DNA of 64,000 nt, taken from Terrimonas sp. (GTDB lineage: Bacteria > Bacteroidota > Bacteroidia > Chitinophagales > Chitinophagaceae). The translations under genes were made by a program, and so were the position numbers. The notes under the pieces are model-generated. The model was not told the origin of the DNA. It was given only the letters and a program-made list of their open reading frames with translations, and searched no databases. Where the stretch lies: assembly GCA_016125075.1 (NCBI GenBank), contig WGMO01000004.1, positions 124,001 to 188,000 on the forward strand, read 5' to 3'. Below are positions 1-64,000 of the stretch, one piece after another. Within the stretch, counting starts at the first letter, position 1, and each line of letters begins with the position of its first letter.

Positions 1-1255
1 CGTTCTTGTCAAGAATATATTTACCGCCATTGTCTTTCAGCGTATCCGGCATTAGGTCTTTCCTGAACTTTTCGTAGATGCTGTAAAATTTATTGCCAGT
101 TTCGGTACCGGTGCTGTCTATATTATAGAAATTAACTTTTGTCTGGCGATGGCAATTGATACACCAGCCCATACTTAATTCACTGAATTGTTTTACTTCA
201 TCCATTGCGGTGATCTCACCATGACAGGTCTGACATTGTACATTACCGGCCCTGATATGCTGTGAGTGGTTGAAATAAACATGGTCTGGAAGATTATGGA
301 TCTTGATCCAGGGAATTGATTTTGCCTTATTGGCATCCCAGGCATTGGGATTCAGGGGGTCAAAACCCGCATAAGCATAAAGTTTTTTGATCTGCTCCGT
401 TCCATTGACCTCTTTCCCATCTGCATCAAACAGCGGATCCCCTTTGTATTCCCCAATGTTCTTATGACAATTCATACATACATTGGTAGACGGGATCGCG
501 GCATGTTTGCTTTCCCAGGCATTACCATGACAATATAAACAGTTGATCTGGTTGATGCCGGCATGCACCTTATGGGAATAAAAGATGGGCTGCTCGGGCT
601 CGTACCCAATCTGCCGGCCCATTCCGATGGCCCCTTTCACCACATAAAAACCACCCACCACAAACAAAACGATGATGGTCATCGCGATATAGATCTTATT
701 CTTCCAGAAGGGCACAGCTTCGGGTCGAAGAATACCTTCCTTATCGTCGCTGAGCTTTTTCAGGTTACTGTTTACCTGCATAAGAATCAGAGCGATAATG
801 GCTAAAATGAGTGAAATGACGCCAAAGATCAGTGCATTCCGGCCACTGTTATCAGTGCCTGATCCACCGCCTGTGGGTTTTGTTGCAACCGGGGGTTGTA
901 CTTCATTTATGTAGGAAACAATGGCATCAATCTCTTCTGTTTTCAGACCGGGAAAGGCCGTCATCATGGTTCCTCCATACTGGGCTTTCAGGTCCTGGGT
1001 GTATTTATTGGTAGCCATGAACCCCACCGGGTTATGGACCCAGGCATATATATTATTCCTGTCACCCCAGGGGCCCCTGTCCTCCAACCCTTTTAAGGCC
1101 GGTCCTGTACCATTTTGAAATGGATTATGACAACTGGCGCAATTGCCCTGAAAAAGCTGTTTACCATCCTGTGCTGAAACCTGGAGACTGAAAAATGCCA
1201 AAAAAACAAAGGTACACAGTGATAGTTTCTTAACGATTGAATTACAAGGAATCAT
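1..1255 (-). CDS. actA: Multi-haem cytochrome c, ActA-like subunit of alternative complex III (partial, C-terminus off the left edge)
   Basis: Reading from ATG at 1255 leftwards, a signal-peptide-like stretch ending near Val-Ser-Ala-Gln precedes a mono-haem cytochrome c domain (CASCH) and a Gly/Ser-rich linker. One hydrophobic segment, a basic loop and a second hydrophobic segment follow. Then come four more CxxCH haem sites (CLYCH, CMNCH, CQTCH, CINCH). This fits the pentahaem ActA subunit of alternative complex III, the quinol:electron-acceptor oxidoreductase of Bacteroidota, with an N-terminal mono-haem domain fused on. The fifth ActA haem site would lie beyond base 1. The frame is open for 418 codons to the edge. 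The other act genes would be expected off the left edge, downstream of this gene. It would be anchored in the inner membrane with the haem domains in the periplasm. Another multi-haem quinol dehydrogenase cannot be fully excluded. Confidence 0.82.
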   Translation of the reverse strand, partial: MIPCNSIVKKLSLCTFVFLAFFSLQVSAQDGKQLFQGNCASCHNPFQNGTGPALKGLEDRGPWGDRNNIYAWVHNPVGFMATNKYTQDLKAQYGGTMMTAFPGLKTEEIDAIVSYINEVQPPVATKPTGGGSGTDNSGRNALIFGVISLILAIIALILMQVNSNLKKLSDDKEGILRPEAVPFWKNKIYIAMTIIVLFVVGGFYVVKGAIGMGRQIGYEPEQPIFYSHKVHAGINQINCLYCHGNAWESKHAAIPSTNVCMNCHKNIGEYKGDPLFDADGKEVNGTEQIKKLYAYAGFDPLNPNAWDANKAKSIPWIKIHNLPDHVYFNHSQHIRAGNVQCQTCHGEITAMDEVKQFSELSMGWCINCHRQTKVNFYNIDSTGTETGNKFYSIYEKFRKDLMPDTLKDNGGKYILDKN

Positions 1256-1302
1256 AGAAGCTATTAATCTAAAAAATGTGGATAAAATTCCTGAGTTGGT
1301 TG

Positions 1303-1335
1303 CAAAAATAAGTCAGGAAGTTAACAAAATGCCAA
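1303..1335 (-). promoter_or_regulatory. Candidate Bacteroidota-type promoter of the actA-like gene
   Basis: On the minus strand there is TATTTTTG (1310-1303), an exact TANNTTTG -7 element. A TTG (1335-1333) lies 22 bases upstream, within the spacing used by Bacteroidota primary-sigma promoters. It would start transcription about 40 bases before the ATG at 1255. It is a sequence match only. Confidence 0.45.
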
Positions 1336-1514
1336 CACGTTTAAATTTTTTTTGAACCAATACCAGCAAGGGTTTCAACGGATTTTATCATTTTTATATG
1401 ATGATTCCCTTTAAATTGTCATCCGTTCGTCAACAAATTTGAAACCTGTAGATACAATGTGAAAAGCTGATTTTTTTCCACGACTTTTGCCGCTTTAAAT
1501 TATTTTAAAGATCA

Positions 1515-1820
1515 ATGTTTGATAAATTAAAAAGGAAATGGGGCGTTGGAGCCCTCCAGCTCACGATTATCATCTGCACTTTTGCCATTGGGGGCAGCCT
1601 TACCGGATATGCCGGTAAAAAAATCATGAACCTGGTGGATATAGAGCAGGACTGGTTATGGGGCATTTTATATATAATATTGATTACCCTACTTTGGCCG
1701 GTTGCCGTCCTCCTGGTAAGCATCCCCCTGGGGCAGTTTAGCTTTTTCTATCGCTATATCAGAAAGATCGGCGCGAAAATGGGTATATTAAATACTGATA
1801 ACCAGGACACTATTGCATAA
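1515..1820 (+). CDS. Small two-helix membrane protein, DUF6787-like
   Basis: This 101-residue protein has a basic N-terminus (KLKRKWGV) and two hydrophobic segments (about residues 15-35 and 48-70) around a short polar loop. A basic/aromatic tail (FYRYIRKIG) follows. The pattern resembles the small Bacteroidota family DUF6787, whose function is unknown; I assign it by resemblance only. Its TAA shares a base with the ATG of purN (TAATG at 1818-1822), so the two are probably translated from one message. No catalytic motif is visible, and a role in purine synthesis cannot be inferred from linkage alone. Confidence 0.75.
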   Translation: MFDKLKRKWGVGALQLTIIICTFAIGGSLTGYAGKKIMNLVDIEQDWLWGILYIILITLLWPVAVLLVSIPLGQFSFFYRYIRKIGAKMGILNTDNQDTIA

Positions 1821-2392
1821 TGCCCATTACAAAGATTGCCATATTTGCTTCCGGTGCCGGCACCAATGCCCAAAAAATCATCGACTATTTCAGGAATAAT
1901 GAACGGGTCAGGGTTGTACTGATGGTTTGTAATAAGCCCGGAGCCGGGGTGCTTGACAGAGCGGCTGCTGAAAAGATACCAACCCTGATCCTTGAAAAGG
2001 AAAGGTTTTTCCGGGGCGATGGTTACCGGGATGAGATCCGGGCAACGGGAACAAATTTGATTGTTTTAGCGGGATTTTTGTGGAAGATACCATCGCCATT
2101 AATTCAAGCTTACCCTAAAAAGATCCTGAATATTCATCCCGCCCTCTTACCAAAATACGGGGGGAAAGGAATGTATGGGCATTTTGTTCATGAAGCCGTG
2201 ATCGCTGCCAAAGAAAAAGAATCGGGTATCAGTATTCACTATGTGGATGACCTTTACGACCATGGCCAGGTCATCCTGCAGGCCAAGTGCCCGGTTGAAG
2301 AAACAGATACGGCAACAACGTTGGCGCAAAAGGTGCAGGCGCTGGAACACAGGCATTACCCCGCCACCATTGAACTGGTTGCCACACTTTAG
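1820..2392 (+). CDS. purN: Phosphoribosylglycinamide formyltransferase (GAR transformylase)
   Basis: A 190-residue protein of normal PurN length. It transfers the formyl group of 10-formyltetrahydrofolate to GAR, the third step of de novo purine synthesis in the cytoplasm. Diagnostic elements are the N-terminal phosphate-binding loop ASGAGTN (residues 10-16), the catalytic NIHPALLP (Asn104, His106) and the Asp of YDHGQVI (Asp147), which matches the catalytic Asp of E. coli PurN. Folate-pocket residues follow the usual pattern. The start overlaps the stop of the upstream small membrane protein by one base, suggesting translational coupling. Confidence 0.93.
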   Translation: MPITKIAIFASGAGTNAQKIIDYFRNNERVRVVLMVCNKPGAGVLDRAAAEKIPTLILEKERFFRGDGYRDEIRATGTNLIVLAGFLWKIPSPLIQAYPKKILNIHPALLPKYGGKGMYGHFVHEAVIAAKEKESGISIHYVDDLYDHGQVILQAKCPVEETDTATTLAQKVQALEHRHYPATIELVATL

Positions 2393-2419
2393 AATAGTAT
2401 TTGCATTTTCTTTTGTTAC

Positions 2420-3208
2420 TTGCCACCAATTCAAAAGAAATTGACGCTTATCAGAATAATCACTGTTTCCATTATTACCAACCTGCTCCTCCTGGCAGGA
2501 ACAACGGGGGCCTTCGCACAGTTTAAGCTGAAAGGCACTGTATATGACAGCACCCGTCTATATCCCCTCGAATCCGTAACGGTGCTGACCAGTTCGGGTA
2601 ACGGAACAGTCACCAACAGCGCCGGCAAATATGAAATCTCCGTTACAGAAAAAGACAGCGTTTGGTTTTCCTACCTGGGAAAGCCTACCGTAAAATATCC
2701 AGTAGCAACCATCGCCAATGAGACCCAGTTTGATATTGCCATCCAGATTACCGTACCCTATCTGAAAGAAATCCGGCTCAAACAACGGAATTACAAATTT
2801 GACTCCCTCCAAAACCGCCTGGATTATGCAAAGATCTTTGACTATGAAAAAGCAAAACTGCGGCCGAATGTTTCCAATAGCGGGGTAGGCTTTGATGTGA
2901 ACGAGATCATCAGGATGTTCCAGTTCAGGAAAAACAGAAATATGCTGGCCTACCAGCGAAGAATAATCGAGGATGAACAGGACGATTATGTAAGTCACCG
3001 TTTTAACCGGGGTCTGATCATACGCCTGACCGGCCTGGCCGGAAGTGAACTGGATACTTTCATGCGCATTTACCGGCCTTCTTATGAATACACACTTGCC
3101 AGTTCCGAATATAATTTCCAGTTATATATAAAGAAAGCCTACGAAAATTTCAGGTATACCCGGAAGAACGGGGAAATGAAAAAAGTAGAAAAATCATTTC
3201 TCCCCTGA
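2420..3208 (+). CDS. Exported protein with carboxypeptidase-regulatory-like beta-sandwich
   Basis: A 262-residue protein with a signal peptide (hydrophobic residues about 12-32, ending AFAQ). A CarboxypepD_reg-like domain follows (about residues 35-110: KGTVYDSTRLYPLESVTV, then TNSAGKYEISV). This is the fold found in front of TonB-dependent receptors in Bacteroidota, but no receptor follows here. The C-terminal half is basic and aromatic, with no motif I recognise. There is no ATG near the start; TTG at 2420 or the in-frame TTG at 2441 are the options, so the start is uncertain. It is probably periplasmic or outer-membrane associated, with an unknown role. Confidence 0.78.
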   Translation: MPPIQKKLTLIRIITVSIITNLLLLAGTTGAFAQFKLKGTVYDSTRLYPLESVTVLTSSGNGTVTNSAGKYEISVTEKDSVWFSYLGKPTVKYPVATIANETQFDIAIQITVPYLKEIRLKQRNYKFDSLQNRLDYAKIFDYEKAKLRPNVSNSGVGFDVNEIIRMFQFRKNRNMLAYQRRIIEDEQDDYVSHRFNRGLIIRLTGLAGSELDTFMRIYRPSYEYTLASSEYNFQLYIKKAYENFRYTRKNGEMKKVEKSFLP

Positions 3209-3222
3209 ACAGCCCCTCAAAA

Positions 3223-3253
3223 TTGATACTCTTAAAACTTAATCCTATTTTTC
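3223..3253 (+). promoter_or_regulatory. Candidate promoter of the TMEM175-like gene
   Basis: TTG at 3223-3225 is followed after 20 bases by TATTTTTC (3246-3253), one mismatch from TANNTTTG. It ends about 20 bases before the GTG start at 3273. This is the best match in the short gap after the upstream gene. Confidence 0.4.
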
Positions 3254-3272
3254 GGATACCAAACCCAAAAAA

Positions 3273-3929
3273 GTGTCTGACAAACTTCAAAATGAGCTGA
3301 AAAAAGAATTTCAGCTGGAACGGATGATCTTATTCAGCGATGCCGTTTTCGCCATTGCGATTACCCTACTGGTAATAGAGATCAAAGTGCCGGAGATCGA
3401 AAAGGAACATCTTACCGAAGGGGGTTTATTAAGTGCCCTGGCCAAACTGATCCCTAAATTCTTTGGATTTATCATCAGTTTCATGTTCATCGGCATATAC
3501 TGGACCGTTCATCACCGGCTGTTCGGCTATGTTATCAATTATAACAAAAGACTGCTTGTACTCAACCTTTTTTTCCTGTTTGCCATTGCCCTGATGCCAT
3601 TTAGCACCGCTTTTTACAGCGAGTATGTGATGAAACACGTTATGACCCCTGTTATATTTTATACCGGGAATATCATATTACTGGGTGTTATTAATTTTAT
3701 CATGTGGCGGTATGTTAGTAACCCAACACATCAATTGAGCGAAGGGATCAGCCAGGCCGATGCCAGGTATTTTTCTTTCCGGGCCATTCTGATTCCACTC
3801 TTATTTACTGTTTTCGCTTTTATATACCTTTTTCAACCTGCCATTGCCGTATACCTGCCGATCCTCATACCCGTGATCATGCGGATCATTGCAGCCCGGC
3901 ATGAAAAAAAGAAATCAAAAAAGATCTGA
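3273..3929 (+). CDS. TMEM175-family (DUF1211) potassium channel-like membrane protein
   Basis: This 218-residue protein carries the family signature near its N-terminus (residues 17-32): an Arg, then FSDAVFAIAITLLVIEIKVP. In TMEM175 proteins the FSD motif lies on the pore-lining helix. About six hydrophobic segments are visible, as expected for one six-helix repeat of a bacterial TMEM175, and the C-terminus is a Lys/Arg-rich tail. It starts at GTG 3273. Bacterial members are described as low-selectivity K+ leak channels of the inner membrane; activity here is inferred from family. The next gene starts one base after its stop codon. Confidence 0.85.
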   Translation: MSDKLQNELKKEFQLERMILFSDAVFAIAITLLVIEIKVPEIEKEHLTEGGLLSALAKLIPKFFGFIISFMFIGIYWTVHHRLFGYVINYNKRLLVLNLFFLFAIALMPFSTAFYSEYVMKHVMTPVIFYTGNIILLGVINFIMWRYVSNPTHQLSEGISQADARYFSFRAILIPLLFTVFAFIYLFQPAIAVYLPILIPVIMRIIAARHEKKKSKKI

Positions 3930-3930
3930 T

Positions 3931-4476
3931 ATGGAACAGGCAAATCTGGGGATTGGAACCCGCTTACAGCATATGCAGTTTGGCCCCGGTGTTATTGTGG
4001 GCATCCGTTATGCAAGTTACCTGGTTGCATTCATCAACCTGGGAATAAAAGAGATTGACAAGACCGATGACAAGCTGGAGGAGATCATCCCTGAAAATGT
4101 GACCGAAGAAATTGAAACACACAGTGAAGTGGAAAGATCCCTGCTGAAAATATTACGGTTATGGGGTGGTGTTATTGAAACCATTCCCCTCGGTGACAAG
4201 TGGATAGGTGGCAGTTTGCTTTTACAGCCGGCAGACAAAAACCTGAAGCCAAAAGAAATCCCTGTGGAAGATTTTTTTCATAAGATCGTCCTGTTACGCG
4301 ACCGCCTCCGGGTGCTGGAACAAAATATCAACAGTAACAAAAAGATCAGCGATGAAGATAAGGTGAACCTCCAGCAATATATCACCCGTTGTTATGGATC
4401 CCTGACCACCTTCAATGTCCTTTTCAAACAAAAAGAGCATTGGTTCGTGGGGGAAAAAGGGAGTAAGGAAGATTAA
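3931..4476 (+). CDS. Conserved-looking cytoplasmic protein, N-terminal SH3-like strand region
   Basis: The ATG at 3931 directly follows the TGA of the TMEM175-like gene and gives 181 residues; an upstream in-frame ATG at 3889 would overlap that gene and is less likely. The N-terminus (GTRLQHMQFGPGVIVGI) resembles the small beta-barrel seen in CarD/helicase-associated proteins, where a HxxFGxGxV strand pair is common. The rest is acidic and probably helical, with no catalytic residues I can name and no membrane segment. Function unknown; the tight spacing suggests co-transcription with the channel-like gene. Confidence 0.7.
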   Translation: MEQANLGIGTRLQHMQFGPGVIVGIRYASYLVAFINLGIKEIDKTDDKLEEIIPENVTEEIETHSEVERSLLKILRLWGGVIETIPLGDKWIGGSLLLQPADKNLKPKEIPVEDFFHKIVLLRDRLRVLEQNINSNKKISDEDKVNLQQYITRCYGSLTTFNVLFKQKEHWFVGEKGSKED

Positions 4477-4562
4477 AGGGTATCCATAGCCCTTCAGCCC
4501 CGCTAATAAGCCTGGTTAACGGCCGAATCTTCCTTATCGACAGATAAATGGTTTGGACGACC

Positions 4563-4775
4563 TCAACCCGCCTTTTTTGAAGAGCAGGTGCTGAGTCCTA
4601 CCATCGCATAGATCGGGCAAAAACCGACAAGGCTTGTCAGTGCAAAAACGGCTCCCAAAACAACCAAAATGACACCAGTAGTCCCGGTTACCACGCCACC
4701 AAAATACAAATAGGCAAAAACGGCGGCTACCAGTATCCTGATAATCCTGTCGGCATTTCCAATGTTCTTTTTCAT
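4563..4775 (-). CDS. Small DUF2892 (YgaP-type) inner-membrane protein
   Basis: A 70-residue protein matching the DUF2892 pattern: NIGNADRIIRI at the N-terminus, two transmembrane segments (about residues 12-27 and 34-50) and a Cys-Pro turn (GFCPIYAMVGLSTC). DUF2892 domains also form the membrane tail of YgaP-like rhodanese proteins; here it stands alone. It is convergent with the gene ending at 4476. The gap on its 5' side holds a Crp/Fnr-like palindrome. Confidence 0.85.
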   Translation of the reverse strand: MKKNIGNADRIIRILVAAVFAYLYFGGVVTGTTGVILVVLGAVFALTSLVGFCPIYAMVGLSTCSSKKAG

Positions 4776-4781
4776 GTTTTG

Positions 4782-4865
4782 TTATTTTAATAATAAAACC
4801 AGGACTGTTACAATACCTGTACAGATTAAACAGGCCAGGACCAGTTTCAATATTTTTTTGTTCAC
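4782..4865 (-). CDS. Possible 27-residue membrane peptide upstream of the DUF2892 gene
   Basis: A GTG-started frame of 27 codons ends with TAA 6 bases before the ATG of the DUF2892 gene. It reads as three lysines followed by a single hydrophobic helix and a final Lys, with two cysteines. Such short single-helix peptides are plausible in front of membrane-protein genes. However, a perfect dyad (4867-4880) lies immediately upstream of the GTG and could block initiation. Treat it as a candidate only. Confidence 0.28.
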   Translation of the reverse strand: MNKKILKLVLACLICTGIVTVLVLLLK

Positions 4866-4866
4866 A

Positions 4867-4880
4867 GGCTAAAACTAGCC
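4867..4880. repeat. Perfect 5-bp dyad (hairpin) GGCTA-N4-TAGCC
   Basis: GGCTA (4867-4871) and TAGCC (4876-4880) are exact inverse complements around AAAC. The dyad sits just in front of the small minus-strand frame and 18 bases from the Crp/Fnr-like palindrome. It could be an operator half or an mRNA hairpin. Confidence 0.4.
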
Positions 4881-4898
4881 GATTAATGCCCCGATTCC

Positions 4899-4914
4899 GG
4901 TGATTTAGGTCACC
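4899..4914. promoter_or_regulatory. Candidate Crp/Fnr-family operator, GGTGA-N6-TCACC
   Basis: A perfect inverted repeat, GGTGA TTTAGG TCACC, contains the GTGA-N6-TCAC core recognised by Crp-type regulators. It lies between the DUF2892 gene (minus) and the DUF418 gene (plus), so it could act on either. The regulator is not in this window, and a chance 10-bp palindrome cannot be excluded. Confidence 0.4.
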
Positions 4915-5036
4915 AACCCCCCTGATTGTAACAGTTCAAAAGGCTATAAACTGTCAAATTATATTATATTTAATACCAATGTTATAACGGATGTACTACC
5001 ATCCGGTTATTGAATACCAAAACCAACTGATTCTGT

Positions 5037-6284
5037 ATGCAAGCTTTAGCACCTGTACAAAACAAGGAAAGGGAGATATTTATGGACGTACTCAGGGGTT
5101 TTGCCATCCTGGGTATTTTTATTGCCAACCTGGGCAGCGGTTTTAGTTTTTACAATGAAAGTGCAGGGCTGACCGGCCCTTTCCTCGTGCCGGTTTACGA
5201 CCATAAGATGAATTTCCTGCATCATATGTTCATAGAAGGTAAGTTCTATTCCATTTTCAGCCTCTTATTTGGATGGGGAGTGGCCTTACAAATAAAACGA
5301 GCTGCAGCACTCAACGTAAATGCAGTTCCCCTACTCAAAAGAAGGCTTTTTTTCATGTTGCTGCTGGGATTCCTGCACCTGCTGATTTGGACAGGTGATA
5401 TCGTATTTTTTTATGCGATCCTGGGGTTTTTTCTCCTGTTGTTTAGAAAATTATCCAGCAAGACCTTACTGATTACGGGCATCATGCTGATCCTTTCACC
5501 CATCCTCTTATACTGGCTAAAAATGATCTGGCCGGTGATGAATTACCCGGCCGAATTCTTATTAAAACTGGGGATAAAAGCAGATGACGCCCTAATCGGA
5601 TTGAAATCGGAGGAAGAATTCCTGAACCTGATGCGGCATGGCAATTGGTGGGACGAGTTAAAAATAAATATCACCGGTATTTTTTTCCGATACCAGTATC
5701 TCTTCTTTGTGAGCCGGGTACCAAAAGTACTTGGTATGTTTTTAATAGGTTTTGTGGTGGGCCGTACCCAATTTTATCAGCAGGTACTGCAACACAAAGT
5801 CTGGTTGTTCCGGATCATCCTCTTCGGAATCCTTGTAGGTCTTCCGGCTAATTACTTCCTGGCCCGCTATATGACCTTGTATAACCATGATTACTTTCAA
5901 TTAAAAACAAAGGGCTTGTACCAGACCATCGCCTACGCACTGGGTGTTGTACCGCTCGCAATGGCTTATGTAGGCATACTGGCGCTGTTATTTCAACAGG
6001 CAGCCTGTAATAAAATTCTTGGCTGGCTGGCTCCTGTGGGAAAAATGGCTTTCAGTAACTATATCCTGCAATCATTGATCGGCAACTTTGTATTCCTGGG
6101 TGCCGGATTAGGATATATGGAAAAAGTGGGCCCGGTTTATTATACCCTTTTCGGTATCGCTGTTTTTATCCTGCAGGTAATCATGAGCCGCTTATGGTTA
6201 CGGTATTTTAATTTTGGACCTATAGAATGGATATGGCGAAGCGCCACTTACAAACAGTGGCAACCTTTTAGAAAAACTGCCTGA
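5037..6284 (+). CDS. DUF418-family multi-pass membrane protein
   Basis: A 415-residue protein with about nine to ten hydrophobic segments. The N-terminal signature MDVLRGFAILGIFIANL and the FSLLFGWGVALQ motif are typical of DUF418/YeiB-type proteins, distantly related to membrane acyltransferases (HGSNAT-like). The DUF418 region proper lies in the C-terminal half (GKMAFSNYILQS motif, about residues 335-348). The biochemical activity of the family is not established. It has its own upstream gap of 170 bases containing the Crp/Fnr-like palindrome. A hairpin (CCCTGA-N6-TCAGGG, 6293-6310) follows the stop but lacks a T-run. Confidence 0.86.
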   Translation: MQALAPVQNKEREIFMDVLRGFAILGIFIANLGSGFSFYNESAGLTGPFLVPVYDHKMNFLHHMFIEGKFYSIFSLLFGWGVALQIKRAAALNVNAVPLLKRRLFFMLLLGFLHLLIWTGDIVFFYAILGFFLLLFRKLSSKTLLITGIMLILSPILLYWLKMIWPVMNYPAEFLLKLGIKADDALIGLKSEEEFLNLMRHGNWWDELKINITGIFFRYQYLFFVSRVPKVLGMFLIGFVVGRTQFYQQVLQHKVWLFRIILFGILVGLPANYFLARYMTLYNHDYFQLKTKGLYQTIAYALGVVPLAMAYVGILALLFQQAACNKILGWLAPVGKMAFSNYILQSLIGNFVFLGAGLGYMEKVGPVYYTLFGIAVFILQVIMSRLWLRYFNFGPIEWIWRSATYKQWQPFRKTA

Positions 6285-6292
6285 TTTGTTTT

Positions 6293-6310
6293 CCCTGATC
6301 ATCCTCAGGG
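6293..6310 (+). terminator. Weak hairpin after the DUF418 gene
   Basis: CCCTGA and TCAGGG pair perfectly over a six-base loop nine bases after the stop codon. No T-tract follows, so an intrinsic terminator is doubtful; it may only protect the 3' end. Confidence 0.25.
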
Positions 6311-6482
6311 ATGATGACCATGATCTTATTAATAGTTATATTATTAACTAAAGCGAAAGAAGCTGATTACCTGTATTATTTGGCAAATAAAACGATCAAT
6401 ACGAAGATTTTCAAAACTCTTGCTTAAATTTAAAAACTATTCTGATTAGCATTTTGATGCCCCGTTTTTCAAAGTTTGTATA

Positions 6483-7379
6483 ATGACCAAGAAATTTAAA
6501 AGTAACAATATCGACTGGCAGGAAGTGTGGAATGTCAAAAACCTCATATTCATTTTCGCAGGCACGGGACTGGCCGTTTTGGCCATGAAAGGGTTTATGA
6601 TACCCAACAGGTTCCTGGACGGGGGCATCACTGGTATTTCGATCTTATTGCATGAAATTTTTCATTTCAATATCAGCTTGCTGGTTATTGTCTTCAATAT
6701 CCCCTTTATCTACATGGGTTACAAGAATATTGGAAAGACCTTTGCCGTGCAAACCATTTTGGCGGTAATCTTACTCGCCATTGGGCTTTTTTTTATTGAT
6801 ATCAACCCCATCACCACCGACAGGCTCCTGATTGCCATTTTTGGAGGCATGCTGATTGGAATTGGCGTTGGATTGGTGATCAGAAGCGGGGGCGTGATCG
6901 ACGGGGCCGAAGTGATCGCCGTATTTACCCGACGGAAAACCGGGTTTTCCAACAGCGAAATCATTATGCTGATCAATACCATCATTTTCGCTGTTGCCGC
7001 TTTTGAGTTCGGTATTGAAACAGCCATGTACTCCATTATCACCTATTTCACCGCCACCCGGGCCACCGATTACGTGGTAGATGGCATTGAAGAGTTTACG
7101 GCCATGAATATTGTATCCTCGAAGGAAGAAGAAATAAAAAGCTGCCTTGTTAATGAATTAGGAAAAGGGATCACCGTCTATAAGGGCGAAAGGGGGTTTT
7201 TACCGGGTAGCTTTGAATTAAAGACAGACTGTGAGATCATCGTCACAATTGTAACCCGCCTGGAAATAAAACAGATCCAGGATACTTTGATAAAAATAGA
7301 TCCAAGGGCGTTTATTTATGTGCAAAGCATTAAGGAAGCGGCCGGCGGTATATTAAAAGCGAAGGCTCATGCACATTAA
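6483..7379 (+). CDS. YitT-family membrane protein (DUF161 + DUF2179)
   Basis: A 298-residue protein with five to six transmembrane segments in residues 18-185, including the conserved FLDGGITGISILL and GGVIDGAEVIAVF repeats of the YitT (DUF161) fold. A soluble C-terminal DUF2179 domain follows (about residues 205-285: KGITVYKGERGF...IIVTIVTRLEIKQIQ). Transport function in this family is suspected but not proven. The 3' end overlaps the HD-domain gene by 11 bases, so the two are probably co-translated. Confidence 0.88.
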   Translation: MTKKFKSNNIDWQEVWNVKNLIFIFAGTGLAVLAMKGFMIPNRFLDGGITGISILLHEIFHFNISLLVIVFNIPFIYMGYKNIGKTFAVQTILAVILLAIGLFFIDINPITTDRLLIAIFGGMLIGIGVGLVIRSGGVIDGAEVIAVFTRRKTGFSNSEIIMLINTIIFAVAAFEFGIETAMYSIITYFTATRATDYVVDGIEEFTAMNIVSSKEEEIKSCLVNELGKGITVYKGERGFLPGSFELKTDCEIIVTIVTRLEIKQIQDTLIKIDPRAFIYVQSIKEAAGGILKAKAHAH

Positions 7380-7938
7380 CCAGCAAATGATAGATTTTGT
7401 AGTCGATTTGTTGAAAGACAGGATCCCGGATAGTTATACCTATCATGACTACAAACATACTTTGTATGTGCTGGATAATGTTAAAACCATTGGCAGGGAA
7501 GAACATTGTACAGAAAAAGAGATTGAGTTATTATCAGTTGCTGCCCTCTGGCATGATACCGGTTATATCAATACCTATAAAGAACATGAACTGGAAAGTT
7601 GCCGGCTGGCCATTCAGTACCTGCCCGGCTATGGATATCAGGCGGAAGATATTGACCTGATTTGCGGGATGATTATGGCTACCCGGGTGCCCCAGACCCC
7701 TTTAAATAAACTGGAAGAGATCATTACCGATGCAGACCTTGAATACTTGGGAACGGAAGCAGCCGGCGAAAAAGCCAGGTTGCTATTCCGGGAACTACAA
7801 TCCATCAACCCTTCTTTAACGCAGGAGAAATGGAATAAGACGGAGATCGATTTTTTACAGAACCACCATTATTTCACGCATTACTGTAAAACCACCAAGG
7901 AGCCTGTAAAACAAATTTACCTGGCCAGTTTGTTATAA
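7369..7938 (+). CDS. HD-domain metal-dependent phosphohydrolase
   Basis: A 189-residue protein with the HD superfamily metal ligands in order: His in YHDYKH (residues 25-30), the His-Asp pair in ALWHDTGY (about 62-63), a further His in KEHELES, and Asp in ITDADLEYLG (about 124). Members hydrolyse phosphomonoester or phosphodiester bonds of nucleotides; the substrate here is unknown. It overlaps the YitT gene and is probably cytoplasmic. The arrangement differs from HD-GYP (no GYP motif) and from RelA/SpoT (too short). Confidence 0.86.
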   Translation: MHINQQMIDFVVDLLKDRIPDSYTYHDYKHTLYVLDNVKTIGREEHCTEKEIELLSVAALWHDTGYINTYKEHELESCRLAIQYLPGYGYQAEDIDLICGMIMATRVPQTPLNKLEEIITDADLEYLGTEAAGEKARLLFRELQSINPSLTQEKWNKTEIDFLQNHHYFTHYCKTTKEPVKQIYLASLL

Positions 7939-7960
7939 GTTGCGGTAGCAGCAGGCTTTT

Positions 7961-8113
7961 TCATCCCCCCTCATAAAACTCATACAGCAAGCCGGTGCTT
8001 TCCCAAAAAACGGAGTAAACGCCCCTCAAATAACCGGGTAGTACAACCCAACCAATTTTTTCACTTCCTATTGAAAACTCTTTTTCGTAATCAGGATACG
8101 TATTGTTTCGCAT
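7961..8113 (-). CDS. Possible 50-residue protein in the gap between the HD gene and the FIST array
   Basis: The 353-base gap 7939-8291 has no long gene, but the minus strand carries an ATG-to-TGA frame of 50 codons. Its composition looks protein-like: an acidic/polar start, then GWVVLPGYLRGVYSVFWES and a C-terminal aromatic/acidic tail. An in-frame stop just upstream fixes ATG 8113 as the only start. I do not recognise a family. It could be a real small gene, or the surviving C-terminus of a decayed larger one. The rest of the gap (8114-8291) shows nothing I can support. Confidence 0.38.
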   Translation of the reverse strand: MRNNTYPDYEKEFSIGSEKIGWVVLPGYLRGVYSVFWESTGLLYEFYEGG

Positions 8114-8291
8114 CCTGTTGCTGAAGATTCAAGCATCAAAAAATTATCGGAATTCGGCAAACGTAAACCATCCTTAACCCTCACTTGAAAAATTAAGCAA
8201 TTTAATTACCCTCGCGCCAATTCATTGTCACGAACATCAAAAAACTTGAGTAACTTTCTGCAAAACATTTTAACCCTAAAAATAATTCTCA

Positions 8292-9434
8292 TTGAAGGCA
8301 AAATCAATCAAGGGAAAAACAACAGCTGCTGTAAAATCGGCATTCCTGGAAAGCATCGCGGATGGGTTTAGGCCTACCCTGGCGATTTGCTTTATTTCAA
8401 AATCGATGGATAGAAAAGCCATCACCGACCTATTGGATGCTGAACAAGTTGCCATTTTCGGCTGTACTACCAATGGCGAGTTCATCAATGAAGAAACTGA
8501 AAAAGGGTCAGCTGCCATTCTCTTAATGGATATGAACAAAGATTATTTTGAAATTTATTTTGAAGAATACCCCGACAAAAATTACAGAAAGCTTGCCAGC
8601 GGGATTGCCCAAAAAGTCATTCAACGATTTGCCACACCGGCTTTTTTATTAGGCCTCAGCGATTCCTCGGTGGATGGGGAGGAGATCCTCCATGGCCTGG
8701 AGGATATTGTTGGGACTGAAGTCAATGCCTTTGGCGGGGGGGCAGGAGATGATTATGCCTTTACAGAATCGATTGTTTTTACCAACGAAAAGGAAAGTAG
8801 CAGTGGCCTCGTTTGCCTGGCCATCAACGAAGAAAAAATAATAATCAAAGGAATTGCCACCTGCGGATGGAAGGCCGTCGGAACTGAAAAAACCGTAACC
8901 AAAAGCGAAGGCAATCATGTATATACCGTAGACGATATTCCGGCCCTGGACATCACCGTAAAATTCGGTGGCCTGGAAAATATAACCCCCGAAAATAAAG
9001 ATGTGTTGGTAGAGATGGCTGCCAATTTCCCCCTGCAGTTACAAAGGGAAAAAGGGGATCCCGTAATGCGCCCGGGATTAGTAATCGACTGGACAGATCA
9101 TTCTTTTTACACCAGTGGCAAAGTACCCCAGGGATCGAAGGTTCGATTCTCTTTACCCCCTGATTTTGATGTGATGGAAAAAGTGGTGAAAGGAGTTGAA
9201 AATTTAAAAGCTACAGAAATGCCGGAAGCAGATGCTCTTGTGGTTTTCAGTTGTGCGGGCAGAATACTTTCTTTAGGGCCTTTAATGTCGCAGGAACTGG
9301 AGGGGGTAAAAAATGTCTGGAATGTTCCCATGGCGGGTATGTTCAGCAATGCGGAACTGGGCCGGGCCACCGGCGGAAACCTGGAAATGCATAACCTGAC
9401 GACCTGTTGTGTGGCCTTAAAGGAAAAAGAATAA
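8292..9434 (+). CDS. FIST-domain sensor protein 1 (FIST_N + FIST_C)
   Basis: This 380-residue soluble protein has the FIST_N domain (about residues 25-215) and FIST_C domain (about 220-365). Shared marks with its four neighbours are the KAKSIKGK start, IFGCTTNGEFI, FGGGAGDD, CGWKAVGTEKTVTKSEGN, SLPPDFD, FSCAGR and a C-terminal CCVALKEK. FIST domains are ligand-sensing modules, proposed to bind small molecules such as amino acids. They usually sit in front of signalling output domains; here they stand alone. The start is TTG at 8292, chosen because the other copies start at the same point with ATG. It is first in the array and lies 17 bases before the cyclase fusion. Ligand and partner are unknown. 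Confidence 0.86.
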   Translation: MKAKSIKGKTTAAVKSAFLESIADGFRPTLAICFISKSMDRKAITDLLDAEQVAIFGCTTNGEFINEETEKGSAAILLMDMNKDYFEIYFEEYPDKNYRKLASGIAQKVIQRFATPAFLLGLSDSSVDGEEILHGLEDIVGTEVNAFGGGAGDDYAFTESIVFTNEKESSSGLVCLAINEEKIIIKGIATCGWKAVGTEKTVTKSEGNHVYTVDDIPALDITVKFGGLENITPENKDVLVEMAANFPLQLQREKGDPVMRPGLVIDWTDHSFYTSGKVPQGSKVRFSLPPDFDVMEKVVKGVENLKATEMPEADALVVFSCAGRILSLGPLMSQELEGVKNVWNVPMAGMFSNAELGRATGGNLEMHNLTTCCVALKEKE

Positions 9435-9451
9435 AAATCGAAAAAAAAATC

Positions 9452-12064
9452 ATGTCTCAATCACGACAACTGGCTGCTATCATGTTTGTAGATATTGCCG
9501 GCTTTACCGCCTTAATGGAAAAAGACGAGCAAAAAGCCATGGGGTATCGCCAGAAACTGAAACAGCAACTGGAATCCGAAGTAGATGCACATGGTGGCCG
9601 GATCATCAAATGGATGGGAGACGGGGCCTTGTGCAGTTTTAGCAGCGCCATCGAAGCCCTGCATACAGCAAGGTCAGTACAACTCTTCATGCAAGAGGAG
9701 CCGGTTGTGCCGGTCCGTATCGGTATACACCAGGCCGATGTAATATTTGAAGAGGCTGATGTACATGGCGACGGGGTGAATATTGCTTCCCGGCTGGAGT
9801 CACTGGCCATTCCCGGCAGTATATTCATTTCAGCAAAAGTGCAGGATGATATCAAAAACCAGAATGATATTACAACTGTTTCACTGGGCAAGTACCTGTT
9901 AAAAAACGTTCATGAGCCCATCGAGATTTTTGCCGTCAGCAGCCCGGGGCTCCAGGTCCCCCTTAATAAAAAATTAGAAGGGAAAGGCATCAAATATGTG
10001 AACAGGAAAATATCCATCCGAAAAAAAACATTGTTGGTAAGGCTGGTCTTTGCACTGGCCATCCTGGTACTGGCCGGCTTTTTTATCATCCCCCCCTATT
10101 TTAAAAAGCTGAATGCCCGTAATAAATTATTACCGGCCATTCAAAAAATGGTGGAGGATAATTTCCGGGCCCCCACCAGGGCCTATGATATGGCACTGGA
10201 AGCAGAAAAAGTAATCCCGAAAGATTCTTCACTGATCAAACTCTGGCCCCAGGTATCGGTTACTCTTTCGATGGTGACCGAACCGGAAGGCGCTGAGGTA
10301 TACTGGAAAGACTATAACCAACCCGATGCTGAATGGAGACGGGCCGGAACCACACCCCTGGAAGACGCCAGGTTCCCTTTAGGGTATTTACGCATGGAAA
10401 TCCGGAAAAAGGGTTACCAGACCATTGAATATGCAGGTCCCTGGGCCTGGGGAAAATTAGGCCCTGATATTGATACCCTCAAACTGGATCCTGCCGGCAG
10501 CTTGCCGGAAAACATGATCAGGATCCCCGAAACTACAGCCAGTATGTATATTGTGGGTCTTGAACAGGAATCCGGAAAAAACGTTGGGGCGTTCCTGATC
10601 GACAAATATGAAGTAACCAATAAGCAATTCAGGGAATTTGTTGATGCAGGCGGCTATTCCAACCGTTCTTTCTGGAAATATCCTTTTGTGGAAAACGGAA
10701 AAGAAATTCCTGCAGCTGCAGCCATTGCAAAATTTATTGATAAAACAGGAAGGCCGGGGCCGGCCAACTGGGAAGCCGGTTCCTACCCGGACGGCATGGA
10801 AAACCATCCGGTAACAGGGGTATCCTGGTATGAAGCGGAGGCGTATGCAGCCTTTGCAAAAAAACAATTGCCCACCGTCTTTCACTGGAGCGTGGTGGCC
10901 CAGACCTCAAGAACAGAGTTCATTGTTCCTTTAAGTAATTATAGCGCTAAGTCTACGGTACCCGTTGGCAGCATGAAAGGGTACAGCTATATGGGTATTT
11001 ATGACCTGGCGGGTAATGCCCGCGAATGGTGTTTTAATGAAAGCAATCAGAAAGGTCAGCGATTCATACTGGGGGGTGGATGGAATGACCCGACTTATTC
11101 CTTTAATGACGGGTATACACAGTCGGCCATGGATAGAAGCGTTGCCAACGGCTTCCGCTGTATTAAAACGCTTCCGGAGGATACCACCTTAATACACCTG
11201 ACAGCAAAACTATCTTCTTTATTCAGAGATTACCGGAAGGAAAAACCGATAGATGATAAGACTTTCGCATTGTATCTGAGTCAATTCACTTATGATAAAA
11301 AGCCCCTGGATCCTAAAATCGAAGACACGATAGTAAGGGATTACTGGAAAGCGGAAAAAATAACCTTTGATGCAGGTTATAATAATGAACGGATGCAGGC
11401 CTGGCTATATTTACCGCTAAATAACAAACCTCCTTACCAGACGATCATTTTTTTCCCGGGCTCCAATGATATCTATTCCACGAAATTTGATCCGGAAAGG
11501 ATGAACCGGCTGGTAGGTTTTATTTTGAAAAGCGGAAGGGCCCTGGTCTGGCCAATTTACAAAGGGACCTGCGAAAGACATGACGAATTGAATTCAGACC
11601 TCCCGGATGAAACGGTTTTCTACAAAGACCATGTGCTGATGTGGGGAAAAGAATTCGGCAGAACCATCGATTACCTGGAAACCCGAACCGATATTCAGGC
11701 CGACAAAATTGGCTATCTCGGATGGAGCTGGGGTGGTTATATGGGGGGAATCATTCCCGCCGTGGAAAAAAGAATAAAAGCAGTGGTGCTCAACGTTGGA
11801 GGGATGGTGATGAACAAATCATTACCGGAAGCTGACCAGTTGAATTACCTTCCAAGGGTCACCCAGCCTATCCTCATGCTGAATGGAAAACACGATATGT
11901 TTTTCCCGGTAGCAAGCTCCCAAAACCCTATGTTTGACCTGTTGGGCACGCCTGTCGCAGATAAAAAAAGAATCATTTATGAATCAGGACACCTGGTGCC
12001 CCGTTTGGATTTTGTTAAGGAAACCCTGGCCTGGTATGATCAATACCTTGGTCCGGTGAAATAA
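9452..12064 (+). CDS. Class III nucleotide cyclase fused to PEGA, SUMF1-like and alpha/beta-hydrolase domains
   Basis: An 870-residue protein starting at ATG 9452. The class III cyclase domain (about residues 5-185) keeps both metal Asp (Asp14 in FVDIAGFT, Asp57 in WMGDGA) and the transition-state pair Asn110/Arg114 (GVNIASR). A transmembrane helix (about 196-215) follows, then a PEGA-type beta domain (267-330, TEPEGAEVYW), a SUMF1/FGE-like domain (350-580: DKYEVTNKQF, HPVTGVSWYEA, DLAGNAREW). Last comes an alpha/beta-hydrolase domain (643-870) with nucleophile Ser759 in GWSWGGYMGG, a possible acid in GKHDMFF and a His near the C-terminus. The SUMF1-like part lacks the paired active-site Cys of formylglycine generators, so it is more likely a binding domain. 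The cyclase would be cytoplasmic and the rest periplasmic, as inferred from the single helix. Confidence 0.85.
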   Translation: MSQSRQLAAIMFVDIAGFTALMEKDEQKAMGYRQKLKQQLESEVDAHGGRIIKWMGDGALCSFSSAIEALHTARSVQLFMQEEPVVPVRIGIHQADVIFEEADVHGDGVNIASRLESLAIPGSIFISAKVQDDIKNQNDITTVSLGKYLLKNVHEPIEIFAVSSPGLQVPLNKKLEGKGIKYVNRKISIRKKTLLVRLVFALAILVLAGFFIIPPYFKKLNARNKLLPAIQKMVEDNFRAPTRAYDMALEAEKVIPKDSSLIKLWPQVSVTLSMVTEPEGAEVYWKDYNQPDAEWRRAGTTPLEDARFPLGYLRMEIRKKGYQTIEYAGPWAWGKLGPDIDTLKLDPAGSLPENMIRIPETTASMYIVGLEQESGKNVGAFLIDKYEVTNKQFREFVDAGGYSNRSFWKYPFVENGKEIPAAAAIAKFIDKTGRPGPANWEAGSYPDGMENHPVTGVSWYEAEAYAAFAKKQLPTVFHWSVVAQTSRTEFIVPLSNYSAKSTVPVGSMKGYSYMGIYDLAGNAREWCFNESNQKGQRFILGGGWNDPTYSFNDGYTQSAMDRSVANGFRCIKTLPEDTTLIHLTAKLSSLFRDYRKEKPIDDKTFALYLSQFTYDKKPLDPKIEDTIVRDYWKAEKITFDAGYNNERMQAWLYLPLNNKPPYQTIIFFPGSNDIYSTKFDPERMNRLVGFILKSGRALVWPIYKGTCERHDELNSDLPDETVFYKDHVLMWGKEFGRTIDYLETRTDIQADKIGYLGWSWGGYMGGIIPAVEKRIKAVVLNVGGMVMNKSLPEADQLNYLPRVTQPILMLNGKHDMFFPVASSQNPMFDLLGTPVADKKRIIYESGHLVPRLDFVKETLAWYDQYLGPVK

Positions 12065-12092
12065 AAATCATTTTACTAAGAATTATCACAAA

Positions 12093-12914
12093 ATGGATCT
12101 GTTAAACAAACTGCTCGCCATCGATTTAAACTACATCATTATCGGGATTATCGCTTTGTTTTTTACCCTCGAACAGTTTTTAGGAGGCCAGTTTACATTC
12201 AAAAAAAGGGGACAGCATTTCTTTCAGAATTTTTTGTTCATGGTTGTTTTTGTTCTGCTCAACATATTGTGGGCAACGGTACTTATTGTATGTATTGAAT
12301 GGCTTAACAACCACGAGATTGGCCTTTTCTATTCTATTGAACTGCCTGTTTGGGCAAAATTAATTTTGGGGGTGGTATTATTTGATTTTGTAACCTACTG
12401 GTTTCACCGTATGGCCCATAACGTACCCCTGCTGTGGCGTTTTCACCGGGTTCACCATAGTGATACAACGATGGATTCTTCTACCTATTTCAGAGGTCAC
12501 CCGGTTGAAATATTTCTCTGGTTCAGCGTTTCGAATATAGTAGCCGCCGGTATTTTTGGTCTTGATCTTTACTCCTTAGGGTTATATACACTGGCAGTTA
12601 CTCCTTTCCTGGTTATAGAACATTCTAATCTCCGGTTTCCAAAATGGATCGATAAAACATTCGGGTTGATATTTACAACACCTAACATTCATAAAGTTCA
12701 CCATGAGCAGGACCAGCAATATACCGACTCCAATTATTCAGATATTTTCATTGTATGGGATCGACTCTTTGGTACTTTTAAACACAAACCGGTGGAAGAA
12801 ATAAAGTTTGGATTAGCTGAATTTGACGAGGAAAAAAAACAAGGCTTCTGGTATCTGCTCATAAGTCCTTTTATAAATATGGGGCGTATTGGTTCTGACC
12901 AGTTGAAAAAATAA
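12093..12914 (+). CDS. Sterol-desaturase / fatty-acid-hydroxylase family di-iron membrane enzyme
   Basis: A 273-residue protein with four hydrophobic segments and the full histidine-box set of the family: HRMAH, then HRVHH, then the C-terminal HKVHH. These bind two irons in the inner membrane, facing the cytoplasm. Family members hydroxylate or desaturate lipids; the substrate here is unknown. It follows the cyclase fusion by 28 bases and precedes FIST protein 2 by 5 bases, so it is almost certainly in the same message, an unusual companion for sensory genes. Confidence 0.88.
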   Translation: MDLLNKLLAIDLNYIIIGIIALFFTLEQFLGGQFTFKKRGQHFFQNFLFMVVFVLLNILWATVLIVCIEWLNNHEIGLFYSIELPVWAKLILGVVLFDFVTYWFHRMAHNVPLLWRFHRVHHSDTTMDSSTYFRGHPVEIFLWFSVSNIVAAGIFGLDLYSLGLYTLAVTPFLVIEHSNLRFPKWIDKTFGLIFTTPNIHKVHHEQDQQYTDSNYSDIFIVWDRLFGTFKHKPVEEIKFGLAEFDEEKKQGFWYLLISPFINMGRIGSDQLKK

Positions 12915-12919
12915 AAATC

Positions 12920-14083
12920 ATGCAGGCAAAATCGATAAAAGGAAAATCGTTATCAGCAATCGATACGGGATTAAGGGATATCATGGCCGACGGGTTCAAG
13001 CCAACTTTAGCCATCGTATTCCTGTCTGTGAAACAGGACAGAGAAGGTATTTCCCAATTACTGGACGAAAAAGGGATTCAGGTATTTGGAGCTACTACGG
13101 CAGGTGAATTTATAGATGGTGAAATTGAAGAAGGCAGCACTGTCATGATGTTGCTCGACATGAATCCGGCTTATTTTAAAATCGAATTCCGGGAAACCAG
13201 CCAGGAAAGCACATTAGCCGATGCAAAAAAACTGGGTATTACCGGAAAAGCGATCTTTCCCCATCCTGCTTTTATCATAGCAACAGGTGGAGTGTTCATC
13301 GATGGAGACCAGATTATTGAAGGAATCATACAGGGCTTTGGAAAACCAGTTTCGCCGGAAGATAAGGAACCCACAATTTTTGGCGGTATGGCCGGAGATG
13401 ATCTTTTAGCAGAAAAACCAATCGTTTTTACCAACGGAAAAAGCAGGGACAACGCAATTTTGGCACTTATTATTGATGAAGATAAAGTAGATGTCAGGGG
13501 TATCGCTTCCTGTGGCTGGAAAGCCATTGGCACGGCCAAAACCGTTACGAAAAGCGAAGGCAATACCGTATATACCATCGACGATAAACCGGCATTGGAT
13601 ATGTTGATGAAATACCTGGGCGTTGAAGTTAAACTGGACGAAAACAAGGAAATCGTTTCCTTTCTAAGTTCCTGGTACTATCCCCTGCAGCTGGACCGGG
13701 AAAATGGAGATACGGTCATACGCGCAACACGGTTTGCCAATCAAAAAGAACGTTCATTGATTTGTACCGGAACGGTGCCCCAGGGTTCAGCCATCCGCTT
13801 TTCTTTTCCACCGGACTTTGATGCGATTGAAACGGTGGTTGCAGAATGTGAGGGCATAAAAGATGATCCACAACAGCAGGCGGATGCCCTGATCATGTTT
13901 TCCTGTATCAGCAGGTATCTATCGTTTGGTGCTGTTACAAAAGAAGAAATTGAGCAGGTACAAAATATTTGGGGAGCCCCCATGGCAGGTTTTTTCACGT
14001 ATGGAGAATATGGAAGATCAAAAATTGGTACGAATGAATTTCATAATAATTGCTGTTGTGTAGTAGTATTAAAAGAAAAATAA
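12920..14083 (+). CDS. FIST-domain sensor protein 2
   Basis: A 387-residue FIST_N/FIST_C protein, soluble, with no signal peptide. Key signatures are VFGATTAGEFIDGE, FGGMAGDD, CGWKAIGTAKTVTKSEGN, VYTIDDKPALDM, SFPPDFD and FSCISR. It is closest in the window to FIST protein 4; both have IKQDRE/VKQDRE-type segments, GSTVMMLLDM and an FHNN tail followed by a Cys-rich end. It starts with ATG 5 bases after the desaturase-like gene. A 64-base gap with an imperfect hairpin separates it from FIST protein 3. Confidence 0.87.
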   Translation: MQAKSIKGKSLSAIDTGLRDIMADGFKPTLAIVFLSVKQDREGISQLLDEKGIQVFGATTAGEFIDGEIEEGSTVMMLLDMNPAYFKIEFRETSQESTLADAKKLGITGKAIFPHPAFIIATGGVFIDGDQIIEGIIQGFGKPVSPEDKEPTIFGGMAGDDLLAEKPIVFTNGKSRDNAILALIIDEDKVDVRGIASCGWKAIGTAKTVTKSEGNTVYTIDDKPALDMLMKYLGVEVKLDENKEIVSFLSSWYYPLQLDRENGDTVIRATRFANQKERSLICTGTVPQGSAIRFSFPPDFDAIETVVAECEGIKDDPQQQADALIMFSCISRYLSFGAVTKEEIEQVQNIWGAPMAGFFTYGEYGRSKIGTNEFHNNCCCVVVLKEK

Positions 14084-14092
14084 AATCGGTAC

Positions 14093-14134
14093 GGAGCCGG
14101 AAGTGATTTTTAAAATCTTCTGACTTCGGGCTTC
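14093..14134 (+). repeat. Imperfect inverted repeat between FIST 2 and FIST 3
   Basis: GGAGCCGGAAGT (14093-14104) and ACTTCGGGCTTC (14123-14134) pair with 10 of 12 positions around an 18-base AT-rich loop. It ends 13 bases before the ATG of FIST 3. It could be an intercistronic mRNA hairpin or a partial terminator, and the second arm contains short CTTC/ACTT iterations. Confidence 0.4.
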
Positions 14135-14147
14135 TAACTTAAAAAAT

Positions 14148-15305
14148 ATGGTAGCGCAATCAATACATGGAAATTCCCCTGGTGAAATTCAAAATAAGTT
14201 GAATCAATACCTGATTGAAGGATTTCAACCAACACTGGCCATTGTATTTATTTCCATTGAACAGGATACAAAAGCCGTTGCTGAAATGCTGCATCAAAAG
14301 GGAATTGATGTTTTTGGGGCCACTTCCGGTGGCGAATTCTGTAATGAACATCAATCGATGGGAGAAATTGTCATCCTACTGCTTGAACTGGATAAAAGCA
14401 AATACTATATTTCATTCGAAGATGTCAAAGGAAAAGACCTGGCAGATGTTTCACAAAAAATTGCACGGGACGCGTTGACCCAATTCGATAATCCGGCATT
14501 CCTTCTTTGCAGTACCACATTAACCAAAGAAGGTGAAATCCTGAACGGGGAAGTACTGGTGGAAAATATTGAAAAAATTATTGGCCCTGATGTAACCCTA
14601 TTTGGTGGAATGGCAGGGGACGATGGAAAATTTACAGGGACCTACGTTTTTAATCACGAAAAATCGACCGATGATGGAATCATTGCAGTGATTCTTGATA
14701 AAGACAAAATTGACTTGCACGGAATGGCCTTATCGGGCTGGAAAAAGATAGGTTTAGCAAGGACCATTACAAAAAGTAAGGGCAGATTAATGTACAGTAT
14801 TGATAACCAGCCTGCCGTTGATATGTATTTAAAATACCTTGGCAATGAAAATTTTTTAGATAAGGACAAGTATAAAATATTTGAGGCCGTTGGGGTACAC
14901 TATCCATTTCAAATTCAATCGGAAAATGGAGAATCGGTAATGGTAACACCCATGGGAATAAATAAGGACGAAAATGCCCTGATTTGTGAAAAAGAACTAA
15001 AGGAGGGCTCAACGCTTCATTTTTCTGAACCCCCCGATTTTGATATTGTGGAAACGATATTGCAAAATGCGTCGGAATTGAAAAATGAAAAACAGGCAGC
15101 AGCCGATGCACTTTTAATTTTTTCATGTATTGGCAGGCACACCGCCATGGGACCGATGGCGCAGGAAGAAAACGAAGGCCTGGCTAATATCTGGAAAGCA
15201 CCTATGGCAGGGTTTTATACCTATGGCGAATTTGGAAGAAGTCCCCAGGGTAAACGAAGAATGCATTCCACCACTTGCAGTTGGGTGGCATTAAAAGAAA
15301 AATAA
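14148..15305 (+). CDS. FIST-domain sensor protein 3 (divergent copy)
   Basis: A 385-residue FIST_N/FIST_C protein. It keeps VFGATSGGEFCNE, FGGMAGDDG, SGWKKIGLARTITKSKG, SEPPDFD and FSCIGRHTAMGP. It departs from the others at the otherwise conserved GNxVYT segment (here GRLMYS) and starts VAQSIHGN instead of xAKSIKGK. This suggests an older split or altered ligand preference. Its stop is two bases from the start of the broken FIST 5 copy at 15308. Confidence 0.86.
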   Translation: MVAQSIHGNSPGEIQNKLNQYLIEGFQPTLAIVFISIEQDTKAVAEMLHQKGIDVFGATSGGEFCNEHQSMGEIVILLLELDKSKYYISFEDVKGKDLADVSQKIARDALTQFDNPAFLLCSTTLTKEGEILNGEVLVENIEKIIGPDVTLFGGMAGDDGKFTGTYVFNHEKSTDDGIIAVILDKDKIDLHGMALSGWKKIGLARTITKSKGRLMYSIDNQPAVDMYLKYLGNENFLDKDKYKIFEAVGVHYPFQIQSENGESVMVTPMGINKDENALICEKELKEGSTLHFSEPPDFDIVETILQNASELKNEKQAAADALLIFSCIGRHTAMGPMAQEENEGLANIWKAPMAGFYTYGEFGRSPQGKRRMHSTTCSWVALKEK

Positions 15306-15307
15306 TA

Positions 15308-16432
15308 ATGAAAGCAAAATCAATCAAAGGAAAATCAGCAGCAGAAATCAAGAAAGCCCTCGGGCAAAGCATGGCCGACGGGTACAAACCAACATTAGCC
15401 TGCGTATTTCTGACTGATGTTGAAGAGATCAATCCTGTTGCTGCCGTGCTGGATGCAGCAGCCATTACCATATTTGGCGCCAGTACATCCGATAAATTTA
15501 ATGAAGAGGGCATTGACCCGGATAGTATTATTGTATTGCTGATGGACATGAACCCCGCTTATTTTAAGCTGGTGCTAAAAGATTATAATGCAGCCGCGGT
15601 GTATGAGGCTGCAAGCGAAGTAGGTACAGCCGGGAAAAATGCATTTGATCACCCGGCATTTATTATTTCCACAGTAGATATAAAAATTCCCGGTGAAGCA
15701 ATGATCAAGGGGTTAACCGACAAAGCGGGAATGGGTGTTACTGTTATTGGAGGTGTAGCGGGAGAACACACCCAATTTACCGGTACCCTGTTTACCAATC
15801 ATTCAAAAACCAGTTCCGGGATAATATCCCTGATTCTGGATGAAGATAAAATTGATGTAAAAGGAATGGCTGTATCCGGGTGGAAACCTGTAGGCACAGA
15901 AAAAAAGATCACGAAAAGTGATGGCAATTGAGTATTTACCATCAATCATGAACCGGCCATGTATGTGATAAAAAAATTTCTGGGTACTGAAATGCTGACA
16001 AGTGATAAATCTGACGGACTGGACAGCTATCCCCTGCAATTCCAACGGGATGCAAAAAAGCCCATCATGCGGCCTATTATATTGTGGAATAAGAAAGACA
16101 ATTCAGTGATGTTGGGTGCCCCGGTGGAGGAAGGTGCTTCTTTTCGGTTTTCATTACCCCCGGATCTGGAAGTGATCGACACGGTAATAGAAAGCACAAG
16201 GGCCGTAAAAGAAAAGGAATTACCCGATGCGGATGCGATGCTGATTTTTTCCTGTGTAGGCAGGCAATCTACTTTGGGGCCCATGGTGGCATCAGAGATT
16301 GAAGGACTGGCTTCCACCTGGAATAAACCCATGGCTGGTTTTTTCTCACTGGGGGAATATGGTAAGCTGGATGATGACCGTTCAGAATTTCATGGCACCA
16401 CCGTAAGCTGGGTAGTCTTAAAAGAAAAATAA
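15308..16432 (+). pseudogene. FIST-domain sensor protein interrupted by an in-frame TGA
   Basis: The frame from ATG 15308 to TAA 16432 encodes a complete FIST_N/FIST_C protein of 374 codons except for TGA at 15929-15931 (codon 208). The stop falls right after the KSDGN segment, in the middle of the conserved CGWK...VYT block. Both sides align with the intact neighbours without any frameshift (VFTINHEPA continues after the stop). Upstream, 207 residues hold the FIST_N domain; downstream lie the FIST_C signatures SLPPDLE, FSCVGRQSTLGP and WVVLKEK. Either it is a recent nonsense allele, or two half-proteins are made (an ATG at 15959 could restart). A sequencing error is also possible. Confidence 0.8.
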
Positions 16433-16464
16433 TACAGTAACAATTATTAGTCCTAAAATATAAA

Positions 16465-16791
16465 ATGATGAAAAAAGGAATGATTAAAGTAAGTGTCCTC
16501 TATCCAAATGCTGAGGGCAAAAAATTTGATATGGACTATTATATCCAGCAACATGCCCCCCTGGTTGCGCGAACTTTGGGTAATGCTTTGCAAGCTGCCA
16601 GCTATGATAAAGGAATAGGGGGTGGAGCTCCGGGAACACCTGCTCCAAACGTTGCGATGGCCAACCTGTATTTTAATTCCCTGGAGGAATTTGGCCAGGC
16701 ATTTGGAGCGGCTGCGCCCATTTTAACGGGAGAATTACCTAATTATACAGATATCACACCCGTATTGCAGATCAGTGAAGTGATGGATTAA
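16465..16791 (+). CDS. EthD-like small ferredoxin-type-fold protein
   Basis: A 108-residue protein with the EthD-family pattern: a first beta strand MIKVSVLYPNA, then MDYYIQQHAPLV (the D-Y-Y-x-x-x-H-x-P motif) and a closing strand near PVLQISEV. EthD-like proteins are small dimeric alpha/beta-barrel proteins, some needed for ether degradation; for most the chemistry is unknown. Two adjacent ATG codons (16465, 16468) are possible starts. It sits between the broken FIST copy and FIST 4, with 25-32 base gaps, so it is part of the same transcript. Confidence 0.8.
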   Translation: MMKKGMIKVSVLYPNAEGKKFDMDYYIQQHAPLVARTLGNALQAASYDKGIGGGAPGTPAPNVAMANLYFNSLEEFGQAFGAAAPILTGELPNYTDITPVLQISEVMD

Positions 16792-16816
16792 TTGGAAACA
16801 TTAAACCCGAATTTCT

Positions 16817-17956
16817 ATGCAGGCAAAATCAATAAAGGGAAATACAATTGAAGAAGTTAAAACAGCTTTTGAGCAATGCTTGTCGAATGGGTACAAGCCT
16901 ACTTTAGCAATTGTTTTTCTGTCCATCAAACAGGATCGGGAAGCAGTTTGTACATTACTCAACAAAAACGGTATAGCCATTTTCGGGGCTACCACATCCG
17001 GTGAATTCATCAATGGCGAAACGGAAGAGGGTAGTACCGTTATGATGCTGCTGGATATGCATCCGGACCACTTCAGACTGGAATTCCTCGTGACGGGATC
17101 TCAGACCACAATTGAAAACGCAAAACAGATTGGATTGACCGGTAAAAACACATTCTCCAATCCGGCTTTTATTATTGCATCCGGGTGGCTGTCGACGGAT
17201 GGTGAAAATATTGTGGAAGGAATTACCGAAGGTTTTGGGGGTGATGTGACCATATTTGGGGGTATGGCCGGTGATGACCTGGCGTTAACAGGTCCTCTTG
17301 TTTTTACGAGTGGGCAAAGCCACACCCAGGGTTTGCTGGCATTGATCATTGATGAGGACAAAATTCAGATCAATGGCATTGCCACCTGTGGATGGAAACC
17401 AATCGGTACTACCAAAACTGTTACCAAAAGTGAAGGGAATGTGGTGTATACCATTGATGATAAACCTGCGCTGGATATGATCATCAAGTACCTGGGTGTA
17501 GAGGATGATTTTGTATCCGGGAAAGAAATCGTTTCACAACTGACCGCGCTTTATCCATTGCAAATGGAAAGAGATGGAGTGGCCCCAGTAATGCGTACCG
17601 CCATGTTTGCCAACAGGGTTGACCGATCGCTAATTTGTGCAGGTAATATCGCGCAGGGATCAAAAGTGAGATTTTCTTTACCCCCCGATTTTGATGCCAT
17701 TGAACAGGTGGTGGAAGAATGCAGGCAACTAAAAAATGAATGCCAGCCGGAAGCAGATGCCTTGATTATGTTTTCCTGCATCAGTCGTCGTTTATCCTTT
17801 GGGGTTTTGATGCGTGAAGAAATAGGGCAGATTCAAGAGCTCTGGGATGCTCCCCTGGCCGGTTATTTCAGTTACGGCGAATTTGGCAGATCCAAAACCG
17901 GTAAACACGAGTTTCATAACAATACCTGTTGCGTTGTTGCTTTAAAAGAAAAATAA
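16817..17956 (+). CDS. FIST-domain sensor protein 4, abutting a histidine kinase
   Basis: A 379-residue FIST_N/FIST_C protein with the full set of repeat marks (IFGATTSGEFINGE, FGGMAGDD, CGWKPIGTTKTVTKSEGN, SLPPDFD, FSCISRRLSFG, CCVVALKEK). It is most like FIST 2. Its TAA is immediately followed by the ATG of a cytoplasmic histidine kinase with no base between, the arrangement expected if the FIST proteins provide ligand input to that kinase. This functional link is inference from position. Confidence 0.88.
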   Translation: MQAKSIKGNTIEEVKTAFEQCLSNGYKPTLAIVFLSIKQDREAVCTLLNKNGIAIFGATTSGEFINGETEEGSTVMMLLDMHPDHFRLEFLVTGSQTTIENAKQIGLTGKNTFSNPAFIIASGWLSTDGENIVEGITEGFGGDVTIFGGMAGDDLALTGPLVFTSGQSHTQGLLALIIDEDKIQINGIATCGWKPIGTTKTVTKSEGNVVYTIDDKPALDMIIKYLGVEDDFVSGKEIVSQLTALYPLQMERDGVAPVMRTAMFANRVDRSLICAGNIAQGSKVRFSLPPDFDAIEQVVEECRQLKNECQPEADALIMFSCISRRLSFGVLMREEIGQIQELWDAPLAGYFSYGEFGRSKTGKHEFHNNTCCVVALKEK

Positions 17957-18997
17957 ATGAACCCACAGCTTCAAATTCTAATGGATTTCATTCAGCAGAA
18001 CGAACATGTAGCTGAAGAAGCAAAAACTGATTTGCTCAAAGCTGTCAAGAAAGTAAAAAACGATCTCGAAATCGCTGAATTCAAACTGGAAAGAACAGAA
18101 AAAGTAAAGCGAACCACGGCAATCCTCCTCGAAGAAACGATTGAAGAACTTGAACAAAAAAGAAAAGCCATTGAAGAAACCAATATTGCCCTCCAGCAAT
18201 CCCTGGAAGAATTAAAGGCTGCACAGGCGCAACTGATCCAGTCGGAAAAAATGGCCAGCCTGGGAGAACTCACCGCCGGCATTGCCCATGAAATCCAAAA
18301 CCCCCTGAATTTCGTCAACAACTTCTCCGAGGTCAGTAAAGAACTGCTGGATGAAATGAAAGAAGAACTGGACACTGGGCACCCGGAAGTGGCAAAAGAA
18401 ATCGCAAATGATGTGATTCAAAATCTTGAAAAAATCCTTCATCATGGCAAAAGGGCCGATGGCATTGTAAAAGGCATGTTGCAGCATAGCCGCAGCAGTA
18501 GCGGACAGAAAGAACCAACGGATATCAATGCTTTGGCCGATGAATATCTCCGATTAGCATATCATGGCCTGAGAGCTAAAGACAAGTCATTCAATGCTGC
18601 GATGAAAACCGATTATGATGATCAGATTGGCCTCATCAATATTATGCCCCAAGATATGGGCCGGGTCATCCTTAACCTGATCACCAATGCATTTTATGCG
18701 GTTACACAAAAGAAAAAACAGTATCCGGAAGGGTATGAACCGGTCGTTACGGTTAGCACCCAACTCCTGAATAACAGGATAGCTATCCGGGTAAAAGACA
18801 ATGGATCGGGTATTGATGATAAAGTGCTAGACAAGATATTTCAGCCCTTTTTTACCACCAAACCCACCGGCCAGGGAACCGGCCTGGGATTGAGTTTGAG
18901 TTATGATATTGTAAAAGCACACGGAGGTGAACTGCATGTAGAAACAAAAGAAGGTGAAGGAAGTACATTTATAATTCAATTACCTGCTGGTACATAA
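17957..18997 (+). CDS. Cytoplasmic coiled-coil histidine kinase (HK1)
   Basis: A 346-residue soluble kinase. Residues 1-95 form a charged, Glu/Lys-rich helix, predicted coiled coil, with no membrane segment or known sensor. The core follows: H-box with His111 ([17 protein letters not shown]), then a [18 protein letters not shown] stretch, N-box ([10 protein letters not shown]), G1 (DNGSGI), F-box ([11 protein letters not shown]) and G2 ([11 protein letters not shown]). All ATP-binding motifs are intact. The core is the shortest and simplest version of the one repeated in six more genes to 40776. It directly abuts FIST 4. No receiver domain is attached and no response regulator follows. Confidence 0.9.
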   Translation: MNPQLQILMDFIQQNEHVAEEAKTDLLKAVKKVKNDLEIAEFKLERTEKVKRTTAILLEETIEELEQKRKAIEETNIALQQSLEELKAAQAQLIQSEKMASLGELTAGIAHEIQNPLNFVNNFSEVSKELLDEMKEELDTGHPEVAKEIANDVIQNLEKILHHGKRADGIVKGMLQHSRSSSGQKEPTDINALADEYLRLAYHGLRAKDKSFNAAMKTDYDDQIGLINIMPQDMGRVILNLITNAFYAVTQKKKQYPEGYEPVVTVSTQLLNNRIAIRVKDNGSGIDDKVLDKIFQPFFTTKPTGQGTGLGLSLSYDIVKAHGGELHVETKEGEGSTFIIQLPAGT

Positions 18998-19070
18998 ACA
19001 AAAGTTGTTTGCCTGTAAAGAGGCCTGATTGATTGTGTAAAAAATTATTTAACTGCTTAATTAACTGACT

Positions 19071-20363
19071 GTGAAAAAAATTATATACCTGATACTCCTG
19101 GCAACCTGCACCGTTTGTTTTCAATCATGTGAAAACAAAGAGGAATTCCATATGCCCGGTGAGTTTGAACCGCAGGAAGCTGTTTGGCTTGGCTGGCAGG
19201 CTTATGAAAACTATTACCCGGTAAACATCAGTATGGTACGATCACTTTTACCTTTTGTAAAAGTAAAAATTGCAACGGAAAGCGACAGTATACAGATAAT
19301 TGCAAAAAAACTGCTTGCAGAAAATAAGATTGATACCTCACAGGTTCAATTCTTTACAATGCCTAATAATGAATTCTGGATGAGAGATCATGGGGCCGCA
19401 TTCATTATAAATGGAAAAGGCGACATGAAAGCAGTGGATTTTGTTTGGGGAACCTATGGCTACAGGGAGTGGCTGATTGAGAAATATAATGGCAACGAAA
19501 AAAAGGCTGACAGTGCATTAACCAAATCACTTGCCAGTAAAAGAGGAAAAGTTGACAGCCTGATGGGTGTTGCAGAAAATATACCTGTTGAAAGATCATG
19601 GATACGTATAGAAGGCGGTGCAATTGAAGTAAATGGAAAAGGTACATTACTGCTCAATGAACCCCTGACGCTGAGCCGGAACAAAGGAATTTCAAAAGAC
19701 AGCATTGCCCGGGAATTTAAAAGGGTACTGGGTGTTAAAAATATTATCTGGCTGCAAACAGGCCTGGCAGAAGATCCGCATATCATTGAAAGGATCACCG
19801 GTAAATATGTAGGCATAGGCACCGGCGGCCATACCGATGAGTATGTAAGGTTTGCTGATGCAAATACCATACTACTGGCCTGGATGCCGGAAGAAGAAAA
19901 AGACATGAATCCAGTCAATAAGATCAATTATGAAAGAATGAACATCAACTATAATATTCTTTCCAGTGCAAAAAATGAAAATGGCAAGCCATTTAAGATC
20001 ATTAAAGTGCCGCTGCCTGACCTCATTTCAAAACAAATAAAGTTACTTGATAAGGGCAATTGGGATGACAGCCTGAATATGCCTGTATCTGCATTTAAGG
20101 AAAGCGAAAACTTTAAAGCAGGCGATACAGCATACCGGGTAGCTGCAGCCAGTTATCTTAATTTTTATGTTACCAACAGGATGGTATTGCTGCCTTCTTA
20201 TATCAGCCAGGGCACCGCTGCAAAAAAAGAGGAGGCGGTAAAACAATTATTTCAATCAGCATTTCCCGGAAGGGAAATAATTTTTATGGATGCCATGCCG
20301 CTTAATTGGGAAGGTGGCGGGATACATTGCGGAACACAACAACAACCCAAAATAAGAAAATGA
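19071..20363 (+). CDS. Lipoprotein agmatine deiminase-like enzyme (PAD_porph family)
   Basis: A 430-residue protein of the agmatine/peptidyl-arginine deiminase family. The catalytic Cys420 is in GGGIHCGTQQQP; the active-site Asp/His pieces are MRDHGAAF and GGHTDEYVRF, with ERSWIRIEGGAIE and NEPL motifs between. Family enzymes hydrolyse agmatine to N-carbamoylputrescine and ammonia or act on related guanidines. The N-terminus (GTG start) has a lipoprotein-like signal with Cys at a plausible lipobox (residues 13-20, FQSC), so it is likely attached to the periplasmic face or the cell surface, whereas typical AguA is cytoplasmic. Its TGA overlaps the ATG of the giant kinase (ATGA at 20360-20363). 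Substrate is inferred by family. Confidence 0.85.
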   Translation: MKKIIYLILLATCTVCFQSCENKEEFHMPGEFEPQEAVWLGWQAYENYYPVNISMVRSLLPFVKVKIATESDSIQIIAKKLLAENKIDTSQVQFFTMPNNEFWMRDHGAAFIINGKGDMKAVDFVWGTYGYREWLIEKYNGNEKKADSALTKSLASKRGKVDSLMGVAENIPVERSWIRIEGGAIEVNGKGTLLLNEPLTLSRNKGISKDSIAREFKRVLGVKNIIWLQTGLAEDPHIIERITGKYVGIGTGGHTDEYVRFADANTILLAWMPEEEKDMNPVNKINYERMNINYNILSSAKNENGKPFKIIKVPLPDLISKQIKLLDKGNWDDSLNMPVSAFKESENFKAGDTAYRVAAASYLNFYVTNRMVLLPSYISQGTAAKKEEAVKQLFQSAFPGREIIFMDAMPLNWEGGGIHCGTQQQPKIRK

Positions 20364-23300
20364 AACTGACTAAAAAACTGGAGGCTGAAGTACTCAAAGC
20401 CTATCATACTTATTGGGATTCCTATCTCGGTGGTGATATAAAGACTTTTGCTTCTTTACTGGACGATAACTGCCACATCATTGGCTCTACGGCACATGAC
20501 ACGTTCAATAATAAGAAAGATGCAGTAGCATTTTATAAAGCTACAGCAAAAGAAGTAGCAGGCGTTGGAGAATACAGAAACCGTAACATAACAGTTCTGC
20601 CGGAAGGTAATAATGTAATGGTGCAGGAGATATGTGACTATTATTTTCTTAACAAAAAGGAATGGCATTTTTACGGCGTTGCCCGTTTATCTACTTTATT
20701 CAGTAAAAGATCAGGAAAATGGAAGATCATTCATCAACATGGTTCCCTGCCCGATTCAAGAGCTGAAGAAGGTCAGCAGTTAGGTACCGAAAAAATAACA
20801 AAAGAAAACCTCCGGTTGAAGGAAGCGATCAAACGAAACACGATTGAATTGCTGAATAAAAACCGGGAACTGGAAATTGAAACAGCACTTGAAAAAGTAC
20901 GTGCCATTGCCATGGGCATGAAGGAGCCGAAAGATATGCTGGAAGTTTGTAAAACCATTTCCCTTCAGTTGCAATCATTAGGAGTAAAAGAAATCCGCAA
21001 TATACAAACGGCCATATTTTATGAGAGCAGGGGCAACTACATGAATTATGAATACTATGCCAAACATCGAAAAAAAATTATCACCGAAACAAGCTATACC
21101 AATAATAAAATGCATAAAGCCTTTGCTGCAAAAATGCTCAAGGGCAAGGATGAATTTTTTACTTCTCACATCAAGGGTAAAAAAGTAAAAGATTGGCTGG
21201 CTTACCAGAAAACCACCAATGTTTTTATTGATAAATATTTAAGCACTGCCTCTTCACTTAATTATTACTGGGATTCGCTGGGTCCTGTAGCATTGGGAAT
21301 ATCAACCTATGTTCCGCTTAATGAAGAAGGGCTGAATCTTTTTAAACGGTTCCGGAATGTGTTTGAACTGGCATATACAAGATACCTGGATATTGAACAG
21401 GCGCTGGCACAGGCCAGGGAAGCACAGGTTGAAGCGTCGCTTGAAAGGGTAAGGGCGCAGGCAATGGCCATGCATCAACAGGAAGACCTGGTGAACATCT
21501 GTGAAACATTTTACAAAGAATTTAATGTACTGGGCTTTAATGGCCTCAGAAATGCCATGATCAACATTTACAATGATGAACAAAAAACATTTGTGAATTA
21601 TGATTACTCCGATGTGATCGGCAAAAGCATCAATCATTTAACCTATGATATACATCCTGAAATTGAAAAACAAGTAAAGCAGGTACGTAAAGCCAACGAT
21701 GCTTTTTCTGAAACGGTGTTTAAAGGAACAGGCCTGGAAAGCATGAAAAAGTTCAGAAAAAGAATTGGTGAAAAAGATGACCCGAGGATAAAAAACTGCA
21801 AAGCACTGTACTATTATTTTTATTCAATTGGCGCCGGCGCAATTGGTATCTCTACATTCAACCCGGTTACAGAAGAAAAACTGGAGCTCCTGAAACGGTT
21901 CCGGAATGTGTTCAACTTTTCTTATCAGCGTTATACAGATATTGCTTTGGCAGAAGCACAGGCAAGAGAAGCAGAAATAGAGCTGGCATTAGAAAGAGTA
22001 CGTGCCAGAACCATGGCCATGCATAACAGTAGTGAATTAGCTGAGGTTGCTGTTTTGCTTTTCGAACAGGTCAAACACCTGGGCGTTAAATCTTTCAGCA
22101 GCGGATTTAATATCTGGGATAGCGAACATAAAAATCTCATCTCGTGGATGAGTAATGCTACTGGCGAGATCAATCCGCCATTTGAATTGCCAATAAAGGA
22201 TTATGAACAACACAAGCGGATCTTTGCTGCCTGGAAAAGAAAGGAGTTGTTTTTAGAAGATGATATCGAAGGCAAGGCGCTTACCAGGCATTATAAATTC
22301 CTCCGATCTTTTCCCCTGCTCGATGCATCATTTAGCCAGGCCGAGGAGGCAGGCATTAAAATACCCGACAGGCAGGTACATAATATCGTCTTTTTTTCAA
22401 ACGGCTATTTATTATTTATCACACAGGAGCCAACGCCGCAATACCATAGCATTTTTATGCGCTTTGGCAAAGTATTCGATCAAACCTATACCCGTTTCCT
22501 CGACCTGCAAAAAGCCGAAGCTCAGGCGAAAGAAGCAAGGATAGAAACAGCACTGGAAAGAGTTCGTGCCGTTGCCATGGCGATGAAAAAATCGGATGAG
22601 GTGATCAATGTGTGCGAAGTAATGTATAAAGAACTGCAATCTCTGGGTTTTACCAATATCCGGAATGCGCAGATCGCACTCAAAAATGATAGCAGGCAAT
22701 CCTATTCTATCTCCGTTTATTCCGATAACGAATCAGTGCTCTTTGGGGAGGCACATTATCACAGCTCTCCAATTGTAAAGGACCTGTACCGGGAATTAGA
22801 AAAATCTAAAGATGCTTTCTATCAAAGAGAATTTTCGGGAAAGAAATTTAAAGACTGGCGCAAATGGCGGCAAGGCTTATCTCCATTCGCAGATAGCCGG
22901 GAAGCATCGGCTGCCTCTATGTGTTTCTATTTATATTCAATAGGTATCGGGCATATCGGTATTTCAACTTTTAATGCCATTACAGAAATACAGATCGAAA
23001 TGCTGAAACGTTTTAAAAACGTATTTGAACTCTGTTATACCCGGTATATTGATGTGGCAAAAGCAGAAGTACAGGCAAGAGAAGCACAAATAGAATTAGG
23101 ATTAGAGAGAGTGAGAGCCCGGGCAATGGCCATGCAGCATTCTGATGAATTATCGGACCTCGTGGACACACTTTTTACGGAACTGACAAAACTCGATTTT
23201 GCATTAAGCTGGTGCATGATCAATATCATTGATGAACCTGCTTCAAGCAATACCCTTTGGATGGCAAACCCGGATATTGACCAGTCATTGAAATCCATTC

Positions 23301-26300
23301 AGATGAAGTTTGAGGATTGGCCTTTCCATCATGCCTCTTTGAAAGCATACAGGAAAAGACAAAGCAAATTTGTCTATGTGATGGAAGGAAAGGAAAAAAA
23401 GGATTATGAGCAGTACATGTTTAATGAAACGGAGGTTGGTAAAGTTCCTGCTAAAGCAAAGGCGGACATGAAAGCCATGAAGCGATATGTGTTTACCTAT
23501 TCTTTCAGCAATTTCGGTGGGTTACAAACAGTTGGCGAAGAACCCTTATCAGAAGAAAATCTGGATATCCTCAGTCGCTTCGGAAAAGTATTTGATCTTA
23601 CTTATACCCGTTTCAATGATCTGCAAAAAGCAGAGGCACAGGCACGGGAAGCAGAAATTCAATTAGCATTGGAAAGAGTCAGGGCCAGAACAATGGCCAT
23701 GCAAAAAAGTGAAGAACTCAAAGAGGTGATTCAGCTCGTATATGAACAATTCATTCACCTGAACATTCCTATTGAACATACGGGTTTTCTTATTGATTAT
23801 ACAGCCACGGATCAGATGCATATCTGGGTGGCAGATAAACACCTGGCTCCCTCAGAGATAACTATACCCTGGTTTGATTCTCCACCCAATAACAGCATCA
23901 AAGAAGCAAAAGAAAAGGGACAGGGTTCTTTTTCATACACGCTGACCTTTGAAGAAAAAAACAAATTTTACCGGGATCTTTTTAAGTTTATTCCAGGCAT
24001 ACCGGTGGAATCAATGGACTATTATTTCAAATGCCCCGGCCTTGCCGGATCAGGGGTATTGTTAGAGAATGTTGGTTTATATATCGAGAATTTTTCCGGT
24101 ACTCCTTACTCAGATGAAGAGAATAATACACTCATGCGCATTGGAAAGGTTTTCCAACAAACCTATACCCGCTTCCTTGATCTCCAAAAGTCAGAAACAC
24201 AATCAAGAGAAAATCAAATTCAATTAGCGCTGGAACGGGCCCGCACACAAAGTATGGTGATGCAACATTCAAATGAGCTGGATGATACATTAAGGGTTTT
24301 TCATGAACAGGTTTTACAACTTGGTATAAAATCATCCTTTTCTTTTTTATGGTTGCCCGATGAAGAGAAAAGCAATCACCTATTCTGGGCTGCCTGGAAA
24401 GAAGGCAAAGATGATTCCGCCATCTTTAAAAGTAAGGCCATTACTTATCCGCTTGACAGCAATGAACCTGCTACTGCACAATGCCTGGTTGACTGGAGAA
24501 GTGATGAGCCGGTTCATTCCTATGCCGTAAAGCCTGCAGAAGTAAACAATTATTTTACTGTGTGGGCAGAATTGCTGGATGGTGTTGATCATTTAAAGCC
24601 AGAGTATTTTCACAGAGGACTTCATTATGTGGAAGCCTTTATGAAATATGGCTGTTTTGGAGTGATGGTTGAAAGCGAATTGACTGAAGAAGAAAAAAAG
24701 ATACTGCTTCGGTTTTCTATTGAATTTGAGCAAACCTATACCCGCTTTCTGGATCTTCAAAAAGCGGAAGCACAGGCCAGGGAAGCACAGGTAGAAGCTG
24801 CATTGGAAAAAGTGCGGTCACGTTCATTGGCCATGCATAAAAGTGATGAAATGCTATCTGTAATTAAAGTTGTTTCAGCGCAATTGCAACATTTGAATCT
24901 GAATTTTGATACTGTTAGCTTCGGTGAGAATAATCAGGAAGGTGATTTTAAATTTTGGATAACCTCAAGCGGGCAACCCAAGCCGGTATTTATGCAGGTG
25001 CCTTCCCTTAATAGTGTAGTTCAGAACCGGGTAAAAGATGCGAAACAAAAAGGAATCAGTTTTTTTACAGATGTATTAACAGCAGATGAAAACAGGGAAT
25101 GGAGTCAGCATCTTATTGATAATTCCGAGTTTAGATTTTTCCCTGAAAAAGTAAAAGCCTTTGTGCTGAATAGCCCCGGTTTTGCCAGGTCAAGTTTTTT
25201 ATTGAAGAATATCGATTTGTATTTAGGCAATTACAGGGCTATTCCATTTACAGAAGAAGAGAATGCTATTTTTAAAAGGTTTGCCCAGGTTTTTGAACAG
25301 TCCTACACCCGTTTCTTAGATCTCCAAAAAGCAGAGGCGCAGGCAAGAGAAGCACAGATAGAAGCCGCATTGGAAAAAGTAAGATCCCGTTCACTGGCCA
25401 TGCATACTGCCAATGAACTTAGCGAAGTGGTTACTGTTATTGTTGAAAAATTAACAGAACTGGATGTGGTGTTAGATGCCAATGGTGTGGTGCTTTGTAC
25501 TTATTTCCCCGATTCAAAAGATGTATTGCACTGGATTGTGTCACCCGATTTCAGCATGGCAGGAAGTTACCTGCTGCCTTACTTCGACCATCCGATTTTT
25601 AATGATGCCTGGAATTCAAAAATAGCCGGTGATGATTATTTTTCAAAAGCATTTTCTGTTGAAGAAAAGAATAGTTTTTTTGAATATGCATTTGAACATT
25701 CCGACTATAAGAATTTTCCCGAAGAGTTTAAACAATGGATTTTTCAAAATGATAAACATGTCCTTTCTTTTGCCTGGCAAAAAAATTCTGCCATTCTTAT
25801 TCCCTCGCATTCAGGTGTGGTTCCCAATGAAACAGAGAAGCAAATATTGATACGTTTCGCTAATGTTTTTGAGCAGGCTTATGTGCGATTTATGGATCTG
25901 CAAAAAGCAGAAGCACAGGCAAGGGAAGCTAAAATAGAAATGGCACTGGAAAAGATCCGTTCCCGTACCATGGCCATGCAACACAGTGATGAGCTGCCAG
26001 AGGCAGCAAATCTCTTATTCCTGGAAGTGCAGGCACTGGGTATTCCTGCATGGAGTTGCGGCTACAATATTCTTGCAGAAGATAAAAAGTCAAGTACCTG
26101 CATTATGAGCAGTGAAGGCCGGATACAGTCAGCCTTTCATCTACCCTTCACAAATTCAGGAGAACCTTCTTTTGCTGAATGGCTGGTAGCGATAGAAAAA
26201 GAAGAATTTTTTGTACAGGAGCTTAGCGGTAAAAAGATTGAAGACCATTATAACTATATGAAGACCCTGCCGCATGTGGGGCACGTCATAAAAGAACTTG

Positions 26301-28435
26301 AAGATGCAGGGCTCTCCTTACCCTCTTACCAGATCAACCATCTTTCATTTTTCAATGGCGGTTTCCTTTTGTTCATCACATACGAGGCAGTGCCGCATGC
26401 CCATGATCTTTTCAAACGGTTCACCAAAGTCTTTGAACAGACCTATACCCGTTTTCTTGATCTTCAAAAAGCAGAGGCACAGGCAAAAGAATCAGAAATA
26501 CAATTAGCCCTGGAAAGAGTACGGGCAAGAACCATGGCAATGCATAAAAGTGAAGAACTGGCAGAAGTGGCAGCAGAAATGTTTCAGCAAATGGCAACGT
26601 TGAGCGTTACACCGGAACGGCTTAACATCTGCCTGCTTAAAGAAGAAAATAAGAAGCTGGAAGTCTGGTCCACCGACCAGGATGGATTAAAGATCAATCA
26701 TCATTTCAGCGCCGGTCTGGACGAATCCACTACAGTATCAAAAGCCTATAAAGGCTGGAAGGAAAAAAAGAAATCGCTTATCATTGACCTGCACGGGCAG
26801 GAATTAAATGACTGGGTAAATTATGTGCGGCAGGTAATGGGTATGGAGATAAAAGATGAATTGTTAATGGATCACAGGATTCATACCATTGCATTTTTCT
26901 CTCATGGAATGCTGCTGACCACTACACCAATTCCACTACCTGCTTCATCTGTAAAATTATTAGAACGGTTTGCTGAAGTTTTTAATCTTACTTACCGTCG
27001 TTTCCTTGACCTGCAACAGGCAGAAGCACAGGCAAGGGAAGCACAGGTGGAAACCCGCCTTGAAAGAGTGAGAAGCCGGACATTGGCTATGCAGCATTCA
27101 GATGAACTGGCAGAAACGGCAGCTGTACTTTTCCAGCAACTCATTCAACTGGGCATTGAGCCTAACCGCTTATATATAGGTATTACTGATCCCCATTCAA
27201 CTGAAATAGAATTCTGGATCACAGATGAAGATGGCTCAAAAGTGAGTACCATGTTCAAAGGAGATGCTGCTGAAAACAGCTCTATGAAAAAGATGTTTGA
27301 GGCATGGAAAAATCAGGAAAGATCACTCATCATGGATATGCAGGGAAAAGAACTGGAAGACTATTTTCATTACCTCGGGGAAGAATTACATGTACCCTTC
27401 AAAGGCGGATTAGAACAAAAAAGAAGGTGGCAGTATATCGCCTATTTCAGTAAAGGATTCATAGGCATGGCAGCTCCCGATGAACAGCCGGCTGAAACCC
27501 TGCTGCTGCTGGAAAGGTTTGCTTTTGCCTTTAATCTCACCTTCACCCGTTTCAACGATCTTAAAATTGCAGAAGCACATGCAATGCAGGCTGAACTGGA
27601 TCTTGTAGAAATAAAAGCTGCCAGGAAAAAGGCTGAAGATACACTCAATGAATTACAGGTCACCCAGAAACAACTGATCCAATCTGAAAAAATGGCTTCA
27701 TTGGGAGAACTCACCGCAGGCATCGCCCATGAAATACAAAACCCCCTGAATTTCGTCAATAATTTCTCGGAAGTCAGTAATGAACTGCTGGATGAAATGA
27801 TGGAAGAAGCTGCCAAAGGTAATTTTGAGCAAGTCAAAGAAATACTCAACGATGTAAAACAAAACCTGGAAAAAATAAATCACCATGGTAAACGGGCCGA
27901 CGGGATCGTAAAAGGCATGCTGCAGCACAGCCGCAGCAGTAATGGTCAAAAAGAGTTAACCGATATCAATGTCCTGGCTGATGAATATTTAAGGCTTGCG
28001 TACCATGGTTTACGGGCAAAGGACAAAACATTCAATGCTGTTATGAAAACGGCATTTGACGAAACGCTTGAAAAGATAAATGTAATACCACAGGATATTG
28101 GCAGGGTAATTTTGAACCTGATCACCAATGCCTTTTATGCCGTGAATGAGAAGAAACATCAGTTACTGAATGAATATGAACCCACAGTAATGGTCAGCAC
28201 AAAAAAGAAAGACCACAGTATTGAAATAAGTGTAAGTGATAATGGAAATGGGATACCGGTCAGCATCAAAGAAAAAATATTCCAGCCCTTCTTTACCACC
28301 AAACCCACCGGGCAGGGAACGGGCCTGGGACTAAGCCTGAGTTATGATATCATCAAAGCACATGGTGGTGAATTGAAAGTTGAATCAACAGAAGGAGAAG
28401 GAACTGAATTTATTATTCAAATGCCAAATACATAA
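20360..28435 (+). CDS. Giant 12-module cytoplasmic histidine kinase (HK2)
   Basis: The ATG at 20360 overlaps the stop of the deiminase gene (an earlier in-frame start at 20306 lies inside that gene and is less likely) and gives 2691 residues. Residues 1-135 are an NTF2/SnoaL-like domain (AYHTYWDSYLGGDIKTFASLL; WKIIHQHGS). A charged helix follows, then twelve sensor modules of ~185-195 residues (about 170-2400). Each opens with a helix of the type AQAREAxIExALExVRxRxMAM and closes with RFxxVFxxTYxRFLDLQ. The kinase core fills 2437-2691 with His2457, N-box, G1, F-box and G2 intact. I see no signal peptide or membrane segment, so it is probably soluble. The modules look GAF-like in size but I cannot confirm the fold. 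Confidence 0.9.
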   Translation: MKLTKKLEAEVLKAYHTYWDSYLGGDIKTFASLLDDNCHIIGSTAHDTFNNKKDAVAFYKATAKEVAGVGEYRNRNITVLPEGNNVMVQEICDYYFLNKKEWHFYGVARLSTLFSKRSGKWKIIHQHGSLPDSRAEEGQQLGTEKITKENLRLKEAIKRNTIELLNKNRELEIETALEKVRAIAMGMKEPKDMLEVCKTISLQLQSLGVKEIRNIQTAIFYESRGNYMNYEYYAKHRKKIITETSYTNNKMHKAFAAKMLKGKDEFFTSHIKGKKVKDWLAYQKTTNVFIDKYLSTASSLNYYWDSLGPVALGISTYVPLNEEGLNLFKRFRNVFELAYTRYLDIEQALAQAREAQVEASLERVRAQAMAMHQQEDLVNICETFYKEFNVLGFNGLRNAMINIYNDEQKTFVNYDYSDVIGKSINHLTYDIHPEIEKQVKQVRKANDAFSETVFKGTGLESMKKFRKRIGEKDDPRIKNCKALYYYFYSIGAGAIGISTFNPVTEEKLELLKRFRNVFNFSYQRYTDIALAEAQAREAEIELALERVRARTMAMHNSSELAEVAVLLFEQVKHLGVKSFSSGFNIWDSEHKNLISWMSNATGEINPPFELPIKDYEQHKRIFAAWKRKELFLEDDIEGKALTRHYKFLRSFPLLDASFSQAEEAGIKIPDRQVHNIVFFSNGYLLFITQEPTPQYHSIFMRFGKVFDQTYTRFLDLQKAEAQAKEARIETALERVRAVAMAMKKSDEVINVCEVMYKELQSLGFTNIRNAQIALKNDSRQSYSISVYSDNESVLFGEAHYHSSPIVKDLYRELEKSKDAFYQREFSGKKFKDWRKWRQGLSPFADSREASAASMCFYLYSIGIGHIGISTFNAITEIQIEMLKRFKNVFELCYTRYIDVAKAEVQAREAQIELGLERVRARAMAMQHSDELSDLVDTLFTELTKLDFALSWCMINIIDEPASSNTLWMANPDIDQSLKSIQMKFEDWPFHHASLKAYRKRQSKFVYVMEGKEKKDYEQYMFNETEVGKVPAKAKADMKAMKRYVFTYSFSNFGGLQTVGEEPLSEENLDILSRFGKVFDLTYTRFNDLQKAEAQAREAEIQLALERVRARTMAMQKSEELKEVIQLVYEQFIHLNIPIEHTGFLIDYTATDQMHIWVADKHLAPSEITIPWFDSPPNNSIKEAKEKGQGSFSYTLTFEEKNKFYRDLFKFIPGIPVESMDYYFKCPGLAGSGVLLENVGLYIENFSGTPYSDEENNTLMRIGKVFQQTYTRFLDLQKSETQSRENQIQLALERARTQSMVMQHSNELDDTLRVFHEQVLQLGIKSSFSFLWLPDEEKSNHLFWAAWKEGKDDSAIFKSKAITYPLDSNEPATAQCLVDWRSDEPVHSYAVKPAEVNNYFTVWAELLDGVDHLKPEYFHRGLHYVEAFMKYGCFGVMVESELTEEEKKILLRFSIEFEQTYTRFLDLQKAEAQAREAQVEAALEKVRSRSLAMHKSDEMLSVIKVVSAQLQHLNLNFDTVSFGENNQEGDFKFWITSSGQPKPVFMQVPSLNSVVQNRVKDAKQKGISFFTDVLTADENREWSQHLIDNSEFRFFPEKVKAFVLNSPGFARSSFLLKNIDLYLGNYRAIPFTEEENAIFKRFAQVFEQSYTRFLDLQKAEAQAREAQIEAALEKVRSRSLAMHTANELSEVVTVIVEKLTELDVVLDANGVVLCTYFPDSKDVLHWIVSPDFSMAGSYLLPYFDHPIFNDAWNSKIAGDDYFSKAFSVEEKNSFFEYAFEHSDYKNFPEEFKQWIFQNDKHVLSFAWQKNSAILIPSHSGVVPNETEKQILIRFANVFEQAYVRFMDLQKAEAQAREAKIEMALEKIRSRTMAMQHSDELPEAANLLFLEVQALGIPAWSCGYNILAEDKKSSTCIMSSEGRIQSAFHLPFTNSGEPSFAEWLVAIEKEEFFVQELSGKKIEDHYNYMKTLPHVGHVIKELEDAGLSLPSYQINHLSFFNGGFLLFITYEAVPHAHDLFKRFTKVFEQTYTRFLDLQKAEAQAKESEIQLALERVRARTMAMHKSEELAEVAAEMFQQMATLSVTPERLNICLLKEENKKLEVWSTDQDGLKINHHFSAGLDESTTVSKAYKGWKEKKKSLIIDLHGQELNDWVNYVRQVMGMEIKDELLMDHRIHTIAFFSHGMLLTTTPIPLPASSVKLLERFAEVFNLTYRRFLDLQQAEAQAREAQVETRLERVRSRTLAMQHSDELAETAAVLFQQLIQLGIEPNRLYIGITDPHSTEIEFWITDEDGSKVSTMFKGDAAENSSMKKMFEAWKNQERSLIMDMQGKELEDYFHYLGEELHVPFKGGLEQKRRWQYIAYFSKGFIGMAAPDEQPAETLLLLERFAFAFNLTFTRFNDLKIAEAHAMQAELDLVEIKAARKKAEDTLNELQVTQKQLIQSEKMASLGELTAGIAHEIQNPLNFVNNFSEVSNELLDEMMEEAAKGNFEQVKEILNDVKQNLEKINHHGKRADGIVKGMLQHSRSSNGQKELTDINVLADEYLRLAYHGLRAKDKTFNAVMKTAFDETLEKINVIPQDIGRVILNLITNAFYAVNEKKHQLLNEYEPTVMVSTKKKDHSIEISVSDNGNGIPVSIKEKIFQPFFTTKPTGQGTGLGLSLSYDIIKAHGGELKVESTEGEGTEFIIQMPNT
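20861..27570 (+). repeat. Twelve tandem ~560-bp sensor-module repeats inside HK2
   Basis: Copies begin near 20870, 21430, 21970, 22545, 23090, 23655, 24225, 24795, 25360, 25940, 26500 and 27055. The linker helix is strongly conserved ([10 protein letters not shown], [12 protein letters not shown]). The modules between fall into several sub-types; for example 1, 2 and 4 share an ISTF/YFY type, 3, 10, 11 and 12 an FFS-x-G-x-L-L type, and 6, 8 and 9 a GFARSS/LAGSG type. Confidence 0.8.
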
Positions 28436-28445
28436 ACAAAACCAC

Positions 28446-30476
28446 ATGCGATCAGTATTTAAAATAGTCATCTTCATTTTTTTACCTTTTGCTGGTTCTA
28501 CACAAATTGAAAAAAAGTACGAGGACAGTCTACATCAGGCTTTGAACAATGCTGCCAGCGATACAATACGCCTGGACATTAACAGGAAGCTGGGATTTTA
28601 TTACCAGGACAGCGAGCCGGATACGGCACTGGTTTATCACAAGGCACAATTGGCGTTGGCCAGGAATCTTGATCTGAAACTATGGCAAGCCGATGCATAT
28701 GAGCAAATCGCCTACTGCTACCGGCAAAAACTTCAACTGCCCCTATCGTACGAAAACTACATGCTGGGGTTGCAAATCGCAGAAGATCCATCCAGTTCAA
28801 AAAATGGCTGGGGATATTCCAATTTTTCATATTCAAAAAATCCGGAGGAAGCCCGCTGGTCAATTGTGGGAATGATTCATTACGAGATCGCCACCCTTTT
28901 TTACCGTTCCCGTTATTACCAAAAGAGTTTGACCGAACTCTTACAGGCGATGGAAATAGGAGAAAGCCTGAAGAATCAGAAGATCTTAAGTCTTGCCACC
29001 CGTGATATTGGTATTTCTTATTTAAAAAACAACCAACCCGATTCCGCCTTCATTTATTTTCAAAAATCGCTTTCGTATTACCAGCATTCACCCTATAAAA
29101 AAAATATGGGGGTTATTTACAGATTTCTGGGTTTATATTATTCACAGCAGCAAAAATACGACTCTGCGATACGTTGTTTACACACCGGCATTGATATAAA
29201 CCAGGACCCTGCCTCCCGGGTACCCTTGCGAGATGCCAAGTATACATTAGGCCAGGTATTTATGCAGGTAGGTCAGTTGGATTCCGCATTGATCTATACG
29301 TTACAAGCGCAAAAGATTGACGATTCGGTAAATAATCAGCAGGGAAAAAGTGACGATCTGATTCAGCTGGGATACATATACGAACAAAAAAAAGAATATA
29401 CCATTGCCTACGATTATTTAAAAAAGGGAGAAAGTCTCGCAGACAAACTGAATGATGGGTATATAGATAAACTGATGCAGTTTCAGAATTTAGATTTTGA
29501 TCAAAAAATACGGTTACAGCAACTGGAAAAAGAGAGTCAGCTGACAAAAAGCCGGAACAGGACCTATGCTTTGCTGACCGGATTAGGTATATTTTTATTA
29601 GTAGGACTGTTACTCTATCGTAACAACCGTCAAAAACAAAAAGCCAATAAAGTACTTCAAAGTACGTTGGCCAACCTAAAATCCACGCAATCCCAACTCA
29701 TTCAATCTGAAAAAATGGCCTCACTGGGTGAACTCACGGCAGGCATTGCCCATGAAATACAGAACCCGCTCAATTTTGTGAATAATTTTTCTGAGGTGAA
29801 TAAAGAATTAACAATTGAATTGGAGGAAGAACTAAATAATGGAAAATACCAGGATGCAATAGCAATAGCAAAAGATATCAGAGAGAATGAAGAAAAGATT
29901 TCCCACCATGGCAAAAGGGCCGATGCAATCGTAAAAGGTATGCTGCAGCACAGCCGCAGCAGCAATGGCATAAAAGAGCCCACCGATATCAATGCACTGG
30001 TGGATGAATACCTACGCCTGGCTTATCATGGCCTGCGGGCCAAGGATAAATCCTTTAATGCGGCCATGCAAACAGATTATGACCATACACTGGAGAAAAT
30101 CAAGGTCACCCCCCAGGATATGGGAAGGGTGATATTGAATCTGATTACAAATGCATTTTACGTGGTCAATGAAAAAAAGAAGCAGGAGCCAGATGACTAT
30201 GAGCCAACGATAACTGTGAAAACTTCCAGAATCCCTGCGTCAGGGAGTGGGAAGGGAGCCGTGGTGATTGCCATTAAAGACAACGGAAATGGCATACCGA
30301 AAACTGTTTTGGATAAAATATTCCACCCCTTCTTTACCACTAAACCCACCGGGCAGGGAACGGGCCTGGGTTTGAGCCTGAGTTATGATATCGTAAAAGC
30401 GCATGGCGGGGACTTAAAGGTGGAAACAAAAGAAGGGGAAGGAACAACGTTCACAATAGAATTACCTGTTGTTTAA
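28446..30476 (+). CDS. TPR-type sensor histidine kinase with signal peptide (HK3)
   Basis: ATG 28446 gives 676 residues beginning with a signal peptide; an earlier in-frame start overlaps HK2 and is not supported. Residues 25-360 are helical TPR-like repeats (for example QPDSAFIYFQKSL and KYDSAIRCLHTGI) expected in the periplasm. They are followed by one transmembrane helix (about 374-393, GLGIFLLVGLLLY), a short coiled coil and the common core with His436. The core reads [11 protein letters not shown] at the F-box, one residue different from the other copies. It lies 10 bases after HK2. TPR-helix-HK proteins are a common Bacteroidota layout; the signal is unknown. Confidence 0.9.
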   Translation: MRSVFKIVIFIFLPFAGSTQIEKKYEDSLHQALNNAASDTIRLDINRKLGFYYQDSEPDTALVYHKAQLALARNLDLKLWQADAYEQIAYCYRQKLQLPLSYENYMLGLQIAEDPSSSKNGWGYSNFSYSKNPEEARWSIVGMIHYEIATLFYRSRYYQKSLTELLQAMEIGESLKNQKILSLATRDIGISYLKNNQPDSAFIYFQKSLSYYQHSPYKKNMGVIYRFLGLYYSQQQKYDSAIRCLHTGIDINQDPASRVPLRDAKYTLGQVFMQVGQLDSALIYTLQAQKIDDSVNNQQGKSDDLIQLGYIYEQKKEYTIAYDYLKKGESLADKLNDGYIDKLMQFQNLDFDQKIRLQQLEKESQLTKSRNRTYALLTGLGIFLLVGLLLYRNNRQKQKANKVLQSTLANLKSTQSQLIQSEKMASLGELTAGIAHEIQNPLNFVNNFSEVNKELTIELEEELNNGKYQDAIAIAKDIRENEEKISHHGKRADAIVKGMLQHSRSSNGIKEPTDINALVDEYLRLAYHGLRAKDKSFNAAMQTDYDHTLEKIKVTPQDMGRVILNLITNAFYVVNEKKKQEPDDYEPTITVKTSRIPASGSGKGAVVIAIKDNGNGIPKTVLDKIFHPFFTTKPTGQGTGLGLSLSYDIVKAHGGDLKVETKEGEGTTFTIELPVV

Positions 30477-30634
30477 TATTTGCCGGTTGGAACAACGATT
30501 GAATGATCCGGTGCAAAGGGAAAAGGATAAGTTATCTTTAAGTATACAACTGTACTCTTTCCTGCCGGCAATATGTGCGAAATACAGGAAGGAAAAGCGG
30601 GTAAGCTTATTTTTCAATTACCAACAACAACCAG

Positions 30635-33600
30635 ATGAAAGTTACGCAGGCGCTCAAAAAAGAACTGGCACAATGGCTGGATACCTATTGGACCACTTAT
30701 CTCAACGGAGATATTGAAACCTGGGCAAAATTTCTCCGGGATGATTATAGAAATATTGGCGGTACAAAAGAAGAAATATGGAACAGCAAGCAGGAGATCA
30801 TTGATTATTCCTACAGGATATTGGATCAGATGCTGGGGACCGTGGAGATCCGTAATAGGGAGATTGAAGTGATCCCTTATGAAAAATATGTGATGGTGAA
30901 TGAATTCACTGACATCTATATAAAGGTAAACGGTGAATGGGCTTTTTATGGTCCATTCCGAATGTCATCATTACTTGAGAAAAAAAAGAAGAAGGGCTGG
31001 ATTGTCTTGCACCAGCATGGCTCCTACCCGGATATGAAAGCACTGGAAGGCGAGGCTTTTTCTATAGATGCCATAAAGGCAGAAAATATAAAACTGCAGG
31101 AAGCCGTAAAAAATCGCACCGCCGAGCTCGAAATGAAAAACCGGGAGCTGGAAATCGAAACGGCCCTGGAAAGGGTAAGGGCCAAAACCATGGCGATGCA
31201 TTTTACTTCAGAGCTGCAAGGTGTGATCCATACCGTACACCAGGAATTAATCAGGTTGAATATCGGTATTCACGGAGGATCCTTTATTGCGATCAATGAG
31301 AAAAATGATAATGAAATTAATTGCTGGGGTTCGGGGGGAACAGCCGACACTTCAGATGAAGTGCATATACCTTTCTATACTAAACGCTTCTACACCCGGC
31401 TGCTTAATGGGATCAAAAAAGGCCCTGGATTTTTTACAGAATTCTATTCTGAAAAAGAAAAAAAGGAATTTTTCAGTTTCTTACTCAAAAAAGAACCCTG
31501 GTCAAAACTGAAGGCAAAAGAAAAAAAAGAAATATTATCAAGCCCCGGGGGTTATGCGCGTTCCTGCAGTGTATCGGAAAACACCAGTATTTTCATTGTC
31601 AATCATTTTGGAGAAAAATTTTCTGAAGAAGAAAATGAAATTCTGAAACGTTTTGGTAAGGTTTTCGAACAGGCGTATACCCGTTTCCTCGACCTGCAAA
31701 AAGCCGAAGCACAGGCCCGGGAATCCCAGATCGAAGTAGCGATGGAAAGGGTAAGGGCAAGAGCGATGGCCATGCACCGGACAGATGAACTGACTGATGT
31801 AATATGTGTATTATTTGATCAGTTTGATTTCCTCGGCATCAATCCGGTATTGACACATCTGACTTTAATGGATGAAGCCAATGAAACTTTTACCCTGCGG
31901 ATAACAACCAGCGCAGAAAAACGCATTGTGGCGGAACAGGTTATTGATGTCAATGCCGTTGATAGCTGGAAAACATCTTTTGAAAACTGGAAAAAAGGAG
32001 ATCCCGAAACGGTTGATTGCATTGACTATCCCCCGGAAGTATTACCCGCAGTCTGGGAACTGATGCGTGAAGTAATGACGGCTTTACCGGAAGGGCATAA
32101 AATTAATCCCGAAGATTTCCCGGATGGCTTATATACGACACAGGGACACTGTAAATTCGGGTATATTGGTTTCAATCATACCAGAAGGGCAACCGAGGAA
32201 GAAAAACAAATTGTCATCCGTTTCGCAAAAGAGTTCGGACGCCTTTATCAGCGTTTCCTCGACCTGCAAAAAGCCGAAGCACAGGCCCGGGAATCGGAAA
32301 TTCAGCTGGCCCTGGAAAGAGTCCGGGCCAGGACGATGGCCATGCAAAAATCCGATGAACTAAAAGAGGTAGTGCAGATCCTCTCCTCTGAAATCAGAAA
32401 ACTGGACCTCATCTTTAACCGGACATTTATTGTCATCTATGAACCCGGCTCAATGGCTTCCACCTGGTGGATGTCAAATCCCGGAACAAACGAATCTTTC
32501 GGTCTTTATATTCAATACCATGAACACCCTCCTTACCTGGCACACCTGGAAGCCTGGCGGGAAAGAAAAAAAGCCTGGGAATATATACTGGAAGGAAGCG
32601 ATAAAAGGCAATGGGACCAGTTCCTTTTTCACGAAACTGACCTGGCCCGTCTGCCGCAACAGGTTAAGGAAGATATGCAGGGCAGAGAAAAAATTTATTT
32701 GTCCTGCTCTTTCAGCAACTTCGGATATCTTGTACTGGAATCATCAGGATCTATTTCAAATCACCAGTTTGATGTATTGTGTCGCTTTACGAATGTCTTT
32801 GACCTGACTTATACCCGGTTCCTGGATATACAAAAAGCAGAAGAACAGACCCGGGAAGCGCATGTGGAAACTGCTCTGGAAAAGGTAAGGGCGAAAGCCA
32901 TGAGTATGCATAGCTCAGAAGATCTTGCTGCTACTGTTGACACCTTCTTTACTGCCCTGGCTGATTTGAATGTCAGGCCCCGCCGTTGTGGTGTGACCCT
33001 GATTGATGCAACATCCCGTATAGCCGATCTCACTCTTACCACCTCCACCGAAAAAAATGAACGGAAAAAGATGACCGGCAAGCTGACACTCGCCGGTCAT
33101 CCTGTACTGGATGGTGTTTTTACACACTGGCAGCAACAAAAAGAGTTCTACCCTATATTAAAAGGAAATGAAATCAAGGAATATTACCGGTCCATGAATC
33201 CCGAAATTGAGTTCCCGGATTTCAGTAGTGATGAAACCCAGTACGGCTATTATTTCTATTTCAAGGAGGGAGGTGTCTTTGCCTGGACAGATAAAGCGTT
33301 ACACGAAAACGAACTGAATATCTTCCGCAGGTTCACGTCCGTATTGAGTCTCACTTATAAGCGCTACGAAGATTTAAAAAATGCCGAGGCAAGGGCAAAA
33401 GACGCTTCAAAACAGGCCGCCCTTGACAGGATCAGGGCCGATATCGCTTCTATGCGTACCATTGCCGACCTGGACAGGATCACCCCTTTGATCTGGAATG
33501 AACTTACCATTCTGGGTGTTCCGTTTATTCGTTGTGGTGTTTTCATTATGGATAACGGTCAGCAACAGATCCATACCTTTCTTTCCACACCGGATGGAAA

Positions 33601-34780
33601 AGCCATTGCCGCCTTTCATATTCCATACAATTCCCCCGGAAATATTATCAAAGTATTGCAACATTGGCAGGAAAAGAAACCCTATACCGATCATTGGGAT
33701 GAATCAGCTTTCAGGGAGTTTGCGGATACCCTGGTGACACAGGGAGCTTTGTCTTCACCGGAAATCTATCTCAAAACAATTCCACAGGGTGGATTTTATT
33801 TACATTTTCTTCCGTTCCTGCAGGGAATGCTGTATGTAGGGAATACCACACTATTAACAGAAAGTGATATTAACCTGATCCAGTCAATTGCCGATGCTTT
33901 TTCCACCGCCTATTCCCGGTATGAAGACTTCAACAAGCTCGAAGCGGCAAAAAGACAGGTGGACAGCGCTCTTAGCGACCTGAGATCTACCCAAAAACAA
34001 TTGATCCAATCCGAAAAAATGGCCTCTCTTGGTGAACTAACCGCCGGGATTGCTCATGAAATCCAGAACCCTTTAAACTTTGTAAATAATTTTTCAGAAG
34101 TGAGTAAAGAGTTACTGGATGAAATGAAGGCTGAACTGGATAATGGCAAAACAGCTGATGCAAAAGAATTAGCAGATGACGTGATCCAGAACCTGGAGAA
34201 GATCTTACACCATGGCAAAAGGGCCGATGGAATTGTAAAAGGGATGCTGCAACACAGCCGAACAGGAAGCGGCCAGAAAGAACCCTCCGATATCAATGCA
34301 CTCGCCGATGAATATTTGCGCTTAGCCTATCATGGGTTAAGGGCAAAAGATAAATCCTTCAATGCAACCATGAAAACGGAATACCAGGAAGGTTTGGGCA
34401 AGATCAATGTAATTCCACAGGATATCGGCCGGGTTGTCCTCAATTTAATCACCAATGCATTCTATGTGGTGAATGAAAAGAAGAAGCAACAACCGGATGG
34501 CTATGAACCCACTGTAACCGTGAAAACATACAAGGCTCCCGCTTCGGGGGGCAGGCAAGCCGAACTTATCATTACAGTGTCAGATAATGGTAACGGTATC
34601 CCACAGAAAGTATTAGATAAAATCTTCCAGCCCTTCTTTACCACCAAACCCACCGGGCAGGGAACGGGGCTGGGATTGAGTTTGAGTTATGATATCGTAA
34701 AAGCGCATGGAGGGGAAATTAAAGTACATAGTAAAGAGGGAGAGGGGACGGAGTTCATCATTCAATTACCAAGTATCTAA
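30635..34780 (+). CDS. Five-module cytoplasmic histidine kinase (HK4)
   Basis: A 1381-residue relative of HK2. Residues 1-135 are the same NTF2/SnoaL-like domain ([32 protein letters not shown]), then a coiled coil and five sensor modules (about 165-1100). Each module opens with the AExQARExxxExALERVRA helix. The common kinase core follows (about 1120-1381, His1141). There is no membrane segment. Module types match different HK2 modules: module 3 resembles HK2 module 5 ([16 protein letters not shown]), and module 1 resembles HK2 modules 6 and 8. This points to shuffling as well as duplication. A 158-base gap upstream (30477-30634), without a convincing promoter, separates it from HK3. Confidence 0.9.
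31131..33935 (+). repeat. Five tandem sensor-module repeats inside HK4
   Basis: Module starts are near 31160, 31735, 32310, 32870 and 33415, with the same linker helix as in HK2 (EAQARES/AExRAKD then ALERVRA). The last copy is the most degenerate, with [10 protein letters not shown] replacing the usual VRARxMAM. Confidence 0.75.
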
Positions 34781-34789
34781 ATACATCTC

Positions 34790-36832
34790 ATGAAACGTTG
34801 TATTAAAATAATTTTATTGTTGGTATTGCCGTTTTTTGTATCGGCACAGTCAAAGCTTTTTTACATTTTATCAGACACTACTTTATCGGGTACACAAAAG
34901 TTAGACCGCCTGCAATTGGCGCTAAAAAATGCAGCCAATGACACTGTTCGTATGGACGCGTATTATAACATTGCTCTTTGTTATTTGGAAACAAATCGTG
35001 ACAGTGCTGTTTATTACGACAATAAGTGTATTGTACTGGCTAAGCAGTTAAGAATAAAATTGGACGAAGCACATGCCATCAGTGATAAGGGCTATGTGCT
35101 TATAGGATTGGGTAAATACCCGGCATCACTTGAATCATTATCAAAGGCGCTTGAAATTGCGGAGAACCCGGCAAGTGAAAAATCTGCCATGCCCTTTCTA
35201 AAGGGACACACCCCGCATGAGAGAAGAATTTATAATTTGGGGCTTATTGAGTTACGTCTGGGGAATTTGTACGGCGCTACCGGTAACAGGGATACGGAAA
35301 AATTAAAATACTTCAAAGTATTGGGCTATGCACAATCTATTCAGGATACTTTTTTGCTTTCGCTGGCATATATGTACTTAGGAAAGTCTTATACTTACCT
35401 TAACCAATTGGATTCAGCACTTTTTTTTGAACACCAGGCATTAGAGTTGCAACCGCATTTAGATTTTTTCTTAAGAACCTGGGAAGGTACCGTTCTTTAT
35501 TTTCTGGGAAACATTTACCTTAAAAATGGTAATTTAACACTGGCCCGAAATGCCTATCTGGAATCTGTCACATCCTATACAGCGCATCATAATCTTCACT
35601 ATATTACCAATGTCTATGATGCATTAAGCAAATTGTACGAAAGATTAAATAAACCTGACTCCAGCCTGTTTTATGCCACGAAATTATTGGAAACCGCCCG
35701 GGTTTTGGGACAGCCACAGGCGCTGGCCACTTCTTACCGGGCGCTTTCAGATGTGTATAGCAATCTAAATAACCGCGACAGTACCTTAAAATATCTGCAA
35801 CTATACACCGTATTAAATGACAGCCTGAATAATGCAGAAAAGAAAAACCTGCTTTCCTACCAGAATATCGGATTTGAGCAACAACTGCGACTCAAAAGTT
35901 TACAGGAGGAAAAAATGCAGACACAAACCAGGACGAGAACCTATGCCATGCTGGCTGGTTTGGGTGTATTGCTTATTATTGGACTGATACTGTATCGAAA
36001 TAACAGGCAAAAACAGAAAGCAAATAAAGTATTGGAAACAACGCTTTCAAATCTTAAATCTACTCAATCACAATTAATCCAATCCGAAAAGATGGCCAGC
36101 CTTGGTGAACTAACAGCCGGGATTGCTCATGAGATACAGAACCCGTTGAATTTTGTCAATAATTTTTCAGAAGTAAATACTGAACTGATTGATGAATTAA
36201 GTGAAGAAGCTGATAAAGGGAATTTAGATGAAGTAAAAACGATAGCAAAAGATATAAAAGAGAATGAACAAAAAATAATTCATCACGGTAAACGGGCCGA
36301 TGCCATTGTAAAAGGAATGTTGCAACATAGCCAAACCAGCACAGGCAAAAAAGAACCAACAGACATCAATGCTTTGTTCGATGAATACCTACGCCTCTCC
36401 TACCATGGCCTGCGGGCAAAGGATAAATCATTTAATGCAACGATGAAAACAGATTTCGATGAAAGTATCGGCAACATCAATATCGTTTCGCAGGATATCG
36501 GAAGAGTGATTTTGAATTTGATCAATAATGCTTTTTATGCAGTAGATGAAAAGAAGAAAAGGGGTGTTGAAGGATACGAACCAACTGTTTCAGTAAGCAC
36601 CAAAAAGGTAGGCAATAAAGTGGAGATAAAGGTGAGTGATAATGGTAGTGGAATTCCCGAATCAGTAAAAGAAAAAATATTCCAACCCTTCTTTACTACG
36701 AAGCCAACAGGAAGCGGAACGGGGCTGGGATTGAGTTTGAGTTATGATATTGTAAAAGCGCATGGGGGAGAATTAAAGGTAGAATCCGGGGAAAGTGAAG
36801 GCACGGAGTTTATTATCCAACTTCCATTTTAA
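34790..36832 (+). CDS. TPR-type sensor histidine kinase (HK5)
   Basis: A 680-residue protein with signal peptide (MKRCIKIILLLVLPFFVSAQ) and periplasmic TPR-like helices (about 30-370; QLDSALFFEHQALEL, PDSSLFYATKLL). One transmembrane helix (about 385-402, GLGVLLIIGLILY) and the common core with His447 follow. The G2 region reads [14 protein letters not shown], a GS in place of the GQ seen in the other copies. It starts 9 bases after HK4 and ends 9 bases before HK6, so these are one transcript. Confidence 0.9.
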   Translation: MKRCIKIILLLVLPFFVSAQSKLFYILSDTTLSGTQKLDRLQLALKNAANDTVRMDAYYNIALCYLETNRDSAVYYDNKCIVLAKQLRIKLDEAHAISDKGYVLIGLGKYPASLESLSKALEIAENPASEKSAMPFLKGHTPHERRIYNLGLIELRLGNLYGATGNRDTEKLKYFKVLGYAQSIQDTFLLSLAYMYLGKSYTYLNQLDSALFFEHQALELQPHLDFFLRTWEGTVLYFLGNIYLKNGNLTLARNAYLESVTSYTAHHNLHYITNVYDALSKLYERLNKPDSSLFYATKLLETARVLGQPQALATSYRALSDVYSNLNNRDSTLKYLQLYTVLNDSLNNAEKKNLLSYQNIGFEQQLRLKSLQEEKMQTQTRTRTYAMLAGLGVLLIIGLILYRNNRQKQKANKVLETTLSNLKSTQSQLIQSEKMASLGELTAGIAHEIQNPLNFVNNFSEVNTELIDELSEEADKGNLDEVKTIAKDIKENEQKIIHHGKRADAIVKGMLQHSQTSTGKKEPTDINALFDEYLRLSYHGLRAKDKSFNATMKTDFDESIGNINIVSQDIGRVILNLINNAFYAVDEKKKRGVEGYEPTVSVSTKKVGNKVEIKVSDNGSGIPESVKEKIFQPFFTTKPTGSGTGLGLSLSYDIVKAHGGELKVESGESEGTEFIIQLPF

Positions 36833-36841
36833 TATTACGAA

Positions 36842-38836
36842 ATGAAAAGATCTATATCCATATTAGCGATCCTGCTGCTTCCTTTCTTCATTAATGCCCA
36901 GCAGGACTATCCCGACAGTCTGACAGGAGCATTAAAACTGGCTAAAGCAGATTCCATTAAATTTTTATTGAACCGGCGACTGTCCGGTTACTATGAAGAA
37001 AAAATATTCGATTCCGCCATTTATTTTGGTGAACAAGCTTTGGAAATCGCCCGTAAAAACAAAGAAAGGCTTTCTGTGGCCAGTGCATTACTGAGCAAAG
37101 CTTACCCACTGAATGGAAATGGCAAGTTTGGTGAAGCCTTACAATGCATCCTGGAAGCGCTGGCTATTGCAGAAGATCCTTCCTCAGAAAAAAAGGGATG
37201 GCAGTTAGGCTTCTATAATACTTTAAAAGAACAGCGATTATATATATTATCCAGTGCTCACCATGCTTACGCTTTGTTGGAGAGCAATATGAATAATGCC
37301 GTAGAGGAATTATTTCACTATAAGGAAGAAATAAAGTACGCAGAAAAAATAAATGCCAGTTTTCGTATCATGGTTGCTTATATGAATCTTGGAAAAACGT
37401 ATCAAAATATGGGAAATCTTGATACAGCACTCCTATATGGGTTAAAAGCGGATTCAATGGCGAAAAAAACAGGGAGCCTTTATTATAATGGCTGGAATCT
37501 TGGTAATATCGGTGATGTTTATTTTGAACGGAAGAAATACGGCAAGGCAAAAAAATATTATTATGAAGCTTTTGATCTTTCGTCCAATTATAAAAATGAA
37601 GGGTCGTTCAGGGCCTCTTCTGAAAGACTTTTTCTGCTTTATAAGGAAGAGAAAAATGCCGACTCCTGCCTGTATTTTGCAAAACAGGCGCTGAATTCTA
37701 ATATTTCAAAGGAAATTTTTTATGTAAATGTGGCGTACGAAAATATATATAATGCCTATTTATTGAAGGGCCAGTCGGACAGTGCCAGTAAATACCTGCA
37801 ACTAGCCTTTAAAACACGCGACTCCGCTTATAACCAGCAAATAAAAAATCTTACAGATTTCCAGCATCTTTCCATGAATGAACAGCTTCGTCTCCGGGAA
37901 CTGGAAAAAGAACGGGTTGAATACCAGGGAAGGGTCAGGATTTATTCCTTACTGGCAGGCCTGGGTATCATTCTGATCATTACCCTGCTTTTGCTCAGGA
38001 ATAACCGCCAGAAAAAACGGTCCAACAGGATATTGGAAAACACCCTTTCTGACCTAAAAAACACACAATCCCAGCTCGTACACTCGGAAAAAATGGCATC
38101 GCTGGGGGAACTGACCGCCGGTATCGCACACGAAATCCAAAACCCTTTGAATTTTGTCAATAATTTTTCGGAAGTCAATAAGGAATTGCTGATGGAAATA
38201 AAAGAGGAGATTGACAAGGGAAATTTTGAAGTGGTAAGGAATATTGCAAAGGATGCGATTGAGAATGAAGACAAAATTATTCACCATGGCAAAAGGGCCG
38301 ATGCTATTGTAAAAGGGATGCTCCAGCACAGTCGCAGCAGCAGTGGGACGAAAGAACCCACCGATATCAATGCACTGGTGGATGAATATCTGCGCCTGGC
38401 TTATCATGGCCTTCGGGCAAAAGACAAATCATTCAATGCAACCCTGAAAACTAATTTTGATAAAACCATTGGTAACATCAATATTATCCCTCAGGATATT
38501 GGCAGGGTGATCCTGAACCTGGTAAACAATGCCTTTTACGCGGTGCAGGAAAAGAAGAAAGGAACCGGTGAAGGATATCAACCTGTTGTTGCGCTCAGTA
38601 CCAAAAAAACAAATGCCCAGGTGGAAATAATAGTTGCCGATAATGGTAAGGGTATCCCGCAAAATGTACTGGACAAAATCTTTCAACCCTTTTTCACCAC
38701 CAAACCCACCGGTCAGGGAACGGGATTGGGTTTATCATTAAGTTATGATATCATAAAAGTACATGGTGGAGAGTTGAGTGTAGAATCCATAGTAAATGAG
38801 CAAACCAAATTCACCATTAATTTACCGTTAACATGA
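36842..38836 (+). CDS. TPR-type sensor histidine kinase (HK6)
   Basis: A 664-residue protein with signal peptide ending NAQQ, TPR-like helices (about 25-350), one transmembrane helix (about 366-385, GLGIILIITLLLL) and the common core with His430. The linker before the H-box reads [18 protein letters not shown] where other copies have QLIQSEK. The tail EQTKFTINLP is the most divergent of the intact copies. The stop overlaps the start of HK7 by four bases (ATGA). Confidence 0.9.
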   Translation: MKRSISILAILLLPFFINAQQDYPDSLTGALKLAKADSIKFLLNRRLSGYYEEKIFDSAIYFGEQALEIARKNKERLSVASALLSKAYPLNGNGKFGEALQCILEALAIAEDPSSEKKGWQLGFYNTLKEQRLYILSSAHHAYALLESNMNNAVEELFHYKEEIKYAEKINASFRIMVAYMNLGKTYQNMGNLDTALLYGLKADSMAKKTGSLYYNGWNLGNIGDVYFERKKYGKAKKYYYEAFDLSSNYKNEGSFRASSERLFLLYKEEKNADSCLYFAKQALNSNISKEIFYVNVAYENIYNAYLLKGQSDSASKYLQLAFKTRDSAYNQQIKNLTDFQHLSMNEQLRLRELEKERVEYQGRVRIYSLLAGLGIILIITLLLLRNNRQKKRSNRILENTLSDLKNTQSQLVHSEKMASLGELTAGIAHEIQNPLNFVNNFSEVNKELLMEIKEEIDKGNFEVVRNIAKDAIENEDKIIHHGKRADAIVKGMLQHSRSSSGTKEPTDINALVDEYLRLAYHGLRAKDKSFNATLKTNFDKTIGNINIIPQDIGRVILNLVNNAFYAVQEKKKGTGEGYQPVVALSTKKTNAQVEIIVADNGKGIPQNVLDKIFQPFFTTKPTGQGTGLGLSLSYDIIKVHGGELSVESIVNEQTKFTINLPLT

Positions 38837-40776
38837 GATACTTCTTGATTATCATCTTTATACTGCAAACTCCTGTCGTCAGCGCCCAGGGGATATTTTT
38901 CAAAGATCATGATTCTGACACCCTGCACGCCCAGTTAAGGTCTGCACGGTCAGATATTGAAACAATTACCGCATGGAACGGTCTTGCCAATTTCTACAAA
39001 TTCAGCCGGGCGGATTCAGGTTTATACTATGCCTCAAAAGCTATAAAGTTATCACACAAAATCGGGTATGAATTTGGCGAATTGATCGGAATGGCAATGC
39101 TTTCCTTGTCTTACAGAACGCAGGGTAATTATTCCAAATCGTTTAGAATTGATCTGGAGGGATTGAAAAGGGCTGAAAAAGCGGAGAATAAATTACCCCT
39201 TGCAGTGTTTCAATTGATACATGGATCAAAGTATATCGAGACCAAAGAATATGAAAAGGCCTTTCGCATGGATAAATCTGCAGCACAATTATTCGATTCG
39301 TATGGTGAATATCCTATGAGGACAATTACAGAATTAGATATCGCAAAAATATATATTGAAACAGGCGCAGATGACAGTCCTTTTACTTATATCAATAAAG
39401 CTGTAAACTACGCCAGTAAGATGGGAATAATGTGGTTAACAAGTTCTGCATATTCCTTAATGGGTCAGGCGCATAAAGCTATTGGAGACCTTGATTCTGC
39501 AATCTTTTAGAAAAAAGCGGCTGAAAAAGCGGCAGAGTCAGTGACCTGGAAATCAAAAGAAAATTTTGCCATTGCAAAATTAATGCTGGAAGCCGGTCAA
39601 AAGGATTCCAGTTTGGTATATGCCGAGAAAGCTTTACAATATGCAACTGAAAACCGTCTGTTTAATTATTCCAAAGATATTAGCACATTTATCAGTGCCA
39701 TCTATGCAAAAACTGATAAAGGAAAAGCGCTTCAGTATGCTCTGAATGCACTCCAATATGCTGATTCGCTGATGAGTCTGAATACCATGTCGACCTATTC
39801 TGATTTTCTGGATTTTGATGAGTCGCAGCGTAAATATGAAATAGAATTGCTAAAGCAGGAGTACGAGACCAAAAATAAATTAATTCTTATGTGGGGTGGA
39901 ATCGCCTTGTTGCTATTTGGAATGTTCTTTTTGTTTAGAAATGCCCGGTTAAAACATAATGCAAAATTGAAAGTTGAGGAGGCATTTGAGCAACTCAAGT
40001 CCACCCAGTCCCAACTCATACAATCGGAAAAAATGGCCAGCCTCGGTGAGCTGACTGCAGGCATTGCACACGAGATTCAGAACCCGTTGAATTTTATGAA
40101 TAATTTTTCTGAGGTAAACAAAGAGTTACTGGAAGAAATGAAAGAGGAGTTGGATAACGGAAATACACCGGAAGCTAAAACCATTGCCGATGATGTAATA
40201 AATAATGAAGAAAAGATAAGCCATCATGGTAAAAGAGCAGATGCCATTGTAAAAGGGATGCTACAACATTCAAGAAGCAGCAGTGGTGTAAAAGAACCCA
40301 CAGATATCAATGCGCTGTGCGATGAATACCTGCGCCTCTCCTATCATGGTTTGCGGGCAAAAGAAAAATCGTTTAACGCAACCATAAATACTGATTTTGA
40401 TAATAGCATCGGCAGTATCAAAATTGTTCCCCAGGATATCGGGAGGGTATTGCTCAACCTGATCAATAACGCATTTTATGCAGTCACTGAAAAGAAAAAA
40501 TCGGGTAGGGATGCTTATGAGCCTACGGTATCCATATTGACTAAAAAAATAAAAAATACGATTGAGATTTCAGTGAAGGACAATGGCAACGGGATTCCTG
40601 AATCAGTCAAAGAAAAAATATTTCAACCCTTCTTTACCACTAAACCCACCGGCCAGGGAACAGGACTGGGTTTGTCACTGAGTTATGATATAGTAAAAGC
40701 GCATGGCGGAGAAATAAAAGTGGAGAGTATAAATGGCATTGGAACAACTTTTATTATCCAGCTACCTGGTGCATAG
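38833..40776 (+). pseudogene. TPR-type sensor histidine kinase interrupted by an in-frame TAG (HK7)
   Basis: From ATG 38833 (signal peptide ending VSAQ) the frame runs 225 residues to TAG at 39508-39510. It then continues in the same frame to 40776 (648 codons in all including both stops). The stop falls inside a TPR-like helix (GDLDSAIF-stop-KKAAEKAAE), where the paralogues have an aromatic residue; TAT or TAC to TAG is a single change. After the stop come more TPR helices, the transmembrane helix (about codons 351-369) and an intact kinase core, including H-box, N-box, [17 protein letters not shown] and [10 protein letters not shown] restart at GTG 39541 would give a kinase without signal peptide. 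Loss of function is likely but not proven. Confidence 0.82.
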
Positions 40777-40871
40777 TTTATGCCTTATTTTTAAACTGGT
40801 AGTTTCGAAATATCCCTGTTGAGCAGTTTTACTGATAAGAGTAAATAAGTTCATCATTTGCCCTTTACAGA

Positions 40872-42050
40872 TCATTGCTTTATTTGAACACAATTTTTAA
40901 TCCATACAGGAAGACATTCTTTTATACATTTCATATCATCCTGAGAAAAGTTACCCATATCCATATGCTTCTTCTCCTTCTTACTCATCTTACTTATAGC
41001 CATATATTCAGCATATTTTTCACAACTACAGTCGCATTGACCAGGTTTATCATTGGGCATACTGTACTCATTATTTCCCGGCGCAGCCTTTTCTTTTCCG
41101 CCAGAAACCGGGGGATCGAACAATTTATTCTCGTACGGCACTGTCCAAATACCCTTTATGGTAGTGACGGTGGAATTTTGAACATAATATTTATTAGAAC
41201 TAATAGTATCATTGGGGTAAAAAGTTGTCACTTCCGTTGTTTTTAAAGGAAGGCCTATATTGAGAAGACGATCTATTATGGACAAAATACCGCCATTTTC
41301 GGCACCACTTAGATTATAGCCCCCCAATGTTAAATTGGTATAGAAACCGCTTATTATACCAATACCGGGCACTCCGGGTGCTAGCCAGGCTTCACCATAA
41401 TCTTTTCTTTTTATTTTACTGCCACTGCTATCATATCCGGAATTGCTGTTAATATTAGAAGGTAGTAAATCAAGATCGCTTTCACTGCTAAAGATATATT
41501 TATCAACCTGGTATCCGATTAGTTCTTCACTGGCCACCCCTGCAGGAGCCATTTGATTTTGAGAAGTTGAAGAAACAGTATTGCCTTTAGGGACATTCAT
41601 GGTCATTGGGCGCATATCACCAACTTTTATCGTCATGGTTAATTTCGTGCCACCCGGGTCAAAACGAAGCCACATGATTACGTTGGTTGTGTCTTTTTGC
41701 GCTTCCATTCTCATACTTTCCTGTGTATAGATAATGGTTGCATCCTCTTCGGTAACTTTATCAGCAATTAAGTCATCCATATTAAAATTAAAATCAAGTA
41801 TATCTTCCTCCCTCGGATTATCATTTCTTTCCGAAGGAAAGATACTATTCATCTTTTCTAAGAGTAGTGGCACGATAAATCGTACCACTGGTTTTGCTTG
41901 ATCCAATTTATCCTTTACAATTGCCCCATAATGCATTGTATTCTTGGTATGTGCTTTTAGCACAACCTGCTCCTGGCAATTTCCGGCTTCGCTAAGTAAC
42001 AACCCGGCGATGAGGATAATTGCCGTAGCGATGCTTTTTTTTAAATTCAT
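40872..42050 (-). CDS. Exported protein of unknown function with Cys-rich C-terminus
   Basis: A 392-residue protein with signal peptide (MNLKKSIATAIILIAGLLLSEAGNCQ). The middle (about residues 95-250) has alternating Met/Thr strands (MTIKVGDMRPMTMNV), ELIGYQVDKYIF and EAWLAPGVPGIG. This is somewhat like DUF4412-type periplasmic proteins, but I would not commit to that. The C-terminus (about 340-392) has six cysteines (QCDCSC, KCIKEC, then one more) that could bind metal or form disulfides. It is convergent with HK7; the gap 40777-40871 shows no terminator. Function unknown. Confidence 0.75.
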   Translation of the reverse strand: MNLKKSIATAIILIAGLLLSEAGNCQEQVVLKAHTKNTMHYGAIVKDKLDQAKPVVRFIVPLLLEKMNSIFPSERNDNPREEDILDFNFNMDDLIADKVTEEDATIIYTQESMRMEAQKDTTNVIMWLRFDPGGTKLTMTIKVGDMRPMTMNVPKGNTVSSTSQNQMAPAGVASEELIGYQVDKYIFSSESDLDLLPSNINSNSGYDSSGSKIKRKDYGEAWLAPGVPGIGIISGFYTNLTLGGYNLSGAENGGILSIIDRLLNIGLPLKTTEVTTFYPNDTISSNKYYVQNSTVTTIKGIWTVPYENKLFDPPVSGGKEKAAPGNNEYSMPNDKPGQCDCSCEKYAEYMAISKMSKKEKKHMDMGNFSQDDMKCIKECLPVWIKNCVQIKQ

Positions 42051-42128
42051 GATCGCTCAATTTTAATGAAAGCTGCTCTGCTATTTATTTCCTTTTCTCT
42101 TTTATTTCAGTTATACTTTCTTTAAACT

Positions 42129-44066
42129 TCAATACCTGCCGATGTCAATTAATTCAAATCCTGCATTTAAATAGCTCTGGTGTTTTCCAATAAAGTCACA
42201 ACATTTTTTCCCAAACTGATAATACTCGGGCTGGGAGGATTTTTCCCAAACACCTGCCCATTTCCTTTCCGAGCCAATCATATCCGTTTCAACATCCACC
42301 AATCTCCATCCTGCTGCATTTCTGCTATTGCAAAGGCTTGTAAAAGCACTGGTAGCATAGTTCCTGTTTAACAGGTAGCTTCCCTTCCCCAGCCAGACCC
42401 CTGCCCATTTCTGGACCTGCCCATCCATATATGATTCAATATCGATAAGCTTGTACCCGGCATTAGCCATTGCTGTATTTTTTGTGCCAAAGTCACTGGT
42501 GGTCATACCACGCCAAAGTGCATAGGGTTCGGATGATTTTATAAATAATCCCGCCCATTTCCGGTTTGACCCATCCAGATAAGTTTCTATATCAATTAAC
42601 CTGTATCCAGATGCATTCATCTGTTGCCACTTTGTATTAAATCCATTCATATCCATGCCCCGCCACATGGCTGATCCGGAAGCCCCTTTCTTAAAAACAC
42701 CATCCCATTTTCTGACATTACCATCCAGGTATGTTTCAAAATCAGCACAGTGATAACCCAATTTTATAAGGCCATTCCACATTTTATAAAAGTTATCATG
42801 CGTATACCCTTTTCGAATGAGCATATCCGTATTATTTGTTTTACGCCACACCCCGTTTATCCCGTCTCCACAGGCTGCAGAATTTCCGCAATAATCCATT
42901 GGTAAAGGGCTGACATTTGAACTACTCCAGTTAATAAAACCCATGGCATTATCAATTTTCCTGGCTAATCTTTCCCTGTTGACATAGCTCGCGCCATTTA
43001 TCATGACACAGACTCCGTTTTTTGTTCCCGGAAAAAAACTTAAATAAGTACGTACATCATTGTGAACGCCCCCATGTTGCACATAAATGGTTGATCCGTA
43101 ATCGGTACGGTAAGTGCCAAACGCGTAAGAGGAATTATTTGCTACCGTCTGCCAGAGAGAGGATGTGTTTCTTAAGAATTTTCCATCAATCAATCCCTCT
43201 AAAAAGCGCGTCATATCATATACACTGGATGACCATCCGCCGCTTGGCAACTTCCATTCTACTACTCCTTCCGTTACGGGTATTAGTTCATCATCACAGT
43301 TTTTCGTGAACCCACCGGGGTCATTGGCATAAGGCTTCAGGTTGGTCATACCGGCTATTTTGGCAATATTGTCCTGAACATATTGTTCATAGGGGACACC
43401 GGTGGCTTTTTCAACGACAGCACCCAGCAGGTTAAACCCAAATGATGAGTACAGGTATTTTGTGCCCGGTGTGAAGGCCAGTTTACAATCCTTAAACACA
43501 TTGACAGCTTGCTCTGCATTAAAATTGTTGAATGATTTATATGCGCTTTTATTATATGAACATATTTTTACCTTCTTTTCGTTTTCCCCGTAATGAACGA
43601 TCCCGCTCCGGTTATTCAAAAGATGGGCGACCGTGATGTTTCCTTTATCACCAGTGGATGGCCAGTAACTTACTTTGTCCTTTACTTTATCATTGAGGGT
43701 AAGTTTTCTGTCTTCAATGGCCTTAAAGGTAGCCACAGCGGTTAATGTTTTGGAAATCGATGCCCACCTGAAAATTGTATTTTCCGTAACAGGCTTAGTC
43801 TGTTCCAGGTCCATATATCCATAACCTTTCACATGGACTATATTACCGTTTTTTACTACCCCAACTGCACAACCAACAATTTCCTGGAGTGCCATCTCTT
43901 CCAGGACTATATTATCAATGTTTGATAATACAGGTGGTGATGATAATGGCTTCGTGATAAATCCCGGGTTTTTAGACGTGGTACTGGAAAAAATGGCTAT
44001 CACCATTAAAAATAGAATAGGGGAAAAGTATTTTTTCAATCCTGTTCTTAAAAACTCTTTCTTCAT
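42129..44066 (-). CDS. Serine hydrolase (beta-lactamase family) with C-terminal tandem repeats
   Basis: ATG 44066 is preferred (basic start then a hydrophobic signal); an in-frame start at 44090 exists. The protein has 645 residues. Residues 40-375 form a class C beta-lactamase/DD-peptidase fold: Ser and Lys of SISK (in FRWASISKTLTA), the YSS motif (YLYSSFGFN, in place of YxN) and HGG (VQHGGVH). Residues about 410-645 are ~50-residue repeats, four clear and one partial, with GYxLIDIExYxDGxxxKWAGVW. These match the bacterial tandem repeat domain (PF17660-type) found with esterases and polyglycine-hydrolase-like proteins. Likely exported and acting on cell-wall or peptide substrates, inferred from family. 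Confidence 0.85.
   Translation of the reverse strand: MKKEFLRTGLKKYFSPILFLMVIAIFSSTTSKNPGFITKPLSSPPVLSNIDNIVLEEMALQEIVGCAVGVVKNGNIVHVKGYGYMDLEQTKPVTENTIFRWASISKTLTAVATFKAIEDRKLTLNDKVKDKVSYWPSTGDKGNITVAHLLNNRSGIVHYGENEKKVKICSYNKSAYKSFNNFNAEQAVNVFKDCKLAFTPGTKYLYSSFGFNLLGAVVEKATGVPYEQYVQDNIAKIAGMTNLKPYANDPGGFTKNCDDELIPVTEGVVEWKLPSGGWSSSVYDMTRFLEGLIDGKFLRNTSSLWQTVANNSSYAFGTYRTDYGSTIYVQHGGVHNDVRTYLSFFPGTKNGVCVMINGASYVNRERLARKIDNAMGFINWSSSNVSPLPMDYCGNSAACGDGINGVWRKTNNTDMLIRKGYTHDNFYKMWNGLIKLGYHCADFETYLDGNVRKWDGVFKKGASGSAMWRGMDMNGFNTKWQQMNASGYRLIDIETYLDGSNRKWAGLFIKSSEPYALWRGMTTSDFGTKNTAMANAGYKLIDIESYMDGQVQKWAGVWLGKGSYLLNRNYATSAFTSLCNSRNAAGWRLVDVETDMIGSERKWAGVWEKSSQPEYYQFGKKCCDFIGKHQSYLNAGFELIDIGRY
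42132..42820 (-). repeat. Tandem protein repeats coding for the C-terminal domain of the serine hydrolase
   Basis: Copies of about 150 bases encode a W-R-G-M/F... start and a G-Y-x-L-x-D-I-E-x-Y-x-D-G end. Four are full length and the last stops at GFELIDIGRY, the protein terminus. Confidence 0.7.
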
Positions 44067-44141
44067 AGTGGAAAATTTTATAGTAAACAATCAGGTCATT
44101 ACTTACTTTATTAAAAAATAATTGTACCGCCTTTTAGAATT

Positions 44142-44336
44142 TTAAAACACTCGAACTCTGTTATCCGGCTCGCCTTTTAGAGATCCATAATCGCCTTCCG
44201 GCTTGAATTCCACTACATTCAATATTCTCATGGCTCTTTCATAGTATTGAATTAAGGATTAAATCCTTGCCTTTTTCCCGGTCGTAGCAGATTTAAAACT
44301 CATCTCATTCAAACTGCCAGATTGAAAACTGTTCAT
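44142..44336 (-). pseudogene. Possible decayed small gene in the gap upstream of the serine hydrolase
   Basis: In the 275-base gap between 44067 and 44341, the minus strand reads from ATG 44336 for 25 codons to TAA. It continues in the same frame for 38 more codons to TAA at 44142-44144. The second part looks protein-like (LIQYYERAMRILNVVEF, then GSLKGEPDNRVRVF) and could start at ATG 44231 to make 29 residues. I recognise no family. It may be a remnant or chance; the rest of the gap has nothing clear. Confidence 0.3.
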
Positions 44337-44341
44337 ACTTC

Positions 44342-46672
44342 TCAATTTTTCTTTCCATTTTCCATTTTTTCTATAGCTTCTATACGCCTCTCTAGTCCAT
44401 TTATGATGCCTTGTTGTTCCTGTAATGCCTTAATAAGAATAGGAATGAGTGCGGTATAATCTATGCCTAACACACCATCTTTATTTGCAGATTCGGTAAC
44501 CAGTTCTTTCAATACAGGCTGAACTTCCTGTGCAATTAAACCTATTGATCTTTGAGAAGCATTGGGATTGGATTTCCAGTGATAGGTAACAGGATTTAAT
44601 TGTAAAATCTCTTTTAAGCCGTATGGAAGGCTGGCTATATCCTGTTTTAACCGAATGTCTGAACTATGTACAACAGCGCCCCCTACAAACACATCGCCAC
44701 CATTGTGCTGAAGGAACAAAATGGACGGCTGTACATTTTTACGGGCCATGATTTCATTGTTATCAAAAACTAAATTTTCACCCTGTTTATCACCAATAAC
44801 AAAAAACCCACCGGAACTTAAACTGGCATCGGTTCCTTCTGTTATTTGCAATTTAACAATAGGTTTATTTGTTCCTATGCCCATATTACCGTTTTTTAAA
44901 ACGGTTAAAGCATTTCTTGTTTCAGCCCTCCCATTACCAATTTCAAACAAAGGGTCTGTTTCTATCCAGGTTTTCGGGTTTCCCCCACCAATATTCTTTA
45001 GCCCGATAGCTGTACTCAAATAACTATGTGCATTTGTATAACCCCCCGCAGCAAATGAACCTTCGCCAGAGGCTTCCGTAAATAAGCCAAAAGAAGTGGA
45101 AAATACTCCCGAAGCCCTGGTCTTATAACCAATAGCGATAGAAGCTTCACCGGAAGCTATTGTCTCAGACCCCAATGCGATTGATTTAGCACCGGAAGCG
45201 GATGTATGATACCCTATTGAACTTGAATATAATCCTGCCGTATTTGCTTCGTAGCCTGCTGTAAAAGAATAATTTGCAGATGCTACCGATGACTCACCTA
45301 AAGCAATAGAACTCTTTCCTGATGCAATGGTGAATTTGCCCAGGGCGATGGAAAAACTACCTTCTGCTTTAGAAGTCCCCCCTGCGGCAAAAGCGCCTTC
45401 CCCTGAAGAAGAGCTATTTAAACCAATGGCCATTGAATAATTGCCAGATGAAGTAGTAGTATTTCCCATGGCTGTCGAAAAGGCTCCAGATGCTGTTGTT
45501 CCTGATCCTGTTGCCAGTGAAGTAAAGCCCGTAGCTCCTGAATTGGTAATCGACAATGCCGAAGCACTTAAATCAACTGCCTTATTTCCAATATTTCCAT
45601 AACTGTCAGGATCCACACCGGAAAGACGCCATCCTGTTTGGTTATTTTCTGTTACCAATTCCAAACCCGTATTGGCATTCGTGGAGTTTACTGTAGTATC
45701 CAAAGGCAGCGGTACACCCATTCCCCCCATCCCGGAATTATCAACCCAAATCAGTTGACCACTCCCGTTGGTTTGCAATACCTGTTTACGCTTCCCATCT
45801 GTATTTGGAAAAGCATAACCACCGGTGGCAGGATTGCCAACCTGGAACTGGCCGTTGGTCCTAACAATATTCTTTTCGAAGTCGCCATAAATTAAAGCAG
45901 TATTGCTATCGGCGTTTGCTTTATTATCTATGATTGTATTAATTTTTACGGATTCATTTTGGGTAGCTGTGTTGTTATTGTCAGTAACCTCTGTATTATT
46001 TGTTGTGCCGGTTATTCCTGTAAGCTGAATATTTTTTATGCCTCGCGTAAAGCCATTATCCGAAAGGTTATAATTACAACCAATAGAGATCATGCCAGGC
46101 TTGTAATCAAGACGTGGTATATTGAGTACTTGTATACCATCAATAGATAGTTTAAGCTCACCCCGATAATAGGTGAGTGCTATTAATTTCCAAACACCCT
46201 CTTTTCCCTCTAAATTCTTATTGAATATTTGGTGCCGAACTACTTCTCCATTGGGTTTATGCCCCACAAGCCTTACTCCGTTTCGTTGGATTTGCATGGG
46301 GTCATATACTATTGAGCCGGTTATTGACTGTCTGTCTGAAGATCCGCTACCCTCCCAAAACCGAATGGTATAATATTGATAGTAATAAACAGCCTGATTA
46401 AGTTTGTCAAAATAGGCAGAGAATTTTAATGTAAAATCTTCAGACAAGTATTTTTTACTATTTAGCAAAGGGGTGATAATGGCTTGATGGGTTAAAGAAA
46501 TAACCTTACTCCCTTCAAAGCTGCCTATCTGGGCGCTGCCTTTTAATAATTCCCATTTTGAAGGGAAGTCACCATCCTTTTCATTCCCCGGTTTGTCCTC
46601 GAATATTTGTCCGTTGATAGTAAAACAGATGAGCAATGCCAGTTTAAATGTGATGATACCTTTTAATTTCAT
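44342..46672 (-). CDS. Secreted surface protein: LamG-like + YadA-head repeats + peptidase S74 chaperone domain
   Basis: A 776-residue protein with signal peptide (ends TINGQ). The N-terminal domain (about 25-220) is LamG/concanavalin-like and resembles that of the OmpA-type neighbour (DGDFPSKWELL versus LGDFPLNWETN). Residues about 370-560 are 14-residue YadA-head-like repeats (SxAxGxxTxASG), which build trimeric beta-rolls. The C-terminal 107 residues are an intramolecular chaperone (peptidase S74) with the self-cleavage motif SDIRLKQD (about Ser671, Lys675), GLIAQEVQPVLKELV and VDYTALIPILIKALQEQ-like (here IDYTALIP). S74 domains trimerise the stalk and then cut themselves off. It lies 9 bases after the tail-collar gene; likely a cell-surface fibre. 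Confidence 0.88.
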   Translation of the reverse strand: MKLKGIITFKLALLICFTINGQIFEDKPGNEKDGDFPSKWELLKGSAQIGSFEGSKVISLTHQAIITPLLNSKKYLSEDFTLKFSAYFDKLNQAVYYYQYYTIRFWEGSGSSDRQSITGSIVYDPMQIQRNGVRLVGHKPNGEVVRHQIFNKNLEGKEGVWKLIALTYYRGELKLSIDGIQVLNIPRLDYKPGMISIGCNYNLSDNGFTRGIKNIQLTGITGTTNNTEVTDNNNTATQNESVKINTIIDNKANADSNTALIYGDFEKNIVRTNGQFQVGNPATGGYAFPNTDGKRKQVLQTNGSGQLIWVDNSGMGGMGVPLPLDTTVNSTNANTGLELVTENNQTGWRLSGVDPDSYGNIGNKAVDLSASALSITNSGATGFTSLATGSGTTASGAFSTAMGNTTTSSGNYSMAIGLNSSSSGEGAFAAGGTSKAEGSFSIALGKFTIASGKSSIALGESSVASANYSFTAGYEANTAGLYSSSIGYHTSASGAKSIALGSETIASGEASIAIGYKTRASGVFSTSFGLFTEASGEGSFAAGGYTNAHSYLSTAIGLKNIGGGNPKTWIETDPLFEIGNGRAETRNALTVLKNGNMGIGTNKPIVKLQITEGTDASLSSGGFFVIGDKQGENLVFDNNEIMARKNVQPSILFLQHNGGDVFVGGAVVHSSDIRLKQDIASLPYGLKEILQLNPVTYHWKSNPNASQRSIGLIAQEVQPVLKELVTESANKDGVLGIDYTALIPILIKALQEQQGIINGLERRIEAIEKMENGKKN
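44990..45535 (-). repeat. YadA-head type 42-bp repeats
   Basis: About a dozen in-register 14-residue repeats with Ser-x-Ala-x-Gly and Ala-Ser-Gly turns. Low-complexity coding DNA rather than a nucleic-acid repeat system. Confidence 0.75.
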
Positions 46673-46681
46673 ACCCTGTTG

Positions 46682-47254
46682 TTAATTTCTGGAGGGAAAT
46701 ACCCCTTTCAATGCAATGATATAATTCAATGCAATCAGGGCTTGCCCATTACTGACTGTTTGTCCCCCACCTGTTGGCTTAGAAAATGAACTGTTTACAG
46801 CATTGGCATTGGCTGAAAAATTACTGACGGGTATGATTTTTATACCATACTCATCAACAAAAAAACTTTTAATAGCCAGCTGGTGCATACCACTACCGGT
46901 ACTGGTATGATCGGGTGTAGATATTGAATTAAGTATTACCGCTTCTCCACCTGCTTTTTGCCCGAGGGTGTAATTGTTTAATCCATTGCCCTGGCCCATA
47001 CCAGCAGCCACCCTACCCCTCATATCAGGAAGTGCAAAAGTGGTTCTTCCATCACCCCCATAGGTGGTACCCAATATGGCAAATAGCGCTGCGTTTTGAG
47101 ATATGGGCAATAATTGACCCTGGCAAAATGCCCAGCCCCTGGGAGCAAAATTGCCGGCGAATAATTTTATTTCTCCCAGCATCGGTTCCTGGGCAGTGAT
47201 ACAGATGGAGGAAAAGGAAATGGCAAAAACGCAAATCAGTTTTCTTAAATACAT
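46682..47254 (-). CDS. Secreted phage tail-collar-domain protein
   Basis: A 190-residue protein with signal peptide (ends ITAQ), then a tail-collar domain with the clear motif LGEIKLFAGNFAPRGWAFCQ, GQLLPISQNAALFAILGTTYGGDG and TFALPDMRGRV. These are typical of tail collar/MdpB-like (microcystin-dependent protein-type) proteins. Such domains form trimeric tips in phage fibres. There are no phage head, tail or lysis genes here and it has a Sec signal, so it is a host surface protein. It lies between the OmpA-type gene (29 bases) and the S74 gene (9 bases). Confidence 0.88.
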   Translation of the reverse strand: MYLRKLICVFAISFSSICITAQEPMLGEIKLFAGNFAPRGWAFCQGQLLPISQNAALFAILGTTYGGDGRTTFALPDMRGRVAAGMGQGNGLNNYTLGQKAGGEAVILNSISTPDHTSTGSGMHQLAIKSFFVDEYGIKIIPVSNFSANANAVNSSFSKPTGGGQTVSNGQALIALNYIIALKGVFPSRN

Positions 47255-47283
47255 AAATTTTGTCTTAAAAAATTTATAAGGAT

Positions 47284-48600
47284 TTAATTTTTTATAAATT
47301 CTACCCTCCTGTTATTGGCCCTCCCGTTAATGGTTTCATTATCATCAACGGGCTCCGACTCCCCTTTTCCCAGTGATGTTATTCGGGTTTCTTCAATCTG
47401 AAACTGGTTAATGAGTGCCTGTTTCACCGCCTCAGCTCGTCTTTCAGACAATTGCAGATTATAACTGTCCTCACCCTGTGCATCTGTATGCCCGATAATC
47501 TGAATGTGTACATCAGGGTTTTCTTTCAGGTAATCCGCAACAGATTTAATGATGGCAAATGACTCTGGTTTGATATCAGCTTTATCCGTATTAAAATATA
47601 TACCAGTTGTGCTAAAGCGGCCTTCGTCCAATAACCGGGAACGGAGATCTTCTTTTGCTTCCGCTATTTTAAAATTGGAAAGCAGCACCACGTGTCCTCT
47701 TTCCCGGTCTACTCCATAAGTTTCAAATAACAGGTAGCGGCCCAAATTACTTACCAGCAGTGAGGGGATATCCACGATCTTCTCTTCTTCCATCCAGACC
47801 CGTAAACGGCTTTTATTTACAGCAACTGAAAAATGAACAAGTGTATTCACTTTGAATTTACGGTTCAGACTCGACTGTATACGGGGTGTTTTATCCGGCC
47901 CGGTATTACCTACATACATTCCGGCACTGCTACTCATGCCCATTTTAAAGAAGGCATGGCCTGCCACTGCACCGGAAGAATAGGCTTTCTTATTCAGGAA
48001 AGCCAGCGTCAAAGAAGTAGGTGCATTATTTTTTTCAAGCCCCATGGTTACAATATCAAATTCAATGGTGTAATTTTCAGGAAGCTCCCCTGTAGCCGGC
48101 ATATATCCCGCACGACCGGAAAGGGAGAACCATTTGCCTTCATAAACCGAATTGGAAACGACCTCGCCGCTGCTGTTGGTTTCCCAGTTTAATGGGAAAT
48201 CGCCCAGCTGTTCCTGGTTGAAATCCTCATAAAAAACTATTTTATTTCCCGGCTCGAAAGTAAATTTTGTGTACACTCCAAATGCTGTTGCTGTTTCCGG
48301 GTTAGTCGTATCCATCCCTTTATAGCCGGGTTGATTTATTGCTTCATCCATCCCATCCCCTTCCGTTTCCTCATCATCATTTTTATTGGATTTTGATTTC
48401 TTTTTTTTAAAAATCGATTTAGCGGCATCTATGCCTTTATCTATACCTGTACTCACGCCCTCTGTTGTTTTTTCTTCAGCTTTCTGTTCGGTGGTTTGCT
48501 TTGCTGCGTTCTTAATCCGTTTTCCTATTTTTTGTGCAGGAATGTCCTTTATTCCGAATAGTAAAAAAAACAAGACTGTTAATAAAATATTTATTTTCAT
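47284..48600 (-). CDS. OmpA-family outer-membrane/peptidoglycan-binding protein with LamG-like domain
   Basis: A 438-residue protein with signal peptide (ends IPAQ), a charged Lys/Asp/Glu-rich spacer (about 30-85), a LamG-like domain (about 120-305, YEDFNQEQLGDFPLNW) and a C-terminal OmpA domain (about 330-438). The OmpA domain has IIGHTDAQG and NRRVEF, the residues that bind diaminopimelate of peptidoglycan. It would tether the envelope to the wall. It heads a three-gene unit (OmpA, collar, S74) behind the promoter at 48681-48711. Confidence 0.9.
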   Translation of the reverse strand: MKINILLTVLFFLLFGIKDIPAQKIGKRIKNAAKQTTEQKAEEKTTEGVSTGIDKGIDAAKSIFKKKKSKSNKNDDEETEGDGMDEAINQPGYKGMDTTNPETATAFGVYTKFTFEPGNKIVFYEDFNQEQLGDFPLNWETNSSGEVVSNSVYEGKWFSLSGRAGYMPATGELPENYTIEFDIVTMGLEKNNAPTSLTLAFLNKKAYSSGAVAGHAFFKMGMSSSAGMYVGNTGPDKTPRIQSSLNRKFKVNTLVHFSVAVNKSRLRVWMEEEKIVDIPSLLVSNLGRYLLFETYGVDRERGHVVLLSNFKIAEAKEDLRSRLLDEGRFSTTGIYFNTDKADIKPESFAIIKSVADYLKENPDVHIQIIGHTDAQGEDSYNLQLSERRAEAVKQALINQFQIEETRITSLGKGESEPVDDNETINGRANNRRVEFIKN

Positions 48601-48680
48601 TTTAATAAATTTAAAAATGGGGACCCAACGAATTATTTAATTATAAAATGATGAAGTAGTCAAATCATTTATGCGATATT

Positions 48681-48711
48681 CAAATATATCCGTAATATCA
48701 GTGACGGGAAA
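48681..48711 (-). promoter_or_regulatory. Promoter of the OmpA-collar-S74 unit
   Basis: On the minus strand an exact TANNTTTG (TATATTTG, 48688-48681) has TTTC (48711-48708) 19 bases upstream, one mismatch from the -33 TTTG. The predicted start lies about 75 bases before the ATG at 48600. It is just downstream of the LuxR-type regulator gene. Confidence 0.55.
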
Positions 48712-48757
48712 TCATCTTTTAGGATGAGAAGTGTAAAATGTAAAATCAAATGACCGG

Positions 48758-49393
48758 TCAGGCTATTTTTCCTGCCAAAACTTTTGCGATGGCTTCTTTA
48801 CCGCAATTTACATGCAGCTTTGTATAAATATTTCTAAGGTGGGTTCGTGTAGTATTATAGCTGGTATCCATTTCGGCTGCAATAAATTTTACACTATACC
48901 CTTTAACCAGCAATTGAAGTATTTCCGATTCCTTACGGGTAAGGCTGTATTGCAAACCAACCGGTTTTTGCTTTTTTCGGAAAGAGGTGAGTATTTTTTT
49001 TGCAATCACCGGAGATAAAGGTGTACCGCCATTACAAACTTTATTAATAGCATCTTCAAGTTTAAAAGGAGATGTTTTTTTTAATATATACCCGTCTGCA
49101 CCCGCACAAAGACTTTTAAATAATTTATCTTCGTCTTCAAATTGGGTATACATAACAATAGACACCCCGGGATGGGCTTCTTTTATCAAGGGTATTGCTT
49201 CAATGCCATTCATGCCAGGCATATTAATATCTAAGATCACCACATCCGGTAAATCAGTTTTAATAATAGCCGCCACATTGGAAACATCACTGAAATGACC
49301 GATTACCGTATAGTTTTCATTTCTGTTAAGCAAACTTACCAAGGTCATTCTCAGTTCAACATTATCTTCAAATATGAGGATACTTGCAGGCAT
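48758..49393 (-). CDS. NarL/LuxR-type response regulator
   Basis: A 211-residue protein with a receiver domain (residues 1-120; acidic pair Glu9/Asp10, phospho-acceptor Asp55 in VILDINMPGMNG, Lys in ILKKTSP). A linker and a LuxR helix-turn-helix (about 150-205: LTRKESEILQLLVKGYSVKFIAAEM) follow. It lies 18 bases after the propeller HK on the same strand, a normal cognate pair. It precedes the OmpA-collar-S74 promoter by about 50 bases, so that unit is a candidate target (inference). Confidence 0.9.
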   Translation of the reverse strand: MPASILIFEDNVELRMTLVSLLNRNENYTVIGHFSDVSNVAAIIKTDLPDVVILDINMPGMNGIEAIPLIKEAHPGVSIVMYTQFEDEDKLFKSLCAGADGYILKKTSPFKLEDAINKVCNGGTPLSPVIAKKILTSFRKKQKPVGLQYSLTRKESEILQLLVKGYSVKFIAAEMDTSYNTTRTHLRNIYTKLHVNCGKEAIAKVLAGKIA

Positions 49394-49411
49394 TGTATGA
49401 AATTATATTAA

Positions 49412-52400
49412 TTACCAATTGTAAAAAATCCTCTTTAAGTATGATATTTTCTCAAAGGGAAGCAAAATTGTAATTACCGTCCCTTTCCCTTTTTCTGATT
49501 TTATTTTTACCTGGCCCCTCCATTTATTTATTCGCTGCTGAATATTTTTAATCCCATTTCTATCCGTATAGGTATTGGTATCAAATCCATTTCCATCATC
49601 AAATACTTTTAACAAAAACATGTTATCCAGTGCTTTTAATTCTATGTTTACATGTTTTGCTGCAGCATGTTTGCAGATGTTGTTCAGTATTTCTTTATAG
49701 GAAAGGAAAATATCCCGCTTTTTCTCCAATTCCAGTTTTTTTGAAGATAATTGATGATCTACAATCATTTTAACTTCAGGACTCCCGTTCTCAAATATTT
49801 TAGTTGTATAATGACGCATCCTGGCAGTAATATCATCAAGTTCTTCATCATATACATTCATATTTCGCACAATTTCATCGAGTGCTTCCCCTGAGGCCAA
49901 CGCTTCTTCGCTGATTTTAAACAAAGCCTCTTTTTTTTCTTTTTCCCCAATATTTTCATCATCACCTAATATTGATAAAAACCTGATATTCGTCAGCCTT
50001 GCACCGAGATCGTCATGCAAATCGGATGAAATTTTATTCCTGACATTTAAAATTGCCTGGGATTGCCGTTTTCGAATCCGGTACACTAAATAAACAAGTA
50101 ATCCTCCCATTGCAATTAAAAAAAGAAAGAACCAAATAGTTTTATGAAAAGGAGGGGTTATCCTGAATGCTGCATACCCCGTGCCGAAATTCTGGTCATT
50201 ATGATCGCCCGCTATCCTAATGTGCAACTGATAATTACCCGGTGCAAGGTTATTCAGGTTGATCGAATTAACCGAACCAATTTGTTTCCATTCCCCCTTA
50301 TCGGAGAGCCGGTATTCAAATTCGGGAGACTGCATCGTATGGTAAATATCATTGACAGCAAACCTTATCTGCAGGTCATTGTTACTGGTATTTAACTTAA
50401 ACGGGGCATTAAAGTCCTGGTAATCGCCCGTTCTCAAATTTTTAATCCCGCATAGAAAAACCTCAGGATTAGGGGAAGATATTTTAATGGAATTGACATC
50501 AATAATCGAAAATGCATTAGAAAACCCAATTGCTATTTTTTGTTTTAGCGTGTCATAATAAATAGCCTCGCTGGTATTGGATTCATCAGGCAGACCATCC
50601 TTCGAGGTTAAAGTTAGCAGGCTGTTGTTGTTAATGTTATAGACAAGAATAGCATGCCGCAGGTTCATCCATAATTGACCTTCTTTGGTCATTAACAGGC
50701 AATCCGTATTATCATCTGCTTTGTCCATTGTACTCACATATTTCCGGAATTGGTTAGTACTGAAATTATATTTTACCAGGCCATAGGAATTGATAAAAAA
50801 CCAAAAACCGCCATCGGCTGCTGCAGTGATGCCCGAACAATTGAAACCCTTTAACCCTTCAACAGGCCATTTTTTTATTGTGGTATCAAATTGTTGTTTA
50901 TGCCTGTCCCATCTCGTAAGGCCATCCACCCAATGTACCATCCAAACATTACCATTAATATCTTCTGCAAAAGCCCCAGCATTTCTAAGGGGAAAATCTT
51001 CGGTTGATTTACCTGGTTTATAATGATGTGATTCCCCTGCCTTTTGATCAATTTTCCAAACTCCGCCCGTTTGAGCGCCACTTAACCATAGTATCCCTTT
51101 AGAATCCCGAAAATATTTTTGAATAATTATTTTATTAGATACCCCCGGTTGACCAGGGAGAGAAAAAGGCGTTTGACCATAATTGTTGATATGGACTAAA
51201 TAGGCTCCGCTTTTGGTGCCTACCAGCAAAGAATCTTTTGTCCATGGAACGATGCTTAGGATAAAGTTTTTACCTGCAGGCGGAGATAATACATCAATTT
51301 TCCTGATCAATTGAAAAAAGGTATCTAAAATAATTAAACCTGATTCCCTTGAATAGCCGCCAACCCAATACTTATTACCCGTACTATGCACAGCCGTAAC
51401 CGGATGTAAACTTTCTTTAGGCACAAAAGGTTTAATAAGAATATTCCGAAAAGGAGGGACCCCGGCATTCTCCTGCAGAAACCCGGTTTCTGTTGCGATC
51501 CAGATCCGATTAAATTTATCCAATAATACAAACTGGTTGTAAAAACCAGAAGCATGATCACCGGGAATCGTGGACAATTCAGGTAGTTTTCCATTAAAAG
51601 AGAAAACATAATAACCATGCCTCGAAGTGGTAATGGTAAATAAAGTGTCATTCTGCACCTGGATTTTTGAATCCCAGCGGATATTATCCCTCACCTGGAA
51701 AGGGAGTTGTTTAGCAGTAATCTTTTGCTTTGGGATATCAATCAGGTAAACACTATCAATAAAATTATGATTATCGATCAATAAAAGCTGATCAAACCGG
51801 TTTGTTTCAAAAACATAATTCGCATCATGAACATGCAGAAATTGAATCAATGGCTGATATGACGGAGCCGTCACCGAATTTATAGAAGTGATCTTCCTTT
51901 TGTCATGTTCATAAAAATAATACCCCCCGATAGTGGAGGCCAATACATCGCCATTGGTAAAACTAACTAACCCCCTTACAAAATGAAAGAACTTCACTCC
52001 TACATCACTTACATTAAAATCCGCGATTACGCTATCAATCAGCTTCCCGTTTCGGTCAAGTACATATACACCAAGGTAGGTTCCCAGAACAATTTCATCC
52101 TTGCTGGTATATTCAATAAAACGCACAACATTTGCCATGTCCGCTAAACCCGGTACGGCAGGTACAGTGAACGGCTTCATAATCGCAGTTCGGGTATCCA
52201 TTAAAATTGCCCCATAACCTGTTGCCAGCAATAATTCATGATCTTTTGCTTTTTTTATTTCATAGATCTGGTTGTCTTTCAAACGGCTGTTGCCGGAATG
52301 AAAAACCGTGAATTTGTTTCCCTCAAAAAAATTGAGCCCATTGGCCGTCCCCAGCCAAATAAAACCACGGTCATCCTGAACAATATTATAAACCCTGTTA

Positions 52401-52504
52401 TCCGACAAACCATCTTTTACCGAATAGGAGCGGTAATCAGCTAACGGCTGAGAGTAAGCATAAAAAGAAAGGACAATAAAAAAAAGGACAGCATAATAAC
52501 GCAT
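49412..52504 (-). CDS. Two-component-regulator-propeller sensor histidine kinase (HisKA_3 type)
   Basis: A 1030-residue protein. Signal peptide (ends AYSQ), then Reg_prop beta-propeller blades (for example VQDDRGFIWLGTANGL) and a Y_Y_Y domain (about 685-780, FEYRLSD...LAPGNYQLHI). One transmembrane helix (about 788-808) and a HisKA_3 dimerisation domain follow, with His830 in SSDLHDDLGARL. The ATPase domain comes last (EILNNICKHAAAKHV, DDGNGFD, GIKNIQQRINKWRG). It differs from the HisKA-like kinases of the large array and is paired with the LuxR-type regulator 18 bases downstream. Confidence 0.9.
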   Translation of the reverse strand: MRYYAVLFFIVLSFYAYSQPLADYRSYSVKDGLSDNRVYNIVQDDRGFIWLGTANGLNFFEGNKFTVFHSGNSRLKDNQIYEIKKAKDHELLLATGYGAILMDTRTAIMKPFTVPAVPGLADMANVVRFIEYTSKDEIVLGTYLGVYVLDRNGKLIDSVIADFNVSDVGVKFFHFVRGLVSFTNGDVLASTIGGYYFYEHDKRKITSINSVTAPSYQPLIQFLHVHDANYVFETNRFDQLLLIDNHNFIDSVYLIDIPKQKITAKQLPFQVRDNIRWDSKIQVQNDTLFTITTSRHGYYVFSFNGKLPELSTIPGDHASGFYNQFVLLDKFNRIWIATETGFLQENAGVPPFRNILIKPFVPKESLHPVTAVHSTGNKYWVGGYSRESGLIILDTFFQLIRKIDVLSPPAGKNFILSIVPWTKDSLLVGTKSGAYLVHINNYGQTPFSLPGQPGVSNKIIIQKYFRDSKGILWLSGAQTGGVWKIDQKAGESHHYKPGKSTEDFPLRNAGAFAEDINGNVWMVHWVDGLTRWDRHKQQFDTTIKKWPVEGLKGFNCSGITAAADGGFWFFINSYGLVKYNFSTNQFRKYVSTMDKADDNTDCLLMTKEGQLWMNLRHAILVYNINNNSLLTLTSKDGLPDESNTSEAIYYDTLKQKIAIGFSNAFSIIDVNSIKISSPNPEVFLCGIKNLRTGDYQDFNAPFKLNTSNNDLQIRFAVNDIYHTMQSPEFEYRLSDKGEWKQIGSVNSINLNNLAPGNYQLHIRIAGDHNDQNFGTGYAAFRITPPFHKTIWFFLFLIAMGGLLVYLVYRIRKRQSQAILNVRNKISSDLHDDLGARLTNIRFLSILGDDENIGEKEKKEALFKISEEALASGEALDEIVRNMNVYDEELDDITARMRHYTTKIFENGSPEVKMIVDHQLSSKKLELEKKRDIFLSYKEILNNICKHAAAKHVNIELKALDNMFLLKVFDDGNGFDTNTYTDRNGIKNIQQRINKWRGQVKIKSEKGKGTVITILLPFEKISYLKRIFYNW

Positions 52505-52744
52505 CTTTTCTTATAAATATAAAAATATTCCTACAATTAGGGGTAATCGAAACTGGCATTTGTAATACATGTATATAGCAAAACATTTCAACATCAACTC
52601 TATTTTGATATGACTGGTTATAAAGAAACATTAAATACCACAGCAATTTTCAGGTAAATGTTTTGCCGGAACAATAGAACTGATCAGGCACCGCAGAAAA
52701 ACAATTTGATACTGAGTTTTGACGCTATATAAAAATCAAATCAC

Positions 52745-52915
52745 TGATACCATCAAAGAAAGATATGCCAACCCTTCTTTACCACCCAACCAACCAGGCA
52801 ATGAGCAGGATTGGGGATGAGATTGAGCTATAACCTTATCAAGGCACATGGGAGTACAATTAAGGTGAAAACCATTTTAGGATGGGGAACTGACATTACC
52901 CTCCAACGCCCGACG
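52745..52915 (+). pseudogene. Eroded 3' fragment of an eighth array-type histidine kinase
   Basis: The gap 52505-52976 contains plus-strand DNA clearly related to the last ~170 bases of the kinase core. It has ATCAAAGAAAGATAT then CAACCCTTCTTTACCACC (F-box), then GGATTGGGGATGAGATTGAG (G2), ATAACCTTATCAAGGCACATGG (Asp-Ile-Lys-Ala-His-Gly) and a GGAACTGACATTACCCTCCA-like end. The reading frame is broken by small changes and a deletion near the G1/F-box linker. It marks a former kinase gene at this spot or a recombination remnant. The rest of the gap (52505-52744) shows nothing else I can support. Confidence 0.75.
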
Positions 52916-52976
52916 AATCCTGTTATAAATATGCCTGAATTTGACTTTATAATCAATAGAAATTAATTATATTTAA

Positions 52977-55900
52977 ATGTTAAGGCCCATGCCCAATTAC
53001 CAGAAAAGGTGGCAGGCTGATATCTTTTATCCTTATTGTTTTACCATATTATTTTTCATAAACCTCCCATTTATGGTAAAAGATGCATTACGTATTGCTG
53101 AACTCGAAAAATTACTGGCCGAGCGTACCGCCCAACTCATCCAACAAGGAGAAGAATTATCAGTGATCAACAGCGTGCAGGAAGCACTGGTGAAAGAAAT
53201 GGACATGCAGGCCATCTATGACCTGGTGGGTACCAAGATCCAGGAGCTTTTTGATGCACAGGCTGTCATTATTGCCACGCTGGACCATGAAGCCGGAACC
53301 GAGTTTTTTCATTTTGCACTCGAAGACGGAGAACGCTTTTATCCCGAAGGGCGGCCCTATGATAAATTAAGAAAATACCTCATCGAAGCCAAACAGAAAG
53401 TAGTGATCAACACGCGTGATGAAGCCTTTGAATGGTTTGGCAAAGCTGTGGTTCCCGGAACAAAATATATGCAATCCGGAGTTTTTGTTCCGCTCATCAG
53501 TAAGGATAAAGTGACCAGCTATATCAGTCTTCAAAATGTAGATAAGGAACATGCATTTGGGGAGACAGAGATCCGGCTCCTGGACACACTGGCCAACAGC
53601 ATGAGTACGGCACTGGAAAATGCGCGTCTGTTAAAAGAGACCGAACAACGTACCGCCGAACTGGCCGTGATCAACAGTGTGCAGGAAGCACTGGCAAAGG
53701 AGCTGGATATGCAGACCATCTATGACATGGTGGGAGAACGTATCCGGGAACTCTTTGATGCCCAGGTGGTAGGAATTGCCACTTTTGACCATGCAAAAGA
53801 ACTGGAAATCATCCATTACCTGATTGAAAAAGGAGAACGCTATAACCCTGTGCCCCGGCCCCTGAATATCCTGCGGAAACACCTTATCCAAACAAAGGAA
53901 AAGATCCTGATCAACAGAAATTTTGAAGAAGTGGCAGCCGCTTTCGGGGTGAAAAAGATCCCTGGAACAGAACAACCGCTCTCCGCTTTATATGTACCCC
54001 TGGTGATTGGCGACAAAGTGACCGGTTATGTGAGCCTCCAGAATATTGACAAAGAAAACGCCTTTAGTGAATCGGATGTAAGGCTGATGGAAACCCTGGC
54101 CAATAGCATGGGGGTAGCCCTGGAAAATGCCCGGTTATTTGATGAAACGACCCGCCTTCTCAAAGAAACCGAACAGCAAAAAGCAGAACTCGGTGTCATC
54201 AACAGTGTACAGGAAGGCCTGGCTAAAGAACTGAATATGCAGGCCATTTATGACCTGGTGGGGGAACGTATCCGCAAATTGTTTAATGCCCAGGCGGTCA
54301 TCATCGCCACCTTTGACCATGATTTGGCAACAGAACATTTCAAATACCTGATTGAAGACGGTCAACGGTTTTACCTGGCTTCAAGGCCCTATGATAAACT
54401 CCGGCAACACCTTATCCTTACCCGTAAAAAGATCGTGATCAACACTAATTACGCCGAAGCCTATGCAAAATTTGGCCTGAAAACCCTGCCCGGTACGAAT
54501 ATGACCAAGTCAGCCGTATTCGTTCCCCTCATCATCGGCGACAAGATCAACAGTTATATCAGTTTGCAAAACAACGAAACTGAAAATGCCTTTAGCGAAT
54601 CTGATATTCGACTGCTCGAAACCCTGGCCAATAGTATGAGCGTGGCGCTGGAAAATGCCCGCCTCTTTGACGAAACCACCCGGCTGTTAAAGGAAACCGA
54701 ACAAAGAACCGCCGAACTCGCGGTGATCAATAGTGTACAGGAAGGCCTGGCCCATGAACTGGAGATAAATGCCATTTATGACCTGGTCGGGAATAAGATC
54801 CGCGATGTATTTGATGCCCAGGGCGTGATCATTGCCACATTTGACCATGAAACCGGCCGGGAAAAATTCAATTACCTGTTTGAAAAAGGCGAACGCTATA
54901 ATGCCGAACCCCGCCGTTATGATAAACTCCGATATGAGTTGATCACCACCAAACAAAAGATCCTCATCAATTCCAATATGGCAGAAGCCTTCCAGGAATT
55001 TGGACTGAAGGTGGTAGAAGGGACCGAAATGCCAAAGTCTTTATTGTTTGTACCGCTGATTGTGGGAAACAAAGTAACGAGTTATGTAAGCCTCCAGCAT
55101 GCCGACAAAGAAAATGCCTTTAGTGATGCGGATGTACGACTCCTCGAAACCCTGGCTAATACCATGAGTGTGGCGCTTGAAAATGCACGCCTCTTTGATG
55201 AGACCAACCGCCTTTTAAAAGAAACAGAACAGCGAACCGCCGAACTCGGTGTCATCAATAGTGTTCAGGAAGGGTTGGTACGGGAGATGGACATGGAAGG
55301 GATCTATACCCTGGTAGGTGACCGCGTACAGAATCTTTTCAATGCCCAGGCTGTCATCATCGGTTCCTTTGACCTGGATAAAGGCATCGAACATTTCAAT
55401 TATGTTTATGAGGATGGACAAAGAGTAAAAGTGGATCAGCGGCCCATTGGCAACCTTCGGCAGAAGTTGATTGAAAAGAAACACACCATCAGCATTGCCA
55501 CTACGCAACAGGCAGAGAACGAGTTTGGGTTGAAAGCGATTGGTGATACCAAAATGCCGAAGTCCCTTCTCTTTGTTCCCTTACTGTCTGGTATTATGAT
55601 GAGGGGATACGTGAGCCTGCAGAATATGGATATGGAACATGCGTTTTCAGATTCGGATATACGTCTGCTCGAAACCCTGGCCAACAGTATGAGCGTGGCA
55701 CTCGAAAATGCCAGGCTCTTTGATGAAACAAACCGGCTATTGAAAGAAACCGAACAAAGAACAGCTGAGCTGGCGGTCATCAACAGTGTACAGGATGGTC
55801 TGGCGAAGGAACTGGATATCCAGGGTATCTATGACCTGGTGGGTGACCGGCTTTGTAACCTCTTTCCTGATACCCAAACCCTGGTGATCAGGACCTTTGA

Positions 55901-58775
55901 TCATGAAGAAGGAACGGAATATTTTCAATATGCCATTGAAAAAGGAGAGCGGCTTACCGTAAACCCCCAGCCATTTATGTGGGCCAGCCAGCAACTGATC
56001 AGGACCAAAAAACCCATCGATATTGAACAGAATTATGTGAGAACGGCCCAAAAGTTCGGAGGTTCCGGGGTTACCAAAGGAAAGCCGCCCAAATCGGCCG
56101 TTTTTGTGCCAATGATCGTAGGCGATGTGGTAAAAGGCTCCATCAGCCTGCAGAACGTAGACCGGGAAAACGCGTTTAACGAGGCCGACCTGCGTTTACT
56201 GACCACCATCACAAACAGTATGAGTGTGGCACTGGAAAACGCCCGCCTCTTCGATGAAACCAACCGGCTGCTCAAAGAAACCGAACAACGGACAGCAGAG
56301 CTGGCTGTGATTAACAGTGTACAGGACGGACTGGTCAGGGAAATGAATATGCAGGCCATTTACGAACTGGTGGGGAACCGTATTTGTGAATTGTTTGATA
56401 CACAAACCGTGCTGATCCGGACTTTCGACCATCGTAACGGTCAGGAACAATGGCAATTTGTTATTGAAAAAGGAGAGCGACTGTACAGCAACCCAAGACC
56501 CTTTAACTGGGCAAACCAGCAATTGATCAAAAACAGGGAGCCTCTGCTGATCAATGAAAATTATATTGAAACGGCCAAACAGTATGGTGGTTCGGGTGTC
56601 AGCAAAGGCTTGCCGCCAAAATCAGCCCTCTTTGTTCCCATGATTGTAGGGGATGTGGTAAGAGGATCGGTCAGCCTGCAAAATGTTGAAAAGGAACATG
56701 CATTTACCGAATCAGATTTAAGGCTGCTGAGCACACTGACCAACAGCATGAGTGTGGCGCTGGAAAATGCCAGGCTCTTCGACGAATCAAACCGCCTGCT
56801 GGGTGATGCCAAACAAAGGGCGAGCGAACTGGCCACCGTCAATAATATTACACAGGCCCTGGCTTCACAACTCAACCTCGACGAACTCATCAACCTGGTG
56901 GGAGATGAAATGAGGGAATTGTTCAAGGCCAATATCGTTTACCTGGCCCTCCTCGATAAGAACACCAATACCATCAATTTCCCTTACCAGTATGGCGATA
57001 AGATGTCACCCATGCAACTGGGTGAAGGTCTCACGTCCAAGATCATCCTGGAAGGAGAGCCCCTGCTATTTAATAAGGATATACAGGAATACCGGGTTCA
57101 GTTGGGTGTGCAGATGATTGGGATACCAGCAGCTTCTTACCTGGGGGTGCCTATTTCCGTCGGGGATGAAAACATTGGGGTACTGAGTGTACAAAGTACA
57201 GAACAGGAAAACCGGTTTAACGACGATGACCTTCGCCTGTTAAAAACCATTGCCACTTCCGTAGGGGTTGCTCTTCGGAAAGCAACCCTCTTTGAAGAAA
57301 TACACCTGGCAAAAATGGATGCGGAAAGGGCCAAGAAAACAGCCGAACAGGCAAACGAAGCCAAAAGCGCTTTTCTATCTACGGTGAGTCATGAGCTGAG
57401 GACTCCCCTCACCTCTGTGCTGGGTTTTGCCAAGATCATTAAAAAGAGACTGGAAGACAAGATCTTTCCGATTACAGACCAGAGCAATCCCAAAACTGCA
57501 AAAACCATTCAACAGATTTCCGACAACCTGGATGTGGTCGTATCAGAGGGTCAAAGGCTCACCCACCTGATCAATGATGTGCTGGACCTGGCAAAAATCG
57601 AAGCGGGAAAAATGGAATGGAACAATGAGCCGGTATCAATTCCTGAAATAACAGAAAGGGCGATCGCTGCCACGACAGCGTTATTTGAAAACAGTAACCT
57701 GAAACTGGTTAAAAATATCAAGACCAATATCCCGGAAATCATGGGCGACAGCGATAAACTGATACAGGTCATGGTGAATCTGATATCCAACGCAGTCAAG
57801 TTTTCCGAAAAAGGAAAAGTGACGATCAATGTTCAGGAGAAAAAAAATGAGATTATTGTTAGCATCACCGATACGGGTATCGGTATTGCACCGGAAGACC
57901 ATGCTGCTGTGTTTGAACAATTTAAACAGGTGGGTGATACCCTTACCGATAAACCCAAAGGCACCGGGCTGGGACTGCCGATTTGCAAAGAAATCGTAGA
58001 ACACCATGGTGGACGTATCTGGCTCGAGAGTGAACTGGGCAAGGGCAGCACCTTCCTCGTATCCTTCCCGGTATCTAAACCCGTTGATGAAAAACGGCCC
58101 ATTCACCTCAATGACCTCGTACTGCAGTTAAAAAAACAAGTGGCACATTCCAAACTCACCGTTGTCGGTAATTTTTCCACCATCCTTATTGTAGATGATG
58201 ACCCGTCCATTCGGTCATTGCTTCACCAGGAACTGGCGGAAGCAGGCTATAATATCATGGAGGCAGAGAATGGGAAAGCCGCCCTGGAAGCCGTGAGGAA
58301 ACAAAAACCGGATCTTGTGATCCTGGATATCATGATGCCCGAAATGAACGGTTTTGATGTAGCGGCCGTATTAAAAAATGATCCCCAGACCATGGATATT
58401 CCCATTATTGTTTTATCGATCGTTCAGGACAAGACCCGGGGTTTCAGGATCGGGGTGGACCGCTACCTGACCAAACCGATTGACACCGGTCTGCTTTTTA
58501 ATGAGATTGGCAGCTTGCTGGAACAGGGGAAATCAAAGAAAAAAGTAATGGTCGTAGATGAAGATATGGGTACCGTGGCCACTTTGACCGACGTTTTGAA
58601 AACGAAGGGGTATACGGTGCTGGAATCTGATGGTAAATCCCTGGTAGAAACCGCCATCGCCAATCAACCGGACATCATTATCATGAATACCCTGGTATCC
58701 GACAAGCAGGATATTGTAAAAACACTCCGGTTCGAAAAAGGGCTGGAAAACGTTGTCTTCATGGTTTACACCTAA
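52977..58775 (+). CDS. Eight-GAF hybrid sensor histidine kinase with two receiver domains
   Basis: Up to 1932 residues; ATG 53073 (32 codons later, just before KDALRIAELEKLLAERTAQL) is an equally likely start because the extra residues show no domain. Eight GAF-like modules follow (about 60-1440), each opening with xVINSVQEGLAKELxMQAIYDLVGxRIRELF and ending VALENARLFDET; the eighth differs (ASQLNLDELINLVGDEM). Then come HisKA (His1472 in STVSHELRTPL), HATPase (NLISNAVKF, DTGIGIAP, GTGLGLPI) and receiver 1 (Asp1784 in DLVILDIMMPEMNG). Receiver 2 has Asn1904 at the acceptor position (IIIMNTLV) and lacks the conserved Lys. The downstream CheY is 27 bases away. No membrane segment is clear. Confidence 0.88.
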   Translation: MLRPMPNYQKRWQADIFYPYCFTILFFINLPFMVKDALRIAELEKLLAERTAQLIQQGEELSVINSVQEALVKEMDMQAIYDLVGTKIQELFDAQAVIIATLDHEAGTEFFHFALEDGERFYPEGRPYDKLRKYLIEAKQKVVINTRDEAFEWFGKAVVPGTKYMQSGVFVPLISKDKVTSYISLQNVDKEHAFGETEIRLLDTLANSMSTALENARLLKETEQRTAELAVINSVQEALAKELDMQTIYDMVGERIRELFDAQVVGIATFDHAKELEIIHYLIEKGERYNPVPRPLNILRKHLIQTKEKILINRNFEEVAAAFGVKKIPGTEQPLSALYVPLVIGDKVTGYVSLQNIDKENAFSESDVRLMETLANSMGVALENARLFDETTRLLKETEQQKAELGVINSVQEGLAKELNMQAIYDLVGERIRKLFNAQAVIIATFDHDLATEHFKYLIEDGQRFYLASRPYDKLRQHLILTRKKIVINTNYAEAYAKFGLKTLPGTNMTKSAVFVPLIIGDKINSYISLQNNETENAFSESDIRLLETLANSMSVALENARLFDETTRLLKETEQRTAELAVINSVQEGLAHELEINAIYDLVGNKIRDVFDAQGVIIATFDHETGREKFNYLFEKGERYNAEPRRYDKLRYELITTKQKILINSNMAEAFQEFGLKVVEGTEMPKSLLFVPLIVGNKVTSYVSLQHADKENAFSDADVRLLETLANTMSVALENARLFDETNRLLKETEQRTAELGVINSVQEGLVREMDMEGIYTLVGDRVQNLFNAQAVIIGSFDLDKGIEHFNYVYEDGQRVKVDQRPIGNLRQKLIEKKHTISIATTQQAENEFGLKAIGDTKMPKSLLFVPLLSGIMMRGYVSLQNMDMEHAFSDSDIRLLETLANSMSVALENARLFDETNRLLKETEQRTAELAVINSVQDGLAKELDIQGIYDLVGDRLCNLFPDTQTLVIRTFDHEEGTEYFQYAIEKGERLTVNPQPFMWASQQLIRTKKPIDIEQNYVRTAQKFGGSGVTKGKPPKSAVFVPMIVGDVVKGSISLQNVDRENAFNEADLRLLTTITNSMSVALENARLFDETNRLLKETEQRTAELAVINSVQDGLVREMNMQAIYELVGNRICELFDTQTVLIRTFDHRNGQEQWQFVIEKGERLYSNPRPFNWANQQLIKNREPLLINENYIETAKQYGGSGVSKGLPPKSALFVPMIVGDVVRGSVSLQNVEKEHAFTESDLRLLSTLTNSMSVALENARLFDESNRLLGDAKQRASELATVNNITQALASQLNLDELINLVGDEMRELFKANIVYLALLDKNTNTINFPYQYGDKMSPMQLGEGLTSKIILEGEPLLFNKDIQEYRVQLGVQMIGIPAASYLGVPISVGDENIGVLSVQSTEQENRFNDDDLRLLKTIATSVGVALRKATLFEEIHLAKMDAERAKKTAEQANEAKSAFLSTVSHELRTPLTSVLGFAKIIKKRLEDKIFPITDQSNPKTAKTIQQISDNLDVVVSEGQRLTHLINDVLDLAKIEAGKMEWNNEPVSIPEITERAIAATTALFENSNLKLVKNIKTNIPEIMGDSDKLIQVMVNLISNAVKFSEKGKVTINVQEKKNEIIVSITDTGIGIAPEDHAAVFEQFKQVGDTLTDKPKGTGLGLPICKEIVEHHGGRIWLESELGKGSTFLVSFPVSKPVDEKRPIHLNDLVLQLKKQVAHSKLTVVGNFSTILIVDDDPSIRSLLHQELAEAGYNIMEAENGKAALEAVRKQKPDLVILDIMMPEMNGFDVAAVLKNDPQTMDIPIIVLSIVQDKTRGFRIGVDRYLTKPIDTGLLFNEIGSLLEQGKSKKKVMVVDEDMGTVATLTDVLKTKGYTVLESDGKSLVETAIANQPDIIIMNTLVSDKQDIVKTLRFEKGLENVVFMVYT
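53160..57295 (+). repeat. Eight tandem GAF-module repeats in the hybrid kinase
   Basis: Copies of about 520 bases with a near-identical boundary (ENARLFDETxRLLKETEQRTAEL). The first seven are close relatives and the eighth is more distant, suggesting recent tandem duplication of one module. Confidence 0.75.
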
Positions 58776-58802
58776 TACATAATAAAGCATAAAAAATACA
58801 AC

Positions 58803-59186
58803 ATGAGTAAAAAAATATTGATCGTGGATGATGAGGCCCATATCCGTATGCTGATTGAACAGACCCTGGAGGATCTCGAAGATGAGGGCGTAGAGTTTTT
58901 GACGGCCGACAATGGCCAGTCTGCACTGGAGTTAATTCAATCGGAAAAACCCAATATTGTTTTCCTGGATGTCATGATGCCGAAAATGAATGGAATGGAT
59001 GTTTGTAAGAAAGTGAAACAGGACTTAAAAATGGATGACGTTTTTATTATCCTGTTAACGGCAAAGGGACAGGAAATAGACCGGCAAAAAGGACAGGAAG
59101 TGGGTGCAAATATTTATATGACAAAGCCCTTTGACCCGGAAGTTCTTTTGAATAAGGCGATACAGGTACTGGGACTGGAAAAATGA
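58803..59186 (+). CDS. CheY-like single-domain response regulator
   Basis: A 127-residue receiver domain with acidic residues Asp9/Asp10, phospho-acceptor Asp56 in VFLDVMMPKMNG, Thr in LLTAKG and Lys in TKPFDP, so it should be phosphorylatable. It has no output domain. It sits 27 bases after the hybrid kinase and 54 bases before the cyclase, so it probably passes the phosphate signal to a partner, perhaps the cyclase (inference). Confidence 0.92.
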   Translation: MSKKILIVDDEAHIRMLIEQTLEDLEDEGVEFLTADNGQSALELIQSEKPNIVFLDVMMPKMNGMDVCKKVKQDLKMDDVFIILLTAKGQEIDRQKGQEVGANIYMTKPFDPEVLLNKAIQVLGLEK

Positions 59187-59240
59187 TCGCAGCCGGGAAC
59201 CGATAAAACAGATTGTATTTAATTCGGATGGACAAACACT

Positions 59241-60920
59241 ATGGCAAAACTTAGTTTAAAAAATATCGTCGGCAGAAACAAAGGGTTTTATGAAATCATC
59301 TCCGGTTTATTGGATAATCTCTCCACAGCAAGCTGGATTGAAGATGAAAATGGCAATTGCCTGATGGGAGAGCCACAAATCGGGGATACTTGCCAGTGCC
59401 CGATCATGCTGGAAGAAACAATCGCCGGCTGGGTAAAAGGAAGTGATAAGGCGCAATCTGTCGCTGACCTGCTCAGCATGCTGCTGCAGAGAGAGTCCGC
59501 AAAAAAGAAATTGGGTAACGAAGTATTAAGTCTCTACCAGGAAATAAATATCATTTTCAATTTTACCGAGGCGCTGACCCAGACCATTGACCCTGATATT
59601 ATTGCCAGCCTCACCCTGAAGCAGGCCATGCATTCCATACAATCGAACAGCGGTATTATCCTGTTATGGGATGAAGAGCATCAAACGCTCACCACACCGG
59701 CTGTTACCGGCGAAGATTTATTTAACCAGGATGGCCTTCGTCAACACCTGCCACTGCTGATGGAAATCGGCCTGAGCGGTCAATCAGAAATCATTTCCGA
59801 TATCGCCCTGTTGAAAGAAAAAGGGATCATTCAGGACTCGGTTCAGTCGCTGGTTTATGCTGCCATGAAAGTGAAGCATCGCATTATGGGAGCCGTTATT
59901 CTCGCCGGTACCGCTCCCGACCAGTTTTCTGCGGGGCAGCTCAAACTGCTGGTTACACTGGCGCTTCAATCCTCAGCTGCGATTGAAAGTGCATTGTTAT
60001 ATGAAAAAAATATCCGGGAAGTACGGGAAAGGGAAGAGGCCATCCTCCGTATTCACGAAGTGACAAAGAAATTTGTTCCCAATGAATTCATCCGTTCTTT
60101 AGGGAAAGACAATATCACCGACATAAAATTAGGCGACCAGGTAGAAAAAATTGTGACCGTACTCTTTACCGACATCCGGGATTTTACCAGCCTCTCGGAA
60201 AAAATGACCCCGGATGAAAACTTCAGATTTGTATCTTCTTTCAATGCCCAGCTTGGCCCCATTATCAGGTCGAATAACGGGTTCATCAACCAATACCTGG
60301 GCGATTCTATCATGGCGATTTTCCCGGATAACCCTGCCGATGCTATCAAAGCGGCTATCAGTATGCAAAAAGCTGTTTTTGAATTAAACAGGAACAGAAA
60401 ATTCGAAGGCCTTCCGGAGATTCGCGCAGGGATTGGTATGCATACCGGTCCGCTGATCATGGGCATCACCGGCGATGAACAACGCATGGATGCCGCTACC
60501 ATTGCCGATACGGTAAACACGGCAGCCAGGATTGAAAGCCTGACCAAGTATTACAGGTCCCCCCTGCTGCTCAGCCGGGAAACCATCAATCATACTATTG
60601 AAAAACATGATTTTAACCTGCGCAGCCTCGGAAATGTTAGATTGAAAGGAAAGAATAAATTATTAAACATCATTGAATGTTTTGACGGGCTTGCTGCCCA
60701 TGAATTTGCATTAAGAAAGGAAACACTTGCAAGTTTTAACGAGGCTATGGAGCATTACCATGATCGCCGGTTTGAAAAAGCGATCCCCTTGTTTGAAAAA
60801 ATTCTGGCGATTAACCCTGGCGACCTGACCGGTAAACATTTTTTGGAAAATGCAATGACCTATCTGCAGGAAGGCGTTCCCGACAACTGGACAGGGGCGG
60901 AAGAAATGGTGATCAAATGA
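59241..60920 (+). CDS. GAF-class III adenylate/guanylate cyclase
   Basis: A 559-residue protein. Residues 1-105 are a PAS-like region of unknown role with a Cys pair (TCQCP); a GAF-like domain (about 115-255) and a linker helix follow. The class III catalytic domain (about 300-470) has both metal Asp (Asp311 in FTDIRDFT, Asp355 in YLGDSIMAIF) and Asn426/Arg430 (VNTAAR). The base-selecting Thr/Asp position just before them (normally TVxxD) reads ATIAD, so nucleotide preference is uncertain. The C-terminal helices (FEKAIPLFEKILAINPGDL) are TPR-like, usual for cyclases of this type. Soluble. Third gene of the kinase-receiver-cyclase unit. Confidence 0.88.
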   Translation: MAKLSLKNIVGRNKGFYEIISGLLDNLSTASWIEDENGNCLMGEPQIGDTCQCPIMLEETIAGWVKGSDKAQSVADLLSMLLQRESAKKKLGNEVLSLYQEINIIFNFTEALTQTIDPDIIASLTLKQAMHSIQSNSGIILLWDEEHQTLTTPAVTGEDLFNQDGLRQHLPLLMEIGLSGQSEIISDIALLKEKGIIQDSVQSLVYAAMKVKHRIMGAVILAGTAPDQFSAGQLKLLVTLALQSSAAIESALLYEKNIREVREREEAILRIHEVTKKFVPNEFIRSLGKDNITDIKLGDQVEKIVTVLFTDIRDFTSLSEKMTPDENFRFVSSFNAQLGPIIRSNNGFINQYLGDSIMAIFPDNPADAIKAAISMQKAVFELNRNRKFEGLPEIRAGIGMHTGPLIMGITGDEQRMDAATIADTVNTAARIESLTKYYRSPLLLSRETINHTIEKHDFNLRSLGNVRLKGKNKLLNIIECFDGLAAHEFALRKETLASFNEAMEHYHDRRFEKAIPLFEKILAINPGDLTGKHFLENAMTYLQEGVPDNWTGAEEMVIK

Positions 60921-60926
60921 TAACCG

Positions 60927-60972
60927 GGAATTGATTCCCCAGCATCGGCTGAACCCATTGATAGGCCGATGA
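60927..60972 (+). terminator. Two hairpins after the cyclase gene
   Basis: GGGAA-N4-TTCCC (60927-60940) is followed by CATCGGC (60944-60950) pairing with GCCGATG (60966-60972). No T-run follows, so termination is uncertain, but the position right after the operon fits a 3'-end structure. Confidence 0.35.
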
Positions 60973-61015
60973 AAACTGACAGTATAGTATCTTACTTTAT
61001 TTAAAATCGATCAAG

Positions 61016-61795
61016 ATGAAATATGTAAACCGAATACTAAACCTGGGGCTGATCCTGTTACTGATCAATCCTGCTATCCTGTTTTCCCAGTCTTCTTCGC
61101 GTTTCAGCCGTGAAATATTTAAAAGCGATAAAGGGGACAGTCTATTATACCGCCAGCTTTACCCGGATGCGAATCCCATGCGAAAATATCCCCTCGTGAT
61201 TTTTTTGCATGGTTCGGGTGAGCGTGGGAATGACAACGAAGCCCAGCTGAAATGGGGAGTCAGCAATTTTGCCAGTGACAGGATGATGATTTTGCACCCG
61301 GCGATTGTGATTGCCCCTCAATGCCCCAAGGGCATGAGTTGGTCGAATTTTTCAAGTAACAGGGAAAGCATAGATATGGTCCTGGGGACAGCGCCGACAA
61401 AACCCATGGAGCTCCTGGCCAACCTGATCAGGAAACTGATCAAAACACTACCGGTGGATAGCAACCGAATATATATTACCGGATTATCCATGGGAGGTTT
61501 TGGCACTTTTGATGCCATTGAAAGATATCCCCACCTCTTTGCCGCAGCAGTACCCGTTTGCGGAGGGGGGGATGTATCCCGGGCTGCTTCCATCGCCAGC
61601 ATACCCATTTGGATTTTCCATGGTGCTGAGGACCCGGCTGTAGACCCTGCTCATGCAAGGGAAATGTACCAGGCCCTGACAAAGGCGGGAGCCCACCCTG
61701 GTTTAACGGTGTATCCCGAAGTCGGCCATTTTTCCTGGCTGGGAGCCTATAGTGATGAAATGATGATGGAATGGTTGTTCCGGCAGCATAAATAG
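61016..61795 (+). CDS. Exported alpha/beta-hydrolase (dienelactone/esterase-like)
   Basis: A 259-residue protein with signal peptide (ends ILFSQ). It has the oxyanion-hole motif FLHGSGERG, nucleophile Ser in TGLSMGGFGTF, acidic residue in GAEDPAVD and His in EVGHFSW near the C-terminus, all in alpha/beta-hydrolase order. It resembles secreted phospholipase/carboxylesterase and prolyl-oligopeptidase-type hydrolases; the substrate is unknown. It is probably its own unit. Confidence 0.86.
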   Translation: MKYVNRILNLGLILLLINPAILFSQSSSRFSREIFKSDKGDSLLYRQLYPDANPMRKYPLVIFLHGSGERGNDNEAQLKWGVSNFASDRMMILHPAIVIAPQCPKGMSWSNFSSNRESIDMVLGTAPTKPMELLANLIRKLIKTLPVDSNRIYITGLSMGGFGTFDAIERYPHLFAAAVPVCGGGDVSRAASIASIPIWIFHGAEDPAVDPAHAREMYQALTKAGAHPGLTVYPEVGHFSWLGAYSDEMMMEWLFRQHK

Positions 61796-61931
61796 ATAAA
61801 CCAAAACCCCATCCTGATTTTATTGGGTAGTTATGTAAATTCATAAAACGGGAAGTCCGGGAAGGGATAAGCCTGTTTTGGCAGGACGAAATGAGCTAAT
61901 TGATTGATCATGCTTCCTTAAAAAGTACTGG

Positions 61932-64000
61932 ATGATACATTCATTGAAAAATGCGGCTATTGTTGTAATACTGCTGCTGGGATTATGTAAACCGGAAGTA
62001 ACCACCGCCCAACATACATTCAGCCGTTTAAAAATAGAACATTGGGATACCCGGAAAGGAATGCCCAACGATATGGCATTAAACGTATACCAGACTAAGG
62101 AAGGATATATCTGGACCACAGGATATACCGGTCTTGTTCGCTTCGATGGTATCAGCTTTACATCCTTTAATTCGCGTTCGGTACCGCTCTTGAAAAGCGA
62201 TAATGTGGAAGGGCTTTTATATGAAACAAACGACAGCACCCTTTGGATCCCTACTCCCAACAGTGGATTGGTTTCTTATGAAAAGGGGGAGTTTAAAGCC
62301 TATCTGACCGACTCAACAATCTTATATATCCTTGGAAAAACAAAAAACGAGGAACTGATCCTGTCCTTTGGAAGGGGCATCCTAAGTTATGGTTTATTCA
62401 ACACCCATACCAGAGCCTTCCAATCCATATCCGATTCCCAAAGGATTCAATTGCTGACAAATGATGGATTAATCAGCCACAGTTATGCCAGGGATAAGTC
62501 GGGAAACCTGTGGGGAAGTCTTAACCGTAAGTTCTTTCGTTTCAATGGGGGAAAGTTTTTTGAAATAACCGCTAAGGAAGGTATCCTTTCCGATCGGGTA
62601 TATTACGAAACCTATGCTGATAGCCGCAACCGGGTCTGGCTGGTTTCTTCAAAGGGCCTGTTTCTCTGGAACGGCAAGGCATTTGAACTTTATCCGGGAA
62701 TGGAAGCAGCGCTATTTACCAGTAGTTCGCCGTCCACAACAATGATACTGGAAGACAGGAAAGGAGGCATCTGGGCAGCTACCAGTTCAGGGGTAGCCTA
62801 CCTCCCTGCGGGATCCGATCGCTTTGAATTTTTCTCTGTAAATGAAAGCATGCTTTCCCAGAATATGAACAATATCATGGAAGACAGGGAGGGGAATATC
62901 TGGTTTTCGTCAACGGCTAACGGGCTGTTTAAACTCAGTGAAAGCAAATTCAACAATTATTCCGTACGGGATGGATTAAACGACAATCGTATAGCAGCAG
63001 TGTGTGCTATAGACAACAATACTTACCTGGTTGCTACCTACCGCAAACTTTTTAGGATCAGCAACGGGGTGGTGGAACCCTATCCCTTTAAAAATAAAAG
63101 TCTTGAAAATTTCAGGGGTGATCCCACCCATTTGTATAAAGATACTAGGGGTAATATTTGGATCTGTTTCTCTTCAGGAAATATTATCAGAATATCGGAG
63201 AAAGGTGAAAAACTATTTGAAGCAAAGGGTTTTGTCCAGGCCAGGTATGTGTTTGAAGATGATAAAGGACAAATTTGGTTTGGATTTGGCTACACGGGCA
63301 TTGGCTTTTTAAACGCGAAGGATAATATTGAATTGCTGCCATTACCGAAAGTCGACTTTAGCTCGCTATACCTCGGTACGATTCGTAAACTGAGCAACGG
63401 GAAATGGCTGCTGACATCATTCAATAAAGGGGTCCTGGTGATCGATACATCCGGCAATCCGACTTATTACGACGACAAATCGGGGCTTCCTACAATTGGT
63501 GTTTTCAGCAGTTTAGAAGACCCGGATGGAACCATTTGGTTAACCACCCAATCGGGTATCACCCGCCTGAAGAACGGTGAATTTCTCCATATAGGTTTCA
63601 GGGAAGGGTTACCTGAAAACTCTGTTTTTGAATTTATGCCCGACCATGAAGGTTATGTCTGGTTCCCTTCAAACCGGGGATTAATCCGTGCCAAAAAACA
63701 GGAATTGAATGATTTCCTCGATAAAAAAACAGCTGCGATTAACTGGTCTTTATATGATGATGGAGATGGTATGTTCAACCGGCAATGTGTCGGTGCCAGG
63801 CATCCCTCCATTACACCCAACGGAAGGTTATTGTTTCCAACATTTGGCGGCCTGGTAGAGGTTAACCCCGGCCAGCTGCAAAAAAATACATTCCCTCCGC
63901 CTGTAAATATTCACCAGGTATCAAGGGATGATGTTGATTTGGGATTACTCCAAAACCGGCTTTTTTCACCCGGTAATCACCGCTATATTTTCAGTTATAG
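61932..64000 (+). CDS. Two-component-regulator-propeller sensor protein (partial, runs off the right edge)
   Basis: ATG 61932 gives 689 codons open to the window end. Signal peptide (ends TTAQ), then Reg_prop-type blades with W-x-x-x-x-x-G-L/V turns (TKEGYIWTTGYTGLVRF, DRKGGIWAATSSGVAYL, DREGNIWFSSTANGLFKL). It is cut inside the start of the Y_Y_Y region (after VNPGQLQKN and NHRYIFSY). The C-terminus presumably continues as a kinase (HisKA or HisKA_3) off the edge, but diguanylate-cyclase forms also exist. About 120 bases lie between it and the hydrolase. Confidence 0.85.
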   Translation, partial: MIHSLKNAAIVVILLLGLCKPEVTTAQHTFSRLKIEHWDTRKGMPNDMALNVYQTKEGYIWTTGYTGLVRFDGISFTSFNSRSVPLLKSDNVEGLLYETNDSTLWIPTPNSGLVSYEKGEFKAYLTDSTILYILGKTKNEELILSFGRGILSYGLFNTHTRAFQSISDSQRIQLLTNDGLISHSYARDKSGNLWGSLNRKFFRFNGGKFFEITAKEGILSDRVYYETYADSRNRVWLVSSKGLFLWNGKAFELYPGMEAALFTSSSPSTTMILEDRKGGIWAATSSGVAYLPAGSDRFEFFSVNESMLSQNMNNIMEDREGNIWFSSTANGLFKLSESKFNNYSVRDGLNDNRIAAVCAIDNNTYLVATYRKLFRISNGVVEPYPFKNKSLENFRGDPTHLYKDTRGNIWICFSSGNIIRISEKGEKLFEAKGFVQARYVFEDDKGQIWFGFGYTGIGFLNAKDNIELLPLPKVDFSSLYLGTIRKLSNGKWLLTSFNKGVLVIDTSGNPTYYDDKSGLPTIGVFSSLEDPDGTIWLTTQSGITRLKNGEFLHIGFREGLPENSVFEFMPDHEGYVWFPSNRGLIRAKKQELNDFLDKKTAAINWSLYDDGDGMFNRQCVGARHPSITPNGRLLFPTFGGLVEVNPGQLQKNTFPPPVNIHQVSRDDVDLGLLQNRLFSPGNHRYIFSY

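Follow-up and report, generated by a model that had tools for sequence, protein, structure and literature searches.

Rows of solo FIST genes and the conserved N-terminal module of the signalling protein encoded next to them in Bacteroidota

Results

In many Bacteroidota, rows of differing solo FIST genes are followed by one signalling gene that opens with a short common front piece, and this shared piece resembles a docking plug through which several soluble sensors would govern a single output. One such row lies in the window, the whole stretch of 64,000 nucleotides analysed here (Terrimonas sp., contig WGMO01000004.1), and runs into the soluble histidine kinase HK1. The cluster is probably a split two-component sensor in which several FIST receptors dock on the N-terminal module of HK1, with a cyclic-nucleotide output.

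Organization of the FIST cluster

The features are as follows (window coordinates):

8292..9434, + strand: FIST 1, subfamily F1, 380 aa, TTG start (Pfam FIST and FIST_C)
9452..12064, + strand: class III nucleotide cyclase, membrane segment, FGE-sulfatase-like domain and alpha/beta hydrolase in a single protein of 870 aa (Pfam, hydropathy)
12093..12914, + strand: fatty-acid-hydroxylase family membrane protein (PF04116)
12920..14083, + strand: FIST 2, subfamily F2, 387 aa (Pfam)
14148..15305, + strand: FIST 3, subfamily F3, 385 aa (Pfam)
15308..16432, + strand: FIST 4, subfamily F4, interrupted by TGA, halves of 207 and 166 codons (sequence, Pfam on both halves)
16465..16791, + strand: EthD family small protein, 108 aa (TIGR02118)
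16817..17956, + strand: FIST 5, subfamily F5, 379 aa, stop abutting HK1 (Pfam, sequence, predicted fold)
17957..18187, + strand: residues 1-77 of HK1, the N-terminal module, with a proposed FIST-coupling role (alignment, neighbourhood tests)
17957..18997, + strand: HK1, soluble histidine kinase, 346 aa (HisKA and HATPase_c)
20360..28435, + strand: giant kinase, 2691 aa, sharing the core type of HK1 (Pfam)
28446..40776, + strand: more kinases with an HK1-type core, TPR kinases and a 1381-aa kinase (ORFs, Pfam, HisKA search)

An earlier note, made from the letters of the window, had described a dense unit of FIST genes with a cyclase fusion, a di-iron lipid-type enzyme and an EthD-like protein, and Pfam and NCBIfam agree with it: from FIST 1 to HK1 the intergenic gaps are 0-64 nt with every gene on the + strand, the EthD protein scores 72.1 bits against TIGR02118 (NCBIfam cut-off 30.5) and the hydroxylase-family protein scores 78.6 bits to OlsE, below the OlsE cut-off of 475. 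The five FISTs counted there were all recovered by Pfam, with both PF08495 and PF10442 over the gathering cut-offs (FIST 4 only as two halves), and a search of the whole 3.92 Mb genome with PF08495 (E up to 0.001) gave no others. They are not all intact, however, since an in-frame TGA (15929-15931) parts the FIST_N half of FIST 4 (15308-15928) from its FIST_C half (15932-16429) in the same frame, so that the set comprises four intact FISTs and one interrupted. Recoding of this TGA is not favoured: the other F4 sequences of the tree are uninterrupted over 340 aa or more (the tree having been built from frames of 340-470 aa), and none of the matches listed has an internal stop; an assembly error is possible.

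The TAA stop of FIST 5 (17954-17956) is followed directly by the ATG of HK1 at 17957, with 0 nt between them. The touching stop and start had been seen correctly before, whereas the gene was then named FIST 4 and is in fact the fifth FIST. Further downstream, the last kinase of the island is split by an in-frame TAG (39508-39510). Relatives of the giant kinase often lie 3' of the short kinase in other loci, and the arrangement of the array is more than chance because the same order recurs across Bacteroidota. The cyclase fusion is a local array member rarely found in other loci; the hydroxylase is likewise rare, its relatives adjoining FISTs in L039, L089 and L092. EthD-like proteins of ~100 aa form a cluster present in 34 loci, with 31 copies within arrays, and the two array relatives checked both exceed the Pfam EthD cut-off.

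HK1 and its N-terminal module

Both HisKA and HATPase_c of HK1 are over their cut-offs and the H-box histidine is present, the phospho-acceptor being assigned by motif to His111. No sensor domain was found in HK1 by Pfam and no 19-residue hydrophobic window by hydropathy, in line with the earlier claim that this kinase has no sensor of its own. Its first ~75 residues make up a helical module, with a long helix in the predicted model, for which no convincing Pfam or NCBIfam family was found: 32 module members compared with Pfam touched eight scattered families (the commonest in 3/32, best E 0.0004), NCBIfam gave no match for the copy of the window, and a PDB sequence search returned a single match at E 0.1. 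The window holds one module match only, though the other island kinases have an HK1-type core.

Among 62 module-bearing proteins, 43 are kinases of at most 400 aa (3 of them cut by contig ends), 9 are kinases of 401-700 aa and 3 are kinases longer than 700 aa, while 2 carry SpoIIE, confirmed by Pfam in L128, and 5 show no visible core (4 cut by contig ends). Since the proteins that carry the module range from short and giant kinases to SpoIIE phosphatases, it is the module, and not the kinase core, that goes with FIST. No natural FIST-module fusion was present among 186 sequences (185 loci and the window).

Linkage between FIST genes and the module

In the forward test, the module was found in 62 of the 79 loci fetched with FIST 5, the only query used, as a result of which loci lacking an F5-like gene are under-represented. 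The module-less loci number 17, and in 13 of these the sequence runs no further than 1057 bases past the last FIST; four of the 79 have at least 3.5 kb after FIST, yet no module (L078, L080, L126 and L133). In 43/62, the module starts -4 to +8 nt from the FIST stop. One forward neighbourhood count excluded 15 of the 79 loci, namely 14 arrays less than 600 bases from the end and 1 without an above-threshold FIST.

In the reverse test, the module alone served as query. In the family sample, 44 strong copies could be judged, and 39 of them have a FIST at most 1.6 kb upstream (27 within 50 nt); in the phylum sample all 14 copies do (13 within 50 nt). For this reverse count, of 53 places, 4 strong ones at contig edges, 4 weak ones and 1 not recovered were set aside. 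The five family-sample copies with no upstream FIST are L140 (a partial match of 59 bits), L143, L145, L146 and L179.

At genome level, 43 genomes have array-type FIST and the module occurs in 38 of these (in G100 only weakly), against 11 of the 351 genomes without such a FIST (Fisher p 2e-37), the exceptions among the former being G041, G119, G130, G194 and G324, where no module was detected. The genome lists behind this and the other Fisher test given below were matched by eye, and per-genome copy numbers are to be read as "at least". The neighbourhood check proposed with the earlier note thus turned out in favour of conservation. Its idea of interchangeable FISTs feeding one kinase was borne out insofar as several FISTs lie beside one kinase and different subfamilies abut it; the conserved partner, on the other hand, is the module on various outputs rather than a kinase type. 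No FIST arrays or such a module were found in the literature, as judged by titles and abstract openings, with most subscription papers outside coverage. The original FIST paper is reportedly that of Borziak and Zhulin.

Distinct FIST subfamilies within arrays

The window FISTs fall into clades supported in the tree at 1.0 for F1 (54 sequences, 49 loci), F2 (30 sequences, 30 loci) and F3 (41 sequences, 39 loci), and at 0.98 for F4 (16 sequences, 15 loci). When FIST genes of 340-470 aa were counted in module-bearing arrays, a single copy was seen in 42/44 arrays having F1, 23/23 having F2, 29/30 having F3, 10/11 having F4 and 20/21 having F5. Judged by their sequences, the array receptors are distinct subfamilies, usually one each per array, and not recent copies. 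The FIST adjoining the module (n=58, gaps of at most 300 nt) was F1 in 16 cases, F3 in 14, F5c in 10, F2 in 7, F5b in 6, F5 in 4 and another type in 1. When a position had to be 80% conserved inside every one of five subfamilies and to show three or more different residues across them, 353, 368 and 371 alone qualified as subfamily-specific, all near His367 and too few to prove a ligand pocket.

In nine loci, seven of them from Algoriphagus or Belliella, genes for a thiamine-diphosphate enzyme and an amine-oxidase family protein lie upstream of a single F5c-type FIST (Pfam assignments from one protein each).

Receiver-cyclase as the likely output

A receiver-cyclase was found in 46 of 49 module genomes and in 48 of 345 others (Fisher p 7e-30), and it is likely the output of the array. 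The genome of the window holds a 75% identical receiver-cyclase copy ~47 kb downstream of the cluster on the same strand, with a CheY-like receiver beside it; in locus L189 the receiver spans 7286-7660 and the receiver-cyclase 7660-8700. Pfam scans of the same-strand run 8292-40776, which covered all but the front half (225 codons) of the last kinase, found no receiver or c-di-GMP domain. In G271 and G285 the receiver-cyclase lies well away from the module, and in 25 of the 46 module genomes having it the two are, by eye, on different contigs.

Predicted fold of FIST 5

The top match of the predicted FIST 5 fold is human FBXO22 (8s7d_D; Z 22.8, rmsd 3.1 over 258 residues), which is the only FIST among the solved structures returned by fold and profile searches. 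A PDB sequence search with the four window FISTs alone gave nothing useful; a profile of eleven solo-type and four window FISTs gave a weak match to FBXO22 (E about 0.065), in which F5 Cys321 aligns with FBXO22 Cys326. This cysteine, of the CxxR motif, is present in 99% of 211 array FISTs. FBXO22 shares the FIST fold of F5, but it is a ubiquitin ligase subunit with no signalling kinase. According to PMC13316043, its Cys326 forms hemithioacetals with aldehyde compounds. Aldehyde sensing by FISTs, to which both this cysteine match and the nine F5c loci point, is taken as a lead only. The next best folds were chorismatase and cyanuric acid hydrolase (Toblerone), with Z 10.6 to 12.8 over 229-243 residues; both are enzymes, and the common fold says nothing of FIST function here.

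The fused model of F5 and HK1(1-110) reached a pLDDT of 88.2 and a pTM of 0.77, against 87.8 and 0.86 for FIST alone. Over residues 361-370 the mean pLDDT rose from 65 for FIST alone (31 alignment rows) to 89 in the fused model (53 rows), and this rise is only a hint of a predicted FIST-HK1 contact because the alignments differ and the model comes without inter-domain error.

Comparison with NosP and other solo FIST-kinase pairs

The earlier note had treated stand-alone FISTs as a departure from the norm, but beside a kinase they are not unusual: NosP with NosK/NahK is a known case (PMC12570481, PMC8846402), and a second FIST class of the same bacterial family is also solo. PMC12570481 describes two-hybrid binding between NosP and NosK, with NosP controlling the autophosphorylation of the kinase, and finds in NosK neither a membrane segment nor a recognised sensor; about 130 residues precede its kinase domains (PMC12570481, PMC8846402). 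NosP with NahK/NosK and NarR/NosR (Pseudomonas, Legionella, Burkholderia; NF041558) is likewise a solo FIST in an operon with a soluble, sensor-less kinase, and the window locus too has a solo FIST beside a soluble, sensor-less histidine kinase. The HK1 cluster would work in the manner of NosP-NosK with several receptors per kinase, a reading in which FIST-module binding, ligands and phosphotransfer are inferred.

It could be argued that the cluster is plain NO/heme sensing, with every FIST a NosP, the copies serving dosage or redundancy, and HK1 a NosK. The shared FIST_N/FIST_C architecture, the solo FIST with a soluble kinase, the His at 367 common to the array and solo FIST classes and the weak NF041558 matches (F1 39.5, F2 47.4, F3 55.5 and F5 48.3 bits) agree with it. 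These scores, however, are far below the cut-off of 450, though so is that of the one solo-type FIST checked (L023, 62.4 bits), no match was found for either F4 half, and redundancy would not keep a set of distinct subfamilies with usually one each per array. Unlike NosP, moreover, the HK1-type arrays have several FIST subfamilies per kinase, a conserved module that also carries SpoIIE and giant kinases, and as likely output a receiver with a class III cyclase instead of a c-di-GMP enzyme. Plain NosP-type sensing is consequently considered unlikely.

In the solo FIST loci (L006-L036), FIST is followed by a kinase where enough sequence is present, the kinase type varies and each pair has one FIST, to which the window FISTs are 21-23% identical in L023. 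The next gene opens with a helical segment of its own in 28/31 (by eye) and has an H-box in 25/31 (a crude string match, some loci ending ahead of the kinase domain); in L023, the one solo locus scanned, it is a kinase by Pfam. Comparison of the N-terminal module with the A7 segment of solo-FIST kinases gave an hhalign probability of 1% and E 0.05, with 17 aligned columns at similar positions.

Discussion

The evidence is best accounted for by docking of several receptors on the HK1 module. Each of the four intact soluble FISTs, of differing subfamilies, would bind a different small ligand and dock on the helical module that forms the first ~75 residues of HK1, and control would run from the docked FIST to the kinase by altering its readiness to phosphorylate His111. 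The phosphate would then pass to receivers, most likely the CheY-like receiver and the receiver-cyclase ~47 kb downstream, and transfer to the latter would set the cyclic nucleotide level. Since the module carries giant kinases or a SpoIIE-type phosphatase elsewhere, the FIST set would plug into different outputs.

The abutting stops and starts of FIST and module may reflect co-expression only. The module could likewise be a mere dimerisation coiled coil of a kinase lineage, its link with FIST being historical through a mobile or co-inherited operon, as the long helix of the predicted model would allow and as the ~70-79% identities of FIST 5 and HK1 in many distant Bacteroidota, which fit whole-unit transfer, would suggest. 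This reading is quite improbable, given that what follows the module differs (short kinase, giant kinase, SpoIIE) while a FIST stays upstream of it, and that the other same-core kinases of the window have no module. Least probable of all is that the FISTs have no contact with HK1 and work as allosteric or substrate-binding subunits of the in-array enzymes (cyclase fusion, hydroxylase, EthD) beside a merely co-transcribed kinase, for, despite the enzymes within the array here, the EthD-like genes within arrays of many loci and the enzyme-like FIST fold, the cyclase fusion and hydroxylase are rare elsewhere and the module is nearly constant and specific.

We give an even chance to a broader proposal, that the module is a portable FIST-coupling domain of ~75 residues, so far undescribed, through which differing soluble receptors, usually one per subfamily and up to six FISTs, share one output (kinase, giant kinase or SpoIIE phosphatase). 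Such a cytosolic many-receptors-to-one-kinase two-component system would follow a logic like that of chemoreceptors sharing CheA, and its ligands may be small, reactive compounds (aldehydes, for instance) trapped by the cysteine that is near-universal in FISTs.

A 75-residue module that stays with FIST while the output domain changes offers a small, direct target for the docking question. With two to four or more FIST subfamilies naturally grouped on a single kinase, ligand specificities can be compared through the same read-out. Should one kinase indeed serve several receptors, it would integrate their signals ahead of phosphorylation, and the common view that each histidine kinase has one sensor would need an exception.

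A co-directional FIST-kinase cluster

The genes described between 8292 and 40776 of the window (C13:124001-188000 on the contig) all lie on the + strand with intergenic gaps of -4 to 158 nt, and the following features are considered here.

8292-17956 (+): five stand-alone FIST genes, F1 to F5, with a cyclase-FGE-hydrolase fusion, a fatty-acid-hydroxylase family protein and an EthD protein scattered among them (Pfam)
17957-18997 (+): HK1, a soluble histidine kinase of 346 residues with HisKA from 102 and HATPase_c from 233 (Pfam), H-box histidine 111
19071-20363 (+): Porphyromonas-type peptidyl-arginine deiminase family gene (PF04371), between HK1 and the giant kinase
20360-28435 (+): giant kinase
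38833-40776 (+): TPR histidine kinase, interrupted at 39508-39510 by an in-frame TAG

F1, F2, F3 and F5 are intact and F4 is broken by a TGA at 15929-15931, each half of the gene still scoring to its Pfam model. F5 ends at 17956 and HK1 starts at 17957 in the same frame, a stop codon being their sole separation. When HK1 was scanned for a hydrophobic window, none was found.

Between 17957 and 40776, histidine kinases whose cores resemble one another form a dense island on the strand of the FIST array, including one of 2691 aa, one of 1381 aa and several TPR kinases; the split TPR kinase is, after F4, the second gene here with a single in-frame stop. The giant kinase carries a SnoaL-like domain followed by about 10 repeats of about 190 aa (recognised by eye), for which no Pfam family scored above cut-off except one marginal DCC1-like match (28.2 bits against a cut-off of 27.8). 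The whole genome holds 23 HisKA matches, nine of them within C13:142260-188440, and another kinase, a receiver and a receiver-cyclase are found just beyond the window (C13:188440-190696).

Conservation of FIST genes with an N-terminal module

With F5 as the sole query, 79 named loci were retrieved, assigned by record title to Flavobacteriaceae, Chitinophagaceae, Algoriphagus and relatives, Bacteroidales and Ignavibacteria/Chlorobi bins, together with one Gammaproteobacteria bin and one Ectothiorhodospiraceae bin. At least 600 bases were available beyond the last FIST in 64 of them, and in 55 of these the next same-strand gene was an HK1 match. The BLAST match was limited to the kinase core in some of the 55, and a profile built from residues 1-77 located the N-terminal module of HK1 at the start of these genes too. 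The module was present in 62 of the 79 loci overall, confirming the earlier note's FIST array with a kinase as real and conserved. In some loci the remainder of the gene is unlike HK1, being a giant protein in L085 and SpoIIE-type in L096 and L128 (the latter assigned from Pfam), and the arrangement is more general than the earlier note had seen.

An alignment of 32 module copies (A3) has 13 invariant columns and a core of F-K-L-x-R-x-E-K, seven residues and L-L-x-E-T-I-x-E-L; within this core K43 and L44 hardly vary. Only scattered weak matches were obtained against Pfam and none against NCBIfam; the module appears to be portable and undescribed in Pfam, NCBIfam and the paper listings searched.

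In the reverse direction, A3 was run against whole genomes with FIST ignored, and the DNA around the places found was then scanned with a FIST profile. The module occurred in 49 of 394 genomes of the family sample, at no fewer than 53 places, and in 15 of 395 of the phylum sample, the Terrimonas sp. genome itself counted. Among the 44 strong family places with enough upstream sequence, a same-strand FIST lay within 1.6 kb upstream in 39 (27 within 50 nt) and was absent in five, of which L145 and L146 have window-like upstream neighbours (one YitT-like gene and one HD-domain-like gene, identified by eye) and L140, L143 and L179 different genes. All 14 other places of the phylum sample had the upstream FIST, 13 within 50 nt. 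Counted by genome, the module was found in 38 of 43 with an array-type FIST at E up to 1e-60 (the weak module match of G100 included) versus 11 of 351 without (Fisher p 2e-37).

FIST subfamilies

A tree built from 211 array FISTs together with eight solo-type FISTs places the five FISTs of the window in five separate groups.

FIST tree groups (sequences; loci; support)
F1: 54; 49; 1.0
F2: 30; 30; 1.0
F3: 41; 39; 1.0
F4: 16; 15; 0.98
F5: 25; 24; 0.85

One FIST per subfamily present is a near-constant rule within arrays. Fifty arrays with 1.5 kb upstream hold three (n=17), four (n=13), one (n=10), two (n=8) or six (n=2) FISTs, and since 10 hold one, a lone FIST with the module also exists. The FIST adjoining the module varies in type (n=58: F1 16, F3 14, F5c 10, F2 7, F5b 6, F5 4, other 1). 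A single copy per type with a varying module-adjoining type is what would be expected for different receptors sharing one partner, and is not what recent duplication would leave.

The solo FIST class

The top PF08495 matches of the bacterial family are, among the matches listed, solo FISTs. Because these are FIST genes with a separate next-gene partner, the earlier premise that FIST is normally the N-terminal part of signalling proteins fails in this family. Among the 31 loci L006-L036, 28 have a following gene that starts with another conserved helical segment at its N-terminus (by eye); this segment bears no significant likeness to the module in profile comparison and is apparently carried by more than one kinase type. 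The gene following the L023 FIST encodes a HisKA and HATPase kinase (Pfam), and a solo FIST with a next-gene kinase is the NosP-NosK layout. The L023 FIST, too, scored only 62.4 bits against a NosP cut-off of 450. The array FISTs were themselves scored against this cut-off and stayed below it, and for that reason the array system is not filed as NosP.

Candidate ligands

Both FIST classes have in common a GGxAGD stretch, GW, the cysteine and arginine of CxxR, two glutamates and His367. The CxxR cysteine corresponds in the alignment, from which the numbering is taken, to human FBXO22 Cys326, which is described as covalently binding aldehyde compounds (PMC13316043). The FIST fold is also related to those of chorismatases and cyanuric acid hydrolases (Z 10.6-12.8), for which reason ring metabolites are considered. 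NO/heme, aldehydes and ring metabolites are all candidate ligands. In nine loci (L111, L112, L114, L115, L118, L120, L122, L123 and L135), genes for a thiamine-diphosphate enzyme and an amine-oxidase family enzyme stand just upstream of a single FIST with a module-kinase. Both kinds of enzyme are able to make aldehydes. At the position of EthD between FIST genes, L057 1188-1580 gives a SnoaL-like match below cut-off (22.4 bits versus 27), and the cluster of this protein has members in three named loci.

Output and proposed mechanism

In L098, L089, L106 and L132 a receiver-cyclase lies close downstream together with a receiver or receiver-like gene (Pfam on L098). The Terrimonas sp. genome has a 75% identical receiver-cyclase past the window end (C13:189659-190696), immediately preceded by a receiver gene. 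Of the 394 family genomes, 49 have the module, and 46 of these also have the receiver-cyclase; among the 345 that lack the module, 48 have it. Module and receiver-cyclase share a contig in 21 of the 46 (read by eye), and in 19 of those 21 the receiver-cyclase is no more than 50 kb downstream of the module and on its strand; it lies 114 kb from the module in G285 and far off in G271. The receiver-cyclase is the best candidate target, but it is not exclusive to the FIST-module system.

A fused F5-HK1 model (pTM 0.77) has a short helix at HK1 3-14 and a long helix at 20-109, and the pLDDT of FIST stretch 361-370 goes from 65 alone to 89 with the HK1 part, the alignments differing between the models. 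In the mechanism proposed, FIST proteins would dock on the module. The array system would then work like NosP-kinase systems, by analogy with NosP-NosK, the docked FIST setting the activity of the output domain attached to the module.
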